DNA from: Roseomonas sp.
Lineage (GTDB): Bacteria > Pseudomonadota > Alphaproteobacteria > Acetobacterales > Acetobacteraceae
Assembly: GCA_020249775.1 (NCBI GenBank)
Contig: JADCFA010000002.1
Coordinates: 1-64,000 of the forward strand
DNA length: 64,000 bases
Direction of reading: 5' to 3'
In this document: positions 1 to 64,000 of the stretch, one piece after another
Layout: every line of letters begins with the position of its first letter
Numbering within the stretch: the first letter of the stretch is position 1
Position numbers and translations under genes: made by a program
The notes under the pieces: model-generated
The model's input: the letters and a program-made list of their open reading frames with translations, nothing else
Databases searched by the model: none
Told to the model about the DNA's origin: nothing

Positions 1-336
1 CAGCATCCCTATGAGTTATTCCTGCAACTTGAGGACATTGCCCATCGCACCACCCGCGTGAGGCGCCCGCAATCCAACGGTATCCTTGAACTCTTCCATC
101 GCACGCTGCTTGATGAGCATTTCCGGGTTGAGGGGCGGCGCACCTGGTTCGAGACCATTGAGGAAATGCAGGCCGTGCTTGATGAATACCTTGAGGGCTA
201 CAACACCAAGCGGCCTCATCAGGGGCGCGGCATGAATGGCCGCACACCCATCCGCGCATTCACCGAGGGCATGCCGAAAACCAACAACACGGAGGTGACC
301 AGCCAGACAAAAACTGCCAACCTCAAAGCCGCCTGA
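1..336 (+). CDS. IS481-type transposase, C-terminal part (5' end outside window)
   Basis: The frame is open from base 1 and ends at a TGA at 334-336, so the N-terminus lies outside the window. The visible 111 residues are the end of a DDE integrase core: QSNGILELFHRTLLDEHF carries the region of the last catalytic Glu, and the YNTKRPHQG motif follows, as in IS481-type and related rve transposases. The tail after 'RTPIRAF' is short and polar, as usual for this group. The ORF-track start at 58 is an internal GTG; the frame upstream of it also reads as transposase. Whether the element is intact cannot be judged from this fragment. Confidence 0.85.
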   Translation, partial: QHPYELFLQLEDIAHRTTRVRRPQSNGILELFHRTLLDEHFRVEGRRTWFETIEEMQAVLDEYLEGYNTKRPHQGRGMNGRTPIRAFTEGMPKTNNTEVTSQTKTANLKAA

Positions 337-358
337 GGCCTGCTTCAAATGCGGTCAC

Positions 359-384
359 TGTCAGGGGAATATCGTAAGTGTACA
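359..384. repeat. Candidate right terminus of the IS481-type element
   Basis: About 20 bp after the transposase stop the sequence reads TGTCAGGGG...TGTACA. Read inwards on the minus strand it begins TGTACACTTACG, and IS481-family ends commonly start with TGT. An AT-rich stretch (TTTATAATAAATTATTTG) begins just outside it. The left end is not in the window, so the inverted repeat cannot be verified. The remaining 130 bp up to the ptsI stop hold no gene that I can support. Confidence 0.35.
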
Positions 385-516
385 TCTCTGTTTTATAATA
401 AATTATTTGTAATAATCATGTCGCGTCACCATTCGCCCGCGAAAAAAAATGTCTTAATTCAGTCACCTGTGGCGAGACTTGGTATGAGCGAATTCAAGAA
501 GCCTTCGAATGGGGTC

Positions 517-2352
517 TTAGGCTTTCTCTCCCGCCCCTGCCGCAAATCCCGCCACTAATTCGCGGATGCGTGCCGGGTCGCTTTGTTCCATCACGCGGCG
601 CGCGAAGCGTGCGCAATCGCCAATATCAAGCCCGCGCACGGCCTGCTTCACGCGGGGGATGGCCGAGGCATTCATGGAAAAACTGCGAATGCCAAGCCCC
701 AGCAACAGTGGGATCAATTGCGGATTGCCCGCCATCTCCCCGCAAATTGAAACCGGCATACGCAGCCTGAGCGCCGCTTCGGTTGCGAATTGCATCAGGC
801 GCAGCACCGCCGGGTGCAGCGGGTCATAAAGATGCGCCACTTCCGCATCGCCGCGATCAACGGCGAGTGTATACATCGCCAGATCATTGCTGCCGATCGA
901 AAAGAAATCCGCTTCCAGCGCAATCGCATCGGCGGCCAGCGCCGCGCCTGGTGTTTCAATCATGGCGCCCAGTAGCGGCAGTTTATCCGGCAGCTTGTCA
1001 CCCCGTCGGCGGAGCCGCCGCGCGACGCGGTCAAAAATATCGCGCGCCTGCTTCATCTCCTCAGGGATCGTCACCATGGGCAGCAAAAGCCGCAATTGCC
1101 CATCCGGCAATTCCGCAGCCACGCGCAAAATCGCCGCGAATTGCACTTCCAGCAATTCCGGCCGCCGCAGCAACAACCTGATGCCGCGCAGCCCAAGTGC
1201 TGGATTGGCGCCGGCATGGGTTGGCGCGATGCCTTCGGCAAGGGCAGCGATATCCTTCTCGCCGCCCCAATCCAGCACACGAATGGTCACCGGGTCCTGA
1301 CCCATGGCTTCCAGAATTTGGCGATAGGCCGCGCATTGCGCTTCCTCATCAGGCAAATCCTCGCGATTCATGAATAGAAATTCAGTGCGGAGCAGCCCAA
1401 TGCCCTGCGCGCCGGCTTGCGCAATCAGTGGCAATTCCTGCGGAATCTCCAGATTGGCCTGCAATTCCACCGCTTCGCCATCGGTGGTGATGGCGGGCAG
1501 GCGACGCAGCCGCCCAAGCCGCGCACGTTCCCGCGCATAGGCGGCGAGCTTTTCGCGCGCGGCGGTCAGTGTCGCGGCTTCGGGATGGATGGCGATGCTG
1601 CCCGCTGCGCCATCCAGAACCACCTGGTCATCACGCCGCACGGTTTCCGTCAGTCCCGGAACGCCAAGCACGGAAGGAATGCCAAGCGCACGCAGCATGA
1701 TCGCCGTATGGCCATCTGCGCCACCCTCATCAGTGGCCACACCGGCAATGCGCGCCGGGTCCAATAGGGCAGCGTCTGAGGGCGTGAGTTCCTCGGCAAT
1801 CAGGATGCACCCTTCGGGCAGGTTTTTCAGGCTGCGAAAGGGGGTTGCGGTCAGATTGCGCGTGACGCGCCGCGCAATATCGCGCACTTCGGTCGCGCGG
1901 CGCGTAAGGCCGGCGCGGTCATCATCCTTGGCGGCAAGGATCGCTTCCGCAATCGCTTCTGCCTCATCCGTGATGGCGGTCTCGGCGGCCAGCAATTCGC
2001 TTTCAATCCGTTTGCGCGCACCGCGGATCAGGCGCGAATTGCCAAGCATGAGCAAATGCGCATCAAGCAAAGGCGCGATTTCTTCTTGCGCTTCTTCGGG
2101 TAGGATGGCGATGCGTGTCTTCAGCTTGGTGACCTGCTTGCGCGAAAACGCAACCGCATCGGCCAGGCGCTGGCGTTCTGCTTCAATCGCTTCCGTGGTG
2201 ATGCGCCGGCGCGGCGCTTCGGCGGGCGCTTCACTCGTGTCAAAAGCGGGACCCATGGCGATACCAGGCGAAACCGCAATGCCGCGCAATTGTGTTTCGC
2301 GGCGACGCGTGGTTTTGCTGGCGCGTGGGCGGGCGGGCGTTTCAGTCTTCAT
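517..2352 (-). CDS. ptsI: Phosphoenolpyruvate-protein phosphotransferase (Enzyme I)
   Basis: Enzyme I takes phosphate from phosphoenolpyruvate and passes it to HPr in the cytoplasm. The 611-residue protein shows the phospho-histidine motif DEGGADGHTAIMLRALGIP (His about residue 215), the TIM-barrel PEP-binding domain and the C-terminal ICGEMAGNP motif with the proton-donating Cys. There is no N-terminal GAF domain, so it is a classical EI rather than EI-Ntr. I chose the ATG at 2352 (MKTETPAR), which overlaps the end of ptsH by 11 bp; the longer ORF start at 2421 lies well inside ptsH and adds unrelated residues. It is the last gene of hprK-rapZ-EIIA-ptsH-ptsI. With no EIIB/EIIC gene beside it, the pathway is probably regulatory rather than a sugar importer. 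Confidence 0.93.
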   Translation of the reverse strand: MKTETPARPRASKTTRRRETQLRGIAVSPGIAMGPAFDTSEAPAEAPRRRITTEAIEAERQRLADAVAFSRKQVTKLKTRIAILPEEAQEEIAPLLDAHLLMLGNSRLIRGARKRIESELLAAETAITDEAEAIAEAILAAKDDDRAGLTRRATEVRDIARRVTRNLTATPFRSLKNLPEGCILIAEELTPSDAALLDPARIAGVATDEGGADGHTAIMLRALGIPSVLGVPGLTETVRRDDQVVLDGAAGSIAIHPEAATLTAAREKLAAYARERARLGRLRRLPAITTDGEAVELQANLEIPQELPLIAQAGAQGIGLLRTEFLFMNREDLPDEEAQCAAYRQILEAMGQDPVTIRVLDWGGEKDIAALAEGIAPTHAGANPALGLRGIRLLLRRPELLEVQFAAILRVAAELPDGQLRLLLPMVTIPEEMKQARDIFDRVARRLRRRGDKLPDKLPLLGAMIETPGAALAADAIALEADFFSIGSNDLAMYTLAVDRGDAEVAHLYDPLHPAVLRLMQFATEAALRLRMPVSICGEMAGNPQLIPLLLGLGIRSFSMNASAIPRVKQAVRGLDIGDCARFARRVMEQSDPARIRELVAGFAAGAGEKA

Positions 2353-2647
2353 GGAAGCCCGCCTCAACCAAGGCTGCCACAGCGTCCAAGGCTTCCTTGG
2401 CGTCCCAGCCTTCGGCTTCAATCACAATTTCGGCACCGCGCCCGGCACCCAGCATCATCAGCCCCATAATGGAAACGGCGGGCACGCTTTGCCCATCACG
2501 CGATACATTCACGCAAGCGGAATAGCGTTCCGCCAGCGCAACCAGCTTGGCCGCCGCGCGGGCATGCAGGCCGCGACTATTCGGAATGACAACGCTGCGG
2601 CGGAGCACCATGCCGCCAGAAGAAGGGGCGGGGGCTGCTTCGTTCAT
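2342..2647 (-). CDS. ptsH: Phosphocarrier protein HPr
   Basis: The 101-residue HPr carries the phosphorylation motif SRGLHARAAAK with the active-site His, and the regulatory-serine region AVSIMGLMML, which is the target of HPr kinase encoded in the same operon. A roughly 12-residue N-terminal extension (MNEAAPAPSSGG) precedes the fold. Its ATG overlaps the stop of the upstream EIIA gene as ATGA, and its end overlaps ptsI by 11 bp, so translation is probably coupled along the operon. Confidence 0.95.
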   Translation of the reverse strand: MNEAAPAPSSGGMVLRRSVVIPNSRGLHARAAAKLVALAERYSACVNVSRDGQSVPAVSIMGLMMLGAGRGAEIVIEAEGWDAKEALDAVAALVEAGFHED

Positions 2648-3069
2648 TCCTTGGCGCTGCCATTGGGCTTGGCGCCCGGAACATCACGCGCAAGCGCGAT
2701 ATATTTCCGCCCCGCTGCCTTGGCGTGATCCAGCGCTTCTTGCAGCGGTTCACTGCCGCGCACCTTCGCAAGCTTCACCAGCAAGGGCAGATTGACGCCG
2801 GCCAGTACTTCCACGGACTTGCCTTTTTCCACCATTTGCACAGCCAGGTTTGAAGGCGTGCCGCCATACATATCGGTCAGTACCACCACGCCATCACCCT
2901 GATCCACGCTGGCGATGGAATTGCGAATATCCTGCCGGCGCAATTCCATGTCATCATCGGGGCCGATGCAGACTGTCGCCACCGCCTGCTGCGGCCCGAC
3001 AATATGTTCCATCGCCAGCCGCAATTCTTCGGCCAACCTGCCATGGGACACCAAAACAAGACCAATCAT
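2644..3069 (-). CDS. PTS EIIA component, mannose/fructose family
   Basis: This 141-residue protein is a stand-alone EIIA(Man)-type domain. The phosphorylatable His lies in the N-terminal GLVLVSHGRLAEE motif, followed by LTDMYGGTPSN, which is diagnostic for the fold. In alphaproteobacteria such orphan EIIA proteins (called PtsM, ManX or EIIA-Man) end a phosphorelay EI-HPr-EIIA with regulatory outputs. No EIIB or membrane EIIC is encoded nearby. It overlaps rapZ upstream and ptsH downstream by 4 bp each. Confidence 0.9.
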   Translation of the reverse strand: MIGLVLVSHGRLAEELRLAMEHIVGPQQAVATVCIGPDDDMELRRQDIRNSIASVDQGDGVVVLTDMYGGTPSNLAVQMVEKGKSVEVLAGVNLPLLVKLAKVRGSEPLQEALDHAKAAGRKYIALARDVPGAKPNGSAKE

Positions 3070-4001
3070 GATGTTTGCGAAAGGGCCTCCTGGCCCGAAG
3101 CGGCAGACAAGATGGGGGTGCTAGCCTGACCACCGTTAATTTTCAATTCCCGATGGGCAAGATCAACCCGCCAACCACCAGCACGAAGATGCCCCGCCAG
3201 CCGTTCCGCGACAAGGACAGACCTGTGCTTACCCCCGGTGCAGCCAACCGCAATGGTGAAATACTTCTTCCCTTCGGTAGCGTAGCGCGGCAGCAAAAGC
3301 TCAAGAAAATCCCGTAACCTCTGCCAAAAGGCCGAAAAATCCGGATCGGCTTCAATGAAGGCGGCAACAGGCGCCGCCTGGCCCGTCATGGGGCGCAGCA
3401 CAGGATCATAATGCGGGTTGCGCAAAAATCGCACATCGAAAACCAAATCCGCTTCCCGCGGCAGGCCCTTTGGATAGGCAAAGGAAAGCACCGAAACCGC
3501 CAGCCCCGCCGCTGCATCCGGGGCATAGCGCCCTTCAACCATGCGGCGCAGATCTGCAAGCGGCAGGTCCGAGGTATCAATCGTGAGGTCCGCGGTATCG
3601 CGCAGCGCCTCAACCAGTGCCTTTTCGCGTGCAATGCCTTCCAACACGCGTGAGCCCATGGGGCCGCCCGGTGCCAGCGGGTGACGGCGGCGCGATTCGG
3701 TGTAGCGGCGAAGCAGCGCCTCATCCTCCGCGGTTGCGAAAATGAGTGACACATTGATATCAGACCGCAGCCGCAAGCGTTCCAGAACGCGCAGCACGGC
3801 AGCAGCATCGAAATCGCGCGTGCGTGCATCAATCCCGGCGGCCAGAGGCAGCACGCCATCACCCACCAGCGATTCCAGAATGGAAATCGGCGGGTTGTCC
3901 ACCGTCTCGAACCCCAGATCTTCCAGCACGCGCAGGATGGAAGCCTTGCCCGCGCCGGAAAGCCCCGTGACAAGAATGATCTCTCGCACTGGGTTGGTCA
4001 T
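3066..4001 (-). CDS. rapZ: RNase adapter protein RapZ (YvcJ-type nucleotide-binding protein)
   Basis: The 311-residue protein matches RapZ/YhbJ: an N-terminal P-loop (GLSGAGKAS), the LEDLGFETVDNPPISIL motif just after it, and the C-terminal GCTGGKHRSV loop. In enterobacteria RapZ adapts small RNAs to RNase E and binds glucosamine-6-phosphate; in alphaproteobacteria its role is less clear, but linkage to hprK and the PTS is common. The residue after the P-loop Lys is Ala, not the usual Ser/Thr, although a Ser follows directly; this may affect nucleotide binding. It overlaps hprK and the EIIA gene by 4 bp each. Confidence 0.92.
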   Translation of the reverse strand: MTNPVREIILVTGLSGAGKASILRVLEDLGFETVDNPPISILESLVGDGVLPLAAGIDARTRDFDAAAVLRVLERLRLRSDINVSLIFATAEDEALLRRYTESRRRHPLAPGGPMGSRVLEGIAREKALVEALRDTADLTIDTSDLPLADLRRMVEGRYAPDAAAGLAVSVLSFAYPKGLPREADLVFDVRFLRNPHYDPVLRPMTGQAAPVAAFIEADPDFSAFWQRLRDFLELLLPRYATEGKKYFTIAVGCTGGKHRSVLVAERLAGHLRAGGWRVDLAHRELKINGGQASTPILSAASGQEALSQTS

Positions 4002-4435
4002 GCTGCGAAGGCCCCCGCCTTTTGGCTGAGCCGCCCGGTGGCGGCGCCAAGCGCGTGAATGATCTTATCGCAGGCGGAAACTTCAAAAGCATGTAGCGAG
4101 ATGCGCGGCACAGCGCCGGCCGGGCCTTGCCAGAAGGCTGGTTCCGGCAGGCGCGGCACATCCGCGCGCGCCACCAAATCCACCACCAGGCGAAGCCGTG
4201 CATTTTCCGCCACCGGCAGCGCGGTAAAAATCCCAAGCCCGCGAATTTCCAACATGCCGCGCAAAGCGGGCGGCGCGCTGACATCTTCGCCTGTAAGCAT
4301 CACCTGATCATCTGCCAACAAATGCCATCCGCGCCCGATCAGGCGCAGCACCAGATCGGATTTGCCCGCGCCGGATGGGCCGCGGAACATGACCGCCTCT
4401 GACCCCCAAGCTGCTGCGCTTGCGTGAATGAGCAT
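3998..4435 (-). CDS. hprK: HPr kinase/phosphorylase, short alphaproteobacterial form
   Basis: The 145-residue protein is only the C-terminal kinase domain of HprK, as is usual in alphaproteobacteria, where the N-terminal domain of Firmicutes HprK is missing. It shows the P-loop RGPSGAGKSDL (about residues 18-28) and the HprK signature MLEIRGLGIF. It should phosphorylate and dephosphorylate the regulatory serine of HPr. It is the first gene of the PTS operon; the 136 bp upstream separate it from a divergent dehydratase gene and should hold the operon promoter. The chvG/chvI two-component genes often found beside hprK are not here. Confidence 0.9.
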   Translation of the reverse strand: MLIHASAAAWGSEAVMFRGPSGAGKSDLVLRLIGRGWHLLADDQVMLTGEDVSAPPALRGMLEIRGLGIFTALPVAENARLRLVVDLVARADVPRLPEPAFWQGPAGAVPRISLHAFEVSACDKIIHALGAATGRLSQKAGAFAA

Positions 4436-4571
4436 GCTCCGCCAGCGCCATCACGCCAGCCCCTTCCCGAGGAGGCGCCGGTTCCGCGCCTTTTCCAAAC
4501 TTAAGCATGCCAGAAACGCCAAGGCGCGGGAAGCGCTTGCCGGGGCGGGGCGGGCAAGGCAGGCTCGGCGC

Positions 4572-5498
4572 ATGATTGATCGAAGCGATATCAGCGCCGC
4601 CATGGCGCGCATTGCCCCTCATATCCGCCCAACGCCGGTGCTGCGCCTGGCGCCGCATGAATTGGGCACGGAACACCCGGTCACGCTGAAGCTGGAATTC
4701 CTGCAAGTGACGGGGTCCTTCAAGCCGCGCGGGGCCTTTAATCGGCTGCTATCGGGCGCAGTGCCGGCGGCGGGCGTGGTGGCGGCATCCGGCGGCAATC
4801 ACGGCGCTGCGGTGGCCTATGCGGCGCAAAGCCTTGGCGTGCCGGCGGAAATCTTCGTCCCCGCGCCCACACCTGCGGTAAAGCGCGCGCGGATTGAAGG
4901 TTTCGGCGCGCGGCTTGTGGTTGGCGGGGCAAGTTATGAGGAAGCGCGCATCGCCTCAGAAGCGCGCGCCGCCGAGACCGGCGCCATGCTTGTCCATGCC
5001 TATGACCAGCATGAGGTTCTGGCCGGCCAGGGCACGATTGGGCTGGAAATGGAACAGGATGCGCCGGAACTGACGCATGTGCTGATAGCCGCCGGCGGTG
5101 GCGGCCTGTTTGGCGGCATTGGCGCCTGGTATGCGGGCCGTGCCGGCCTTGTGGTGGTGGAACCGGCTTCCTGCGCGACGCTGACCATGGCGCAAAAGGC
5201 AGGCGCGCCGGTGGATGTGCCGGTGGGCGGCATTGCCGCCGATAGCCTGGGCGCGCGCCGCGCCGGGCGCCTCGCTTTTGAAGTTCTGAGCGCCACCAAG
5301 GCCACCTGCGTGACCCTGCCAGATGAGGCGATTATCGCCGCGCGGCGTTGGCTTTGGGAGAAGCTTCGCATCGTGGCCGAACCGGGCGGCGCCGCGGCGC
5401 TGGCCGCGCTGCTATCGGGCGCTTGGCGTGCGCCCGCCGGCGCGCGGATTGGCATTGTGCTTTGTGGCGCGAATTGCGATCCGGGGAGCGTGGTTTAG
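4572..5498 (+). CDS. PLP-dependent threonine/serine dehydratase family protein
   Basis: The 308-residue protein has fold-type II PLP-enzyme signatures: VTGSFKPRGAF with the Schiff-base Lys about residue 51, the substrate loop ASGGNHGAAVAYA, and the glycine-rich phosphate loop AAGGGGLFGGIG. It lacks a C-terminal ACT domain, so it resembles catabolic threonine dehydratase or serine racemase-type enzymes that yield 2-oxobutanoate or pyruvate plus ammonia. Substrate choice cannot be told from sequence. I start it at the ATG at 4572 (MIDRSDI); the ORF-track start at 4428 overlaps hprK and adds a non-family extension. It ends 4 bp into the convergent flavoprotein gene. Confidence 0.82.
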   Translation: MIDRSDISAAMARIAPHIRPTPVLRLAPHELGTEHPVTLKLEFLQVTGSFKPRGAFNRLLSGAVPAAGVVAASGGNHGAAVAYAAQSLGVPAEIFVPAPTPAVKRARIEGFGARLVVGGASYEEARIASEARAAETGAMLVHAYDQHEVLAGQGTIGLEMEQDAPELTHVLIAAGGGGLFGGIGAWYAGRAGLVVVEPASCATLTMAQKAGAPVDVPVGGIAADSLGARRAGRLAFEVLSATKATCVTLPDEAIIAARRWLWEKLRIVAEPGGAAALAALLSGAWRAPAGARIGIVLCGANCDPGSVV

Positions 5499-7279
5499 GC
5501 CGCACCCCCGCGCGGGATCATGCCTTCTTCCCGCGCCTTGATCTGCAGCGCCAAATATTTTGAGTAGATGCGGCATTGCGCGAGGCTGCCGGCCATGAAC
5601 CAGAGCCCTTCTTGTGCGGTGGGCTTCCACATATTGGCCAATTCACCATCCTCACCGATACCCCAGATCGGCCCTACCTTTTCGGCAATGGCATCGCCCA
5701 TCAGGCGCCGCACCAATTCCTGCTGCGTGTAATAGCCGGTGGCGAGCACCAATAGATCGGCGGGGATGATGCGCCCATCCTTAAGCTTCGTACCTTCCGC
5801 GACGAATTCTGCGATATCGTCGAATTGCAGCAGGTCGATATCGCCATTGATGATCAGGCCGGAACAGCCGGCATCCAGGTAATAGCCGCCACCGCGCCGG
5901 CGGTATTTCATTTGATGGCCGGTGCCATCCTCGCCCAGATCATATTTGAAGCCGCGTGCCTTCAACGCGGCGATCAGATCCTTGTCCAATTCCGCCATAC
6001 GCTGCACGGCCAATTGATAGCCGCGAATGATCAGCGGCGGCGTGCCGGAAGTTGCGATCAGATCACAATCCTCCAAGGATGGGCCTTCATCATAAAGCGC
6101 GTAATTCATCTTCGCACTTGGATCTATGCTGACGACTGTGGTGGAGCCGCGCTGGATGATGGTGGTGGCGACATCATGGCTGTGCAGATCCTGCGCCACA
6201 TCATGCCCGCTATTGCCTGTGCCCAGCACCAGCGCGCGCTTGCCGCGCCAGGCCGCGCCGCTGGTGAAACTGTGGGAATGGATCACATCGCCCTCGAAGG
6301 CCTCAAGGCCCGGCAGTTTCGGCACTTTGGGAATACCGCTGACGCCATTGGCAAAAATGACATGGCGCGGTGCCATTTCGCGTATCGCGCCATCGGCGCG
6401 GCGCAGCCGCACGCGCCAATGCCCGGCCTTGGCATCATAGTCGCCGCCCAGAAATTCCGTGCTGGTCCAGACATTGATTTCCAGCGCCCAGGCGTAATGC
6501 TCAAACCAATTGGCCAGCATGTCCTTCGGGATGTATTTCGGCCAGGTTGGCGGGAATTGCATATAGGGCAGGTGGTTCACATGCACCTGATTATGCAGCG
6601 CCAGTGAATGATAGCGCTTGCGCCAATTATCGCCGATACGCTCATGCTTTTCGACCACCAACGTATCCAGCCCCAACTGACCAAGCCGCGCCGCAATGCC
6701 AAGCCCTGCCTGGCCCGCCCCAATCACCAGCACCACGGGGTCACGACCCGCGAAGGCTTGCGCCTTTTCACGCTGATCAAGCCAATTATCGCCGCCGAAA
6801 TTGCGCGAATAGGCTTCACCGCTCGGCCGACGCTTGCCGGTTTTTTCCTCAAACCCCGTGAGTTCTTCAAGCGTTGTCAGCAGCACCCAGGCTTGGCCGG
6901 GATTCTCCACGGGCAGGCGCAGCACGCCATCACCACGCCCAAGCCGTGTTGCGAAAGTGAAAAGCGCTTCAATCACCTCAATGCCCAAGCGCTTGACGCG
7001 TCGCGGCGGCGTGCGCCCTTCCGCCAAGGCGAAGTCATGCGCGCCCGTCGCAGGCGCGGCCTTTGCCAGCGCCGCCGCGATATCGCCCGCGCCCGCATGG
7101 GGCGTGATATTCCAGGTGAAGGCGAGCAGATCGCGCCAATGGCTCTCTGGCGCAAAAAGCGCCGCCAGACGCGCTGCATCAGCTGCTTTGAGCGCGGCTT
7201 CAAAGCGTTGCAGCCAGGCGCTCACCAAAGCCGCATCATCCGCTGCGGTGTTGATCGCGCTATGGGTCATGTGGTTCAT
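5495..7279 (-). CDS. Flavin-containing monooxygenase-like protein with N-terminal NTF2-like domain
   Basis: The 594-residue protein has two parts. Residues 1 to about 140 look like a SnoaL/NTF2-like domain (AWLQRFEAALKAADAARLAALF). From about 180 on it is a two-dinucleotide-binding flavoprotein: FAD motif VIGAGQAGLG (residues 185-194), the second Rossmann motif VLGTGNSGHD, and the C-terminal LVLATGYYTQQE motif typical of FMO and Baeyer-Villiger-type enzymes. It probably uses NAD(P)H and O2 to oxygenate an unknown substrate. The start at 7279 has a GAGAG Shine-Dalgarno; Met4 is an alternative. It is followed (upstream in coordinates) by a convergent dehydratase. Confidence 0.85.
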   Translation of the reverse strand: MNHMTHSAINTAADDAALVSAWLQRFEAALKAADAARLAALFAPESHWRDLLAFTWNITPHAGAGDIAAALAKAAPATGAHDFALAEGRTPPRRVKRLGIEVIEALFTFATRLGRGDGVLRLPVENPGQAWVLLTTLEELTGFEEKTGKRRPSGEAYSRNFGGDNWLDQREKAQAFAGRDPVVLVIGAGQAGLGIAARLGQLGLDTLVVEKHERIGDNWRKRYHSLALHNQVHVNHLPYMQFPPTWPKYIPKDMLANWFEHYAWALEINVWTSTEFLGGDYDAKAGHWRVRLRRADGAIREMAPRHVIFANGVSGIPKVPKLPGLEAFEGDVIHSHSFTSGAAWRGKRALVLGTGNSGHDVAQDLHSHDVATTIIQRGSTTVVSIDPSAKMNYALYDEGPSLEDCDLIATSGTPPLIIRGYQLAVQRMAELDKDLIAALKARGFKYDLGEDGTGHQMKYRRRGGGYYLDAGCSGLIINGDIDLLQFDDIAEFVAEGTKLKDGRIIPADLLVLATGYYTQQELVRRLMGDAIAEKVGPIWGIGEDGELANMWKPTAQEGLWFMAGSLAQCRIYSKYLALQIKAREEGMIPRGGAA

Positions 7280-7350
7280 GGTGACTCTCGCCGTGGCGTT
7301 TCCTTGGGGATCAGCCTAACCCTTTCGGTGCGCTTGAAAAGCCTGCGCCT

Positions 7351-7779
7351 TCAAGCCGCATCAAAACGCGTCAGCAGCGCGCGCAGCCGATCCGGCACGG
7401 GGATGGGCCGCTTGCTTGTCTGATCGGTCCAGACCCAGACAATCTCACCGGTTGCGAGCAACCTATCGCCATCGCTGTGATAGATCGCCGGCTGGAAGGC
7501 GATGGAAGAATTTCCAATCCGCGTGGTGCGCACGCCAATCGCCAATTCCTCATCATGGCCAATGCCGACCTTGTATTCCACAAGGGCGCGCACGACGTGC
7601 CAATCCGCGCCACTTGCCCTGACCTCAGCGCGATTATCCCAACCGGCAGCACGGATATAGGCGGATACCGCCATATCATACCAGGTCAGGTAATGCGCGT
7701 TGAAGACAATGCCCTGAGCATCCACTTCATTGTAGCGAACGCTCAGGGGGAAGAAGTAGCGAAAGCTGCTTCGTTCCAT
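7351..7779 (-). CDS. Acyl-CoA thioesterase, YbgC/4-hydroxybenzoyl-CoA family
   Basis: The 142-residue hot-dog-fold protein opens with VRYNEVDAQGIVFNAHYL, where the Asp matches the catalytic Asp of YbgC-type thioesterases. The next conserved block (LVEYKVGIGHDEELAIGVR) is also family-typical. It should hydrolyse acyl-CoA thioesters in the cytoplasm; the substrate is unknown. It starts 2 bp after the stop of the HpcH-type aldolase gene, so the two are one transcription unit. Confidence 0.85.
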   Translation of the reverse strand: MERSSFRYFFPLSVRYNEVDAQGIVFNAHYLTWYDMAVSAYIRAAGWDNRAEVRASGADWHVVRALVEYKVGIGHDEELAIGVRTTRIGNSSIAFQPAIYHSDGDRLLATGEIVWVWTDQTSKRPIPVPDRLRALLTRFDAA

Positions 7780-7781
7780 GC

Positions 7782-8543
7782 TCAGGCAGACTTGATATCT
7801 TTCACAATCGCCTTGGCTGCATTGACCATGATGGCAACTTCATTGGCGATGGTCACCAGCTTATAGCCCATTTTGATCATGCGCTTGGCATAGGCGGGCG
7901 ATCCGCAATGCAGCCCGGCCGAAATGCCGCGCTTGCCGCATTCCGCGAGCAGCTTTTCATAGATGCCAAGAATGAATGGGTCTTCCACATCCAGCTTCGG
8001 TTCCAACCCGTAGGAGAAGGAAAGATCCGAAGGCCCAACGTAAATGCCATCAATCCCCGGCACATCCAGGATGGCGCCGATATTCTCAATAGCTTGTTTG
8101 GTTTCGATCATGGGAATGACAAGAATTTCGTCATTCGCGGTCTTTTGATAGGAACCGCCTTCGCCATAAAGCCCGGCGCGGATCGGGCCATTGGAACGCG
8201 TGCCATGCGGTGGGTATTTGCAATATTGCACCAAAGCGCGGGCTTCATCCGGCGTATTCACCATGGGGCAGATCACGCCATAGGCGCCGGCATCCAGAAC
8301 CTTGCCGATAATGCCCGGTTCATTCCAGGGCACGCGCACCATAGGCGTCACGGGATGGGGCTGCATGCCTTGGAAGCAGGCCACGCAGGAAAGATAATCC
8401 TGCACGCCATGCTGCATATCCACGGTCAGGCTATCCCAGCCCGATTGGGCGAACATTTCCGCCGAAAAGGCATTGGGGATGGCAAGCCACCCATTGGCCA
8501 CAGCCTGGCCGGCCTTCCACATCTGTTTGACCTTATTCGGCAT
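7782..8543 (-). CDS. HpcH/HpaI aldolase family protein
   Basis: The 253-residue TIM-barrel protein matches class II 2-keto-3-deoxy-acid aldolases: the QHG motif (VDMQHGVQDY), the metal-binding Glu in IPMIET and Asp in YVGPSDLS. Enzymes of this family cleave or form 2-oxo acids such as 4-hydroxy-2-oxoheptanedioate. A strong AAGGAGG Shine-Dalgarno precedes the ATG at 8543. It is first in a two-gene unit with the YbgC-type thioesterase. The exact substrate is not deducible. Confidence 0.86.
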   Translation of the reverse strand: MPNKVKQMWKAGQAVANGWLAIPNAFSAEMFAQSGWDSLTVDMQHGVQDYLSCVACFQGMQPHPVTPMVRVPWNEPGIIGKVLDAGAYGVICPMVNTPDEARALVQYCKYPPHGTRSNGPIRAGLYGEGGSYQKTANDEILVIPMIETKQAIENIGAILDVPGIDGIYVGPSDLSFSYGLEPKLDVEDPFILGIYEKLLAECGKRGISAGLHCGSPAYAKRMIKMGYKLVTIANEVAIMVNAAKAIVKDIKSA

Positions 8544-8597
8544 TGCCCTGTTTCCTCCTTGGGGACGCTGATCGGGGAAGGCTAGAGCATTTTCTGG

Positions 8598-8615
8598 CCA
8601 AGTGGAAACACTTGG
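8598..8615. repeat. Perfect 7-bp hairpin with GAAA loop
   Basis: CCAAGTG-GAAA-CACTTGG forms a perfect stem with a GNRA tetraloop, inside the 90 bp between the aldolase start and the IS3 remnant. The surrounding AGAGCATTTTCTGG context resembles a motif that I recall as common between genes of alphaproteobacteria. It could be a dispersed repeat unit, a leader structure or an IS target. No T-tract follows on either strand, so it is not a classical terminator. Confidence 0.5.
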
Positions 8616-8633
8616 GGCTTCGGAAAATAGGAC

Positions 8634-8661
8634 TGGACCGCCCCGGGTTTGCCGGAGGCTG
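8634..8661. repeat. Candidate terminal repeat of the IS3-family remnant
   Basis: TGGACCGCCCCGGGTTTGCC starts 12 bp beyond the transposase stop, in the position and style of an IS3-family terminal inverted repeat (TG start, GC-rich). The matching left end is lost because the other side of the element is replaced by an IS5 fragment, so the repeat cannot be confirmed as a pair. Confidence 0.5.
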
Positions 8662-8672
8662 TTTTGCTTGAG

Positions 8673-9110
8673 TTACGCTGCCATGGCTGGTTGTGCCAGT
8701 GAGGCATAGGTGCGTTCCTCGGCTTCCGCGGGCGGGATATAGCCGATTGGTGCCAACAAGCGTCTGTAATTGAACCAATCTACCCATTCCAAGGTAGCGA
8801 ATTCCACGGCTTCGAAGCTCCGCCACGGCCCGCGCCGGTGAATGACATCGGTTTCGTAAAGCCCATTGATGGTCTCGGCGAGTGCGTTGTCGCCGCGTGC
8901 GCCGACACTGCCGACCGAGGGTTCAATCCCGGCTTCAAGCAGCCTTTCCGTATACTTTATCGAGATATATTGGCTGCCCCCGTCGCTGTGATGGACCAGG
9001 CCGCCGCGATGCAGGCGCCGCCTGTCATGCAAAGCCTGCGCAAGCGCATCAAGCACGAACCCCGTATGCGACGCACGGCTGACACGCCAGCCGACAAGCC
9101 AAGCTGGCCT
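8673..9110 (-). pseudogene. IS3-family transposase OrfB, truncated C-terminal remnant
   Basis: Read on the minus strand this encodes LVGWRVSR..GFVLDALAQALHDRR, then VHHSDGGSQYIS and SVGARGDNALAETINGLY with the last DDE residues, then WVDWFNYRRLL near the end. That is the C-terminal half of an IS3-family OrfB. The frame meets a TGA at 9111-9113, and homology to OrfB stops near 9098, where an IS5-type sequence begins on the other strand. OrfA and the N-terminal half of OrfB are absent, so it cannot be an active transposase. The ORF-track start at 9056 is an internal GTG. Confidence 0.85.
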
Positions 9111-9372
9111 TCATGAGTCATGCGCTGATGGAAAACCGCATTGGTCTGATCGTCGGTGCTTTTGCGACCCATGCCTCGGGCCATGCGGAGCGTTTGGCCA
9201 CGCGTTACCTGATAGAAACGCATGCCGACCGGGCGCAGAAGGACACGCTCGCCAGCGACAGAGATTTACGCGCAGAACTTCATCGCTGAACTTCGTGAGA
9301 CCAACGTCACCGACAGACAGCCGGACCACGTGCCATCCGGGCTATGCCATTAGCCTGCGCATTCGTAAGCGT
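9092..9372 (+). pseudogene. IS5-family transposase remnant with at least two frameshifts
   Basis: Three plus-strand pieces line up with the core of an IS5-family transposase: RQAKLAFMSHALMENRIGLIV and GHAERLA from 9092, then in a second frame NFIAELRETNVT (about 9260-9315), then in a third frame RTTCHPGYAISLRIRKR (9322-9372). The family usually reads EAKLCFMGHALMENRHGL, then FVNELR..NVTPHVAQ, then GRTTRHPGYA. The piece is therefore a decayed internal fragment with a deletion between blocks two and three. It abuts the IS3 remnant at about 9092-9101. This was recognised by eye from memory of the family, not by database search. Confidence 0.75.
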
Positions 9373-9442
9373 CAGCCTGCAAGGCCAGCGAAATCACACG
9401 AAGTCCGAAAGCCAAAAATTTTTCGCTGTAGGCGATAAATCC

Positions 9443-10807
9443 TCAGAACCGAATATGGGCCCGGATGCCGGCCACGAGCGCATTGCGGCCAGGCTCACCG
9501 CCCGCATGCCATATGCGGGTCAGCACCGGCTGTAGATCGAAGCCCGGCAGGATGCGCGCCTGATAGGTCAATTCAAGATTAAGCTCATAATCCCGCACAT
9601 GGCCGGTGCCACCTGGAAAGCTCAACCGATCACGATCATAATCGCGCACTCCATCCGAAAAACGCGCATAAATCAGCCCGAAGCCAAATCGATCCTCTGG
9701 GCGATCCGCAACAAGGCCCGCAAATACCACGCCGCCATCCAGATATTGGCCAATGGTGCTGCGATCAGAAGGGCTGACCGATCCGCGCAAAAATAATGTC
9801 GCGCCGCTATCGGCACCGCCCCCGGCTGGGCGGAATAATTGCTGATCAAGCACCGCGTAAAGCCCGCCATTGCCGCGCCGCCTGAGCGGCACGCCGGAAG
9901 AAGCAGGATCAGCCAGGCGGCTTCCATCATCGGTGCGCCGCATGTCATCGAAGCCACCAAGATGCGCCCAGCCGCCAAGCTTCAGTGTGCGTGCCAGGCC
10001 CTGATCCTGATCGCCGCGATTGGCGCGCAATTCCGCCTCGGAGAAGATAAGCGCAGGATCACGCACGCGGAAATTCGTGCCATTATGGTTGCGCACCTGT
10101 TCATCGCCAGCGCCGGGTCCGGCAGGATCACCATTATAGACGGCAATGCGCCAAGTGGCGTCTCGCACCGGGTTCACCGCGAACCTTATGCCAGGTGTCG
10201 CCAATGGATAGGCTGGGCCTCCGCTTGGCAGGTTGAGCGCACTGATCGTGGCGAAATCACTCTGCAAAAACAGGGTGGATGCTGCGGAGAAAAAGAATTC
10301 CACATCCGCGGCCAGCACGCCGGCGCGAAGGCTCATGCGGTCATCCAGGAATTTCTGTTCCAGCCATAATTCCGAAAGGCGCAGCGTTGGCACGGCCTCA
10401 ATGGCGGCGATGGTATTGACGCCCCCAACATAATCGCGCCGCATGCGCCCTGTGTTGTGAATGACGAAAAGATTGCTGTAAAAACTCAGCCCATCAAGTC
10501 CGGCCAATTCGCCGAAATCAATCGAAAGGCTGGGTTCGAAAAGCCCCTGATTGACAAAGCCGCGCCTTTGGCCGCCGGCAAGATTGCCCAGCGTATCGTT
10601 GCGATACCAAAGATTGAAATTCACGCCCTGCGCGGCCAGCGCCGCCCGATGCCCAAAGGGGTCGCCATTCGCTGGCAAAGACGTTGCGATGGATGGCTCC
10701 GGCAGGCCATCGGCGCGATATTCGGGCATATCCGCAAGCGCCACGCCTACGGAAGAAAACAACAAAACAAAGCCAAAGCCGAAATGGATCAGGGTTCGTA
10801 TCGGCAA
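9443..10807 (-). CDS. Carbohydrate-selective porin, OprB family
   Basis: The 454-residue protein has a signal peptide (FGFGFVLLFSSVGVALA, cleavage about residue 25) and ends in the outer-membrane C-terminal signature GIRAHIRF with terminal Phe. Internal features such as NLWYRNDTLGNLAGG, LSELWLEQKF and the DYELNLELTYQ strand fit OprB-type beta-barrels, which admit sugars and other small solutes. The start appears to be TTG at 10807, 3 bp after the response-regulator stop, preceded by GGTGAG; no ATG fits the signal peptide. It is the second gene of a regulator-porin unit, so a metal- or envelope-responsive regulator may control it. Confidence 0.8.
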   Translation of the reverse strand: MPIRTLIHFGFGFVLLFSSVGVALADMPEYRADGLPEPSIATSLPANGDPFGHRAALAAQGVNFNLWYRNDTLGNLAGGQRRGFVNQGLFEPSLSIDFGELAGLDGLSFYSNLFVIHNTGRMRRDYVGGVNTIAAIEAVPTLRLSELWLEQKFLDDRMSLRAGVLAADVEFFFSAASTLFLQSDFATISALNLPSGGPAYPLATPGIRFAVNPVRDATWRIAVYNGDPAGPGAGDEQVRNHNGTNFRVRDPALIFSEAELRANRGDQDQGLARTLKLGGWAHLGGFDDMRRTDDGSRLADPASSGVPLRRRGNGGLYAVLDQQLFRPAGGGADSGATLFLRGSVSPSDRSTIGQYLDGGVVFAGLVADRPEDRFGFGLIYARFSDGVRDYDRDRLSFPGGTGHVRDYELNLELTYQARILPGFDLQPVLTRIWHAGGEPGRNALVAGIRAHIRF

Positions 10808-10810
10808 GCT

Positions 10811-11500
10811 TCACTCACCCGTGACAATGGCTTCATTCGCCCTCAACCGGTAACCCAGGCCGCGCACTGTCTCAATCACAACAGAAGCGCCGGCAGCATC
10901 AAGCCGGCGGCGCAAGCGATGGATATAGACCTCCACCGCATTGCGGCCAATGTCGCGTTCAAGGCTGTTCAGCCGATCCTCCAGCGCTTCAGAAGAAACC
11001 GGCCGGGGCGCGGCTTGCAGCAGATATTCCAGCAAGGATCTCTCCCGCGGTGGCGGATCGAAAGGCGCTTGCCCCAGCAGAATGGCGCGAGAGACCGGGT
11101 CATAGGTAAGCCCCCCCACACGCATCAGCGCCCTTCCCGCCGGATGCAGGCGCCGCACAGCGGCATTCAGCCTGGCGACCAATTCTTCAAGTGCGACGGG
11201 CTTCACCAGATAATCATCGGCGCCGCGATTGAGCCCCTCGCAGCGCTCTTCCAGGCCACCACGGGCCGAAACGACCAAAATGGCCGGCCCTTTTTCGCCG
11301 CGAAAACTGCGCAGCATGTCGAGCCCATCCCCATCCGGCAGGCCACGATCCAGCAAAATGGCATCAAAGGCCGCCACGCGGCAGGCGGCCTCGGCTTCCT
11401 CAAGGCTTTCCACCACATCTGCGGTCCAGCCAGACCGCGCGAGCCCCGTGGCCATCAGCTCGGCAAGGCGACGATTATCTTCGACCAATAAAACCCGCAT
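10811..11500 (-). CDS. OmpR/PhoB-family response regulator
   Basis: The 229-residue protein has a receiver domain (phosphoacceptor Asp51 in ILLDRGLPDGDG, conserved Lys100 in YLVKP) and a C-terminal winged-helix DNA-binding domain (RNAVEVYIHRLRRRL, TVRGLGYRL). It is divergent from the histidine kinase gene at 11616; the 115-bp gap should hold both promoters and the binding site of the regulator. By its neighbours, a CzcCBA-like efflux set, it resembles CzcR/CusR-type metal regulators. The porin follows on the same strand. Confidence 0.9.
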   Translation of the reverse strand: MRVLLVEDNRRLAELMATGLARSGWTADVVESLEEAEAACRVAAFDAILLDRGLPDGDGLDMLRSFRGEKGPAILVVSARGGLEERCEGLNRGADDYLVKPVALEELVARLNAAVRRLHPAGRALMRVGGLTYDPVSRAILLGQAPFDPPPRERSLLEYLLQAAPRPVSSEALEDRLNSLERDIGRNAVEVYIHRLRRRLDAAGASVVIETVRGLGYRLRANEAIVTGE

Positions 11501-11615
11501 CAGGCAATCTCCGTCAGGGGATTATGGCCCAAGCGCATGACAAAGGGGAGAGAGATCACACCCCTCGCAACAGAACCAAGACCATCGGCACAGGCCATGG
11601 TATAAATAGCAGGCG

Positions 11616-13013
11616 ATGATCCATATCCCCCGATCACTTTTTGGCCAGTTGATGGCCATTTTCGCCGTGGTGGCGGCGGCGATGATCGTGCTTGGCGCCT
11701 GGACGCTTGATCGCCAGATCCATAACGCCGCCCGCGCAACCCATGAACGGTTTTTGTTGACAGCGGTGGAACCCCTGGCCCAGAGGCTGAAAGCCAGGGG
11801 CGTCGCTGGTTTATCCGATGGCCGATTGCCCGTCCTGGTAAACCCGCTTTATTCGGCAGGCGGCACCATTCGCTACGCGGTCCTTGATGCTGGGGGCGAA
11901 TTGCTCGCAAGCTCCCCCAATGCCTTGCCGGGCCTGCCGCAGCTCAATTTCGTGGGTCAGGTCTCAGCGGCATTCGCGGTGGATGTCGGTGATCTGCATC
12001 TTTGGGGCGTTTCGCGCCAGGTCGAGACACCCGATGGCGCAGTGACCCTGCAGGTGGCGCAGGATATGTCGAGCGTTTTTGTGGTGCTGGATGATGTGCC
12101 GCGCGCTGCGTTCTGGCCCATTGTTCTGGCGCTGGGCGGCGGGGCCATTTTGCTATTCCTGGCCAATCTGTTGCTGACCCGCATGCTGCTGCGCCCGCTT
12201 CGCCAGGCAGCGGCGGATGCGGCGGCCATTACCCCAACCCGCGCGCGGCAGCGTATTGGCGAAGATCGCATGCCGAATGAAATCCTGCCGCTGATTCGCG
12301 CCGTGAATGGCGCGCTTGATCGCACGGAACAAGTCATGCGCCGTCAGCAACGCTTCAATCAGGATGTTGCACATGAACTGCGCACGCCACTCGCCATCCT
12401 GACCTCTGAACTCGACCTGCTTGAGGACAAGGCCGTCGCCAGGCGCCTGCGGGCCGATCTGGAAGCGCTAACCGCCATTGTCCGCCAATTGCTGGAAGCG
12501 GCCGAAGCATCCCCAGCATCCCCGGATCAGCAGGTGGATTTGGCCGCAATCTGCCAGGAAACGGCTTCCCAGCTGGAAAACAGCGCAGCCCAATCCGGGC
12601 GCAGCATCCGAGTTGAATTACCGAGAGACAGCGTGCCGGTCTTTGGCCATGGCGCCGCACTCAGGCGCGCGGTGCGTAATCTGCTGGATAATGCACTCAC
12701 CCATTCGCCGGCAGGCGGCGAAGTGACACTCCGCATCGCGCCGCCTGCTGTGGTTGAAGTGGCTGACCGCGGCCCCGGTGTGCCCGAGGCGCAAAAATCC
12801 AAGGTATTCGAACGTTTCTGGCGGGCGGATCGCGGCCATCGCCGGGGTGGTTCGGGCATTGGTCTTGCGCTTGTGGCTGAAATCGCGGCGCAGCATGGCG
12901 GCACTGTTTGGGTGCGGGACCATGAAGGCGGCGGGGCGGTTTTTGGGTTTTCGCTGCCGCGTGCCGATGCCCAGCAAAGCCAAAAGACAGCCGAGCCGGT
13001 GGGGCAGCACTGA
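11616..13013 (+). CDS. Two-component sensor histidine kinase
   Basis: The 465-residue membrane kinase has an N-terminal membrane segment (about residues 10-30), a periplasmic sensor of about 140 residues, a second membrane segment (WPIVLALGGGAILLFLANLLL) and a short linker. The kinase core follows: H-box DVAHELRTP (His about 253), N-box NLLDNALTHSP, G1 DRGPGVP, F-box FERFWRADR and G2 GSGIGLAL. It is the likely partner of the divergent OmpR-type regulator. Cotranscription with the downstream efflux genes is plausible across a 128-bp gap. Confidence 0.9.
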   Translation: MIHIPRSLFGQLMAIFAVVAAAMIVLGAWTLDRQIHNAARATHERFLLTAVEPLAQRLKARGVAGLSDGRLPVLVNPLYSAGGTIRYAVLDAGGELLASSPNALPGLPQLNFVGQVSAAFAVDVGDLHLWGVSRQVETPDGAVTLQVAQDMSSVFVVLDDVPRAAFWPIVLALGGGAILLFLANLLLTRMLLRPLRQAAADAAAITPTRARQRIGEDRMPNEILPLIRAVNGALDRTEQVMRRQQRFNQDVAHELRTPLAILTSELDLLEDKAVARRLRADLEALTAIVRQLLEAAEASPASPDQQVDLAAICQETASQLENSAAQSGRSIRVELPRDSVPVFGHGAALRRAVRNLLDNALTHSPAGGEVTLRIAPPAVVEVADRGPGVPEAQKSKVFERFWRADRGHRRGGSGIGLALVAEIAAQHGGTVWVRDHEGGGAVFGFSLPRADAQQSQKTAEPVGQH

Positions 13014-13141
13014 TACCCCAGCGCAGTGTAAGCCGCATGTAAGTTTCGCATGGCAGAGAGATAAGCACGGGGCGGCGGACCTGCCCCGTCTGTAGCCCAC
13101 GGCTGCCGCGGGCCTTGAGTGGCGACGATTCGGAAGAGCGT

Positions 13142-14494
13142 ATGACAAAAATTGACTGGCCGCGTGCCGGCGCGGAGGACGAGAAATACGCGCCAAGCCT
13201 GGTTTCGACCCCTGATGCTGAAAACGCAGGTAGCATCAATTCTCAAGCACCAGCGGCGGAGCAGAAGGGAAAGCGGCCTGGGCGCGTCATTGCCTTGCTT
13301 GCGATACTGCTGGTCGGCAGCGCCTTGGGCTTTGCCTGGCATGCAGGCATGTTCGGCGAAAACCATGGGGGGCAGCCGCATCGCGCTACTGGCGCGGTTG
13401 CGGCAACGCGCGCGGATTTTCCCTTAAGCCCGGATGAGGTGCGTTCCCTGCGCATCGCGCCAGTTGGTCAGCGTCAATTCCGTGATGAACGCATTGCGGA
13501 AGGGCAAATCGCGGTCAATGAAGACAGGACCACCCCGGTTTTGACCCCCAATACCGGGCGCGTGGTGCGGGTGTTTGGGCGGCTTGGCGATATTGTGGTG
13601 GCCGGACAGCCACTGTTTGAAATCGAAACCGCCGATCTTGTTCAAGCCACCAATGATCTTCTGGGCGCCCTTGATGGGGTTTCGCGCGCGCAGACAGCCT
13701 TGCAACTGAATACACGCAATGAACAGCGCCAGAAGGACCTATTCGAAGCGCGCGCCGCATCACGGCGAGATTGGGAACAGGCCCAGGCGGAAGCGGCCAA
13801 TGCGGCTGCGGATTTGCGGGTTGCCGAAACGCAGCTTTCCGCTGCGCGCGACAGGCTGCGCATTCTTGGCCGTGATGCCGATCAGGTGGCGCGGATCGAG
13901 CAGACCCGCCGTGTGGAGGCCGCCATCCAGGTCGCTGCACCCATTGGTGGCGTGATTGCGCAGCGCCGCGTGGGGCCGGGCCAATGGCTGACCACTGGCG
14001 GCAGTGAACCCGCCTTCACCATTGCTGATCTTTCCACCATGTGGCTGGTGGCGGCCGTGCGCGAAATGGATGCGCCCCTGATCCGCGTGGGCCAGGCCGT
14101 GGAAGTGACCGTGAATGCCCTGCCCGGCCACAGCTTCAACGCCAAGGTATCTTCGGTTGGCGCTTCGCTTGACCAGGCAACGCGCCGGCTTCCCGTGCGC
14201 GCAGAGGTCGAGGATCCGGCAGGGCTGCTCAAGGCCGGCATGTTTGCGCGATTTCGGATTGTGCTTGGCGATGCCACAGCGGCGCCCGCGGTGCCGGGGG
14301 CGGCCATTATTCACCGCGGGCCGGAAACCGCTGTCTGGGTTGCCAAGCCTGGTCGGGACCGCTTCAGCTATCGCAAGATAGAACTCGGCCGGCGTTTGGG
14401 CGATTATTGGGAAGTCACCGCAGGCCTTGCCGCCGGGGAGGAAATTGTCACCGGCGGCGCGCTTTTCATTGACCGCGCGGCACCGGTGGATTGA
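13142..14494 (+). CDS. RND efflux periplasmic adaptor subunit (CzcB-like)
   Basis: The 450-residue membrane-fusion protein has a cytoplasmic N-tail, one membrane anchor (VIALLAILLVGSALGFAW, about residues 49-66), a barrel-sandwich/lipoyl region (GRVVRVFGRLGDIVVAGQPLF), a long coiled-coil hairpin rich in Ala, Gln and Arg, and a beta-barrel (STMWLVAAVREMD). This order matches heavy-metal adaptor proteins. I chose the ATG at 13142, preceded by GGAAGAG, over the upstream TTG of the ORF track. It links the inner-membrane RND pump to the TolC-like channel encoded downstream. Confidence 0.86.
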   Translation: MTKIDWPRAGAEDEKYAPSLVSTPDAENAGSINSQAPAAEQKGKRPGRVIALLAILLVGSALGFAWHAGMFGENHGGQPHRATGAVAATRADFPLSPDEVRSLRIAPVGQRQFRDERIAEGQIAVNEDRTTPVLTPNTGRVVRVFGRLGDIVVAGQPLFEIETADLVQATNDLLGALDGVSRAQTALQLNTRNEQRQKDLFEARAASRRDWEQAQAEAANAAADLRVAETQLSAARDRLRILGRDADQVARIEQTRRVEAAIQVAAPIGGVIAQRRVGPGQWLTTGGSEPAFTIADLSTMWLVAAVREMDAPLIRVGQAVEVTVNALPGHSFNAKVSSVGASLDQATRRLPVRAEVEDPAGLLKAGMFARFRIVLGDATAAPAVPGAAIIHRGPETAVWVAKPGRDRFSYRKIELGRRLGDYWEVTAGLAAGEEIVTGGALFIDRAAPVD

Positions 14495-14579
14495 GGCACG
14501 GTGCCGGGCAGCCAATGAAGCAATCATGCCATGGGCCAAAGCTGCGCCAAGGATTTGATGTGAACGGAACGGCCTTGCA

Positions 14580-17500
14580 ATGCGTCATGTAGTTGCCATT
14601 GCGCTGACGCGCCGCCCGCTTGTCCTGCTGCTGTTTGGGATATTCCTATTGGCGGGCTTGCTCGGCTTTCGGCAATTGAACATCGAAGCCTATCCGGACC
14701 CGGTGCCGCCCACCATTGTCATCATCACACAAAACCCCGGAAAAAGTGCCGAGGAGATTGAACGCTACATCACCATCCCGATCGAAGTTGCGATGTCGGG
14801 GCTTTCGAATGTGACGACGGTGCGTTCCACATCGCTTTTCGGCCTGTCCGATGTGCGGGTGCAATTCACCTTTGCCTGTACCTATCAGGAAGCCTTGCAG
14901 CAGGTTCTCAATCGTCTTGGCCAATTGAACAATCTGCCGGAAGGCGTCAGCCCGGAGATTTCTCCCACATCGCCGATTGGCGAAATCATGCGTTATCGCC
15001 TGGTTGGGCCGCCCGGCTTTGCCCTGGCTGATCTGAAGACGCTGAATGATTGGGTGCTTGATCGCCGGCTCAAAAGCGTGCCCGGCGTGATTGATGTGAC
15101 AACCTTTGGCGGGCATTCCAAATCCTACGCCATCCAAGTGGATTTGCAGCGCCTTGCTGCCTATGATTTGCCGATATCGCGCGTGGTGGAAGCCGTGCGC
15201 GCCGGCAATACCAATGTCGGCGCTGGCACTTTGAGCATTGGCCCGCAATCCGCCGTGGTGCAGGGCATTGGCCTGATCCGCAACCTGGATGATATCCGCA
15301 ATACCGTCATTGGTTCGAATGGCGGCAGCCCCGTATTGGTTTCAGATGTCGCGCGTGTGGAGGTAAGCAATATCCCGCGCCTTGGAATTGCGGGGCATGA
15401 GGGCGATGATGATGTGGTGCTCGGCGTTGTGTTGATGCGCCGCGGGGAACAGACGCTACCCACCATTCGCGGCGTGCAGCAGGAAGTGGAACGCATCAAT
15501 GCCGGTGGCGTGCTGCCGCCTGGTGTGCGCCTTTTGCCGCTTTATGACCGGGAAGATTTGGTCAGTGTCACCACCAAGACAGTGGTGAGGAACATCATCG
15601 AAGGCGTCGCACTGATTCTGATCATTCAATATCTTTTCCTTGGGGATTTCAGGGGCGCGCTGGTGATTGCCGCCACCATTCCATTCGCATTCTTCTTTGC
15701 CATATTGATGATGCTGGCACGCGGCGAAAGCGCCAACCTTCTTTCTCTTGGCGCCTTGGATTTCGGCCTTTTGGTTGATGCCACAGTCATTATGGTGGAA
15801 AACATCTTTCGCCATCTTCATCTGGCCCGTCACCGAGGGCATGGCCATTCTACGCTGAGTGAAGGTCACGGTTCCATTGCACGAATCGTGCTGCGTGCCG
15901 CGAGCGAAGTTGACAAGGCGATTTTCTTCTCCGCGCTTATTATCATTGCGGCCTTTATTCCGCTCTTTACCTTGGGTGGGATCGAGGGCCGGATTTTCGG
16001 GCCGATGTCAAAGACCTATGCCTACGCCATTATCGGGGCATTGATCGCGACCTTCACCATTACGCCCGTGCTGGCCGCCGTGCTGTTCCGTGAGGATACG
16101 GACGAACGCGATACATTCCTGGTGCGCGCCCTTCGGTATTCCTATCGGAGGACTTATGGCGCAGGTATGCGAAACCGCATTCTGACATTATGCTTGGCGG
16201 GTCTGCTGATGATGGGCGCGGGCAGCGTCTTCACCCGCCTTGGCGCTGAGTTTCTGCCGACATTGGAAGAAGGCAGCATTTGGCTTCGCGCCACCATGCC
16301 GGGCACGATTTCACTTGAAGACAGCAACCCTGTCGTCAATCGCATTCGCCGCGTCATGATGGAATTCCCCAAAGTCATCACCGTGACCAGTCAGCATGGC
16401 CGCCCGGATGATGGCACGGATAGCGCCGGCTTCTTCAACGCCGAATTCTTCATCCCCTTGGTGCCGCAGGGCGAATGGCGCACGGCGCATGATCGGGATG
16501 GATTGGTTACCGCGATTGAAGCGCGGCTCAGGCGGGAATTCTTTGGCGTTGAGTTCAGCTTTTCGCAGACCATTTCAGATAATGTCCAGGAAGCGGCCTC
16601 AGGCGTCAAAGGCGCCAATGCGATCAAGGTCATTGGACCGGATCTTGGTGTCCTCACGCGCCTTGCTGATCAGATTTATGGGCAGGTCAGACAAGTGCGC
16701 GGTGTAGAGGATTTGGCCGTGCTGCAAAGCCTTGGTCAGCCAACGCTTGCCATCAATATTGATCGCGGACGGACCGCGCGCTACGGCGTTTCGATGCAAG
16801 ACGTCACGACGCAAATCGCGGCCGCCATTGCGGGGGCGGAAGCGGGGCGGCTTTATGAACCAGGTGCCGATCGGAATTTTCCGATCATTGTGCGTCTTTC
16901 AGCGGATTATCGCGCTGATATTGAAAGCATCTCCCGCATGCCGATCGGGCGGGCTGATGGGCCGATCCTTGCCGATATAGCTGATATCCAGCTTGTTTCC
17001 GGCGCTGCCTATATCTACCGGGAAGGCAATTCCCGCTACATTCCAATCCGTTTTGGTGTTCGGGGGCGCGATCCCGCCAGTGCGGTGGCAGAGGCACAGC
17101 AGCGCGTGACAGCCAATGTCACCCTGCCGCCCGGCTACAAGCTGGAATGGGTGGGCGAATTCCGCAACCTGCATGACGCCATCGGCAGGCTGACGCGCAT
17201 TGTACCGGTCGCACTTGGGCTGATTGCGGTGTTGCTCGGGATTTCTTTCGGACGCCTTAGGGAAACGCTGATTGTGCTGGCATTGCTGCCACTTTCCCTC
17301 ACCGGGGGTATTTTCGCGCTATGGATTGCGGATTTGCATTTCAGCGTGCCGGCCGCGATTGGCTTCCTGGCGCTATTTGGCATTACGGTGATGGAAGCAA
17401 TCATCTTCCTGTCCTATTTCGCCCAATTGCGCGAACAGGAAGCCCTGCCCTGGGGGGAGGCTTTGGAACGTGCGGGCAATGACCGTTTGCGGCCCGTGAT

Positions 17501-17735
17501 GATGACCTGTTTTGCCTCCTTCTGCGGGTTGCTGCCCATGGCGCTGGCATCAGGGATTGGGGCGGATGTGCAAAAGCCCCTTGCCATTGTTGTGGTGGGG
17601 GGCATCGGGCTTGTGCCTATTTTTGTGCTGGTGGTGCTGCCTGCCTTTATTGACCTGATCTCTCGGCCTTCGGAAGAAGCGGAAAAAGCGCTGGCGGCTG
17701 AAGGATTGGCGGCAAAGCAGGGGGCGGCGGAATGA
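14580..17735 (+). CDS. Heavy-metal efflux RND permease (CzcA/HME family)
   Basis: At 1051 residues this is a full-length RND pump with 12 predicted membrane helices and two large periplasmic loops. The diagnostic helix-4 motif GALDFGLLVDATVIMVEN (about residues 391-408) with DFG and VD matches HME-RND pumps for divalent metals such as Zn, Co, Cd or Ni better than Cu(I)/Ag(I) CusA-type pumps. It should export metal ions using the proton gradient with the adaptor and outer-membrane subunits. Its stop overlaps the next gene by 4 bp. Metal specificity remains an inference. Confidence 0.9.
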   Translation: MRHVVAIALTRRPLVLLLFGIFLLAGLLGFRQLNIEAYPDPVPPTIVIITQNPGKSAEEIERYITIPIEVAMSGLSNVTTVRSTSLFGLSDVRVQFTFACTYQEALQQVLNRLGQLNNLPEGVSPEISPTSPIGEIMRYRLVGPPGFALADLKTLNDWVLDRRLKSVPGVIDVTTFGGHSKSYAIQVDLQRLAAYDLPISRVVEAVRAGNTNVGAGTLSIGPQSAVVQGIGLIRNLDDIRNTVIGSNGGSPVLVSDVARVEVSNIPRLGIAGHEGDDDVVLGVVLMRRGEQTLPTIRGVQQEVERINAGGVLPPGVRLLPLYDREDLVSVTTKTVVRNIIEGVALILIIQYLFLGDFRGALVIAATIPFAFFFAILMMLARGESANLLSLGALDFGLLVDATVIMVENIFRHLHLARHRGHGHSTLSEGHGSIARIVLRAASEVDKAIFFSALIIIAAFIPLFTLGGIEGRIFGPMSKTYAYAIIGALIATFTITPVLAAVLFREDTDERDTFLVRALRYSYRRTYGAGMRNRILTLCLAGLLMMGAGSVFTRLGAEFLPTLEEGSIWLRATMPGTISLEDSNPVVNRIRRVMMEFPKVITVTSQHGRPDDGTDSAGFFNAEFFIPLVPQGEWRTAHDRDGLVTAIEARLRREFFGVEFSFSQTISDNVQEAASGVKGANAIKVIGPDLGVLTRLADQIYGQVRQVRGVEDLAVLQSLGQPTLAINIDRGRTARYGVSMQDVTTQIAAAIAGAEAGRLYEPGADRNFPIIVRLSADYRADIESISRMPIGRADGPILADIADIQLVSGAAYIYREGNSRYIPIRFGVRGRDPASAVAEAQQRVTANVTLPPGYKLEWVGEFRNLHDAIGRLTRIVPVALGLIAVLLGISFGRLRETLIVLALLPLSLTGGIFALWIADLHFSVPAAIGFLALFGITVMEAIIFLSYFAQLREQEALPWGEALERAGNDRLRPVMMTCFASFCGLLPMALASGIGADVQKPLAIVVVGGIGLVPIFVLVVLPAFIDLISRPSEEAEKALAAEGLAAKQGAAE

Positions 17736-19111
17736 TGCGACTTGTCACCCTGGCAATGCTTGCTTTCCTCACCGCCATGCCGGCAGTGCAGGCGCAAAGC
17801 CGCGCAACGGAAACAACACCACAAAGCCGCAGCATTGCCCTGGATGCGGCGGAACGGCTTCTGCTGGAACGCAACCTGGTGGTGGTGGCGGCACAACGCG
17901 GTCTGGACGCAGCACGCGCCCAGCGCCTGGTCGCAGCCAGCATGCCGCCGCCCAATCTTTCGATTGGCAATACAACCGGCGAAGTCAATGAATACGGCCA
18001 GCGCCTGCAAGCTACGCGGTTTTATTGGCCAACCAATAACGTCGCTATCGGGCTGAGCGTGGTGGTGGAAGGTGGCGGGCGGCGTAGCCTGCGCACAAGA
18101 TTTGCCGAAGAACAGATCAGCATTGCCGAAGCGCAAGTGCTGGACATCTTGCGTCAGCAGCTTTTCCAACTACGCCAGGTATTTCTGCAAGCCCTTTTGG
18201 CACGGGCAAATCTTGATGTTGCCGAAGCCAATAAAGCTTCGCTTGATCGTACCGAGGCCTTGTTGCGCCGCCAGGCCCAGGAAGGGCAAATCCCTGAAGG
18301 CGATCTATTGCGTTTCCAGGCCAGTCGCCCCGCCATGGAAGCGGATGCGGCCATCGCAGCGCAAACCTATGCCTCGGCCGCGGCAATGCTCGCCGCCTTG
18401 CTGGCTGAGGATCCGGCGATTACCTTGGGATCATCCGCTACAGCCCGACCGCGCCTTGGCAATACGGGTCCTGTGGCGCTGGCGCCGAGCGGGCGGTTGC
18501 AGAGCAACACCGAATTGGGCCTGACGCGCGACCAGATACTTGCGGCGGCAGAAAACCGCGCGGATGTGCTGGTGGCGAAGCGCAATCTATCGGCAGCATC
18601 GGCCAATCGCGAATTGGCTGAATCGCAAAGAACGCGCGATGTCACGGTGGGTGTTGTTGCCAGTCGCACGCGCCTGCCGCAGGATTTGCAAGGAACAGCG
18701 ACCGCTAACAATCAATTGGGCTTGAGCCTTTCCGTGCCGATCTTCACATCGCGCATTGTGGAAGGCAATGTCGGTGTTGCAACCGCGCAGCAAGGCCAGG
18801 CGGAAGCCATGGCCCGCGCCGCCTTGCTTGGCGCACGGGCGGATGCCGCAACGGCCTGGATTGTCTGGGAACAGGCCCGTGCGCTTCGCGCGCTATATGA
18901 TGGTGGCGCATTGCGACGCGCCGAAGAGGCTTATGCGGTGGCCGAGCGCGCCTATCTGGCCGGTGGGCGGTCTTTCATCGAAGTGCTGGATGCGCTCCGC
19001 ACCTTGAACGCAACCCGCATTGCCGCCAATCAGGCGCGCCATGGCGCCTTGCTGGCATTGGCCAATCTGGAACAGGCGAGTGGTATTTCGGGCCTGATGC
19101 CGCGGCTGTAG
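17732..19111 (+). CDS. TolC-family outer-membrane efflux protein (CzcC-like)
   Basis: The 459-residue protein starts with a signal peptide (MLAFLTAMPAVQAQ, cleavage about residue 22) and shows the repeated alpha-helical hairpins of the outer-membrane efflux family: two OEP halves, each Ala/Gln-rich (for example AERAYLAGGRSFIEVLDALRTL near the end). It overlaps the RND permease gene by 4 bp and completes a tripartite CzcCBA-type exporter. Confidence 0.86.
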   Translation: MMRLVTLAMLAFLTAMPAVQAQSRATETTPQSRSIALDAAERLLLERNLVVVAAQRGLDAARAQRLVAASMPPPNLSIGNTTGEVNEYGQRLQATRFYWPTNNVAIGLSVVVEGGGRRSLRTRFAEEQISIAEAQVLDILRQQLFQLRQVFLQALLARANLDVAEANKASLDRTEALLRRQAQEGQIPEGDLLRFQASRPAMEADAAIAAQTYASAAAMLAALLAEDPAITLGSSATARPRLGNTGPVALAPSGRLQSNTELGLTRDQILAAAENRADVLVAKRNLSAASANRELAESQRTRDVTVGVVASRTRLPQDLQGTATANNQLGLSLSVPIFTSRIVEGNVGVATAQQGQAEAMARAALLGARADAATAWIVWEQARALRALYDGGALRRAEEAYAVAERAYLAGGRSFIEVLDALRTLNATRIAANQARHGALLALANLEQASGISGLMPRL

Positions 19112-19117
19112 CGCCCA

Positions 19118-19140
19118 GCGACCTGGGGATCGCGTTTTTT
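19118..19140 (+). terminator. Putative intrinsic terminator of the efflux operon
   Basis: Just after the TolC-like stop, GCGACC..GGATCGC can pair (one bulged base) and is followed directly by GTTTTTT. The stem is short, so it is a weak but well-placed terminator. The rest of the 150-bp gap to rlmJ shows only a small CCATTG-N7-CAATGG inverted repeat (19145-19163). Confidence 0.5.
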
Positions 19141-19263
19141 CGCTCCATTGACGACTTCAATGGCATCAGCGCTATCGTCGCTTCACACCCGCACAAATTC
19201 GGTGCCGGCCTCTGCCCCCACCCCATTGCGCCGCACAGCGCCCTGGCCCATCAAGCGGCTTGC

Positions 19264-20088
19264 ATGAATTACCGCCACGCCTTTCACGCCGGCAACCACG
19301 CGGATTGCCTGAAGCATGCGCTGCTGCTTGCCCTACTGGCGGCGCTCAAGCGCAAGCCCACGCCCTTTGCCGTGCTGGATACCCATGCAGGCTGCGGCAT
19401 TTATGATCTTGCCGCTGCGGAAGCCGCGCGCACCGGTGAAGCCGCACGTGGTGCGCTACGCTTGGCCGGAAACACCAACCCCGCGCTGGCGCCCTTTCTG
19501 GCAGCGCTGCAACAGGCGGGCTTGCCGGCCTGCTATCCGGGCTCTCCGGCGTTGATCCGCGCCGCGCTCCGGCCCCAAGACCGTCTGATGGCGGTGGAGC
19601 TTCACCCGGAAGATCACGCCAAGCTGAAGGCGCATTTCAAGCGCGATACGCAAACTGCCGTGCATAGGCGTGACGCCTGGGAAGCTTTGCGCGCGCTGAC
19701 GCCCTTTCCTGAAAGGCGTGGATTGGTGCTGATTGATCCACCCTTCGAACAGGAAGGTGATTACGGCCGCATCACTGAAGCCATGGCGCTGCTCCGCCAT
19801 CGCTTTCGCGCTGCCATCATTGCCGCTTGGTATCCTATCAAGCATCGCGCGCCGGTGCGCGGCTTTCACCATGCGCTGATGGAAGCCGGCATCGCCCCCT
19901 TGCTCGCCGCCGAATTATGGCTGCGGGAGCCGACAGACCCGCAAAGGCTGAATGGCAGCGGCCTGGTGGTGGCCAATCCGCCGCAAGGCTTTGCGGAAGA
20001 TGCCGCGGAAATCCTTCCCGCCCTGCTGCATGGCCTTGGTGCGGCTGAAGCGGGCGCGGGCAGCGCCGTGACATGGCTGAAGCCATGA
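19264..20088 (+). CDS. rlmJ: 23S rRNA (adenine(2030)-N6)-methyltransferase RlmJ
   Basis: The 274-residue protein opens with the RlmJ signature MNYRHAFHAGNHADCLKH, followed by the SAM-binding VLDTHAGCGIYDL and the catalytic DPPF tetrad (LIDPPFEQEGDY, about residue 158). It methylates A2030 of 23S rRNA. Its end overlaps the start of gpsA. Confidence 0.93.
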   Translation: MNYRHAFHAGNHADCLKHALLLALLAALKRKPTPFAVLDTHAGCGIYDLAAAEAARTGEAARGALRLAGNTNPALAPFLAALQQAGLPACYPGSPALIRAALRPQDRLMAVELHPEDHAKLKAHFKRDTQTAVHRRDAWEALRALTPFPERRGLVLIDPPFEQEGDYGRITEAMALLRHRFRAAIIAAWYPIKHRAPVRGFHHALMEAGIAPLLAAELWLREPTDPQRLNGSGLVVANPPQGFAEDAAEILPALLHGLGAAEAGAGSAVTWLKP

Positions 20089-21068
20089 AAGATCACATCG
20101 CCATCATGGGCGCCGGCGCCTGGGGCACCGCACTCGCCATTCAGGCGGATCGTGCAGGGCAGCGCGCCATTCTCTGGGCGCGCGATCCGGCGCGCGCGGC
20201 ACTGATCCACCAAAGCCGCGCGAATGAACGGCTACTGCCAGGGGTTAGCCTGCCTGATGGCATCAGCGTCACCGCCGATGCCGGGCAAGCGCTGGACGGT
20301 GCGGCTCTGATTCTGTTGGTGGTACCGGCGCAGTCGCTGCGCCCGGTGCTGCAAAGCCTGCCACCGCTGCCTGCCCCAGTGCTGATCTGCGCCAAGGGGG
20401 TTGAGGCAGGCAGCCTGCTTCTACCGCTTGAAATCCTGGCGGAGACGCATCCGGGCGCCTCGGCTGGCGTGCTGAGCGGCCCCAATTTCGCCCATGAAAT
20501 CGCCCGTGGGCTGCCGGCCGCTGCTGTTGTCGCCAGTCATGATGCAGGCTTGCGTGCGCTTGGCGTGGCGCGGCTTGGGTCGGCCGGATTTCGGCTTTAT
20601 GGCGGCGATGATCCGGTGGGCGCCGAAACTGGCGGCGCGGCCAAGAATGTGATTGCGATTGCCGCCGGCGCGGTGATGGGCGCGGGCCTTGGGGAGAATG
20701 CGCGCGCGGCGTTGATCACGCGTGGCCTTGCGGAAATCGCGCGCCTGGCTTTGGCCTTGGGGGGTCGCGCAGATACGGTTGCGGGGCTTTCTGGCCTTGG
20801 CGATTTGCTGCTGACCGCAACGGGTGCGGGCAGCCGCAATACGTCGCTCGGCATCGCGCTTGGGCGCGGCGAAAGCCTCAGCGAAATTCTTGCTGCACGG
20901 CAGGGGGTGACGGAGGGGGTGAGCACCGCTCCGGCGCTGGTGGCACGCGCGGCAAAGCTTGGCGTTGATTTGCCGATTTGCGCGGCGGTGGCGGAATTGG
21001 TGCGCGGCAGGGTGACGGTGCAGGAAGCCGTGGCACGGTTGCTTGCTCGGCCGCAGCGAGATGAATAG
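20085..21068 (+). CDS. gpsA: NAD(P)H-dependent glycerol-3-phosphate dehydrogenase
   Basis: The 327-residue protein begins with the dinucleotide fold IMGAGAWGTALA and contains SGPNFAHEIARGLP, the GAETGGAAKNVIAIAAG active-site block with the catalytic Lys, and GLSGLGDLLLTATG. It reduces dihydroxyacetone phosphate to sn-glycerol-3-phosphate for phospholipid synthesis. Two start codons are possible, ATG 20073 and ATG 20085; both lie inside the end of rlmJ. I prefer 20085 because the family begins close to the Rossmann strand. Confidence 0.93.
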   Translation: MKDHIAIMGAGAWGTALAIQADRAGQRAILWARDPARAALIHQSRANERLLPGVSLPDGISVTADAGQALDGAALILLVVPAQSLRPVLQSLPPLPAPVLICAKGVEAGSLLLPLEILAETHPGASAGVLSGPNFAHEIARGLPAAAVVASHDAGLRALGVARLGSAGFRLYGGDDPVGAETGGAAKNVIAIAAGAVMGAGLGENARAALITRGLAEIARLALALGGRADTVAGLSGLGDLLLTATGAGSRNTSLGIALGRGESLSEILAARQGVTEGVSTAPALVARAAKLGVDLPICAAVAELVRGRVTVQEAVARLLARPQRDE

Positions 21069-21116
21069 CGCAAGGCAGCCTCGCCAATCGCGGCAGATCG
21101 GGTCTAGCCTTCCCGG

Positions 21117-21854
21117 ATGCCTCCCAAGGCCGCCCGCGCATCGCGCGCCATCCTCATCACCCGCCCGGAACCGGGCGCGGCGGAAACCGCCCGGGCGCTT
21201 TCCGCGCTTGGCTGGCGCCCGGTATTGGCCCCGGCGCTTACTCTTGCCGCACTGCCCTTCAAGCCCCCGTCAGGCTGCCAGGCATTGGTCCTCACCAGCC
21301 GCGCCGCAGCCCGCGCGCTGCCCCCTGCCGCGCTGCCGGTGATTGCCGTGGGTGAAGCGACCGCCGCCGAGGCCCGCGCACGCGGTTTTACCGATGTGGA
21401 AGCGGCGGCGGGCGATGCGGCGGCGCTGGCCGCGCTGATCAGCGCAACCCGCCGCCCTGAAGCTGGTGCGCTATGTCTTGCCGTTGGTGAGGGCTATGCG
21501 CTTGACCTTGCCGCTGCTTTGCGCGCCAAGGGCTTTCGCGTCATGCGCCGTGTCGTCTATGCCGCGCGCCCAAGCGCAAACCTGCCGGGGCAAGCACAAC
21601 AAGCCTTGCGGGATAGCGGCATTCACGCAGCGCTTTTCACCTCACCCCGGCTTGCGCGCGAAACCATCCGATTGCTGCGCAAAGCGGGGCTTGCACCGGC
21701 GGCGAAACGCATCATCGCCATTGCGCTCAGCCCGCGCATCGCGGCCAGCCTTGGCGCCCTGCCCTGGGCGGAAATCCGCACCGCCGCGCGCCCGGACCAA
21801 GCCGCTTTGCTTGCATGCCTTGGCCACGCGGATGTGCTAGGTTCCGCTTCATGA
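21117..21854 (+). CDS. hemD: Uroporphyrinogen-III synthase
   Basis: The 245-residue protein shows the diverged but recognisable HemD pattern: ILITRPEPGAAETARALSALGW at the start, VIAVGEATAAEARARGF in the middle, and ALFTSPRLARETIRLL plus IAIALSPRIAASL in the second half. It cyclises hydroxymethylbilane for heme and, here, bacteriochlorophyll. hemC is not in the window. It overlaps the next gene by 4 bp (ATGA), which supports the hemD/mitofilin/HemY order seen in alphaproteobacteria. Confidence 0.82.
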   Translation: MPPKAARASRAILITRPEPGAAETARALSALGWRPVLAPALTLAALPFKPPSGCQALVLTSRAAARALPPAALPVIAVGEATAAEARARGFTDVEAAAGDAAALAALISATRRPEAGALCLAVGEGYALDLAAALRAKGFRVMRRVVYAARPSANLPGQAQQALRDSGIHAALFTSPRLARETIRLLRKAGLAPAAKRIIAIALSPRIAASLGALPWAEIRTAARPDQAALLACLGHADVLGSAS

Positions 21855-22963
21855 GCGATACCTCCCCCGCCCCCAAGCGCCGCCTTGACCCGCTATTGCT
21901 GCCGCTTTTCGCAGGTGGCGCGGTGCTGGTCCTGGCCCTTGCCTGGCTGATCATCACGCCACGACCAAGCGCTCCGGCCCTGCCCAACCTGGCCCCGCTG
22001 GAAGCACGGCTTGGCGCCTTGGAAGCGCGCCCCGGCTTCAACCCGGCGCCGTTCGAAACACGCATCACCGCGCTGGAAGCGCGGCCGCGCGCCACCGCCG
22101 CCCCTGATCTGGCACCGCTCTTCCAAAGGCTTGAAGCGCTGGAAGCCCGGCTTGGCGTGCTGGAATCCCGCCCGGCGCCAAGCCTGGATCTATCCAGCCT
22201 AGCCCCGCGCACCCTGGCCGAGACCCTGGCAACGCGGCTCGACCGCGTGACAGAACGACAGGACGCCCTTGCCGCCCGGTTGCAAGCCGCCGATGCCGAG
22301 GCTTTGCGCCGGACCGAAGACCTCGCGCGCAGCCTGCTTGTCCGCCTGGAAGCCGCCGAAAAACTGGAAGCCGAACGCATCGCCGCGGCAGGAGCGGCCA
22401 TGGAACGCCGCTTGGCCGGTGCCGAATCTGCGCTTGCTGCCCGCATGCAAGCCCTAGAAACAGCACAGTCGCGGATCGCGGCGATTGAGGCGCGGACCAA
22501 TCGCGTACAAGCCATTGCAGCCTTGCGCGCCCGACTGGATGCGGGGCAGGCGCTCGGACCCACGCTCACGCCTTTCCCCAATCCACCGGCGGCGCTCAGC
22601 CGTTTTGCCTCGGCCAGCCCGCCCACGGAAGCGGGGCTTCGCCTTGGCTTCGAAGACGCAGCCCGCATCGCCCGCGCCGCGAGTGAACCCGCGCGCGAAG
22701 GCCAATCCATTCTGGAAAGTGCTTCCGCCCGCTTGGCCGGGCTGATCACCATTCGGCGCGGTGAGACAATCATCTGGGGCGATGAGGCTGCCGCCGCCTT
22801 GGAAGCCGCGCGCCGCGCCCTGGAAGCGGGCGATCTGCCGGGCGCGCTTGCCAGGCTTGCCCCCCTGCCGCCCGCCGCCCGTGCCGCGCTTGGCGCATGG
22901 GAAGCGGATGCCCAGGCGCTGCTCGCGGCACGCGCTGCCATCATCACCCTGGCCGGGGGCTGA
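21851..22963 (+). CDS. Mitofilin-like inner-membrane protein (COG4223 type)
   Basis: The 370-residue protein has one N-terminal membrane helix (LLLPLFAGGAVLVLALAWLII), then a repetitive Ala/Glu/Arg-rich coiled-coil region with recurring 'LEAR' units, and a C-terminal helical domain. This architecture and its place between hemD and HemY match the alphaproteobacterial mitofilin homologues, thought to shape inner-membrane contacts. I start it at the ATG at 21851 rather than the ORF-track start at 21815, which lies well inside hemD. No catalytic residues are visible. Confidence 0.78.
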   Translation: MSDTSPAPKRRLDPLLLPLFAGGAVLVLALAWLIITPRPSAPALPNLAPLEARLGALEARPGFNPAPFETRITALEARPRATAAPDLAPLFQRLEALEARLGVLESRPAPSLDLSSLAPRTLAETLATRLDRVTERQDALAARLQAADAEALRRTEDLARSLLVRLEAAEKLEAERIAAAGAAMERRLAGAESALAARMQALETAQSRIAAIEARTNRVQAIAALRARLDAGQALGPTLTPFPNPPAALSRFASASPPTEAGLRLGFEDAARIARAASEPAREGQSILESASARLAGLITIRRGETIIWGDEAAAALEAARRALEAGDLPGALARLAPLPPAARAALGAWEADAQALLAARAAIITLAGG

Positions 22964-22969
22964 GGCGCC

Positions 22970-24217
22970 ATGCGCAAGGCGCTTTTGCTGCTGGCAGCGC
23001 TGGTTGCCGTTGCAGCGCTCACGCTTTGGCTGCTCCGGCTTGGCGGTTCGGTGGAAATTCGCGCGGGCGAATTCTGGATCGGCCTGCCCGTGCCGGTGGC
23101 AGCCGCGCTTTTGGCGCTTGGCTTTATTCTGCTGCATGGCGGTTTGCGGCTTTGGGCCTGGTCTCGCGGCGTACCGGGCAGGATGGGGCTGCGCCGCGCC
23201 GCCCGGCGCCGCGCGGATGGCGATGCGGCCATCACCCGCGCCCTGATTGCGCTTGGCGCCGGCACCGCCCCGCGCGCCTTGGAAGAAACCCGCCGCGCCC
23301 GTGCGCTGCTAGGCGATACGCCGCAAACCCTATTGTTGGCTGCCGAGGCTGAGAAACTCGCAGGCAAGGAAGACGCTGCCGCCGCGATTTTCAAGAAATT
23401 GTCAGAAGATTCTGGGGCGCGCTTCTTGGGCTTGCGTGGGTTGTTGCGCCAGGCGATGCAACGCGAGGATTGGCCCGAAGCCCAGCGCCTGGCGCGGGAA
23501 GCTGAGGCGACGCAACCAGGTGCGGCGTGGCTTCGCGAAGAACGCCGGCTGCTCGCGGAACGGACACGGGATTGGCGTGAAGCCTTGGCCTTGACCCCGC
23601 CCGATGGGCCACGCGCTGCCTTTGCCCTGGCAGCCGCAGCGGCGGAACCCGATGCGTCCAAGGCGGCAGAATTGGAAAAACAAGCGGTTGCCGCCGATGC
23701 GAGATTTACCCCGGCGGCTTTGGCGCAGGCGGCGCGGCTGATGGCGGCGGGCAGCCAGCGCCGTGCGCGCAATGTGTTGGAAGCGGCCTGGAATGCCGCG
23801 CCGCATCCTGATTTGGGCACCGCCTGGATCGAAGCCGTGCCGGCACCGCTCGCCCGCGTGAAGGCGGTGGAAGACCTGACGCATCGCAACCCAACCCATC
23901 CCGAAGCGCGGCTTTTGATGGCGCGTGTGGCGCTGGCGGCAGGGCTGACAGGGCGTGCGCGCAGCGAATTGGATGGCTTGCTCTCAAGCGGTGCGGCGGA
24001 TCGGCGGGCCTTTCTGCTTTTCGCGGAATTGGAGCGCGCGGAACATGGCGATAGCGCCGAAGGCCGCGCGGCAGAGGCTGCTTGGCTCCGTGAAGCCGCC
24101 AATGCTGTCGGCGCGCCGCGCTGGCGCTGCGATGCCTGCGGGGCGGAACACAGCGCCTGGAAGCCCGATTGTGCGGCTTGTGGCGCGCTTGGGCGCATCG
24201 GCTGGTCGCGCAACTGA
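22970..24217 (+). CDS. HemY-like TPR membrane protein with C-terminal zinc ribbon
   Basis: The 415-residue protein has two N-terminal membrane helices (ALLLLAALVAVAALTLWLL and a second ending near residue 65), the HemY N-domain motif VEIRAGEFWIGLPVPV, then TPR-like helical repeats. The C-terminus holds two CxxC pairs (CDACGAEHSAWKPDCAACG), a rubredoxin-like zinc ribbon found in alphaproteobacterial HemY homologues. It is not protoporphyrinogen oxidase; the name comes from its heme-cluster location, and its function is not established. Confidence 0.8.
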   Translation: MRKALLLLAALVAVAALTLWLLRLGGSVEIRAGEFWIGLPVPVAAALLALGFILLHGGLRLWAWSRGVPGRMGLRRAARRRADGDAAITRALIALGAGTAPRALEETRRARALLGDTPQTLLLAAEAEKLAGKEDAAAAIFKKLSEDSGARFLGLRGLLRQAMQREDWPEAQRLAREAEATQPGAAWLREERRLLAERTRDWREALALTPPDGPRAAFALAAAAAEPDASKAAELEKQAVAADARFTPAALAQAARLMAAGSQRRARNVLEAAWNAAPHPDLGTAWIEAVPAPLARVKAVEDLTHRNPTHPEARLLMARVALAAGLTGRARSELDGLLSSGAADRRAFLLFAELERAEHGDSAEGRAAEAAWLREAANAVGAPRWRCDACGAEHSAWKPDCAACGALGRIGWSRN

Positions 24218-24284
24218 AGTACTGCACCTTGCCCGATGGCGCGGGCGCTGTATGGAGGCGCCAGGATTTGACAAGGAATTGGCC

Positions 24285-24989
24285 ATGGCCCTGACCCCCG
24301 CCCAAAAGACCGCGCTTGAAGCGGTTACCACCGCAACGCTGACCACCGTTCTGCTGAAGAAGGGCGTTCGCTTCTGCTACATCGCGGGATCGAACCCGAT
24401 CGTGCCCGGGGATCGCCGCCGTATTGTGGGGCCCGCCTTCACGCTCCGCTTCACGCCGACGCGGGAAGATTTGGCAACGGTGGATAGCTGGTCCTCACCA
24501 CGTTCCACGCGCGCCGCGATTGAAGAAATGCCGGCGGGCTGCGTGGCTGTGGCTGATGCGATGGGCAGCAAGGCGGCTGGCATTTTCGGCGATATCCTGT
24601 GTGCGCGTATGGCGAGAAAGGGTGTCGCCGGGCTGGTGACAGATGGCGTGGTGCGTGATGGCGCGGGCGTGATCGGCACGGGCTTGCCGGTTTATTGCCA
24701 GGGCTATGTGGCGCCAGCTTCTGTGGCCGCGCTGAATTTCGTGGGCTGGCAGGAAACCATTGGCTGCGGCGGTGTCACCGTTGTGCCGGGCGACATCATT
24801 GTGGCGGATGCCGATGGCGCGGTGGTGATACCGCAAGCGCTGCTGGATGCCGTGGTGGAAGCCGCGGTGGAACAGGAACGGCTGGAAGCTTGGATCATGG
24901 AAGAAGTGGGCAAGGGCCTGCCGCTACCGGGGCTCTATCCGCCGAATGCGGAAACCAAGGCGCGGTATGAGGCAAGCCGCAAGGGTTGA
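24285..24989 (+). CDS. RraA-like / 4-hydroxy-4-methyl-2-oxoglutarate aldolase family protein
   Basis: The 234-residue protein matches the RraA/HMG-aldolase fold: GDILCARMARKGVAGLVTDG followed by GVVRD with the substrate-binding Arg and metal-binding Asp, and VVPGDIIVADADGAVVIP near the end. Members either cleave 2-oxo acids or regulate RNase E; the isolated sequence fits the aldolase-type members better, but this is inferred. I chose ATG 24285, preceded by AAGGA at good spacing, over the ATG at 24252. Its stop is 3 bp from the convergent exonuclease gene. Confidence 0.82.
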   Translation: MALTPAQKTALEAVTTATLTTVLLKKGVRFCYIAGSNPIVPGDRRRIVGPAFTLRFTPTREDLATVDSWSSPRSTRAAIEEMPAGCVAVADAMGSKAAGIFGDILCARMARKGVAGLVTDGVVRDGAGVIGTGLPVYCQGYVAPASVAALNFVGWQETIGCGGVTVVPGDIIVADADGAVVIPQALLDAVVEAAVEQERLEAWIMEEVGKGLPLPGLYPPNAETKARYEASRKG

Positions 24990-24992
24990 TCC

Positions 24993-26030
24993 TTACGCGG
25001 CTGTCTCCTCGTCTTCCTCACCGCGTCCAATCAGATTGAGTGCCCGGCCCCTGATGCCCTGAAGCCCAAGCGCATGGATCAGCGCATCTTCGCGCCCATG
25101 CGTCACCCATACCTCCTGCGCGCCGGTCTCCGCGCAGGTTGCCAGCAGCTCATCCCAATCGGCGTGATCGGAAATCACCAGCGGCAATTCCACACCACCC
25201 TGGCGCGCGCGTTGCCGCACCCCCATCCAGCCCGAGGCATTGGCAACCACCGGTTCCGCAAGCCGCCTTGCCCAGCGATCGGCAATGGCTGAAGGAGGGG
25301 CAAGTACAATCGCACCCTTCAGCGCATCCTTGCGCGCCACCGTGGCGCCGCGCAGCGAACCAAGCGGGATGCCCAATGCCTCATAAACATCGCAAAGTCC
25401 CTGATGCGAGCCATGTAAATGGATCGGGCGATCATAGCCCGCCTGGCGCAGCATGCGGATCAGGCGCTGGCATTTGCCGAGCGCATAGCAGCCAATCACA
25501 TGGGTGCGTTCGGGGAATAGCGCGGCGGAACGCAACAGGCGGGCAATCTCCCCCATCGCATCCGGGTGGCGGAATACTGGCAGCGCGAAAGTTGCTTCCG
25601 TGATGAACACATCGCAGCGTTCAACTTCAAACGCAGTGCAGCTTGGATCAGCGCGGCGCTTGTAATCGCCGGAAACCACCACGCGGCTGCCTCGCCATTC
25701 GAGCGCGATCTGCGCTGAGCCCAGCACATGCCCCGCCGGGCGCAGCCAAAGCTTCACGCCCTTGATAGTAATCACCTCCCCATAGCGCAGCGCCTGGTGC
25801 GTGGCGCCAGCGCGGCCATCGCCGAGCCGCGCGGTCATGATGGCGAGTGTCTCCGGCGTGGCGAGCACCGCCGCATGACCGGGGCGCGCATGGTCCGAAT
25901 GGCCATGGCTGATCACGGCGCGATCCACGGCACGCAGCGGGTCAATGAAAAACCCACCCGGTTCGCAGAATAGGCCCGCAGGGGTCACTTTCAGCCAGGT
26001 CTCGGGATGGGGGGCGGTGGTGAAGGCCAT
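24993..26030 (-). CDS. Ligase-associated DNA exonuclease (metallo-beta-lactamase/beta-CASP-like)
   Basis: The 345-residue protein has the MBL metal-binding motif SHGHSDHARPGH (about residues 41-52), the second metal site GHVLGSAQI, and VVSGDYKRRADPSC. This matches the exonuclease usually encoded with an ATP-dependent DNA ligase and an Lhr-type helicase. It may process DNA ends during repair. Here it is divergent from the helicase gene, with only 49 bp between the starts, and no ligase gene lies between them. Confidence 0.85.
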   Translation of the reverse strand: MAFTTAPHPETWLKVTPAGLFCEPGGFFIDPLRAVDRAVISHGHSDHARPGHAAVLATPETLAIMTARLGDGRAGATHQALRYGEVITIKGVKLWLRPAGHVLGSAQIALEWRGSRVVVSGDYKRRADPSCTAFEVERCDVFITEATFALPVFRHPDAMGEIARLLRSAALFPERTHVIGCYALGKCQRLIRMLRQAGYDRPIHLHGSHQGLCDVYEALGIPLGSLRGATVARKDALKGAIVLAPPSAIADRWARRLAEPVVANASGWMGVRQRARQGGVELPLVISDHADWDELLATCAETGAQEVWVTHGREDALIHALGLQGIRGRALNLIGRGEEDEETAA

Positions 26031-26079
26031 GTGGTTCCGGTCTTGCGTCGGCGGCGTGTCGCGCCATAGATAGCGCTGA

Positions 26080-28614
26080 ATGCGAACATTACCAGAACCT
26101 TTTGCCGGCTGGTTTGCGGCGCGTGGCTGGCAGCCGCGCCCGCATCAGCTTGCTGTTCTGGATGCCATAGCGGGCGGTGAGCACGCGCTGCTGGTGGCGC
26201 CGACCGGCGGCGGCAAGACGCTGGCGGGGTTTCTGCCAACACTTCTGGATTTGGCCACCACCCCGCGGGAGGGGTTGCACACGCTCTATATCTCCCCACT
26301 CAAGGCGTTGGCGGTGGATATCGCGCGCAATCTGATGGCGCCGATTGGCGATATGGCATTGCCCATTCGCGTCGAAACCCGCACCGGCGATACGCCAGCC
26401 AATCGCCGTGCGCGGCAACGCGCCGCACCCCCGCATATCCTGCTGACCACGCCGGAAAGCCTGACGCTGTTGCTCTCCCAACCGGACGCTGCCGAATTCT
26501 TCGCCGGGCTTGGCGGTATCATCATTGATGAAATCCATGCGCTGGCTGGCACCAAGCGCGGGGATCAATTGGCGCTTTGCCTGTCTCGTTTGGCGGTGCT
26601 GACGCCGGGTGCCAAACGCATCGGGCTTTCCGCGACCGTGGCCGTGCCGGACGCCTTGCGTGCCTGGCTGGCGCCGGATGCGCAAGCGGGGTCGGTGCGG
26701 CTGATCACGGCGGAAGGCGGCGCGGCGCCGGTATTTGATCTGCAATTGCCCGAAGGTCATTTGCCCTGGGGCGGGCATATGGGCCTGGCTTCCATGCCCG
26801 AAGTCTATCAGCGCATCGAAGCCGCGCGGGTCACCATTGTCTTCGTCAATACGCGCGCCCAGGCTGAACTTTGCTTCGCAGCTCTTTGGCGGCTGAATGA
26901 AGCGGCGCTGCCGATCGCGCTTCATCACGGCAGTCTTGAAATTGACCAGCGCCGCAAGGTGGAAGCGGCCATGGCGGCGGGCAAGCTGCGCGCGGTGGTC
27001 GCCACCGCCTCACTCGATCTCGGCATTGATTGGGGCGATGTGGATCAGGTGATCCAGATCGGCGCACCCAAGGGTGTTGCGCGGTTGTTGCAACGCGTCG
27101 GCCGCGCCAATCACCGCATGGATGAAGCCTCGCGCGCCGTGCTGGTCCCGGCCAATCGGTTTGAGGTGATTGAGTGCGTCGCTGCCATGGAAGCCGCGGC
27201 GGCGGGCAAATTGGATGGCGACCCACCACGCCCGGGCGGGCTGGATGTGCTGGCGCAGCATGTGCTGGCCATGGCCTGCCATGCGCCGTTTCATCCGGAT
27301 GCGTTGTATTCAGAGGTGATCCGCGCCGCGCCCTATGCCGCCCTCACGCGGCGCGATTTCGATGATGTGGTGCGCTTTGTCGAAGATGGCGGCTATGCCT
27401 TGGCGGCTTATGAACGTTTCCGCCGGCTGTTTCGCGATTCCGAAGGCCGGCTGCATATCCGTGATGCGCGTGTGGCGCGGCAATTTCGCCTGAACCTTGG
27501 CACCATCGTCGAAACCCCAATGATCAAGGTGCGCATGCGCGGTGGCGGCACTTTGGGGGAGGTGGAGGAATGGTTTGTCTCCACCCTTGCCGCCGGCGAT
27601 TGCTTTCTGTTTGCGGGCCAGGTGGTGCGCTATGAAAGGCTTGACCCTGCGGCGGTAATTGTCAGCCCCGGCGGCGGCGATGAACCGCGGGTGCCGGTTT
27701 ATGCCGGCAGCCGCATGCCGCTCACCACCTGGCTTGCCGCACGCGTACGCGCGATTTTGCATGACCCTGCGCGTTGGGCGCATTTGCCGGCACCGGTGCA
27801 GGAATGGCTGAAGCTGCAAACCCTGCGGAGCGAATTGCCGCCATCCGATGGGCTTTTGGTTGAAACCTTCCCGCGTGGCGGGCGTTGGTTCCTGGTGGCC
27901 TACACCTTTGAAGGGCGCCTCGCGCATCAGACCCTTGGGCTTTTGGTGACCAAGCGCATGGAACGGCTTGGCATGGGGCCGCTTGGTTATGTCGGCACGG
28001 ATTATGTGCTGGCGATCTGGTCCGCCTTTGAACCAACCGGCGTTGAGAGGCTATTCGCCGAAGACATATTGGGCGATGAGATGGAAGAATGGCTCGCGGA
28101 ATCCTCCATGCTGCGGCGGAGTTTCCGCAATATCGCAACCATTGCGGGCTTGCTTGAAAAACACCATCCGGGGGCGGAGAAATCCGGCCGGCAAATGACC
28201 ATGAATGCGGATTTGATTTATGATGTGCTGCGCCGGCATGAACCGGATCACATTCTTTTGCGCGCGACGCGCGAAGAAGCCGCGCGCGGCCTCACGGATG
28301 TGGCGCGCATCGCGTCCCTTCTCTCGCGCATTCAGGGGCGCATCACGCATCGCGCGCTGCCGCGGGTTTCACCATTCGCCGTGCCAGCCCTGATCGAAGA
28401 AGGTCGCGAATGGGTAGCCGGCGGCGCTGAGGATGCTTTGCTGGCAGAAGCCGCCGCGCTGGTGGCGGATGCCACCGATGGTGCCGAAGAATTTGGCGAG
28501 ACGCTCGCCGATGTAACCGATGGCATCATCACGCGCGGTGCCTCGGCACGGTCCAAACCGCGTGATGCGCGGCGGTCGCGCTTTATCCGTTCCGCTCCAA
28601 GGCGCGCCTCATGA
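26080..28614 (+). CDS. Ligase-associated DEXH-box helicase, Lhr family
   Basis: The 844-residue helicase has motif I APTGGGKTLAGF (about residues 40-51), DEIH in IIDEIHALAGTKRG, motif III SATVAVP, motif VI QRVGRANHR, and the long C-terminal Lhr-core domains. It is shorter than full-length Lhr (about 1500) and equals the Lhr-core form linked to the ligase/exonuclease/phosphoesterase set. It probably unwinds DNA or RNA-DNA hybrids 3'-5' during repair. It overlaps pdeM by 4 bp. Confidence 0.88.
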   Translation: MRTLPEPFAGWFAARGWQPRPHQLAVLDAIAGGEHALLVAPTGGGKTLAGFLPTLLDLATTPREGLHTLYISPLKALAVDIARNLMAPIGDMALPIRVETRTGDTPANRRARQRAAPPHILLTTPESLTLLLSQPDAAEFFAGLGGIIIDEIHALAGTKRGDQLALCLSRLAVLTPGAKRIGLSATVAVPDALRAWLAPDAQAGSVRLITAEGGAAPVFDLQLPEGHLPWGGHMGLASMPEVYQRIEAARVTIVFVNTRAQAELCFAALWRLNEAALPIALHHGSLEIDQRRKVEAAMAAGKLRAVVATASLDLGIDWGDVDQVIQIGAPKGVARLLQRVGRANHRMDEASRAVLVPANRFEVIECVAAMEAAAAGKLDGDPPRPGGLDVLAQHVLAMACHAPFHPDALYSEVIRAAPYAALTRRDFDDVVRFVEDGGYALAAYERFRRLFRDSEGRLHIRDARVARQFRLNLGTIVETPMIKVRMRGGGTLGEVEEWFVSTLAAGDCFLFAGQVVRYERLDPAAVIVSPGGGDEPRVPVYAGSRMPLTTWLAARVRAILHDPARWAHLPAPVQEWLKLQTLRSELPPSDGLLVETFPRGGRWFLVAYTFEGRLAHQTLGLLVTKRMERLGMGPLGYVGTDYVLAIWSAFEPTGVERLFAEDILGDEMEEWLAESSMLRRSFRNIATIAGLLEKHHPGAEKSGRQMTMNADLIYDVLRRHEPDHILLRATREEAARGLTDVARIASLLSRIQGRITHRALPRVSPFAVPALIEEGREWVAGGAEDALLAEAAALVADATDGAEEFGETLADVTDGIITRGASARSKPRDARRSRFIRSAPRRAS

Positions 28615-29321
28615 ACGCCGCGCCGCTGCATCTGGAGGCAGAGCGTGTCATGCTCGACCCCGCTGGCGTTTTGCATTGGCCAGCGCAGAAGCTGCTTTGT
28701 GTGGCGGATTTGCATTTGGAAAAGGCGAGCGCTTTCGCGCGCGCGGGCTATTTCCTGCCGCCTTATGATACACGCGAAACCCTCGCACGGCTCGCGCTGC
28801 TGATCCGGCGCTATGGCCCGAAGCGCCTGGTTTTTCTGGGCGATAGTTTCCATGATGCGGATGGCGCGGCACGCCTCTCGCCCGCGGATCGCGCCGCGCT
28901 GCTGCGTCTTTTGGAGGGGCTAGAGCCCATCTGGGTGCTCGGCAATCACGACCCCGCGCCGCCTTGCGATCTGCCCGGCGAGGCCTTTGCCGAATGGCGC
29001 CACGGGCCGATCACGTTTCGCCATATCCCAAGCCCCTTTTCGCGCCAGGCGCCGCCGGAAATCGCCGGGCATTTGCACCCGAAGGCAACCGCCACCACGC
29101 GTGCGGGCGGCATTTCCCGCCCCTGTTTTGTCGCCAATCCCCGCCGCGTGGTGATGCCAGCCTTTGGCGCCTTCACAGGCGGGCTTTGCGTGACCGATCC
29201 CGCCATTGCCAGGCTTTTCCCGCAAGGCGGGCGCGCCTTTTTGCTGGGGGAGGAGCGGCTTTATTCCTTTCCACTAGCCGCCGGGCGGGGGAATGGCGCC
29301 GCACCGCAACAGGCGCCATGA
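28611..29321 (+). CDS. pdeM: Ligase-associated metallophosphoesterase PdeM
   Basis: The 236-residue protein carries calcineurin-type phosphoesterase motifs: ADLHLEKASAFARAG (about residues 32-46), FLGDSFHD and VLGNHDP. This matches PdeM of the ligase-associated DNA repair operon. Its ATG overlaps the helicase stop (ATGA), so the two are cotranslated. The substrate is unknown; a nucleic-acid 3' end or nucleotide is likely by context. Confidence 0.85.
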   Translation: MNAAPLHLEAERVMLDPAGVLHWPAQKLLCVADLHLEKASAFARAGYFLPPYDTRETLARLALLIRRYGPKRLVFLGDSFHDADGAARLSPADRAALLRLLEGLEPIWVLGNHDPAPPCDLPGEAFAEWRHGPITFRHIPSPFSRQAPPEIAGHLHPKATATTRAGGISRPCFVANPRRVVMPAFGAFTGGLCVTDPAIARLFPQGGRAFLLGEERLYSFPLAAGRGNGAAPQQAP

Positions 29322-29342
29322 TGGAGGCTGGAGGATCCAGCC

Positions 29343-30155
29343 ATGAATGACGCACCAACCATCGCCGAAAAACCGCCACTTGATGCCAAGGCCATTGCCG
29401 AATTGGCGCGGCAATTGACCGAATTGCTGCGAATTCGCACCTTTCCCTTCGGCATGAAGCTGTTTGATGACGCTGAGGAAATGGCGAAAATCCCGGGGCT
29501 CCGCCGCCCGACCGAGGGCAAGAAATTCTCCACCTGCCAATTGGTGACACAGGCGCGCATCGCCGGCTTCACCATGGGCATCACGGAAGAAAACGTCCCG
29601 GGTTTCAGCAATTGCGGCGGGGTGATTGGGTTGAATGAACCCTCAGAACTTTACCTCTCGGGCCGCAAATTCGAAGGTGTCTGGTTTGAAAACCGCGAAG
29701 CGGGGCGGCTGCATCAGGCGCAAATGCCACGCGTGCCGGCACGCTATAAGGGCCTCGTGGTATCGCCCTTGCGGTCTGCGCGGCTTGATCCGCCCGATAT
29801 CTGCCTGTTCTACGCCAATCCGGCGCAAATGATCCTATTCATCAACGGGCTGCAATGGAAGAATTACAAGCGCTATGATTTTTCCATCACCGGGGAAAGC
29901 GCCTGCGCCGATTCCTGGGGTCGCGCGCTGCGCGACCGCACCGTCTGCCTTTCCATCCCCTGCTATGCCGAACGCCGTTACGGTGGGGTTGCGGATGATG
30001 AGATGCTCATGGCCTGCCCGCCCGAGGATTTGGCGCGCGGCGTGGAAGGCTTGCTCGGCCTTTCCAAGGCGGGGCTGCGCTATCCCATCATGCCTTATGG
30101 GCCGCAGGCGGATCCCGCCGATGGCATGGCGAAATCCTATGCGGGGAAAAGCTGA
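29343..30155 (+). CDS. DUF169 domain-containing protein
   Basis: The 270-residue protein starts with a helical segment and then shows the DUF169 pattern: FPFGMKLFDD, a CQLVTQAR motif with a conserved Cys, a central Gly-rich NCGGVIGLNEP, VSPLRSARLDPPDICLFYANPAQM, and CADSWGRAL. No function is established for the family. It follows pdeM by 21 bp on the same strand, so it could be read through from the repair operon, though a functional link is not evident. Confidence 0.75.
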   Translation: MNDAPTIAEKPPLDAKAIAELARQLTELLRIRTFPFGMKLFDDAEEMAKIPGLRRPTEGKKFSTCQLVTQARIAGFTMGITEENVPGFSNCGGVIGLNEPSELYLSGRKFEGVWFENREAGRLHQAQMPRVPARYKGLVVSPLRSARLDPPDICLFYANPAQMILFINGLQWKNYKRYDFSITGESACADSWGRALRDRTVCLSIPCYAERRYGGVADDEMLMACPPEDLARGVEGLLGLSKAGLRYPIMPYGPQADPADGMAKSYAGKS

Positions 30156-30192
30156 GTTCTCATTATGGCCATGTGAGGATCGGGCAGCCTGA

Positions 30193-30984
30193 TTACTGCG
30201 TCGTGCTGCCCGAAACCCCAGCCGGTGCCGCCGTGCGCCCGCCATCCACGGTATATTCGCCGCCCGTCATATTGCTGGCGAGGTCCGAGAGCAAAAACAG
30301 CACCAGATTGGCGACTTCCTCGGCTGTACCGTAACGCCGAAGCGGTATCCCCGCCGCATAGCGTTCCTCGACACTCTTTGGATTATTGGGCGAAACCTGG
30401 CGGGAGACTTCCTCGATCATCCGCGTCGCGATCGGCCCGGGGCAGACGGAGTTCACCCGAATACCATGCGGCCCGACTTCTCCCGCGACACTTTTCGTGA
30501 AGCCGTTTACCGCATGCTTGGAAGCGGAATAGACCGCCATGCCAGGTGAGCCCACCAGCCCCGCGATGGAGGCGGTATTCACCACCGCGCCGCGGCCGGC
30601 GGCAATCATCACCGGCAGCACATGGCGCAGACCCAGAAACACGCCCTTCACATTCACCGCCATGATCTGATCGAAAACGGCTTCGTCATATTCCGCGAGC
30701 CGCGCGACGCGCCCTTCAATGCCGGCATTATTGTGAAAGCAATCAATCGCGCCAAAGCGATCCTGCGCAGCCTTCACATAGGCCGCGACCTCGGCGGATT
30801 TGGTGACATCAGCGGCGCGGAACAGCGCGGCTGCGCCCAGGGATGCTGCCAGCGCTTCACCAGCGGCAGCGTCGCGGTCCACAATCACCACCTTGCCGCC
30901 GCGCGCGACGAACCCGCGCGCTACTGCTGCGCCAATGCCATTGGCGCCGCCCGTTACAATGCCGACCTTGCCTGAAAAATCCAT
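30193..30984 (-). CDS. Short-chain dehydrogenase/reductase (SDR)
   Basis: The 263-residue classical SDR has the cofactor motif TGGANGIGAAVARGF, the NNAG motif (HNNAGIEG), the catalytic YSASKHAVNGF (Tyr-x3-Lys) preceded by a Ser in NTASIAG, and PGPIATRM after the active site. The Asp after the second strand (VIVDRDAAAG) suggests NAD(H) preference. Substrate unknown. It lies 88 bp downstream of glcB on the same strand, separated by a hairpin. Confidence 0.88.
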   Translation of the reverse strand: MDFSGKVGIVTGGANGIGAAVARGFVARGGKVVIVDRDAAAGEALAASLGAAALFRAADVTKSAEVAAYVKAAQDRFGAIDCFHNNAGIEGRVARLAEYDEAVFDQIMAVNVKGVFLGLRHVLPVMIAAGRGAVVNTASIAGLVGSPGMAVYSASKHAVNGFTKSVAGEVGPHGIRVNSVCPGPIATRMIEEVSRQVSPNNPKSVEERYAAGIPLRRYGTAEEVANLVLFLLSDLASNMTGGEYTVDGGRTAAPAGVSGSTTQ

Positions 30985-31038
30985 GATGCGTTCCTCCTGC
31001 CCGGGCGGTCACGGCCACCCGCTTCGCATCATGCTTGC

Positions 31039-31064
31039 GCCGCTTGCCCGGAAAGACAAGCGGC
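31039..31064 (-). terminator. Hairpin downstream of glcB
   Basis: GCCGCTTG-N10-CAAGCGGC forms a perfect 8-bp GC-rich stem only 8 bp after the malate synthase stop. There is no T-tract after it on the minus strand, so it may slow or stabilise the transcript end rather than act as a classical intrinsic terminator. Confidence 0.5.
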
Positions 31065-31072
31065 GTCAGATG

Positions 31073-33217
31073 TTACCCCGCCGCCTTGGCTTCCCGCCGC
31101 CGCGCCGTCAGCACAAATTCCGTGTAGCCATTGGGCTGTTCGCGGCCCTTCAACACCAGATCGCAAGCGCCCTTGAAGGCCGGCCCGTCAAAGCCCGGCG
31201 CCATGGGCCGATAGGCCGCATCACCGGCATTCTGCCGATCCACCACGGCGGCCATGCGCTTCATGGTTTCCATCACCTGCGCTTCGCTCACCACGCCATG
31301 GCGGAGCCAATTGGCGATATGCTGGCTGCTGATGCGCAAAGTCGCGCGGTCTTCCATCAGCCCGACATCATTGATGTCCGGCACCTTGGAACAGCCAACC
31401 CCCTGATCCACCCAGCGCACCACATAGCCCAGAATGCCCTGCGCGTTATTGTCCAATTCCGCCTGCACATCGGCGGGGGACCAGTTCGTGTCACGCGCCA
31501 GCGGCACGGTCAGGATATCATCCAACTTGGCACGACGGCCGCCCTTGGTGATTTCATCCTGCCGGTCGGCAACACTGACCTGATGGTAATGCAGCGCATG
31601 CAAGGTGGCGGCTGTGGGTGATGGCACCCAGGCGGTGGAAGCGCCGGCCTTGGGGTGGCCCACCTTTTGGTCAAGCATTGCGGCCATGGCATCCGGCATG
31701 GCCCACATGCCCTTGCCGATCTGCGCGCGGCCACGCAGCCCGCAGGCAAGGCCGGTGTCCACATTCCAATCCTCATAGGCCTTGATCCAGGCCGCACCCT
31801 TCATGTCATTCTTGCGAATGACAGCACCCGCTTCCATGGCCGTGTGGATTTCATCGCCGGTGCGATCCAGGAAGCCCGTATTGATGAAGACCACGCGATC
31901 CTTGGCGGCTGCGATGCAGGCTTTCAAATTTACCGTGGTGCGGCGTTCCTCATCCATGATGCCCATCTTCAGCGTGGCGCGCTTCAAGCCCAGCGCATCT
32001 TCCACGCGGGCAAAAAGCGTATCCGCCCAGGCCACTTCTTCCGGCCCATGCATCTTTGGCTTCACGATGTAAACGCTGCCGGCGCGCGAATTCAGCCGCT
32101 TGCCGCGAATATCATGCATGGCAATGACAGATGTGCAGAAGGCATCCAGAATGGTTTCCGGCACCTCCGCGCCATCCAGCTTCACCGCATCAATCATCAT
32201 GTGGTGGCCGACATTGCGCACCAGCATGACCGAACGGCCATGCAGTGTAATGGCACCACCCGCCGGGCGCTGAAACACGCGGTCTGGATTGAGGCGGCGC
32301 ACCATGGTCTTGCCGCCTTTCTCAAAACTCGCTTCCAGATCGCCGCGCATCAGGCCGAGCCAATTGCGATAGACCGCGACCTTGTCTTCCGCGTCCACAG
32401 CGGCGACGGAATCCTCGCAATCCTGAATGGTCGTGAGCGCGCTTTCCAGCGCGACATCGGCAATGCCCGCCGCATCGGTCTTACCGATGGGGTGCGCGCG
32501 GTCCAACCGCACTTCAATATGCAGGCCGTTATTGACGAATAGCAGCGAAGACGCGGCATGCGGCTCACCCATAAAGCCCACGCATTGGCCAGGCCGCGCG
32601 AGGCCGGTTTTGCTGCCATCCTTCAACGTCACTTCCAGGGCGCCGCCTTCAATCCGGTAGCCCCTGGCATCGCTATGAGATCCCTTGGCAAGCGGCACGG
32701 CGCTATCCAGCACGCCACGCGCATAGGCAATCACCTTGGCGCCACGTTCCGGATCATAGCCCTTGCCAGATGGGCTGCCCGGAATCGCATCCGTGCCATA
32801 AAGCGCATCATACAGGCTGCCCCAGCGCGCATTGGCCGCATTCAGCGCATAACGCGCATTGGAAACCGGCACCACAAGCTGCGGCCCGGCCATGGAGGCA
32901 ATCTCCGCATCAACATCCGTGGTCGCGACCGTCACCTGCGCGGGTTCGGGCAGCAGATAGCCGATTTCCTTGAGAAACGCCGTATAGGCCGCCTGATCAA
33001 TCGGCTTGGCGGGGTTGGCGCGGTGCCAGCCATCAATCTTCGCTTGCAGCGCATCGCGCTTGGCAAGCAGCGCGGCATTGGTGGGCACCATCTCACGCAG
33101 GGTGCGTTCCATCGCGTCCCAAAAGCGCGCGGGCTCCACGCCCGTGCCGGGCAGGGCTTCGGTTTCAATGAAATTCTTCAGAATGGGGGCAACAAAAAGC
33201 CCCTTTGATGCAGACAT
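31073..33217 (-). CDS. glcB: Malate synthase G
   Basis: The 714-residue protein matches the single-chain G-type malate synthase (usual length about 720). Recognisable blocks are [82 protein letters not shown] and [21 protein letters not shown]. It condenses glyoxylate with acetyl-CoA to malate. I chose the ATG at 33217 (MSASKGLF); the longer ORF extends into the intergenic region. It is divergent from gamma-glutamyltransferase with about 155 bp between starts. Confidence 0.95.
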
Positions 33218-33372
33218 TGGCGCACTCCCGAACAGGGGCGGGTCTTGGCCCGCCCGTAGAATCCGGAGGGTTCCATAAAAGGAAAGGGACGGCGGGGCAA
33301 ACCCGCGGGGGCTTGCCGGAAGGCCCAAGCGGCGCAAGGCTAGGGGCGCAAAAAATTCGAGGAAACCCGATC

Positions 33373-34947
33373 ATGGCCTGGACCCCGCCGCGTCACACCT
33401 CCCAGCATTGGCATGTCACGAAGCCCGCAGCCTCTGGCCGCAAGGGCATGGTGGCGTCCCAGGCGCGCGGCGCCGCTGAAGCGGGTGTGGCCATTCTGGA
33501 AGCCGGCGGCACGGCAGCGGATGCGGCGGTGGCGACCGCCTTTGCGCTGGCGACGCTGGAGCCCTGGAATAGCGGCCTGGGCGGCATTGGCTTTGCGCAA
33601 GTCATGTCCCCCGACGGCGCGGCCGAGACATTTGATTTCGGCCCGATTTCCCCGCGCGGCTTGAAGCCTTCCGCCTTCCCGATGACCGGCAAGATGAAGG
33701 CGGATTTGTTCACCTGGCCGGAGGTCTTGGAAGACCGCAATGTGCATGGCCCGCTTTCCTTCGCCATCCCCTCGGCAGTTGCGGGCTATATGGAATTGCA
33801 TGCGCGCCATGGCCGCATGCCGATCAGGGATGTGCTGGCGCCGGCGGTGGCACTCGCCAAGCGGGGCTTGGCCCAGGATTGGTTCACCACGCTGAAAGTG
33901 GCCAATTCGGCGTCCGTGCTGAAGCTCTATCCGGAATCCGCGCGGATTTATCTGCCGGGCGGGCTGCCGCCTGTGGCGCCCTATCAGGGATCACCGGGCT
34001 TCTTCCAGCAGGGCAATCTGCCCGCGACACTGGAACGCCTGGCCCATGCGGGGCTGGCTGATTTCTACACGGGCGATATCGCCGCTGCCATCGCTGCCGA
34101 TTGCAAGGACATGGGCGCCTTTGTCAGCGCCGAGGATTTGGCGCATTGCAAGGCGCGCGTGCTGCCCGCCCTTGAAGCCGCCTGGCGCGGCAAGCGGTTG
34201 TTCTTGGCCAATGGGCTGACAGCGGCACCGACGCTGCTCCGCGTGCTGGAAGGCATGAGGGGGGCGGATTTCTCCGGCAAGGCGCCTTCCGCCGCTTGGT
34301 ATGCGCAATTGGCGCGCGTGATGCGCGCGGCCTATGCCGAACGCTTGGCGGGGCTTGGCGATGCGGAACCGAAAGCGGCCGAATCCTGCACCACCCATCT
34401 GACGGTCGCTGACAAGAACGGCATGATGGTCGCCATGACCACCACGCTGCTGTCCAGCATGGGCAGCCGCGTGGTGCTGCCGAAATCGGGCGTGCTGATG
34501 AATAACGGCGTCATGTGGTTCGACCCGCGCCCCGAAGCCGCCAATGCGCTGGCGCCGGGCAAAAGGCCGCTGACCAATATGTGCCCTGTCATCGCAGCCG
34601 AGGGTGACAAGCCCGTGCTGGCCACAGGCGCTTCCGGCGGGCGGCGCATCATGGCTTCGGTCTTCCAGATGCTGTCTTTCGTTGCCGATTTCGGCATGGA
34701 GCCGGAACAGGCGGCGCATCATCCAAGGCTTGATGTCTCAGCGCCTGAGGGTGTCACCGCCGATATCCGGCTAGGCGCTGAAACCCTCGCGGCCCTTGCT
34801 GCGGAAGATACGGTGACCGAGGTAGAACACGCGGTGCTACCGGTGAATTTCGCCTGCCCCAATCTGATCCGCATCGGCGCTGATGGCACACGCACCGGCA
34901 TTACCGATGTGATGAGCCCCTGGAGTGCGGCCATCGCCGAAGCGTAA
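33373..34947 (+). CDS. Gamma-glutamyltransferase family Ntn-hydrolase
   Basis: The 524-residue protein belongs to the gamma-glutamyltranspeptidase family: AAEAGVAILEAGGTAADAAV near the start and, at the autoprocessing site, SCTTHLTVADKNG, where the second Thr is the expected nucleophile, followed by LLSSMGSRVVLPKSGVLMNN. There is no obvious signal peptide, unlike secreted GGTs, which suggests a cytoplasmic acylase-type member. The ATG at 33373 was chosen over the long upstream ORF start, which would overlap glcB. It ends 17 bp from the convergent molybdenum hydroxylase gene. Confidence 0.83.
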   Translation: MAWTPPRHTSQHWHVTKPAASGRKGMVASQARGAAEAGVAILEAGGTAADAAVATAFALATLEPWNSGLGGIGFAQVMSPDGAAETFDFGPISPRGLKPSAFPMTGKMKADLFTWPEVLEDRNVHGPLSFAIPSAVAGYMELHARHGRMPIRDVLAPAVALAKRGLAQDWFTTLKVANSASVLKLYPESARIYLPGGLPPVAPYQGSPGFFQQGNLPATLERLAHAGLADFYTGDIAAAIAADCKDMGAFVSAEDLAHCKARVLPALEAAWRGKRLFLANGLTAAPTLLRVLEGMRGADFSGKAPSAAWYAQLARVMRAAYAERLAGLGDAEPKAAESCTTHLTVADKNGMMVAMTTTLLSSMGSRVVLPKSGVLMNNGVMWFDPRPEAANALAPGKRPLTNMCPVIAAEGDKPVLATGASGGRRIMASVFQMLSFVADFGMEPEQAAHHPRLDVSAPEGVTADIRLGAETLAALAAEDTVTEVEHAVLPVNFACPNLIRIGADGTRTGITDVMSPWSAAIAEA

Positions 34948-34964
34948 GCCGCGCGCCCGCCGGT

Positions 34965-37280
34965 TCAGGCCGCCTGCTTCGCCCGCATGGCGCGCCAGAC
35001 CGCTTCTGGCGTGATCGGCATATCAATATGCGCAACGCCAAGCGCATCACAGACCGCTGAGATAATGGCGGGCGGCGCGCCGCAAGCGCCGCCCTCACCC
35101 GCGCCCTTCACGCCAAGATCATTGGATGGGCAGGGCACCACATTCAGATCAAGGTTGAAGGAAGGCGCATCCCCCGCGCGCGGCATGCAGTAATCCTGGA
35201 AAGTCGCCGTCAGGAATTGGCCACTTTCCGGATCATATTGCGCATGTTCCAGCATGGCCTGACCAATGCCGGCCATGATGCCGCCATGGCATTGGCCATG
35301 CACCAGCATGGGATTGATCGGCACGCCGACATCATCCACCGCCGCGTAATTGGCGATGGAGACTTCGCCGGTGGTGGGATCAACCTCCACCTCCGCGACA
35401 TGGCAGCCATTGGGGAAATTGCATTCCGTATCGCGCGTATAGGTCAGTTGTTCGTCAAGCCCTGGGGTTTCACCCGGCGGCAGGCGCGCGGGATCATGCG
35501 CGGCGGCGATCACCGCGGGCCAGCTTGTGGCGATATCGGTCCCCGCGACGCTGAAACGGCCATTGAGGAATTCAATATCCGCCACACCCGCTTCCAATAA
35601 ATGCGCGGCGATACGTTTGGCTTTTTCAATGACCAGCGCGGCTGCGCGACTGGTGGCGACACCACCCATTTGCGAAGACCGCGACCCACCCGTGCCCGCG
35701 CCCTTCAGCACCACATCTGAATCTCCCTGGATCAGATCAATGGCGTCAAAAGGCAGGCCGAGTTTTTCAGAAAGGATTTGCGCAAAGGCCGTTTCATGCC
35801 CCTGGCCATGGCTGAAAGTGCCAACTGTGAGCTTCGCGCGGCCCTCAGGCGTCAACGCCACGCGCGCCCATTCAAAGGGCTGCCCACCAGACGCTTCAAT
35901 GAAATAGCCAAGCCCAATACCGCGCAGCTTGCCGTGCTTGGCGGCTTCCGCACGGCGCGCAGCAAAACCCTGCCAATCGGCCAAGTTCAGCGCCATATCC
36001 TGGGTTTCCGCAAAGCGCCCGGAATCGATCACATTGCCGGCGACATTGCGATAGGGGATTTGATCCGGGCGGATGTAGTTGCGTCGCCTGATCTCTTCCC
36101 GCCCAATGCCGAAGGCCGCCGCGCCTTGGTCGAATAATCTTTCAAGCACATAGGCGGTTTCCGGCCGGCCAGCACCGCGATAGGCATCGGTCGGCACTGT
36201 ATTGGTAAACACGCAGCGCACCTGCACATTCAGCGCCTGAAGATCATAGACCGTGCCATTGATGCGCCCACCCGCCATGGTGGGCACGCGCGGGCCGAAA
36301 TCCAGCAAATAGGCACCCATGGCGGCAAGGGTGCGAATACGCACGCCAATCGCCTTGGCGTTTGCATCAAAGGCCATTTCGGCATGCGTCACATGATCGC
36401 GCCCATGCGGGTCTGACAGGAAAGTCTCGGTCCGACCTGCGCGCCATTTCACCGGCCGGCCAAGCTTGCGCGCCGCCCAAAGCACCATGGCACTTTCGGG
36501 AAACAGCTTGCCGCGCAAGCCAAAGCCACCACCGACATCGGGCGAAATGACACGAATTTTCTCGAGCGGCACATTGAAGACAAGTTTTGCAAGATTATCG
36601 CGCACCTTGACCGCGCCCTGGGATGGCGAAACCAGCGTCCAGCGCTCCCCATCCCAATCGCCGAGAGCAACACGCGGTTCCATCGGATTGCCGACAATGC
36701 GGTTCTGTACCAGATCAACCGAGACGATGCGCGCAGCCTTGGTAAATGCCTCATCCGCTTCCGCGGCGCGCCCGCTATCCCAATGGACGCAAAGATTGCT
36801 GCCCTGGTCTTCCCAAATCACCGGCGCGTCAGCTTCAAGCGCCTTGCCGGTTTCCGTGATGCTCGGCAGGGTTTCATAGTCAATTTGGATCAGCTCAGCA
36901 GCATCCATGGCCTGATCACGGGTTTCCGCGACCACGAGTGCGACCGGGTCGCCCACATAGCGCACGCGTTCGGTTTGCAGGATATGGCGCGCGGGGGCGA
37001 AAAGCGGCTTTTCCTTGCCGGGGACTTCCACCTGCACCGGTAGCGCGCCAATGCCATCCGCAATCGCGTCATGCCCGGTCAGCACCGCCAACACGCCAGG
37101 GGCGGCGCGCGCTTCGCTGACATCCATGGAGATGATGCGCGCATGCGCGTGCGGCGAACGCAGCACCACCGCATGGGCCTGGCCAGGGCGGTTCATGTCA
37201 TCCGTATAGGTGCCGCGCCCTGTCAGCAGCCGCACATCTTCCTTACGCCGTACCGGTTGACCAATGCCAAACTTATCCAT
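34965..37280 (-). CDS. Xanthine dehydrogenase-family molybdopterin-binding subunit (form II CoxL-like)
   Basis: At 771 residues this is a full large subunit of the molybdenum hydroxylase family. It begins with IGQPVRRKEDVRLLTGRGTYTDD, carries the form II loop AYRGAGR (about residues 366-372) rather than the CO dehydrogenase loop AYRCSFR, and ends with the catalytic Glu motif VKGAGEGGACGAPPA. It should hydroxylate a heterocycle or aldehyde. The 2Fe-2S (small) and FAD (medium) subunits that normally accompany it are not encoded in this operon. It is the last gene of the liv-hyu unit, 3 bp after the isochorismatase-fold gene. Confidence 0.88.
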   Translation of the reverse strand: MDKFGIGQPVRRKEDVRLLTGRGTYTDDMNRPGQAHAVVLRSPHAHARIISMDVSEARAAPGVLAVLTGHDAIADGIGALPVQVEVPGKEKPLFAPARHILQTERVRYVGDPVALVVAETRDQAMDAAELIQIDYETLPSITETGKALEADAPVIWEDQGSNLCVHWDSGRAAEADEAFTKAARIVSVDLVQNRIVGNPMEPRVALGDWDGERWTLVSPSQGAVKVRDNLAKLVFNVPLEKIRVISPDVGGGFGLRGKLFPESAMVLWAARKLGRPVKWRAGRTETFLSDPHGRDHVTHAEMAFDANAKAIGVRIRTLAAMGAYLLDFGPRVPTMAGGRINGTVYDLQALNVQVRCVFTNTVPTDAYRGAGRPETAYVLERLFDQGAAAFGIGREEIRRRNYIRPDQIPYRNVAGNVIDSGRFAETQDMALNLADWQGFAARRAEAAKHGKLRGIGLGYFIEASGGQPFEWARVALTPEGRAKLTVGTFSHGQGHETAFAQILSEKLGLPFDAIDLIQGDSDVVLKGAGTGGSRSSQMGGVATSRAAALVIEKAKRIAAHLLEAGVADIEFLNGRFSVAGTDIATSWPAVIAAAHDPARLPPGETPGLDEQLTYTRDTECNFPNGCHVAEVEVDPTTGEVSIANYAAVDDVGVPINPMLVHGQCHGGIMAGIGQAMLEHAQYDPESGQFLTATFQDYCMPRAGDAPSFNLDLNVVPCPSNDLGVKGAGEGGACGAPPAIISAVCDALGVAHIDMPITPEAVWRAMRAKQAA

Positions 37281-37283
37281 GAC

Positions 37284-37898
37284 CTATATCCCCGTTATTT
37301 CCTGCAAAGCCTGCGCGATGGTGGTGATGCGTGCGACCGGACGCAGCCCTTCAATCGCTGCCTGATGCACCGCGGAGGAAAACGCCGCGCAGCCATCTTC
37401 CAATACCGTGACTTCAAATTCACGCACATGCGCACCACGCACGGTGGAAGCCACCCCACCATTGGTGACGATGCCCGCGACAAGCAGCTTGCGAATGCCA
37501 GCCTTGCGCAACGCCCATTCCAGGCGCGAATTCCAGAAAGCGTCATAGCCGATCTTCTCGACCATTAGGTCGGATGGCGCCAATTCATCCACCAAAGCCT
37601 GGCCCCAGGATGCCGGCGCGAAATCCCCCTTGCGCAAAAAGGGCCGCATTTGCTTGAGGTGTTCGGCGATAAAGGGCTCCCCGCCCTTGCCCGGCACCAA
37701 GGTGAAATGGGTAGAAGCAATCCAGCCGCTTTTTGCGCGCATGGCCTGACACAGCGGCGCAAGCCGTGCAGGCAGTGCTGCGATGGTCGCGTCACCTTGT
37801 CCGCCGCGCGCATAAGCGCCCTTGGGATGAATAAAATCATTCTGCAAATCACACAGCAGCAAAGCGGTTTCGCTGATGGGAATGGCGCCTGCCATCAT
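37284..37898 (-). CDS. Isochorismatase-fold hydrolase lacking the nucleophilic Cys
   Basis: The 204-residue protein has the family Asp in LLLCDLQNDFIHP (Asp17) and Lys in VEKIGYDAFWNSRLE (Lys115). Where cysteine hydrolases such as N-carbamoylsarcosine amidase read T-N-V-C-V, this protein reads VTNGGVAST, so Gly148 replaces the Cys; the codon is GGG. True isochorismatases such as EntB and PhzD also have Gly here, so vinyl-ether hydrolysis or a non-hydrolytic role is possible. The start at 37898 overlaps the hyuA stop (TGATG); GTG 37901 and ATG 37895 are alternatives. It lies in an operon with hydantoinase subunits. Confidence 0.83.
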   Translation of the reverse strand: MMAGAIPISETALLLCDLQNDFIHPKGAYARGGQGDATIAALPARLAPLCQAMRAKSGWIASTHFTLVPGKGGEPFIAEHLKQMRPFLRKGDFAPASWGQALVDELAPSDLMVEKIGYDAFWNSRLEWALRKAGIRKLLVAGIVTNGGVASTVRGAHVREFEVTVLEDGCAAFSSAVHQAAIEGLRPVARITTIAQALQEITGI

Positions 37899-39949
37899 CA
37901 CGCCCTTTCGATAATCAAATTACCAAAGCGATCCACCCGCGCCACCAGGCCAGGGTCCACCACCACGGTTGCATCGGGTTGTTCCAGAATGGCGGGGCCG
38001 GGGATTTTTATACCCACCGGCAAATCAAGCCGCGCGTAAATACGAGCCTCATGCCACGCGCCAGCGAACCAAACCTGCCGCGCGCCGCGCACTGCTTTTT
38101 CAAGGCTTGCGTCAGACCCTGGCGCGAGTGCCGCCAGATCAAATGCCGGGCGCCGGCCAATCGCAGCACTGCGGAGCGACACAATCTTCACCGGCAATCC
38201 CGGCAGCAAGCGACTGAAGGCGCGTTGATAGGCGGCTTCAAAAGCCTGGCGCACAATCCCCTGCGTCACACCGGTGCTATTGCCTGCCACGGTCACGGGC
38301 AAAGGTACCGCGACGGTATGCGTCTGACCCGCGTAATGCATATCAAGCTTGAAGAGCGTTTCAATCCCCTCCACCGGCAGGCCCGCATCGCGCACCACCG
38401 CGACCGCGGCACTTGCTTCGCGCACCAGATGCGCATCCAGCGCGGCGGGATCGAGGCTATCCAAATCCAGATTGAGGGTGCGCACCTGATCATGCCGCAC
38501 ATCGGCGATGATGCAGCCAAGCGCCGAGGTAACCCCCGGAAAGCGCGGCACCAAAGCGGCCTTCAACCCAACCTCGGTCAGCAAGGCACCAACATGCAGC
38601 GCGCCACCGCCGCCGAAGGGGAGTGCGACAAAGCGCGCCGGATCAAGCCCGCGTTCGATGGAAACAAGCCTGATGGCGCCGGCCATTTTCGCATTCGCCA
38701 CACGCAGAATGGCTTCTGCCGCCGCCATGGCATCCAAGCCCAAAGGCGTACCGACATGCTGTTCAATCGCAGCCTTGGCCGCCGCAACATCAAGGCTGGC
38801 GAGTGCACCGCCAATCGGCCGCGCGGCATTGATGCGACCCAGCACCAAATTCGCATCCGTCAATGTGGGGCGATCATTGCCCTGGCCGTAACAGACCGGG
38901 CCGGGGCGACTGCCCGCGCTTTCCGGCCCCACTTGCAGCAAGCCGCCGCGATCCACCGCCGCGATGGAACCGCCGCCCGCGCCAATGGTCGTGATTTCAA
39001 TCATCGGGGAGCGGATCACCAGGCCGAAATCAATCGTCGCCTGGGCGGCCAGGGCCATTTGCCCATCGGCAATCAAAGACACATCGAATGAAGTGCCACC
39101 CAGATCGCAGGTGATCACATGGCTGAAGCCGGCGGCCTTGGCGATGGCACCCGCCGCAATCACCCCCGCTGCCGGGCCAGACAGCGCCGTGCGTGCTGGG
39201 AAGCGCCGCGCCGTTGCGGTGGACATGATGCCGCCATTGGATTGCACAATATGAAACCGCCCGCCGAAACCTTCTTCAGCGAGCGCGCCTTCCAGCTTGC
39301 CGAGATAACCCGCGACCAAAGGCTGCAAATAGGCATTGAGCGCCGTGGTCGAAGCCCGCTCAAACTCCCGAATTTCCGGCAGGATTTCTGAGGAAACCGA
39401 AACATGCGGATTGGGCCAAAGGCGCCGCACCGCTGCCGCCGCCGCCTGTTCATTGGCAGGATTGGCATAGGCATTGATGAAAATAATCGCACAGGATTCG
39501 GCGCCAGCGGCCAGCAATTGCCGCGCGGCTGCCTCCACCGCCGCGATATCAACCGGCCTATGGATGCTGCCATCAGCCAGGCAACGTTCCGGCACTTCCA
39601 GGCGCAAATCCCGCTCAGCAATCGGCTCAAAATCGCCCCAAAGCCCCCAGGTCTGGCGGCGATCTCGGCGACGCATTTCCAAGACATCGCGAAAGCCAGC
39701 GGTGGTGATCACGCCAAGCTTCGCACCCTTTCGTTCCAGCAGCGCATTGGTGCCAACCGTCGTGCCATGCACCACCGCCGCCATGCCAGAAGCACCGCCA
39801 AGCGCGCGAAGGCCCGCGAGAAACCCGGAAGCCTCATCACCGCGCTGGCTTGGCACTTTCGCGGTCTGAAAGCGCCCCGTCGCGGGATCGAATAGAAACA
39901 AATCGGTGAAGGTGCCACCAACATCAACGCCGACAATCGCACCATTCAT
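37898..39949 (-). CDS. hyuA: Hydantoinase/oxoprolinase family protein, subunit A
   Basis: The 683-residue protein begins with the sugar-kinase-like phosphate motif GVDVGGTFTDLFLFD and contains TTVGTNALLERKGAKLGVITTAGF and ITCDLGGTSFDVSLI, as in N-methylhydantoinase A, the acetone carboxylase beta-type subunit and 5-oxoprolinase. With HyuB it uses ATP to open a cyclic amide. The ATG at 39949 (MNGAIVGV) overlaps the hyuB stop; the ORF-track start lies inside hyuB. Substrate is unknown. Confidence 0.9.
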   Translation of the reverse strand: MNGAIVGVDVGGTFTDLFLFDPATGRFQTAKVPSQRGDEASGFLAGLRALGGASGMAAVVHGTTVGTNALLERKGAKLGVITTAGFRDVLEMRRRDRRQTWGLWGDFEPIAERDLRLEVPERCLADGSIHRPVDIAAVEAAARQLLAAGAESCAIIFINAYANPANEQAAAAAVRRLWPNPHVSVSSEILPEIREFERASTTALNAYLQPLVAGYLGKLEGALAEEGFGGRFHIVQSNGGIMSTATARRFPARTALSGPAAGVIAAGAIAKAAGFSHVITCDLGGTSFDVSLIADGQMALAAQATIDFGLVIRSPMIEITTIGAGGGSIAAVDRGGLLQVGPESAGSRPGPVCYGQGNDRPTLTDANLVLGRINAARPIGGALASLDVAAAKAAIEQHVGTPLGLDAMAAAEAILRVANAKMAGAIRLVSIERGLDPARFVALPFGGGGALHVGALLTEVGLKAALVPRFPGVTSALGCIIADVRHDQVRTLNLDLDSLDPAALDAHLVREASAAVAVVRDAGLPVEGIETLFKLDMHYAGQTHTVAVPLPVTVAGNSTGVTQGIVRQAFEAAYQRAFSRLLPGLPVKIVSLRSAAIGRRPAFDLAALAPGSDASLEKAVRGARQVWFAGAWHEARIYARLDLPVGIKIPGPAILEQPDATVVVDPGLVARVDRFGNLIIERA

Positions 39950-41637
39950 GATGCGCGCTTTCCGTAATCGCGCAGCGCCGCTTCGGCGCTGACATAGCCC
40001 AATCGGACGTCGCGCGCGATGGCTTCCATTGGCCGCGCGGCCGGATCGCCCCAACCGCCACCGCCTGGGCTTTCCAGCCGCACACGTTCACCTGGGCCGA
40101 TGGAAACACCAACAATCTTGCTTGCCATCGGTGGCGTTTCGCCCTCTGCTCCCCAGGTGAAGCGATTAAGCGCGCCATCAGCGCCGCCCGCCACACCAAA
40201 AGGCGCGAAACGCCCACGTTCACCCAGCAAGGCAACTTCCGTGCGGCCCGGCGCCAGTGCCTCAATCTCATAAATCGCACCAACACCGCCGCGATGTTCG
40301 CCAGCACCACCACTATCGGGGCGGAGCGCCCATTGCGTGAACATCACCGGATAGGCGGCCTCCAGAATCTCCACGGGTGGGATTGTTGCGGTTGAAATCG
40401 GGTTATTCGCGTGATGCAAACCATCAGAGGCAGGATTGCCGCCAAGCCCACCACCGAAGAAAGAGAACATCACCCAGCGCGTGCCATTTTCCCACTGGCC
40501 AGACAGCGCCAGCGCATTGATGGTGCCGAAAGGCGCGGCAGTCGCGGTGGCGGGGCGCGCCTTGCCCAGCGCACCGAAAATCACGCCAATCAGGCGCAGG
40601 ATGGTCTCCGTATAGCCCGCGACAGGGCGCGGTGCCTCCGCGCCCAATAGTGTCGTCGGCGGTGCAATCACTTCCACGGGGCGCAGCACGCCCGCATTGG
40701 CCGGTACATCCGGGAAAGCGTGCTTGAGCGCAACATAACAGGCCGCCACCGTGGTCGCGACCGAGATATTGAGCGGCCCCGCACAAGGCGGTGAGGAGCG
40801 CGACATATCCAGGATCAGCCGATCACCTTCAACCGTCAAATCAAGCGCAATGCGCAGCGCCTCATCCTTCACGCCGTCATTATCCAGGAAATCATCAAAG
40901 CTGTAGCGGCCGTCGGGCAGCGCCGCGATTTCTGCGCGCATCAGCGCTTCCGCGCGATCCGCCAATTGCGCGAAGGCGGCGGCGATGCGTGCATCGCCAT
41001 AATCACCCAGCAATTCAAGCAATCGCTTTTCACCGAGATCAAGCGCATTCAACTGCCCATTCAAATCGCCCCAATTGGATTGCGGTACGCGCGAATTGGC
41101 CGCCAGAATATCCAGAATATCCTGCTGCATCTGCCCGGCGCGGATCAGTTTTACCGGCGGGAAACGCACGCCTTCCTGATGGCTTTCGGTTGCGCGCGGA
41201 TTGTAATTGCCAGGCACATTGCCACCGATATCCAGCCAATGGCCAACACTCGCCACCCAGCAGAACAGCTTGCCCGCGCGGAAAATCGGCCGCACCAGGC
41301 GGAAATCATTCAAATGCGTCCCGCCATCATAGGGATCATTGAACAGGAAAGTATCGCCTTCCTGCAAGCCGCCTTCCGCCGCCACCTTGCGAATGACGGA
41401 ACGCACGGCGAAGGACATGGCACCGACAAAAATCGGCAGGCCCTTGGTGCCTTGCACCAAAGTATCGCCGGTGATCGCATCATAAACACCATGGCAGGCA
41501 TCGCGCGCTTCGGCGATGATCGGGTTGAAGGCGCTGCGATAAAGTGTCGCATCCATCTCATCGGCGATTTGTTCAAGCCTGCCCTTCAATACGGCCAGGG
41601 TCACGGCATCAAGGCGCGTCGTTACGGCTTTGTTCAT
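39946..41637 (-). CDS. hyuB: Hydantoinase B/oxoprolinase family protein
   Basis: The 563-residue protein matches HyuB: VTLAVLKGRLEQIADEMDATLYRSAFNPII at the start, TFLFNDPYDGGTHLNDFRLVRPIF, and SGGAGEHRGGVGAIYEIEAL towards the end. It forms an ATP-dependent amidohydrolase with HyuA. I used the ATG at 41637 (MNKAVTTR), which begins 1 bp after the end of livF. This places the catabolic genes directly behind the transporter genes in one operon. Confidence 0.9.
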   Translation of the reverse strand: MNKAVTTRLDAVTLAVLKGRLEQIADEMDATLYRSAFNPIIAEARDACHGVYDAITGDTLVQGTKGLPIFVGAMSFAVRSVIRKVAAEGGLQEGDTFLFNDPYDGGTHLNDFRLVRPIFRAGKLFCWVASVGHWLDIGGNVPGNYNPRATESHQEGVRFPPVKLIRAGQMQQDILDILAANSRVPQSNWGDLNGQLNALDLGEKRLLELLGDYGDARIAAAFAQLADRAEALMRAEIAALPDGRYSFDDFLDNDGVKDEALRIALDLTVEGDRLILDMSRSSPPCAGPLNISVATTVAACYVALKHAFPDVPANAGVLRPVEVIAPPTTLLGAEAPRPVAGYTETILRLIGVIFGALGKARPATATAAPFGTINALALSGQWENGTRWVMFSFFGGGLGGNPASDGLHHANNPISTATIPPVEILEAAYPVMFTQWALRPDSGGAGEHRGGVGAIYEIEALAPGRTEVALLGERGRFAPFGVAGGADGALNRFTWGAEGETPPMASKIVGVSIGPGERVRLESPGGGGWGDPAARPMEAIARDVRLGYVSAEAALRDYGKRAS

Positions 41638-41638
41638 T

Positions 41639-42340
41639 TCACAACCCAAGATAGCTGCGGCGCAATTCGGGGTCAGCGGCAATGTCGCGCGCCGCGCCGC
41701 TTAAGTTGATCACGCCATTTTCCAAGACATGCGCCTGATCCGCCACTTCAAGGCTTTGCGCGACATTCTGTTCCACCAGCATGATGGTGAGCCCATCCGC
41801 ATGCAGGCGCCGGATCAGCGTAAACATTTCCTCCACCAGCAAAGGCGAAAGGCCGAGCGATGGTTCATCCAGTATCAGCAGCTTTGGTTCCGCCATCAGC
41901 CCGCGCCCGATGGCGAGCATTTGCTGTTCCCCACCTGAAAGTGTGCCGGCGGCCTGGCGGGTGCGTTCCTTCAGGCGTGGGAAAATGCCAAAGACGCGTT
42001 CCAGATTGCGCGCGCGATTAGCCCGCGCGCGGCGATAGGAACCAAGTTCCAGCACTTCGCGCACATTCAAATTCGGGAAAATCTTGCGCCCTTCCGGCAC
42101 ATGGATAAGGCCAAGCGCCACGATTTCCGGCGACGAAAGCGCGGCCAGGCTCTGCCCCGCGAAGCGGATTTCCCCACCGCGCGGGCGCACCACGCCGCTG
42201 ATGGTCATGTTCAAAGTCGTCTTGCCCGCACCATTGGCGCCGAGCACCGCGACCAAAGCGCCTTCCGGCACACTCAGATCAATGCCACGCAGGATCAGTG
42301 TTTCGCCATAGCCCGCTTCAAGCGCTTTGATTTCAAGCAT
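41639..42340 (-). CDS. livF: Branched-chain amino acid-type ABC transporter ATP-binding protein (LivF)
   Basis: The 233-residue ATPase has Walker A GANGAGKTT, the ABC signature LSGGEQQML, Walker B LLILDEPSLGLSPLL and the switch His region (LVEQNV). The short LivF-type ending fits. It overlaps livG by 8 bp. The Liv label gives the family only; the cargo is probably the cyclic amide processed by HyuAB. Confidence 0.9.
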   Translation of the reverse strand: MLEIKALEAGYGETLILRGIDLSVPEGALVAVLGANGAGKTTLNMTISGVVRPRGGEIRFAGQSLAALSSPEIVALGLIHVPEGRKIFPNLNVREVLELGSYRRARANRARNLERVFGIFPRLKERTRQAAGTLSGGEQQMLAIGRGLMAEPKLLILDEPSLGLSPLLVEEMFTLIRRLHADGLTIMLVEQNVAQSLEVADQAHVLENGVINLSGAARDIAADPELRRSYLGL

Positions 42341-43094
42341 GGCCGGCCAACCTTTGCGCGGCGCCATGGCCCAAATAGGCCTCAATCACGGCGGGATTGC
42401 CCACCACCTCCGCCGCCTCACCCGAGGCGATGATCCGCCCGCCCGCCAACACATGCACATATTCGCAAAGGCTCATCACCGCCTGCATGACATGTTCGAT
42501 CATGAGGATAGTGACGCCACCCGCGCGAATATCCTGCAGCACCGGCAGAAAATCGCGCAGTTCGGATGGGTTCAGCCCGGCCAAGACTTCGTCCAACAAC
42601 AGAATGTGCGGGCGCGTGGCCAATGCGCGCGCAACTTCCAGGCGCTTGCGTCCCGCCACCGTCAGCGCTGCCGCGGGTTTGTCGAGCTGCGGGCCAAGGC
42701 CAAGGCGCTGCCCAACTTCTTCCGCCAATTCCAGCGCATCGCGGCGCTTGGGCAGGCGCAGAAAGGCACCAACAGCGATATTCTCGCGCACGGAAAGCCC
42801 GGCGAAGGGCTGCACAATCTGGAAGGTGCGCGCCAAGCCAAGCTGCGCCAAATCATGTGGCTTACGCCCGGTTATTTCCTCACCATCCAATAACACAAGC
42901 CCAGCGCTTGGCTGCTCGAAGCCGGCGATCATCGCGAATAGAGTTGTCTTGCCCGCGCCATTCGGGCCGATCAGCCCGGTGATGGAACCTTCCCGTACAT
43001 CGAAGGTTGCTTCAGATACCGCCGTCAGCCCGCCGAAGCGCTTGGTGAGATCACGCACCGCAAGGAAAGCGGGGTCCCTCCCCTGCCCTGTCAT
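42333..43094 (-). CDS. livG: Branched-chain amino acid-type ABC transporter ATP-binding protein (LivG)
   Basis: The 253-residue ATPase has Walker A GPNGAGKTT, a LivG-type GLARTFQIVQPFAGLSV insertion, and Walker B ILLLDEVLAGLNPSE. The signature region reads LTVAGRKRLEVA instead of a canonical LSGGQ, a variation seen in some LivG proteins. Start at ATG 43094, which overlaps the livM stop as ATGA, rather than the ORF-track GTG or ATG upstream. Confidence 0.9.
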   Translation of the reverse strand: MTGQGRDPAFLAVRDLTKRFGGLTAVSEATFDVREGSITGLIGPNGAGKTTLFAMIAGFEQPSAGLVLLDGEEITGRKPHDLAQLGLARTFQIVQPFAGLSVRENIAVGAFLRLPKRRDALELAEEVGQRLGLGPQLDKPAAALTVAGRKRLEVARALATRPHILLLDEVLAGLNPSELRDFLPVLQDIRAGGVTILMIEHVMQAVMSLCEYVHVLAGGRIIASGEAAEVVGNPAVIEAYLGHGAAQRLAGHA

Positions 43095-44050
43095 GGCGCC
43101 CCCCTGCCGCGCCAACGCGCAGCGAGCAGGCCCGGAATGCGATGCAAGGGAAAGCGCACCACCAGGATCAGCAGCACACCGAAAATGATCAGATCAACGC
43201 CAGGGATTTTGCCGATCAGCATTTTGGTGCCTTCGCTGAGGCCCTGCAGGATCAGCGCGCCAATCAGCGGGCCAAAGACCGTACCCGCGCCGCCGATGAT
43301 AGGCGCCAGCAGCGCTTCCACCGAAATCCAGGTACCAAAAGCAATATTGCTGTCAATATAGAGGAAATACTGCGCATAAAGCGCCCCCGCCGCGCCCGTC
43401 AGCGCAGCCGATAGGCTGATGGCGCGGAGCTTCACCGCCAGAATATCCACGCCAAGCGCAGCAGCGGCGGCTTCATTTTCGCGCACCGCCACAAGCTGCG
43501 CGCCGATCCGGCTTTTCTCCAAAGCGAGCGTGATCAGCATGGCAAGCGCGAGCAACACCGCGCCCAGAATCAGAAAGCTAGAGCGATTGGCAAATTGCAG
43601 ATTGCCCGCGCCGAGATTGAGGCTGATCAGCAAGCCCGCCGCACCACCCGTGATCTCGGTTGCATTGGCAAGGATGCGCAGCACCTCGGCAAAGGCCAAC
43701 GTCACCAGCGCGAAATAGGAACCGCGCAACCCAGCGCGAAACACCATGGCACCGATCGCATAGCCCAGCAGCGCGGCGGCAGCGATGCCGAAGGCCGCCG
43801 CCGGATAGGCATTCACGCCAAAGCGTTGTTGCAGAATGGCGCTGACATAAGCGCCCATGCCGAAAAACGCCGCATGGCCAAAGGAATATTGCCCCCCATA
43901 ACCGCCGAGCAGATTCCAGCCTTGTGCAGCAATGGCCAGGATCAGTGTAAAGACCAGGAAGTTCAGCACCACATTGCTGGTGACGAACAAGGAAACCAGC
44001 ACGGCGGCCACCAGAAAGCCCAGAATGGGCAGGGTTTCGCGGGCAGTCAT
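43091..44050 (-). CDS. livM: Branched-chain amino acid-type ABC transporter permease (LivM)
   Basis: The 319-residue protein is strongly hydrophobic, with about 9-10 membrane segments, and carries the LivM motif GGYGGQYSFGHAAFFGMGAYV and the cytoplasmic loop ENEAAAAALGVDILAVKLRA that contacts the ATPases. It overlaps its neighbours livG and livH by 4 bp each. Confidence 0.91.
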   Translation of the reverse strand: MTARETLPILGFLVAAVLVSLFVTSNVVLNFLVFTLILAIAAQGWNLLGGYGGQYSFGHAAFFGMGAYVSAILQQRFGVNAYPAAAFGIAAAALLGYAIGAMVFRAGLRGSYFALVTLAFAEVLRILANATEITGGAAGLLISLNLGAGNLQFANRSSFLILGAVLLALAMLITLALEKSRIGAQLVAVRENEAAAAALGVDILAVKLRAISLSAALTGAAGALYAQYFLYIDSNIAFGTWISVEALLAPIIGGAGTVFGPLIGALILQGLSEGTKMLIGKIPGVDLIIFGVLLILVVRFPLHRIPGLLAARWRGRGAP

Positions 44051-44922
44051 GCGCGCGCCCCGAACAACCCGGTTGGGCGCAGCAAAAGCACCAGAATGAA
44101 GATCAGGAAAATCCCGATCTGGCCAAGACTATCGCCAAAATAAAGGCCACTCAGGCTTTCCACCACGCCGATGAACAAACCACCCAGCAGCGCCCCTGTC
44201 ACACTGCCCATGCCGCCCAGCACGACAATGGTGAAAGCCACCAGCACAAAGGCATTGCCGACACGTGGCGAGACATAGAAGGAGGGCAGCAAAAGACAGG
44301 CGGCGATGGCAAGACAAGCCGTGCCGATGCCGAAAGTCACCGCATAGATATGCGCGACATCAATACCAACCAAAGCCGCCCCAGTGCGTTCCTTCGCCAC
44401 AGCGCGAATGGCGCGGCCGGTATCGGTGCGCGTCATCAGCACAAACAAAAGCAGCGCCAGCAGCAGCGTCACGCCAAAGCCGATCAGGCGCGGCAGCGAC
44501 AGCAGGATATCGCCAAGCTCCACCATGGACATGGCATAGGGCAGGCGGATCGTCATGGTGTCGGACCGGAAAATCGCCAGCATGGCGTTTTCGATGATGA
44601 TCGAAAGGCCAAGTGTGACCAGCAACATATTGGAATCATCGCCTCGGCTGGCGGGCCCGATCACCAGGCGCTGCACCAGATAGCCCAGCACGAAGAACAG
44701 CCCCGCCAGAGGGATCATCGCCGCATAAGGATCAAGCCCAAAGGCGCGATGCGCGACAAAGGCCGCATACATGGCCAGCGTCAGCAACGCGCCATGGGCA
44801 AAGTTGATGATGTGCAACACGCCGTAAACCAGCGTGAGGCCCAGCGCCACCAGCCCATACACGGCCCCCATCAGGAGGCCGTTTGCCACGGCCTCCAACA
44901 GAATTTCGGGCGGGTAGCCCAT
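44047..44922 (-). CDS. livH: Branched-chain amino acid-type ABC transporter permease (LivH)
   Basis: The 291-residue hydrophobic permease begins ILLEAVANGLLMGAVYGLVA, with LTLVYGVLHIINFAHGALL typical of LivH and the coupling loop VAKERTGAALVGIDVAHIY. The start at ATG 44922 (MGYPPEILL) is 1 bp after the end of the binding-protein gene and better than the extended ORF start at 44961. Confidence 0.91.
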   Translation of the reverse strand: MGYPPEILLEAVANGLLMGAVYGLVALGLTLVYGVLHIINFAHGALLTLAMYAAFVAHRAFGLDPYAAMIPLAGLFFVLGYLVQRLVIGPASRGDDSNMLLVTLGLSIIIENAMLAIFRSDTMTIRLPYAMSMVELGDILLSLPRLIGFGVTLLLALLLFVLMTRTDTGRAIRAVAKERTGAALVGIDVAHIYAVTFGIGTACLAIAACLLLPSFYVSPRVGNAFVLVAFTIVVLGGMGSVTGALLGGLFIGVVESLSGLYFGDSLGQIGIFLIFILVLLLRPTGLFGARA

Positions 44923-44923
44923 C

Positions 44924-46135
44924 TCAGCCGGTGACGGGATAGATCGGCTGGGCGTCCGCAAAATCGCGCGGGAAGATCACCTTGATATCGCCATTCTGCA
45001 CTTGCGTGTTCACTGGCTTGCCGCCCTGGTTCTGGCCATTGACGAATTGCGTCGGCCCATAGGGCATGATGTGGCTATCAAAAGCCGGGCCCGTTGCCGC
45101 AAGCGCCTGGATCAACGCGCCACGATCCGCCCGGCCAGCGCGTTCCAACGCATCGGCGAAGAGCATCACAGCGGAATAATTCAGCGGCACATTGTAAAGC
45201 CAGAAGCGATTTTGTGCTTCCACGCGCCGACGCAGCTCAGCGGTTTTCGGCTTGCGCGGATCGGCCCAATGGTTGCAATCCATCACCAGATTGGCTGCCT
45301 CAGGAAATTCCCGCACAAAGCGGAAATTGGAAGCCGCGCCATTCAGGATGCAATAAATCCCCTTGGGGCGAATGCGCCGCTGCTGCAAGGTTTGCGACAG
45401 CAGCACGAATTCCGCGTAGTAGGATGAGGGGATGATCAGATCGGGATTGAGCGCGCGAATACGCAGCGCCACATTGGACATGTCACGCGATGGCGTTGGG
45501 TGCGCGATGGTCTCCAGCACCTGGAAACCGCGCTTGGGCAATTCCGCATTCAGCAGCCGCGCCATGCCGGAACCGAATAGCCCATCTTCATGCACAATCA
45601 CCGCGGTACGGGAAGGCTTGCCCGCAGCGTCATTGATCGCGACCAGATTATCCAAAGCCGTCGCCGTCACGGTGCCAAAGCCAGGCCCAAAGCGGAAGGT
45701 ATTGGTCAAGCCGCGAGAGACGATCTGATCAGACACGCCGACATCCACAATATAGGGCAGGTCATAGCGTGACGCGGCCTGCGAAGCGGCGAGGCAAATC
45801 GGGCTCGCGAAGCCGCCCACAATCGCCAGCACGCCTTCGGCCTGCATTTTCTCAACCTCCGCCACGCCGCCATCGGGCGTGGAGCGTGCATCGCCGAAGA
45901 CCATTTCAATCTGCGCGCCACCAAGCGCCTTGATGCCGCCGCCGGCATTGATATCGGCAATGGCAAGTTCAGCGCCGAGCCGCCCATACTCGCCATCCTG
46001 CGCCAAAGCGCCGGTCACGGGCTGGATAATGCCAAGCTTGATGGCACGCGACTGTGCCTTGGCAATGGCCGGCGCAGCAAGCAGCGCGGGGGCGGCAAGC
46101 AGCGCCCGCCGCCGGGAAAGGCTGAAAGAAGGCAT
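44924..46135 (-). CDS. ABC transporter substrate-binding protein, Liv/amide type
   Basis: The 403-residue periplasmic protein starts with a Tat-like signal (SLSRRRALLAAPALLAAPAIAKA) and then the type I periplasmic-binding fold: IKLGIIQPVTGALAQDGEYGRLGAELAIADINAGGGI, a motif common in amide/urea/branched-chain binding proteins. I chose the ATG at 46135, preceded by GGGGAG; the ORF-track start extends into the intergenic region. It is the first gene of the liv-hyu operon, so its expression should report the inducing substrate. Confidence 0.9.
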   Translation of the reverse strand: MPSFSLSRRRALLAAPALLAAPAIAKAQSRAIKLGIIQPVTGALAQDGEYGRLGAELAIADINAGGGIKALGGAQIEMVFGDARSTPDGGVAEVEKMQAEGVLAIVGGFASPICLAASQAASRYDLPYIVDVGVSDQIVSRGLTNTFRFGPGFGTVTATALDNLVAINDAAGKPSRTAVIVHEDGLFGSGMARLLNAELPKRGFQVLETIAHPTPSRDMSNVALRIRALNPDLIIPSSYYAEFVLLSQTLQQRRIRPKGIYCILNGAASNFRFVREFPEAANLVMDCNHWADPRKPKTAELRRRVEAQNRFWLYNVPLNYSAVMLFADALERAGRADRGALIQALAATGPAFDSHIMPYGPTQFVNGQNQGGKPVNTQVQNGDIKVIFPRDFADAQPIYPVTG

Positions 46136-46443
46136 CGGAGACTCCCCTGTTATGACCCAGAAATGGTCATGCCCCAGGCTTTGCCAATGGGCCAGGGGGA
46201 ATCTACGAAGGGCGCAAAAAAGCCCCCAAAATATAGCCTCCAGGGTTATCTGGACCGCTAGTGCCTGGCCGGGCCGCCCTCTATGGCCGCTATAAGAGGC
46301 AGCGACCGCTAGCCACATAAGTCAAGACGCCTTGACAAGTCTCCATCAGACGACCTTTCCCGTATTTCTCCGGGACATCAAAGCCTCGCCGCACGCCTAT
46401 TTCATTGCGAATTTTTTTACCGAATTAGGCGATATTACGCCCC
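46136..46443. other. 308-bp divergent intergenic region, no gene supported
   Basis: This gap separates the binding-protein gene (minus) from the unknown 817-aa gene (plus). It becomes AT-rich towards the plus-strand gene (GCGAATTTTTTTACCGAATTAGG). A palindrome sits in the middle (listed separately). No ORF with coding character and no tRNA-like fold is evident, and I do not see a clean -35/-10 pair at standard spacing. The long ORF-track extension of the binding protein into this gap lacks a ribosome-binding site. Confidence 0.6.
46321..46336. promoter_or_regulatory. Palindrome GTCAAG-N4-CTTGAC, candidate operator
   Basis: GTCAAGACGCCTTGAC is a perfect 6-bp inverted repeat with a 4-bp spacer, lying between the two divergent genes. 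The size and symmetry suit a dimeric transcription factor, for example a GntR- or TetR-type regulator of the liv-hyu operon. The TTGAC half on the plus strand also looks like a -35 element (TTGACA at 46332). No regulator gene is adjacent. Confidence 0.5.
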
Positions 46444-48897
46444 GTGAGCGCAAGATCCAACCAAAGCTTCAAGCAATTCAACCCAAAGCTCTATGAGCCG
46501 GCAACCTTTGTTGACCGCGGGGTCAATCTTCCTTTCACGACTCCTCTGCTCTTTGGCGCGCGGGCGCGGCCTCAGGAAGACAATTGTGGGCTTGAAGTGA
46601 TCATTGCCAACCCATCCGGTGGGGAGGGCGTTTACATTTTCCCCTGGGCTTCAATACCTCAAATCTGTGCACCTACGCTGCATGACCGACGACTTTGGCA
46701 ACTCCTGCGTGACGAGAGCTCTCTAACCCCCCAAAGCGTGCAGGATGCTGCCGAGACGGCTGCACTTGAGGGTTTAGCAGGCCGTGGCGCTGCCGCCGCA
46801 GTTCAGGAGGCAAGGGTGGCGCGCGAAGCCCGCCGGAAGCGCATCAATTTTGGTTTGATACTGAATTTGATTAAAAGAACTGAAGGGCCAAACATTACAA
46901 GCCCACCGCCTGAATTGGATGACCCAAGGCAACTGATGATACGCAGCCAGCGTGCGGTCGCACGTTGTGCGACACAGCTGCGAACAACAACCGAGGCAGT
47001 GGCTTCGGCGCTTGAGGAATTATCGAAGGCATTTAATGGGTTTGGCCTTCCGCAGGATCATCAACCGGCACCTGCCCGTCGGCTGCTGGCTGAGCTAGGC
47101 AAGACCACACAGTCAGTCGGCAGTTGGCGCGAGCAATCCTCTGATGAAACCACGTCTACCACGACAAATTTGGTCCTCCATTCGCTTGAACTGACCCTCA
47201 ATTGCGCTGTCCAGGCAGTCGAGGAATTCGATATCCTCATCAGCGATACCATGGCAATTCTTGAAGCGTGGCAGAAAGATTGTGGCGATGTAAGCCAACG
47301 GTTAACGAGAATTGATTGGTTATTGGATGGATGGGACACGATCATCGGCATCTGGGATGCGGCCCCAATGCAGGAAAAGGCGAGCGCCATCATGGAAATG
47401 GCGCTACTTGCGCCAATCCTGCCCAAGGAAGTCACAGCCTGGAATGGCATTGATACCGATCTGTCAAGGGAGCGACGCACCGCACGTATCGTTCAACAAT
47501 TCGAGGATTGGCGCAGTGGACGCCTAGTCGAAATGATTGCGCGAAACGAGGAATTGGCACATCGTGGTCGACAAAGTCAATCCAAACGGCTTCCCGTACG
47601 AGCCAATAATTCCCCAATTAACAACAAAAATAATGCATTAGATGGCTGGGCACCAAGCAAGCCCCATAACTCTGCTGCGTCAACAGCGCGCGGCAAGACT
47701 CAACTCGCCGAAACCCGTCACTTGATCCATGCCCTGGCCGCGGCATCAGACATGGCGCTAACAAATGTTTTGAAAATTCTCGATCGTTTGCCAGACCGGC
47801 TTGAGGCTGACCGGCTCCTGGACGCCGCACGCCCCCGGCTTCGTCAAATTCGGCCGATCAGAAGCCTTCAATTTACGCGACTACTTTTCTTGCCACTGGA
47901 TGGCGCGATTGCGGATAACGCCGAATGGAAACGGGATGATTGGCGGCTGCCACGCGCCGCCCTTCCCAGTATCGCCGAGGCACTGCGCAGCGCGATGGGA
48001 CAAGAAATACTACAGATCGATGCCAGTATGGCAGGCAAGACTTTTCAGGATACTGGCGTAATAGATCGTATAGGCTGTAGCCTTTGGACTAGGGCCGCAT
48101 CACTTGCCTCTGCCTTGAAACCAGGACCGCGTTGGGAGAGCAGCGGCATGCGCCAGGAAGATTTCGTGCCGCTGGTACGCTTGGCAGAGGGCGTGTGGCG
48201 CCACGCATCTGGGCTCTGGGCCGCCATCAAACTTGCCGGCTGGGGACCGCCGGATGAAGCAGTGCGCGCTGCATTAATGCCCATGGTTGCCGAGGGATCA
48301 ACAGCCTTTGCCATGGGCTTGGCGACCTTACTTCAGAAGGCAACAAGCCCAGGCTTGGTCGCCCTGACAGCCTCAAAATTATCTGATCAGGCCGCCATTA
48401 TTGCCGATGCAGCCTTGGATGACTGGCTGGCGAAAGCCCGCGTAACGCTTCCGGGAGAGGATCTTACGGCAGCGGCATCACTCGCTGAATCTTTTGGGCG
48501 CGCCTTTCAGGATTTGGAAAATGCACCGCCCACACGCAATCCGCGACGCGCAGAGCGGCTAGTTCAATTACGCCAAGAGGCTGAGATCACTTGTCGCCTC
48601 GCCTATGAGGACGGGCTTGAAAGCGAGATATTGAGAAAACTGCCTTTGCTTGCTTCATCGGCAACGCAAGAGCAAGTCATTGCGCTGGAAGACCAGGCCC
48701 GTGCCCTACGTCGCATAGAATTGATTGGTCGGCGCTACGGCATAGATCATGGCTATGACGGCGCCGCAAAGCGGATCGTGGGCGTACTAAACACAACAAA
48801 GCAATCATTGACGCCCATGGGGCTAACAAGGCTTGATCTGGCACGCCTAGGGGAGATTTTACTAGGACCAGAAGCGGCGCTCGACCTTCTGACGTAA
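46444..48897 (+). CDS. Large protein of unknown function (817 aa)
   Basis: I do not recognise this gene. It starts with GTG at 46444 and runs uninterrupted for 817 codons. The first ~90 residues look like a compact domain (VNLPFTTPLLFGAR at 27-40; NPSGGEGVYIFPWASIPQIC at 56-75; PTLHDRRLWQLL at 78-89). The rest is mostly helical and Ala/Leu/Arg-rich, with a low-complexity Asn/Ser stretch near residues 385-410 (NNSPINNKNN). There is no signal peptide, membrane helix, P-loop or metal motif that I can see. Codons are less GC-ended than in neighbours and the leader is AT-rich, hinting at transfer or a different selective history. It is divergent from the liv-hyu operon and convergent with the ATP-grasp gene. 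Confidence 0.85.
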   Translation: MSARSNQSFKQFNPKLYEPATFVDRGVNLPFTTPLLFGARARPQEDNCGLEVIIANPSGGEGVYIFPWASIPQICAPTLHDRRLWQLLRDESSLTPQSVQDAAETAALEGLAGRGAAAAVQEARVAREARRKRINFGLILNLIKRTEGPNITSPPPELDDPRQLMIRSQRAVARCATQLRTTTEAVASALEELSKAFNGFGLPQDHQPAPARRLLAELGKTTQSVGSWREQSSDETTSTTTNLVLHSLELTLNCAVQAVEEFDILISDTMAILEAWQKDCGDVSQRLTRIDWLLDGWDTIIGIWDAAPMQEKASAIMEMALLAPILPKEVTAWNGIDTDLSRERRTARIVQQFEDWRSGRLVEMIARNEELAHRGRQSQSKRLPVRANNSPINNKNNALDGWAPSKPHNSAASTARGKTQLAETRHLIHALAAASDMALTNVLKILDRLPDRLEADRLLDAARPRLRQIRPIRSLQFTRLLFLPLDGAIADNAEWKRDDWRLPRAALPSIAEALRSAMGQEILQIDASMAGKTFQDTGVIDRIGCSLWTRAASLASALKPGPRWESSGMRQEDFVPLVRLAEGVWRHASGLWAAIKLAGWGPPDEAVRAALMPMVAEGSTAFAMGLATLLQKATSPGLVALTASKLSDQAAIIADAALDDWLAKARVTLPGEDLTAAASLAESFGRAFQDLENAPPTRNPRRAERLVQLRQEAEITCRLAYEDGLESEILRKLPLLASSATQEQVIALEDQARALRRIELIGRRYGIDHGYDGAAKRIVGVLNTTKQSLTPMGLTRLDLARLGEILLGPEAALDLLT

Positions 48898-48980
48898 CGC
48901 CCGCTCCCTAAGCAACTGGTAGAAGTTTCGCCAACAAGGTTTCCAAGGCCGCGCGCCTTCCGAGCGAAACTGCAGTGACA

Positions 48981-50105
48981 TTAAACATACCAACCAACAT
49001 CAAGCGTTGCGACCTCACCAAAGGTCGCACCGCGCGCCATGGCCAAGCGAATAATGGGCCATGATGTCGCTGTCATGGTGAGGAAGGGCATGGGGTCCCG
49101 TCGGTCCCAGCTGACATCGCGGGTTGAGAATAACTGGCGCAAATTCTCGCGAAACGGGCCGCGCCGGAATAGTGACATCTGTGTTTCCGTCAATGCCGAA
49201 TAGAATTGCTGCAAACGTATCTCAGGCCGGTAGCGCGGGATGAAACCCGGTTCCAGCACGGCGCGCGCAATATCAGCACGTTCCCAGAAATGCAGCCCGC
49301 TTGTCGTGCGCGGATTGCATTCAATGCCCCAGGGCCGGCCCGCTTCGTCCACGATGATGTCGAAGGCGATGAAGCCGGTCCAATTTGCCGCGGCGATGAA
49401 GCGCGTAATCCAATCGGCAATCGCAGGGTTTTCCACCCGTTCAAACGCCACAGCGACCGAACCTGATTTCTGCGCCGCGCGATAGATGACGGTGGAAGAA
49501 ACGCGCCCCTCATGCGCGATGGAGCAAGAACTGTATTCCGCGCCGATCACGCAGCGCTGCACAATGGCGGGAATGGTGGGATCAGGCGCTGGCAGGGCAG
49601 CGCTGGCGGGCAAAAGCCGCACCCCGCGACCAGAACAGGAATGCACCGGCTTGATCACCGCCGGGCCGGCTTGCGCCAAAGCTTCGGCCGCCGGATCGCC
49701 CAGCGCATAGGTTTCCGGCACAGCAAGCCCCCAAGCGGCGGCCTGTTGCGCGAAGCCATGCTTGCTGTGCAGCCGAAGCAGAATTTCGGGCGGCATGGTG
49801 AAAAGCCGCGTGCTGGCGGGCAGGTTTTCGCGCAGAAAGGCGACATGCATGGTTTCTTCAGAAACCGGCAGGACAAGATCAATCTTCTCATCCGTAATGA
49901 TGCGCCTGAGATCAGCCAGATAGGCCTGCTTGTCTTCCGCTGGTGCCGTGACGCGATGGCTTCGCGCCACCGCGCGCGACGCACCCGCCAGATGGCGCTT
50001 GAAGGGTTCCGCCACCACAACGCGCCAGCCAAGATCAGCAAAGCCGCGCGCCACATCCAGCGCCTTGGGCAGGCGCCCAAGTGTGAGCAGCAGATTGCCT
50101 GTCAT
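48981..50105 (-). CDS. ATP-grasp domain protein
   Basis: The 374-residue protein shows ATP-grasp features: an N-terminal Rossmann-like domain, AVIKPVHSCSGRGVRLLP with an ATP-binding Lys (about residue 152) and flexible Gly loop, a middle block GFIAFDIIVDEAGRPWGIECNPR with the Mg-binding Glu262 and Asn264, and TTSGLHFW after it. Such enzymes join a carboxylate to an amine or thiol through an acyl phosphate. The substrates cannot be inferred. Its ATG at 50105 overlaps the P450 stop (ATGA), so the two enzymes are coupled. Confidence 0.83.
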   Translation of the reverse strand: MTGNLLLTLGRLPKALDVARGFADLGWRVVVAEPFKRHLAGASRAVARSHRVTAPAEDKQAYLADLRRIITDEKIDLVLPVSEETMHVAFLRENLPASTRLFTMPPEILLRLHSKHGFAQQAAAWGLAVPETYALGDPAAEALAQAGPAVIKPVHSCSGRGVRLLPASAALPAPDPTIPAIVQRCVIGAEYSSCSIAHEGRVSSTVIYRAAQKSGSVAVAFERVENPAIADWITRFIAAANWTGFIAFDIIVDEAGRPWGIECNPRTTSGLHFWERADIARAVLEPGFIPRYRPEIRLQQFYSALTETQMSLFRRGPFRENLRQLFSTRDVSWDRRDPMPFLTMTATSWPIIRLAMARGATFGEVATLDVGWYV

Positions 50106-51484
50106 GCCACGCGGGTGACGCGACACATCACCTGCCGCGCCGGGCGCGTGGTGAGCCGCGCGGCGGGGCGCACATCACCAGGCGCTTCAATATGGAAATC
50201 GAACTGGCGAAACAGCCGCGCAATCAGCAGCACCGCTTCAACCTGCGCAAAAGCAGCACCCGCGCACACCCGCGGACCAATGCCGAAGGGAATATAGGCG
50301 CCGGCTGTCATTTCCCCTTCACGTTCGGACAGGAAGCGGTCAGGGTCGAATAGATGCGGATCACGCCAATAGGCGTGGTGCCGATGCAATACCCACGGCG
50401 CCACCATGATCAGCGCGCCCTTCTTCACCGGGTAATCACCGATGCGCGTGGCTTCATTGGCAACACGCGGCAGGAAAGTGATTGGTGGATAAAGCCGCAG
50501 CGTTTCACGAAATACATTGCGTATAAATGGAAGTTTTCGTGTATGTTCGAACAGGATCGGCCCCGGACCGACGATTTCATCAATTTCTGCGCGCAGCCGT
50601 GCCACCAAGGCGGGTTGCGTCGCGAGCAGATAGAACACCCAGGTCAACGCGCTGGCGCTGGTTTCATGCCCGGCAAGGAACAGCACACCGAGTTGATCAA
50701 TCAGTTCCTCCCGCGTGAAGGCTTTGCCTTCCACATCATGCGCGGCGATGATGGCGCTGGCGATATCGTCAAAGCTGGCGCCATCGCCCAAATGCGTATC
50801 CAGCAATTCGCCGAGGTAACCGCGAATCAACCGGCAAGCATTCAGCACGCTTTCCTTTTGCGGAATACGCTTCCAGGCGCGATCAAAAATCAATCGGCGG
50901 ATTTCCACCTGCGCCACGCTATGTTCGAATTCGGTAAAGGCATCGAAGACCTCATGCGCCACACGTGTTTCAAGACCGGTGGAAAAAACTGTGCGGCAGA
51001 TGATATCTGCTGTCATGTGGCTCATCATCAGGTCGAGTGAAAAGCGGGTATCGCGCGCCGCGTGATCGGTAAGTGTGGCTTCCGCCGCCGCCGCGCCGGC
51101 TTCCATCGCTGGGAAGGCGCGGTTGACGCGCATCATTGTCAAGGCCGGGTCAATCATGGCGCGCTGGCGTCGCCAGGTGGCGCCAGAGGAGACAAAGATC
51201 GAATCGCCAATCAACGGGTCCAGCGCATGCACCATTAGATCGCTTTTGGGCAAAATGCCTTTGGGGTCAGTCAGCACTTCGCGCACCAGATCCGGGCGAT
51301 TGACGATGATGGTGGATCGCCGCGAATAGCCAAGCGGCCCGATCGGCATGCGATAGGCTTCCGCCGGCAAAAGGGAAAGCAAATCGCCGTCGCCCCTGAT
51401 CATGCAGCGCATCAGCGCAATCAGCGCGGGCAGAGGTTCCGACCGCGGCGGGGCAAAGGCGCGGAAGGCAGGCACGTGATTCAT
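50102..51484 (-). CDS. Cytochrome P450
   Basis: The 460-residue soluble-type P450 has the I-helix AGHETSAS (271-278), the ExxR pair (ETLR, 327-330), a PDRF motif, and the heme loop PFGIGPRVCAGAAF with the thiolate Cys407. No membrane anchor is present, so it needs separate ferredoxin/reductase partners; none are encoded nearby. It is upstream of and coupled to the ATP-grasp gene and lies 880 bp from crtD, so carotenoid oxidation is one possible role. Substrate unknown. Confidence 0.92.
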   Translation of the reverse strand: MNHVPAFRAFAPPRSEPLPALIALMRCMIRGDGDLLSLLPAEAYRMPIGPLGYSRRSTIIVNRPDLVREVLTDPKGILPKSDLMVHALDPLIGDSIFVSSGATWRRQRAMIDPALTMMRVNRAFPAMEAGAAAAEATLTDHAARDTRFSLDLMMSHMTADIICRTVFSTGLETRVAHEVFDAFTEFEHSVAQVEIRRLIFDRAWKRIPQKESVLNACRLIRGYLGELLDTHLGDGASFDDIASAIIAAHDVEGKAFTREELIDQLGVLFLAGHETSASALTWVFYLLATQPALVARLRAEIDEIVGPGPILFEHTRKLPFIRNVFRETLRLYPPITFLPRVANEATRIGDYPVKKGALIMVAPWVLHRHHAYWRDPHLFDPDRFLSEREGEMTAGAYIPFGIGPRVCAGAAFAQVEAVLLIARLFRQFDFHIEAPGDVRPAARLTTRPARQVMCRVTRVA

Positions 51485-51575
51485 GTCGCCCTCCCCGGCC
51501 TTGTGCCCAGGCGAGGGCGGGCAAAGGGGCTAAGCGATCCTTGACCTGCCATGGCTGATTTCCGCGCTTTACATC

Positions 51576-51604
51576 GGTATATGTCAAGTGCAATTGTCAC
51601 TCAA
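51576..51604 (-). promoter_or_regulatory. Candidate sigma-70-type promoter of the P450/ATP-grasp unit
   Basis: On the minus strand TTGAGT, a 17-bp spacer and TATACC are placed about 85 bp before the P450 start. An overlapping imperfect inverted repeat (TTTACAT-N6-ATGTCAA, 51568-51587) could bind a regulator. The same 137-bp gap must also serve the divergent membrane-protein/crtD unit. Supported only by motif and position. Confidence 0.4.
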
Positions 51605-51621
51605 AAGCCGGGGAGGCTCGG

Positions 51622-52365
51622 ATGGTCCTGTTCCTGTTCCATGCGCTGATCGCCGCCCATATCGTGACGGGCAGCATTGGCGCCATCGCTTTTTGGGTGC
51701 CCGTGATCGGGCGCAAGGGCGGCGCCAATCATGCGCGCTGGGGCAAGGTTTTCACCTTCGCGCTGCTGATCACCGGCTGCCTTGCCATGACCATGAGCCT
51801 GTTCACTTTGGCCGCACCCATTGAAACCCACCCGCATTTGGAAGGGCGTTTCGATGAGGCTTTCATCCGCGGCATTTTCGGCTGGATGATGTTGATGACT
51901 GGGCTGCTGACGGTGAATCTTGCGTGGTATGGCTGGCTTTCCATTCGCAACAAACGCCGCCATGAATTGAACCGTTCGCGCCTCAATCTGTTTCTGCAAT
52001 ACGCGCTGATACCGGCGTCCTTGAATTGCGCCTGGCAGGGCTGGATGATTGGCCAGCCCTTGATGATTGGCATTTGCATGGTGGGGCTTGCGACGGCGGC
52101 GACGAATCTCTGGTTTTTGATGGCACGGGAACCGGGGCCGGGTTCCTGGATCAAGGAACATATCAAGGCCTTGGTGGGTGCGGGCATATCTGTCTACACC
52201 GCCTTCATGGCTTTCGGGTCCGTCAGGATTTTTCCGGAGTTGGCGCTCAATCCCTTCATGTGGACGGTGCCGCTGGTGGTGGGTGTGGCGCTGATCATCT
52301 GGCATCGCCGCGTGGTGGATCGGCAATTCGCCGGGCGTGGCAGACGTTTGAGCGCTGCAACCTAG
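51622..52365 (+). CDS. Polytopic membrane protein of unknown function, upstream of crtD
   Basis: The 247-residue protein has about seven hydrophobic segments, including FLFHALIAAHIVTGSIGAIAFW at the start and PLVVGVALIIWHRRVVD at the end. The early GRKGGANHARWGKVFTFAL loop with a conserved His resembles small DUF2306-like membrane proteins, but I cannot assign it. The stop is 1 bp before the crtD start codon, so it is cotranscribed with crtD and may have a role in pigment synthesis or the photosynthetic membrane. An alternative in-frame start is not evident. Confidence 0.75.
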   Translation: MVLFLFHALIAAHIVTGSIGAIAFWVPVIGRKGGANHARWGKVFTFALLITGCLAMTMSLFTLAAPIETHPHLEGRFDEAFIRGIFGWMMLMTGLLTVNLAWYGWLSIRNKRRHELNRSRLNLFLQYALIPASLNCAWQGWMIGQPLMIGICMVGLATAATNLWFLMAREPGPGSWIKEHIKALVGAGISVYTAFMAFGSVRIFPELALNPFMWTVPLVVGVALIIWHRRVVDRQFAGRGRRLSAAT

Positions 52366-52366
52366 C

Positions 52367-53896
52367 ATGGCTGCCCCGCGCGTTATTGTGATTGGCGCCG
52401 GCATGGGCGGCTTGGCGGCCGCCGCTGATCTCGCGCGGTGCGGCGCGGCGGTAACGGTGCTGGAACGCGCGAGCACCCCCGGCGGCAAGATGCGCGAAGT
52501 CATGGTGGATGGCAGCCCGATTGATGGCGGCCCCACGGTTTTCACCATGCGCTGGATTTTTGAGGGGCTGTTCGCGGATGCCGGCGCTTCCCTTGATGCG
52601 GCGCTGTCTTTGCAGAAAGCAGATATCCTGGCGCGACATGCCTGGCGCGCCGGCGGCAGGCTGGATCTTTTTGCTGATATCGCGCGTTCCGCTGATGCCA
52701 TCGGCGATTTCGCCGGCGCGGCGGAGGCGCGCGGCTATCGCGCCTTTTGTGCGCGGAGCGCTGATATCTTCCGCACATTGCGCGGTTCCTTCATTGCCGC
52801 CGAACGCCCCTCCCCGCTTGATCTGGTCAAGCGCGTGGGCATTACGAATATCGCGGCCCTCATTCGCACCGCGCCGATGAAAACCCTTTGGGATGCATTG
52901 GGTGAGCATTTTCGCGACCCGCGCTTGCGCCAGCTATTTGGGCGGTATGCGACCTATTGCGGATGTTCCCCCTGGTTGGCGCCGGCCACGCTGATGCTAG
53001 TGGCGCATGTCGAACAGGATGGCGTGTGGTTCGTGAAGGGCGGCATGCGGCGCGTGGCGGACGCGATCCAGCGCTTGGCGGAAACCAAAGGCGCTGAATT
53101 TCGCTTTGGCGCGGAGGTTGCGGAAGTGCTCACGCGCCAAGGCCGGGTTTCTGGTGTGCGGCTGGGCAATGGTGAGGAAATTGCCGCCGATGCGGTGGTG
53201 TTCAACGGCGATGTCGCCGCACTGGGGCAGGGCCTCTTGGGGCAAGCGCCACGAAACGCCGCCGAGGATACGCCGCGGGCCGCGCGTTCCCTTTCCGCCA
53301 TCACCTGGTGCGTGAAGGCGTCAACGGCTGGCTTTCCACTCGTGCATCACAATGTATTCTTCGCTGAGGATTACGCGGCGGAATTTGAGGCGATTTTCCG
53401 CCGGCGCGACATCACCGCCGCACCCACGGTCTATGTTTGCGCGCAGGACCGCGAAGCTGGGCCAGGACCTTCGGAGGGCACGCCGGAACGCATGCTGGTT
53501 TTGATCAATGCGCCGCCCGATGGTGATCGGCGCAGGCATAGGTCAGACGAGATCGCAGAATTTGGTGAACGCGGTTTTGGCCTGCTGAAAGCTTGCGGGT
53601 TAGAGGTAGCACGCGATGTGGGCGCTGAGGTGGTTACTACGCCGGAAGGATTCGCGCGGCTTTTCCCGGGCTCGGGTGGCGCGCTTTATGGCCGCGCGAG
53701 CCATGGAACAACCGGCACCTTCGCGCGCCCCGGCGCGGTGACGCGCTTACAGGGGCTCTATTTGGCTGGCGGTTCTGTGCATCCCGGCCCTGGCATTCCC
53801 ATGGCGGCTATGTCGGGCCGCATTGCCGCAGCGCGGCTTTTGGAAGATTGGGCCGGCGCGCGTGGGGTGATTCGGATTGGCGCCGGGTGCGTTTAG
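52367..53896 (+). CDS. crtD: 1-hydroxycarotenoid 3,4-desaturase CrtD
   Basis: The 509-residue FAD-dependent desaturase has the N-terminal FAD motif VIGAGMGGLAAAADLARCG, GGKMREV, DGGPTVFTM and a C-terminal FAD block LYLAGGSVHPGPGIPMAAMSG. Among the CrtI-like family, the GGPTVFTM form and the paired presence of a separate CrtI mark it as CrtD, which introduces the 3,4 double bond in spheroidene/spirilloxanthin-type synthesis. It overlaps the convergent crtI gene by 4 bp at the stop codons. crtC and crtF are not in the window. Confidence 0.85.
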   Translation: MAAPRVIVIGAGMGGLAAAADLARCGAAVTVLERASTPGGKMREVMVDGSPIDGGPTVFTMRWIFEGLFADAGASLDAALSLQKADILARHAWRAGGRLDLFADIARSADAIGDFAGAAEARGYRAFCARSADIFRTLRGSFIAAERPSPLDLVKRVGITNIAALIRTAPMKTLWDALGEHFRDPRLRQLFGRYATYCGCSPWLAPATLMLVAHVEQDGVWFVKGGMRRVADAIQRLAETKGAEFRFGAEVAEVLTRQGRVSGVRLGNGEEIAADAVVFNGDVAALGQGLLGQAPRNAAEDTPRAARSLSAITWCVKASTAGFPLVHHNVFFAEDYAAEFEAIFRRRDITAAPTVYVCAQDREAGPGPSEGTPERMLVLINAPPDGDRRRHRSDEIAEFGERGFGLLKACGLEVARDVGAEVVTTPEGFARLFPGSGGALYGRASHGTTGTFARPGAVTRLQGLYLAGGSVHPGPGIPMAAMSGRIAAARLLEDWAGARGVIRIGAGCV

Positions 53897-55410
53897 TTAC
53901 GCCTTAACGTATCACCATGCGGCACAAGCTGATCCAAGACCTTCGCAGAGGAAATGACACCCGGCACACCCGCGCCCGGATGAGTGCCGGCACCCACCAG
54001 ATAAAGCCCCTGCACTTCTTCGCTCACATTATGTGGGCGGAACCAGGCGCTTTGGAAAAGCTGTGGCTCAAGTGCAAAGGCAGCACCATTCACGGATAAC
54101 AGCCGATCCCGAAAATCCTGGGGCGTAATCATGCGCGATGTGACCAGCGCCTCACCAAGTCCAGGTAAGACCGTTTCTTCCAGGCGCTTTTCAATCGCCT
54201 TGCGATAGGGCTCCGCATGCTTGGCCCAATCAACCTTGCTGCCCAAATGCGGCACGGGGGCAAGCACGTAGAAGGAATCGCAGCCCGGCGGCGCTAGCGA
54301 CGCATCTGTGGCAGTTGGGCGATGCAGATAAAGGCTGAAATCTTGCGCCAAATGCTTTCGCGTGAAAATATCGTGCAGCAATTCCTGGTAACGCGGCCCA
54401 AGCACCATGGTGTGGTGATAGACATCGTCATACCGACGCTTGGTACCAAAATACCAGACGAAGAGGCTCATGGAATAGCGCGCGCGGGCGATCTTGCGGT
54501 CGGTCCAACGCCGGCGTGGGTAATCCTGCAAAAGCTTACTGTAGGTCCAAGCAACATCGGCGTTGGAGACAATGATGTCAGCATCGAGCCTTTCGCCATC
54601 TGCCAACTCAACGCCTGTAGCACGGCGACCTTCGGTAGTGATGCGCTTAACCTCAGCATTATAGCGAATAGTGCCACCAAGACGTATCGCGAGATCAAGG
54701 ATGCCTTGCACCAGCGCGCCCATGCCCCCCATGGCGTAATGCACGCCATGCAAGCGTTCCAGATGCGCAATCAGGCAATAATAGGCAGTGGTGGTCATGG
54801 GGTTCCCGCCAATCAGCAGCGGGTGGAAGCTGAACGCAACGCGCAGCTTTTCGCTTGTGAAATAATCGCAGACGCGACTATAGACGGTGCGGTAACCCTT
54901 CAACCGGATCAAATCCGGCGCGGCACTGATCAGGCTCATGAGGCTATGAAAGGGCTTATCGGCCAATTCGGCGAATGCCACGCGAAAGATGCGTTCGCTT
55001 TCAAGAATGAAACGCTCGAAACCAGCACTATCTTGCGGCGCAATCCGCGCAACCTCGGCCCGCGTCACATCAAGCTCCGCGGAACAGCGCATTACCTCGC
55101 CATCATCGAAGCGGATCAGGTAAAAGGGATCCATCGCGCGCAGATCAATATCCTGCGCAAGCTTGCGGCCAGCGAGCGACCAGAGTTCTTCCAGCAAATA
55201 AGGCGCGGTGATGATGGTTGGGCCCGCATCAAAGGTAAAACCATCCTGCCGAAAGACATAAGCACGCCCACCAGGCGCATCCAGCTTTTCAAGGATAGTC
55301 ACGCGCCAACCACGCGCGCCAAGCCGAACCGCCGCAGCCAAGCCGCCGAAACCGGAGCCAATCACAATCGCATGCGGGCGCTGATCCTGCGCCTTCAACT
55401 CATTCAGCAT
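53893..55410 (-). CDS. crtI: Phytoene desaturase CrtI
   Basis: The 505-residue enzyme has the FAD motif VIGSGFGGLAAAVRLGARG (about residues 16-34), GGRAYVF, FDAGPTIITAP and the C-terminal block GLYLVGAGTHPGAGVPGVI. It desaturates phytoene towards neurosporene or lycopene. I start it at ATG 55410 (MLNELKAQ); ATG 55425 is possible and the ORF-track start reaches into the terminator hairpin. The Shine-Dalgarno is weak (GGTG). crtB, usually its neighbour, is absent from the window. Confidence 0.87.
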   Translation of the reverse strand: MLNELKAQDQRPHAIVIGSGFGGLAAAVRLGARGWRVTILEKLDAPGGRAYVFRQDGFTFDAGPTIITAPYLLEELWSLAGRKLAQDIDLRAMDPFYLIRFDDGEVMRCSAELDVTRAEVARIAPQDSAGFERFILESERIFRVAFAELADKPFHSLMSLISAAPDLIRLKGYRTVYSRVCDYFTSEKLRVAFSFHPLLIGGNPMTTTAYYCLIAHLERLHGVHYAMGGMGALVQGILDLAIRLGGTIRYNAEVKRITTEGRRATGVELADGERLDADIIVSNADVAWTYSKLLQDYPRRRWTDRKIARARYSMSLFVWYFGTKRRYDDVYHHTMVLGPRYQELLHDIFTRKHLAQDFSLYLHRPTATDASLAPPGCDSFYVLAPVPHLGSKVDWAKHAEPYRKAIEKRLEETVLPGLGEALVTSRMITPQDFRDRLLSVNGAAFALEPQLFQSAWFRPHNVSEEVQGLYLVGAGTHPGAGVPGVISSAKVLDQLVPHGDTLRRN

Positions 55411-55489
55411 GAAACACCAAAGCATACAAACAGAAAAGGAAAGCCCCCGCGCAAGACGCGGAGGCCCCAAAGCTTCATCACACAAGGAA

Positions 55490-55512
55490 GGGCGGGATCA
55501 GTCATCCCGCCC
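55490..55512 (-). terminator. Hairpin terminator after pufC
   Basis: GGGCGGGAT-CAGTC-ATCCCGCCC is a perfect 9-bp stem with a 5-base loop, 7 bp after the pufC stop, followed on the minus strand by TTCCTTGTGT. It is well placed to end or protect the long puf transcript before crtI, which reads on in the same direction. Confidence 0.72.
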
Positions 55513-55519
55513 TAACCTG

Positions 55520-56596
55520 TTATCGCGGCGTGGCATCGGCTGACCGCAGCGGGCCTTGGTTGACCTGCTTCAATTCAGGGAAGTCACGCAGCATGGGCGC
55601 ACCATTCAGGGGACGATTGACCCCCTGATGGCAAGTTGCGCAATTCACCTTCAGCGGATCACCCATCGCCCCAAGCCGCGGGCCATGTGGGCCTTCCGCA
55701 GGACCATTCGGATTGCGCGCCCAAAGCGGCTTCAGCGGTTCGATGTAGGACATGTTGATGTCCCGCACCATGCGGATGCCATGCCAGGCAGTTGTCCGCG
55801 CCGGCGGGCTTTGTGCCCATTCAGCGAAGGATCGGCTGTTATGGCAATGGGTGCAATTCACGCCAAGCGAGGTGGACATATGCATCATCAACGCATAGGT
55901 CCATTCCGTTGTCATAATATTTTGGCTGTTGCGGCCAGGCAGCGAAGTGGTGCTGATATTGCGGATCTGCTGATCACCCAAAAGGAAGGGGGTGAAGGGA
56001 TCCGAAGGCAGTGAACTCTCACCCACGGAAGCAGCAGGATGGTTCTGCCCACGTGGAGATTGCAGACCAGCGCGGCTATTTGGTTCAGTTGACCACACCA
56101 TGGTCGGCACGGGGTTGCCGCGATGGCAGGTGTAGCAGGTCACACCGGTTTGGCCGACATGGGTCGCCCATTCCGAATTGATCTTATGCGTCATCTGCAA
56201 CATGCGCCGGGCAACAACTTTGGTATAGACTTCGTCCGAGGCCATGTTCTCAACATTGTGGCAATAGCCGCAGCCTTGATTGGGCGCGATCCATTCCGTC
56301 ATGGCCAGCATGATACGGTTGAACTGCGCTTCACTCACATCACGTAGCACTTGAACATTCTGATAGGCTTCATGCGCCCGCGGCCCTGTCGTGTCAGCTG
56401 CTTCAGATGCTTCAGGCACCTGATTGGCCGCAAGGCGTGCTGGGATCATGCGCGGATTTTGAACCTCGCCCATCGAAAGCCCGCGGAAGCCGCCTTGCAC
56501 GGACATGACCGGTGGGCGTTCAAAGGTGGTGACGAAGATCACCCCGCCAAGCAGCGCCACCACAAAGGCAGCGATGCTAAGTGAAAACCTGCTCAT
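55520..56596 (-). CDS. pufC: Photosynthetic reaction centre tetraheme cytochrome c subunit
   Basis: The 358-residue subunit has four CxxCH heme sites: CGYCH (109-113), CYTCH (154-158), CTHCH (248-252) and CATCH (319-323), with Met-bearing helices before the first three (e.g. RMLQMTHKI). It docks to the periplasmic face of the reaction centre and re-reduces the special pair. The N-terminus is a membrane segment ([20 protein letters not shown]) without a lipobox Cys, so it is anchored by an uncleaved helix rather than by lipid. Its ATG overlaps the pufM stop by 4 bp. Confidence 0.96.
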
Positions 56597-57573
56597 CGCG
56601 GCGCTCCTTGTACGATGGAGGGATCAACAGCGGGTGTCCAAGGCATTGTGTAGGCCGGCGCGAAGTGCCGATCCACCGCCCAGAGATACCAGTTATCAAC
56701 CACAGTGCCGGTCAGTAGAATGCCAATCCCGCCCGTGACAGGGCAAAGAAAGGCAAACCACCAGGCCCAGCGGTGGATGCTTTCGAAAGTGGCGTTGAAG
56801 CCCATGGTCCAGCGCCAGAACAGGCCACCACGTTCTGCCGCCGTGCCACGATCCAATGTCTGTTCGATTTCACGCTCACCGCCATAGCGGCCGAGTGCCA
56901 GAATGGTTGCTGCATGCATCGCAAAGAGCAAGACGGAACCATAAAGAAACACAATCGAAAGCGCATGGAAGGGGTTGTAGAACAGATTGCCGTAGCGGAT
57001 GGAAAAGGCCGCCGTCCAATCCAGATGGGGGAAGATGCCGAAGGGCACTGCTTCGCTCCAGCTTCCCATGGCGACGGGGCGGATGAAGCCCAGTACCAGG
57101 TAAAGCCAGATGGCACCCGCGAAGGCCCAGGCCACATGCGTGCCCATGCCAAGCTGACGTGCGCGCCGATAGGTACGCACCCACCAGAGCAACATGGAAA
57201 GTGTCAGGAAGAAGCCCGCCACGATCCACCAACCGCCCTTGTTCAGCGGCGGAATGCGCAAACCATATTCCGGCGGTGGCGGTTCCAGCGCCAGCCAGAA
57301 AAGCTGACGGATGAATTCGCTGAGATTCCAATTCACCGAGGCCAGCATGCAAAGCCCGATGATCTCAAAGGCAATGAAGCCAAAGAGCAACGAGAGAATG
57401 CCAAGATAGCCAAGATAGAAAGGCCCTATCTGCGCATCGCCAAGGCGGCCAAAAAGATGCACCTCACGCGGTGTGCCTTCACGCGGAGAGCTATCGGCGG
57501 GAAGGGGCACACCAGGATAGGGTGCCGGTCCGCGCACCTGTATTCGGGTGAAGATATTCTGATATTCGGCCAT
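56593..57573 (-). CDS. pufM: Photosynthetic reaction centre M subunit
   Basis: The 326-residue protein is a five-helix reaction-centre M subunit: [19 protein letters not shown] (helix A), the [19 protein letters not shown] helix with bacteriochlorophyll His, [12 protein letters not shown], and the NPFHAL region with Tyr near P. It binds pigments, quinone A and the non-heme iron with PufL. It follows pufL by 21 bp and overlaps pufC by 4 bp. Confidence 0.97.
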
Positions 57574-57594
57574 GGGAATTTTCCCTCCCCTCGC

Positions 57595-58419
57595 CTAGCG
57601 CCAAATCGGCAGGTTGAGCCACCAGCCCCACCATTCGGGCCAGCCGCGGGTCCAGAAAGGACCACTGATCACGATGCAGATCGCACTCCAAATCCCGGCT
57701 GACAGCGCAAGGAAAAGACCAAGCCTGTGAATACCAAGCGTGCCAATCGAATAACCGATCAGGTCACGGAAGAAGGTATTTTCATGCTCTGCGGTCTTGA
57801 CCGGCTCACCTTCCGGCGGATTGAGCGCCGAGAGAACCAATGCACCGTGCAGGGACAGCGCCAATACCGTGGTGAAGAAGAAGGTCACCGCGATCATATG
57901 CGCCGGGTTGTAGTGGAAATGCAGATATTGATAGCCGACATTGGACACCCAATCGAGGTGACTCCAAATGCCGTAGGGGAAGCCATGTCCCCATGCGCCC
58001 ATCAGCACTGGCCGGATCACGACCAGGGTGACATAGGCAAAAACCGCGACGCCATAGGCGATGGGGATGTGATACCCCATGCCAAGCTTGCGCGATATTT
58101 CCGCCTGGCGCAGCGCCCAGGAAACAAATGCCCCGATCGCGCAGATGGTGATCATCTGCCAGAGCCCGCCTTCGCGCATCGGTGCGAGGCGCAGCCCGTA
58201 TTTCAGATCCGGTGGCGCGATATTGATCAGCCAGGGATTCCATGTCCCGCCAATCGCTGCGCCGTAGAGGATCAGGGCGGTTCCGACAAAGCTGAAAAAC
58301 GCGCAGGTGACGCCAAAAAACCCGACATAGAAAGGCCCTATCCAAAAATCGAACAGGTCGCCCCCTATCAGGGTTCCGCCACGGACGCGGTATTTCCGCT
58401 CAAAGCTTAACATCGCCAT
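57595..58419 (-). CDS. pufL: Photosynthetic reaction centre L subunit
   Basis: The 274-residue protein has the L-subunit pattern: [23 protein letters not shown] at the N-terminus, the [18 protein letters not shown] helix, [11 protein letters not shown] (iron/BChl His) and [24 protein letters not shown] Shine-Dalgarno precedes the ATG. Two hairpins lie in the 128 bp before it, after pufA. Confidence 0.97.
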
Positions 58420-58483
58420 CGCTTGATGCTCCTCTCCCGACGGGGGCTTTGCCCGCCTGGCGGTCCCTCATGATGTTCTCTGC

Positions 58484-58511
58484 GGGCGAGGCAGTTTCGG
58501 CTGCCTCGCCC
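58484..58511 (-). promoter_or_regulatory. Intercistronic pufA-pufL hairpin (11-bp perfect stem)
   Basis: GGGCGAGGCAG-TTTCGG-CTGCCTCGCCC forms a perfect 11-bp GC-rich stem with a 6-base loop between pufA and pufL. In Rhodobacter a hairpin in the same place protects the pufBA message from 3' decay so that LH1 subunits outnumber reaction centres; the same role is inferred here. There is no T-tract, so read-through to pufL is expected. Confidence 0.78.
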
Positions 58512-58522
58512 AATTCGCTGAA

Positions 58523-58540
58523 GCGCGGCCGAAGCCGCGC
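58523..58540 (-). promoter_or_regulatory. Second pufA-pufL hairpin (7-bp stem, CGAA loop)
   Basis: GCGCGGC-CGAA-GCCGCGC sits 8 bp after the pufA stop, directly before (in transcription order) the 11-bp hairpin. The two together form a tandem stem-loop block behind pufA that would reinforce mRNA stability at the 3' end of the LH1 message. Confidence 0.65.
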
Positions 58541-58547
58541 CCCGTGC

Positions 58548-58736
58548 TCAACCACCCAGCTTCTGGCCAGGGGTGAAGGTCGGTGACGTTGCGCACCAAC
58601 CCAGATGATCGCAGTAGCGCGGCGAGCTTAGAACAGCGAAGTGAATCACTGCCGCAATCGCCACCACACCAGCCGCGCCGAGAAACCCGACACGACGAGC
58701 GTCAATCACCATCCACATTTTATGCATATCGAACAT
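58548..58736 (-). CDS. pufA: Light-harvesting 1 alpha polypeptide
   Basis: The 62-residue protein has the LH1-alpha layout: MHKMWMVIDARRV at the cytoplasmic end, one membrane helix, and the BChl-ligand His32 in VIHFAVLSS. The usual ending R-F-N-W is replaced by SPRYCDHLGWC, with Cys42 and Cys48, followed by a polar tail. A GGAG lies just before the ATG at 58736; Met4 (58727) is an alternative start with better spacing. It follows pufB by 53 bp. Confidence 0.9.
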   Translation of the reverse strand: MFDMHKMWMVIDARRVGFLGAAGVVAIAAVIHFAVLSSPRYCDHLGWCATSPTFTPGQKLGG

Positions 58737-58789
58737 TCTCCTTTCTTTGCGCCCAGACCTCAGGAATTTCCCTCAGCCTGGAACATCCT

Positions 58790-58966
58790 TCAGAAGAAGC
58801 GCCAGTCGGGCGGAACCACTTGTCCAGTGTAGACAAGCGGCCGCCACAACCAGACGAGGATATGCGCACCCATGGAAGCGAAAACGGAGAAAGCCCATCC
58901 CTGGACCACCAAGTTGTGGACTTCCCTCGCTTGAGCTTCCGTCAAGCGCGTTTTTGTGTCGGCCAT
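58790..58966 (-). CDS. pufB: Light-harvesting 1 beta polypeptide (missing from ORF track)
   Basis: At 58 residues this gene falls below the length cut of the supplied track. The minus-strand translation reads MADTKTRLTEAQAREVH, then GWAFSVFASMGAHILVWLWRP, the LH1/LH2 beta signature with the helix His (GAH) as BChl ligand and a second His at residue 17. The C-terminus is extended (LVYTGQVVPPDWRFF) beyond the usual WRPW(F) ending. A strong GGAGG lies 7 bp before the ATG at 58966. It is the first LH1 gene after bchZ. Confidence 0.93.
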   Translation of the reverse strand: MADTKTRLTEAQAREVHNLVVQGWAFSVFASMGAHILVWLWRPLVYTGQVVPPDWRFF

Positions 58967-59126
58967 TAGTAAGCCTCCGACTTGGCCTTACGGCCATTAC
59001 CGCGTCCACCCGCGCGGCAGGGACGGCAGAGGCGGAATTCCGCCCAAGCCTTCTTGTCATCGGATACGTGCCGACAGCGGTGACCGCGGTCCGTTCGCAG
59101 ACAAGATTCGGAATGGCGAAGGGGCG
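58967..59126. other. bchZ-pufB intergenic region, no pufQ found
   Basis: This 160-bp gap holds a perfect 14-bp palindrome (GGCGGAATTCCGCC, 59031-59044) and a small TGGCC-N4-GGCCA repeat (58983-58996). pufQ, found here in Rhodobacter, is not present: no frame of adequate length resembles it. The puf promoter may lie here or inside bchZ; I see no clean promoter motif. Confidence 0.6.
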
Positions 59127-60563
59127 TCATGCCATGACCTCCGCCAAAGTCTTTTGCACGCGCTCTGCCGTCACGCGCGGTTCCGCCGCATCGCGCGCGG
59201 CGCGTTCAACCTGTTCGCGCAGCCGCTTGGCTGCGGAAATGCGAAGCAGGAATGGTTCCTGCTCTACCCGCTCATCCAATAGCGCGACGGCCGCCGCATC
59301 CCAGGGTTCCTCGGCGCGCACCGGGGTTGGTTCAACCCGGTCAAGATCAGTGCCGAGCGGCAGGATATGAAACAGCGCATCAAACAGCGCGTTGCAATAT
59401 TCCTGGATGATATAGGTGGCGCCCGCATAGCCCATGAAAGGCGTGCCAGTGGCGCGGCGAATGATGGCGCCCGGGAAGCTCGCCGGGATATACATGGCAC
59501 GGCTTTTGATTTCCGCCGCATACATGCGTTCATTATAGGAACCGAACAGCACCAAAGGCGGCGTCTTGCGCAGCGCATCACGCACCGCGGCGTTATCAGG
59601 TTTCTGCCCAGCCTTGCGCGAAAAAGCGAAGGCGCAGGGAATGCCCATTTCATCATGCAGAAAACGTTGCAGACCACGCGCGTAAGTATCAGTAGCAACG
59701 ACCGCGAAGGACGCAGAGGCGTAGAAATCCTGTGTCACGCTGCGCCATAAATCCCAAAGAGGTTTCACCGTGGTGTGCTTTTCACGTTCGATGAAGGGTT
59801 CGGGGTCAAGCCCGGTCAATTCACCTAGCTTGCGGAGGAAGTTCGTGGTCGCAAAAAGGCCGATCGGTGCTTGCAGATAGGGGCGATCCAGTTCCTCACA
59901 CAGCTTGCGCCCAAATTCACGATACATGCAGATATTCACATCCGCATCGGGCAGCTTCGCGACATCTTCCACATGGCTGCCCAGCGGAAAGACCAGATTG
60001 ATTTCGCAGCCAATGCCCTCGACCAGCCGACGAATTTCCGCCAGGTCCGATGGCATATTGAAAGTGCCATAGATGGGGCCGATGATATTCACCCGCGGCT
60101 TTTCGCCTTCCTTGCGCGTGCGCGGCTTCGGTTTGCGCCCGCGAGAGCCAAATTCACTCCAAAGCCACATGATGGCGCGATCAGCGGCCTGCCACTGATC
60201 CTCATCAATCGTGCGGCAGATGAAGCGCTGCAGATTGCTGCCCTGCGGTGTTACGCCACCGCCAATCATCTCGGCAATGGAACCTGTCACCACCACGGCA
60301 GGCAATTCGGCGTCCTGCGTGGCAGCAGCACGCTTCAAGGCGCCTTCGGTGCCGTTCTGGGAGAGTGAATCCTCATCAAGCCCTGTCACCACAATCGGCA
60401 ATTCATGCGGCGGCAGCGCATCCGTGTAATGCAGCACCGCTGTCACGGGCAGGTTTTCGCAGCCCACCGGCCCATCAATCACAACACGCAGGCCACGCAC
60501 CGCTGAGAAGGCATAAATCGCTCCCCAATAGCCGCCGGCGCGATCATGATCGAGAACGAGCAT
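59127..60563 (-). CDS. bchZ: Chlorophyllide a reductase subunit Z
   Basis: The 478-residue protein belongs to the nitrogenase-like NifK/BchB family and matches Bch[50 protein letters not shown] with a conserved Cys at the start, [19 protein letters not shown] in the middle and [28 protein letters not shown] near the end. With BchX and BchY it reduces chlorophyllide to bacteriochlorophyllide-type rings. It starts 2 bp after bchY ends. Confidence 0.95.
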
Positions 60564-60565
60564 GC

Positions 60566-62080
60566 TCAGCTCCCCACTGCTTCTTCGGCCTTGGCCTTGG
60601 CGGCGCGCAGCTTGCGCTGACGTTCGCGAAAACCAGGGGGATCGCTTGGCTTGTCGCGGAAGCCATAGCCGGCGCCATCCGGCGTGCCTACACCTTCAAA
60701 GAAGGAGACCATGCGCGAAAAACGTTCACGCCCATTGGTCTGCGCCGCGACAATTCCCGCCATGGAAGCCGCACCAGCAGGGCCAAAAAGCGGCCGGGCG
60801 GAAACCATATTGGTGAAATAAAGCGCGGGCGTGCCCATTTCCTTGGCCTTTTGCACCAAGGGTGTTGTGCCAAGCGCCAGATCGGGCCGCGCTTCCTTCA
60901 TCGCGGCAATGTCCTGTTCCAGGCTCGCGCGATACTGCACATGACAGCCATGCGCTTCGAGCCATTCGCGATCCGCCGCGCTCCATTCCGTGCGTGGTGC
61001 AGCAGTGCCGACATAGGGCACTTCAGCGCCGGCTTCGATCAGCAGGCGCGCCACCAGTAATTCCGAGCCTTCATAGCCGGAAACTGTAATGCGCGCCTTG
61101 ACCGGATTGCCGGCGAGTGCGCCGTGAATGGCAGGCAATGCACGCGCCTTGGCGGCTTCGATTTCAGATGGCTTCACACCGGCAGCGGCGCCAATGGCGG
61201 AAAGCCAGGCATCAGTGCCTTCCACACCCACGGGCGCGGAACCTACTACTGGCCGGCCTGCTGCGCGGAATTCGCGAATGCTCGCGGTATAGAAGGGATG
61301 CACGGCAGCCACCGCCACGCTATCCAAGGCCGCATAGAGATCACGCCATTCACGGGCCGGGGTTTGCGGCGCCAGCGTCAGCCCCATGGGCTGGATCAAT
61401 GCACCAATTCCTGGCGGATCGGCGGGGAACAACTCGCCAATCACCGCGATGCTGCGTTGATCCAGTGCGTAATCGCGTGGCCGTGCTACCGGACCCGCCT
61501 CAGCCTCATTGCGTGCGTAGCGCAACATGGCGCCGGCCAGCACATCCTTGGCTTCTGCATGGGTCGGCACACCAAAACCTGGTACATCTATGCCAATGAC
61601 GCGCACGCCATTGATCTGCTTCGGCAGCAGATCAAGCGGTACGCCAGAAGCGGTGGGCACACAGAGGTTGGTAACGATGACCGCGTCATAATCCTCTGGC
61701 TTTGCCAAGTTATGAACAGCGTCGCGAATATCTTCGAAAAGCTTGCCGGTAACGAGGGTTTCAGAATTGAAGGGCACATAACCCACGGTGCGGCGCGCGC
61801 CATAGAAATGGCTGGTGAAGGTCAAGCCGTAGACGCAGCACGCACTGCCGGAAAGAATTGTCGCCACACGACGCATGCGCAAACCAACGCGCAAGGACCC
61901 AAAGGCAGGACACATGGATTGCGGCTGATCATGGGGCCCGCGCGGATAATCAGCAGCAAGCTTGTCCATCACTTCGGACTTGCCCGCGGCACGCGCGGCA
62001 GCTTCCAGCGTTTCCCGCCCACCATGGCAGGCAGCGCCTTCAGCGGCGGCGGGCGGCGAAGGAGGGGGAAGCGTGTCCAT
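60566..62080 (-). CDS. bchY: Chlorophyllide a reductase subunit Y
   Basis: The 504-residue protein matches BchY of the nitrogenase-like COR complex: [20 protein letters not shown] and [23 protein letters not shown] near the N-terminus with 4Fe-4S-ligand Cys residues, and [19 protein letters not shown] prefer ATG 62080 (MDTLPPP), 4 bp after the bchX stop and with GAAGGA directly before it; ATG 62098, inside bchX, is the alternative. Confidence 0.95.
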
Positions 62081-62084
62081 TCCT

Positions 62085-63101
62085 TCAGACGCCCTCATAC
62101 ACCACTTCAAGGGATGGCTTGTTCAGCACTTCTGCTGCGCACATGTCTTCCATGGTGGCGGGGTTCAGCACCACACCACGGCCCACGGCTTCGCCCTTGA
62201 ACAGGCCAAGTAGATTTTCCTGGCTGAGCGGGTTCGGGCGCAGCGGCGGCGCCTCAGCGACTTGGAGCGCGAGCTGTTCGAACACCGAAGCCCAACGCCC
62301 GCCGGGCTTGCCGATGATTTCATAATTCGCAGATTTGCGCCGGATATCTTCATCTGCCGGAATCGCAGCCAGCACGGGAATGCCGGCTTCGGCGGCAAAG
62401 GCATGGGCTTCGCCCGTGCCATCATCCTTGTTGATCACCATGCCGGCGACACCGACATTGCCGCCAAGCTTGCGGAAATACTCGACAGCGGAGCAGACAT
62501 TATTCGCGACATAAAGCGATTGCAGGTCATTCGACCCGACCACGATCACCTTCTGGCACATGTCACGCGCAATCGGCAGGCCAAAGCCGCCGCAAACTAC
62601 ATCGCCCAGGAAGTCCAGCAGGACGTAGTCGAAATCCCATTGATGGAAGCCAAGCTTTTCCAGCAATTCGAAACCATGGATGATGCCGCGCCCACCGCAG
62701 CCGCGGCCCACTTCCGGGCCGCCCAATTCCATCGCGAAAACACCATCGCGCTTGAAGCAGACATCGCCGATGGCAACAGCCTCACCAGCGGCCTTCTTCT
62801 TCGATGATGTCTCAATGATGGTCGGGCAGGAACGCCCGCCGAACAAAAGCGATGTCGTGTCGCTTTTCGGATCGCAGCCAATCAGCAAAACGCGCTTGCC
62901 CTGCTGCGCCATCATGTAACTCAGGTTCGCAAGCGTGAAGGATTTGCCAATGCCGCCCTTGCCATAGATGGCGATGATCTGGGTTTTCTTTGCGGCCGGT
63001 GAGGTGAGCACCCCATCAGGCGGCGTGGATGCTTCGGCGCGTAGCGCATTATGCATCGCATTCATGGATGGACCGTTTGGCTTCCCCGGGACAGCATTCA
63101 T
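62085..63101 (-). CDS. bchX: Chlorophyllide a reductase iron protein subunit X
   Basis: The 338-residue NifH-like ATPase has the P-loop [17 protein letters not shown] (about residues 45-61), [18 protein letters not shown], and the two subunit-bridging 4Fe-4S Cys residues in [14 protein letters not shown] and [13 protein letters not shown]. It delivers electrons to BchYZ with ATP hydrolysis. Its ATG overlaps the bchC stop by 4 bp (ATGA). Confidence 0.97.
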
Positions 63102-64000
63102 TGTTTGTTTCTCCAGTCCAGAACCATTTTGAGGCAGGCAGGATCTTCAAAAGCCTGACGATAGGCTTCCGGCGCGGCGTCTGCGGCAGCGCGATGCGTA
63201 ATCAAGCCGGAAAGGGAAAGGCGGTGCGCTGCGATCAACGCATTCACCGCTTCCAAATCATGCTGTTTCCATTCCGCAGCGATGACGATTCGCGCTTCGC
63301 GCATGAAGGCCGGCGGGAAGGTGAAGGAAAGCGGTGCGCTGTAAAAACCAGCCAGCGTTACCACACCACCAGGGGCCAAGCGCGCAATCAGCGCATCCAG
63401 CAACGCGGCATCGCCACTCACGTCACAAATCGCGCGATAATCGCGCCGCGTATCTTCTGCTGGATCAATGACCAAATAGCCATTGGCACCGTCGCGCCGC
63501 GCGGGATTGCTTTCCCACACCATCGGCGCGGGATGGCCGGCGGCGATGATGATGCGCGCCAGCAGGCGCCCCAAAACACCATGGCCGATGATCAATTCCG
63601 GAATGGCGGCTTGCGGCAGTGCCATGGCGTGATGTGCCGTTGCCGCCAGCGCCAAAAGCACGGCATCCGCGCCCAGCGCGGGATCAACCGGTGTTACGCG
63701 CGCACCGGCCACCACAAGCCGGGCGGCTGCGCCGCCAAACAAACCGCGAATATCGCCAAAGCAACGCGCACCGGGCACGAAAACCGCCTCACCCAAGCGT
63801 CTGCCCGCGTCAGCACCTGCCTGCACCACGCGGCCCACGGATTCGTAACCAGGCACCAGCGGGTAGCCCATGCCGGGGAAGGATGGCATGCGTCCGGACC
63901 AGAGAAGACGTTCTGTTCCAGTACTGATACCACTCCAATCAATGTCCACGACAACATCCTGCGCGCCGGGCGGCGTTAACTTCAGGCGCGACAGCGAAAG
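63098..64000 (-). CDS. bchC: Bacteriochlorophyllide a dehydrogenase, 5' end beyond window
   Basis: The frame stays open to the right edge; the residues before the track start ([17 protein letters not shown]) continue the family sequence. The visible part has [41 protein letters not shown], an MDR-type Rossmann region around [20 protein letters not shown], and a short BchC ending. It oxidises the 3-hydroxyethyl group in bacteriochlorophyll synthesis. The promoter of the bchCXYZ-puf superoperon should lie outside the window. Confidence 0.93.

What the first reader, a model, noticed from the sequence alone, without database searches (positions are those of the whole stretch)
46444..48897. Large orphan protein with a novel-looking N-terminal domain
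An uninterrupted 817-codon gene shows no family that I can recognise. Its first ~90 residues look like a small conserved domain (NPSGGEGVYIFPW, PTLHDRRLWQLL) attached to a long helical body with an Asn/Ser-rich hinge near residue 390. It sits alone between two oppositely oriented units, has a GTG start, an AT-rich leader and less GC-ended codons than its neighbours.
Basis: partly seen in the sequence, partly recalled or inferred. Interest (0 to 1): 0.7.

Follow-up and report, generated by a model that had tools for sequence, protein, structure and literature searches.

The report
Fused two-protein family with hyperdivergent alleles
The "orphan" gene is a fusion of two partner proteins, unnamed in the libraries searched, that sit side by side in about a tenth of sampled alphaproteobacterial genomes; in its freshwater relatives it belongs to a set of four sister genes whose versions differ between species far more than any neighbouring gene, as if whole versions were being swapped.

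Summary
The ORF is real: 817 codons, a conserved GTG start, pN/pS about 0.19. No Pfam, NCBIfam, PADLOC, PHROG, PDB-sequence or Foldseek match was found. It is not a single-genome orphan and not an N-domain with variable tails. It is a fusion of two unrelated, adjacent proteins: N (residues 1-380) and C (426-817), joined by the Asn/Ser hinge. Most homologues are two genes; in five split relatives of the same genus they overlap as ATGA, so translation is probably coupled. The family is sporadic in Alphaproteobacteria (45% of sampled genomes of its family, 9% of the class).

In one clade the fused gene became four paralogues, A-B-C-D. All four are kept in 8 of 8 well-covered genomes, as a tandem array or, in this genome, dispersed to four loci.

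All four copies are saturated at synonymous sites between this genome and a syntenic relative (pS 0.65-0.72), against 0.24-0.56 in 52 flanking genes. A few genome pairs instead show about 0.25, gene by gene. Gene trees conflict, and one gene carries an imported tract. This supports exchange of ancient alleles rather than a high mutation rate.

Biochemical function is unknown. My best guess is a cytoplasmic heteromeric helical assembly under antagonistic selection.

The parts
46444..48897 (+). fused N-C gene, paralogue type C, 817 aa, GTG start
   Evidence: start aligned with L005-L008; pN/pS 0.138/0.718 against L005
46319..46443 (+). AT-rich leader; contains a stretch TTGCGA-TTTT-TTTACCGAAT largely shared with L005
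   Evidence: alignment; no convincing sigma-70 promoter
46444..47583 (+). N-partner half (residues 1-380); a separate gene of ~375-400 codons in most relatives
46495..46728 (+). strand-containing N-terminal domain (residues ~18-95) with FTTP, GAR, NPSG, YIFPW, PTLHD motifs
   Evidence: alignment A1; AF2 strands 40-43, 50-55, 63-67
47506..47556 (+). conserved end motif of the N half, DWRxG...ARNExL (residues 355-371), near the C-terminus of the separate N proteins
   Evidence: alignment A1
47584..47718 (+). Asn/Ser-rich linker (residues 381-425), the fusion junction
   Evidence: maps to the N-stop/C-start ATGA overlap of split relatives; low pLDDT; fastest-evolving stretch
47719..48894 (+). C-partner half (residues 426-817), all-helical; a separate downstream gene in most relatives
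47830..47904 (+). most conserved motif of the C half, RPRLxxxRPxRxLxFxRLLFLPLDG (residues 463-487)
   Evidence: alignment A2, A3

Best explanation
The gene encodes two partner proteins fused into one chain. Their stand-alone versions are adjacent, probably translationally coupled genes and therefore most likely form an obligatory cytoplasmic complex of a strand-containing helical N subunit and an all-helical C subunit. In this clade the fusion was made once and became four non-redundant paralogues (A-D), which probably assemble together as a heteromeric scaffold or adaptor. Each gene exists as several ancient alleles, older than the species splits, that are exchanged between related species by homologous recombination in whole-gene or shorter tracts; this gene is the type C copy, relocated from the ancestral array. 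Supported by data here: fusion, pairing, four-paralogue retention, locus-specific divergence, recombination. Inferred: the physical complex, the scaffold role, and that the allele diversity is kept by antagonists such as phages or competitors.
For: Fusion: in most genomes of the family homologues are split at residue ~380-410, and N lies immediately upstream of C on the same strand across the class. N-stop and C-start overlap as ATGA in five of five split genus members and in L045. All 13 fused sequences form one group on the tree (SH-aLRT 94). N and C are not homologous to each other. Four paralogues: all of A, B, C, D in 8 of 8 well-covered fused genomes; tandem A-B-C-D between a hydroxyacid-dehydrogenase/enolase-like pair and a D-aminoacylase gene in G539, G540, G547. 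Allele pattern: between G000 and G529 the four focal genes have pS 0.718, 0.688, 0.653, 0.656, the four highest of 56 syntenic genes (52 neighbours at 0.24-0.56; rank chance about 3e-6). For similar flank distances the focal genes are either about 0.25 (G539-G547 all four; G530-G540 A only; G540-G541 D) or at least 0.53. No correlation with uvrA distance. A, B, C, D and uvrA trees conflict: A and uvrA are rejected against all the others. In gene D, codons 311-350, G547 carries a tract 82-85% identical to G532/G540/G541 (69-70% in the stretch upstream of it) while G539 does not (pS 0.95, permutation P 0.0002). Split relatives show no such excess (N 0.27-0.47, C 0.34-0.50, uvrA 0.25-0.36).
Against: No experiment or complex prediction shows that N and C, or A-D, bind. 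No dN/dS hot spot outside the linker, so no recognition surface is visible. Several of the genomes are MAGs. GC3 is depressed in the fused clade only, which allele exchange alone does not explain. uvrA is a single marker with weak support on most of its branches and may itself recombine. B, C and D trees partly agree. No functional neighbour is conserved.
Confidence: 0.55

Rival explanations
1. The four fused genes have a genuinely higher mutation rate, or no codon selection, in this clade and are inherited vertically; saturation is just speed.
For: All four copies at separate loci are affected; GC3 is depressed only in the fused clade; edges coincide with the gene.
Against: G539-G547 has the same flank distance yet all four genes are at 0.23-0.31; G530-G540 shares only A, and G540-G541 shares D but not A. 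An imported tract in D. Trees conflict. Even this model then needs repeated transfers.
Confidence: 0.15
2. Birth and death: each type had several ancient tandem duplicates and every lineage kept a different one, so the 'orthologues' compared are old paralogues.
For: G531 and G541 carry two A-type copies; tandem arrays favour unequal exchange.
Against: Nearly every genome pair is saturated for all four types, which would need very many ancient copies per type, all but one lost each time; single copies are the rule for B, C, D. It does not explain the intragenic tract.
Confidence: 0.2
3. An ordinary conserved hypothetical housekeeping pair; the divergence is of no functional meaning.
For: Low pN/pS, no hot spots outside the linker, near-normal divergence in split relatives, no conserved neighbourhood.
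Against: Four of four focal genes lie outside the range of 52 neighbours, repeatedly and gene by gene in other pairs.
Confidence: 0.1

Closest known systems
NCBI/PGAP 'hypothetical protein' pairs in Azospirillum, e.g. WP_014249635.1 and WP_014249636.1 (A. lipoferum 4B, plasmid AZO_p3)
   Same: N found by tblastn (35.7% identity over 62% of the query); the hypothetical protein directly downstream on the same strand, 2 bases on, fits the C gene
   Different: Two separate genes, no function assigned; not fused. The downstream gene was not itself aligned to the C profile in this record
Fused or split partner subunits read as evidence of interaction ('Rosetta stone' logic; general knowledge)
   Same: Separate adjacent genes in most genomes, one chain in one clade
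   Different: Neither partner has a known family
Loci with trans-species alleles kept by allele exchange (general knowledge; for instance surface antigen and restriction-specificity loci)
   Same: Alleles older than species divergence, mosaic tracts, flanks at normal distance
   Different: No signal peptide or membrane segment; low pN/pS; four co-retained paralogues
Helical-repeat scaffolds (ARM, TPR, importin-like)
   Same: Mostly helical model
   Different: Foldseek best E 0.38, TM-scores far below 0.5, not significant

Membership tests
Pfam-A / NCBIfam family | score over the curated cut-off | tested here: not met
   best Pfam DUF7547 E 2.6e-4, matched by 6 of 31 members; window member 17.5 bits against cut-off 27
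Known anti-phage defence system (PADLOC) | match to a PADLOC profile | tested here: not met
   only Type I specificity subunit, E 0.016 over 76 helical residues
Phage protein (PHROGs, INPHARED) | profile or tblastn match | tested here: not met
   none significant
Solved protein fold (PDB) | Foldseek E below 0.001 | tested here: not met
   model mean pLDDT 73 from 10 sequences
N-C pair family (defined here) | N profile match with the C profile match directly downstream, same strand | tested here: met
   window gene holds both in one frame
   C partner found with N at most loci; at a few (e.g. L075, L077, L086, L087) no C match was detected
Trans-species allelic exchange locus | alleles older than flanks, gene trees conflicting with a marker tree, recombinant tracts | tested here: met
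Trans-species allelic exchange locus | several deep alleles within one species | not testable with these tools
   one genome per species is held
Heteromeric complex | physical binding of N and C or of A-D | not testable with these tools
   inferred from fusion and ATGA overlap only

The most novel reading that the evidence does not exclude
The A-D set is an intracellular four-subunit recognition or defence complex, unrelated to any known system, whose subunits carry MHC-like ancient alleles shuffled gene by gene between species because phages or rivals select for rare types.
Probability: 0.2. Interest if true: 0.85.

Novelty: categorically new. Interest (0 to 1): 0.6.

Why it matters
A protein pair spread over the Alphaproteobacteria, present in the model plant-associated genus Azospirillum, has no family name and no similar solved fold. 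Its fusion history predicts a testable complex. The fused clade offers a rare case of four cytoplasmic genes whose alleles appear to predate the species. Such patterns usually mark strong antagonistic selection, so the loci point to an interaction that has apparently not been looked for. The label 'categorically new' refers to the protein family and its behaviour; its biochemical kind is unassigned.

Tried and rejected
Single-sequence AF2 of the N half: pLDDT 38, useless, a wasted job. Homology between N and C halves: none. Phage origin: none. Link to phototrophy (the window lies next to puf genes): reaction-centre genes are in 14 of 15 N/C-positive and 1 of 4 negative genomes of the genus, but in the wider family 6 of 19 N/C-positive and 5 of 12 negative genomes have them, so no general association. 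Conserved neighbours: only an AlkA-like glycosylase and a two-component pair near split copies in several Acetobacteraceae, not recurring class-wide. Recent foreign origin from the low GC3: rejected by synteny with L005. The L010 Acidobacteria hit: not confirmed by the profiles. The C-profile phylum search found nothing outside this genome but scored few candidates; the N profile in the phylum found one weak hit outside the class, E 2e-7 in the helical part, not trusted. Literature searches found nothing on this family.

Full report
What is there. The frame 46444-48897 (+) is a real gene of 817 codons with a GTG start. Chance of such an open run at this composition is about 2e-11. The start is supported by the aligned N-termini of L005-L008. 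Between the window and the syntenic L005 the protein is 79% identical, pN 0.138 and pS 0.718, so it is under purifying selection. GC3 (0.537) and codon adaptation (0.467) are the lowest of the window's called genes. There is no membrane segment or signal peptide by hydropathy (maximum 19-residue mean 1.25).

No known family. Pfam, NCBIfam and PADLOC gave nothing over cut-off for the window protein; scanning all 31 N-half and 30 C-half relatives against Pfam gave only scattered weak hits. PHROGs, phage genomes, PDB sequences and profile searches of the PDB gave nothing credible. An AF2 model of the full protein built on ten sequences (mean pLDDT 73, pTM 0.60) has a small three-stranded element at 40-67, helices elsewhere and a low-confidence hinge at 327-439. 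Foldseek finds no significant match in the PDB (best E 0.38) or in viral structures (best E 0.09).

It is two proteins in one. The genome holds four full-length copies, this one and three at 32-36% identity. In the family, 27 of 60 genomes have it, and most carry two genes: one matching residues ~1-380 and ending in a stop, the next matching ~410-817. In the class, 21 of 240 genomes match the N profile, and the C profile matches directly downstream on the same strand in most of the loci taken. In five split members of the genus the N stop and the C start overlap as ATGA, as they do in L045. The halves are not homologous to each other. On the N-half tree all fused sequences lie on one side of a branch, consistent with one fusion event. 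No third gene is conserved across the class. Azospirillum megaplasmids carry the pair annotated as hypothetical proteins.

Four paralogues kept together. In eight fused genomes with good coverage all four types A, B, C, D are present. G539, G540 and G547 have them in a tandem array, order A-B-C-D, between a hydroxyacid-dehydrogenase/enolase-like pair and a D-aminoacylase gene (gene names are my reading of the sequences). In this genome and in G529 the array is broken up: A still lies beside the dehydrogenase, D beside the aminoacylase, while B and C (the window gene) sit elsewhere. Other members of the genus have one split pair or none.

Locus-specific hyperdivergence. Comparing this genome with G529 over four syntenic regions, 52 neighbouring genes have pS 0.24-0.56 and pN up to about 0.11. 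The four focal genes have pS 0.718 (C), 0.688 (A), 0.653 (D), 0.656 (B) and pN 0.138-0.188; they are the four highest pS values, a rank pattern with chance about 3e-6 (wrong-frame and non-syntenic rows set aside by me). Divergence is high from the first to the last codon of the window gene and in the intergenic stretches, and falls back to 86-91% identity inside the flanking genes.

Rate or exchange. If the genes simply mutated fast, every genome pair would be saturated. Instead, at similar flank distances, values fall into two groups: G539-G547 all four at 0.23-0.31; G530-G540 A 0.245 but B, C, D 0.69-0.72; G540-G541 D 0.258 but A 0.678; the other pairs at least 0.53. There is no correlation with uvrA divergence. 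Trees of A, B, C, D and uvrA conflict by AU test, with A and uvrA rejected against every other tree, while B, C and D partly agree. Gene D of G547 contains codons 311-350 that match G532/G540/G541 (82-85%) while its upstream part does not (69-70%) and while G539 lacks the tract; permutation P 0.0002. So alleles move horizontally, as whole genes and as tracts. The split pairs of the same genus do not show the excess.

Interpretation. Shown by sequence: two-part architecture, adjacency, fusion, four-paralogue retention, recombination of deeply divergent alleles. Inferred: that N and C bind each other (fusion plus ATGA overlap), that A-D act together (co-retention), and that antagonists maintain the alleles (the pattern is what frequency-dependent selection leaves, but pN/pS is low and no recognition surface stands out). 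Low GC3 of the fused clade remains unexplained; weak expression is the simplest guess.

Limits. Several genomes are MAGs, one per species; flanks and focal genes share contigs where compared, which argues against binning artefacts. uvrA is a single marker. The genome searches use a loose first look that scores few candidates per genome, so presence frequencies are lower bounds. My gene calls in the loci come from a simple ORF heuristic and can pick wrong frames in high-GC genomes.

Noticed in passing
L045:10830-11495, L046:11156-11794, L049:5383-5979, L053:7835-8794, L058:11455-12102, L009:5202-5858: An AlkA-like (HhH-GPD) DNA glycosylase gene lies directly beside the N gene in six loci of several Acetobacteraceae genera, often with an OmpR-type two-component pair next to it; probably ancestral synteny.
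   Followed up: partly
L009:5786-7864: The type C fused gene of G533 is truncated or frameshifted near 7720 (692 aa plus a fragment); pseudogene or assembly error.
   Followed up: no
L093:8441-8815: In Azospirillum a ~124-aa hypothetical protein follows the N-C pair on the same strand; not seen to recur elsewhere.
   Followed up: partly
L075:8899-10089: A divergent N match lies in a 1985-residue stop-free frame with no C partner detected; could be a fusion or a high-GC artefact.
   Followed up: no
L054:7307-11910 and L083:8413-13519: Tandem N-C-N or N-C-N-C arrangements occur in unrelated genomes, so tandem duplication of the split pair has happened more than once.
   Followed up: no
window 37284-46318 and 52367-58419: The gene lies between a branched-chain amino-acid-type transporter/hydantoinase-like operon and a carotenoid/photosynthetic reaction-centre region (Photo_RC at 56665-58332); no functional link found.
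   Followed up: yes
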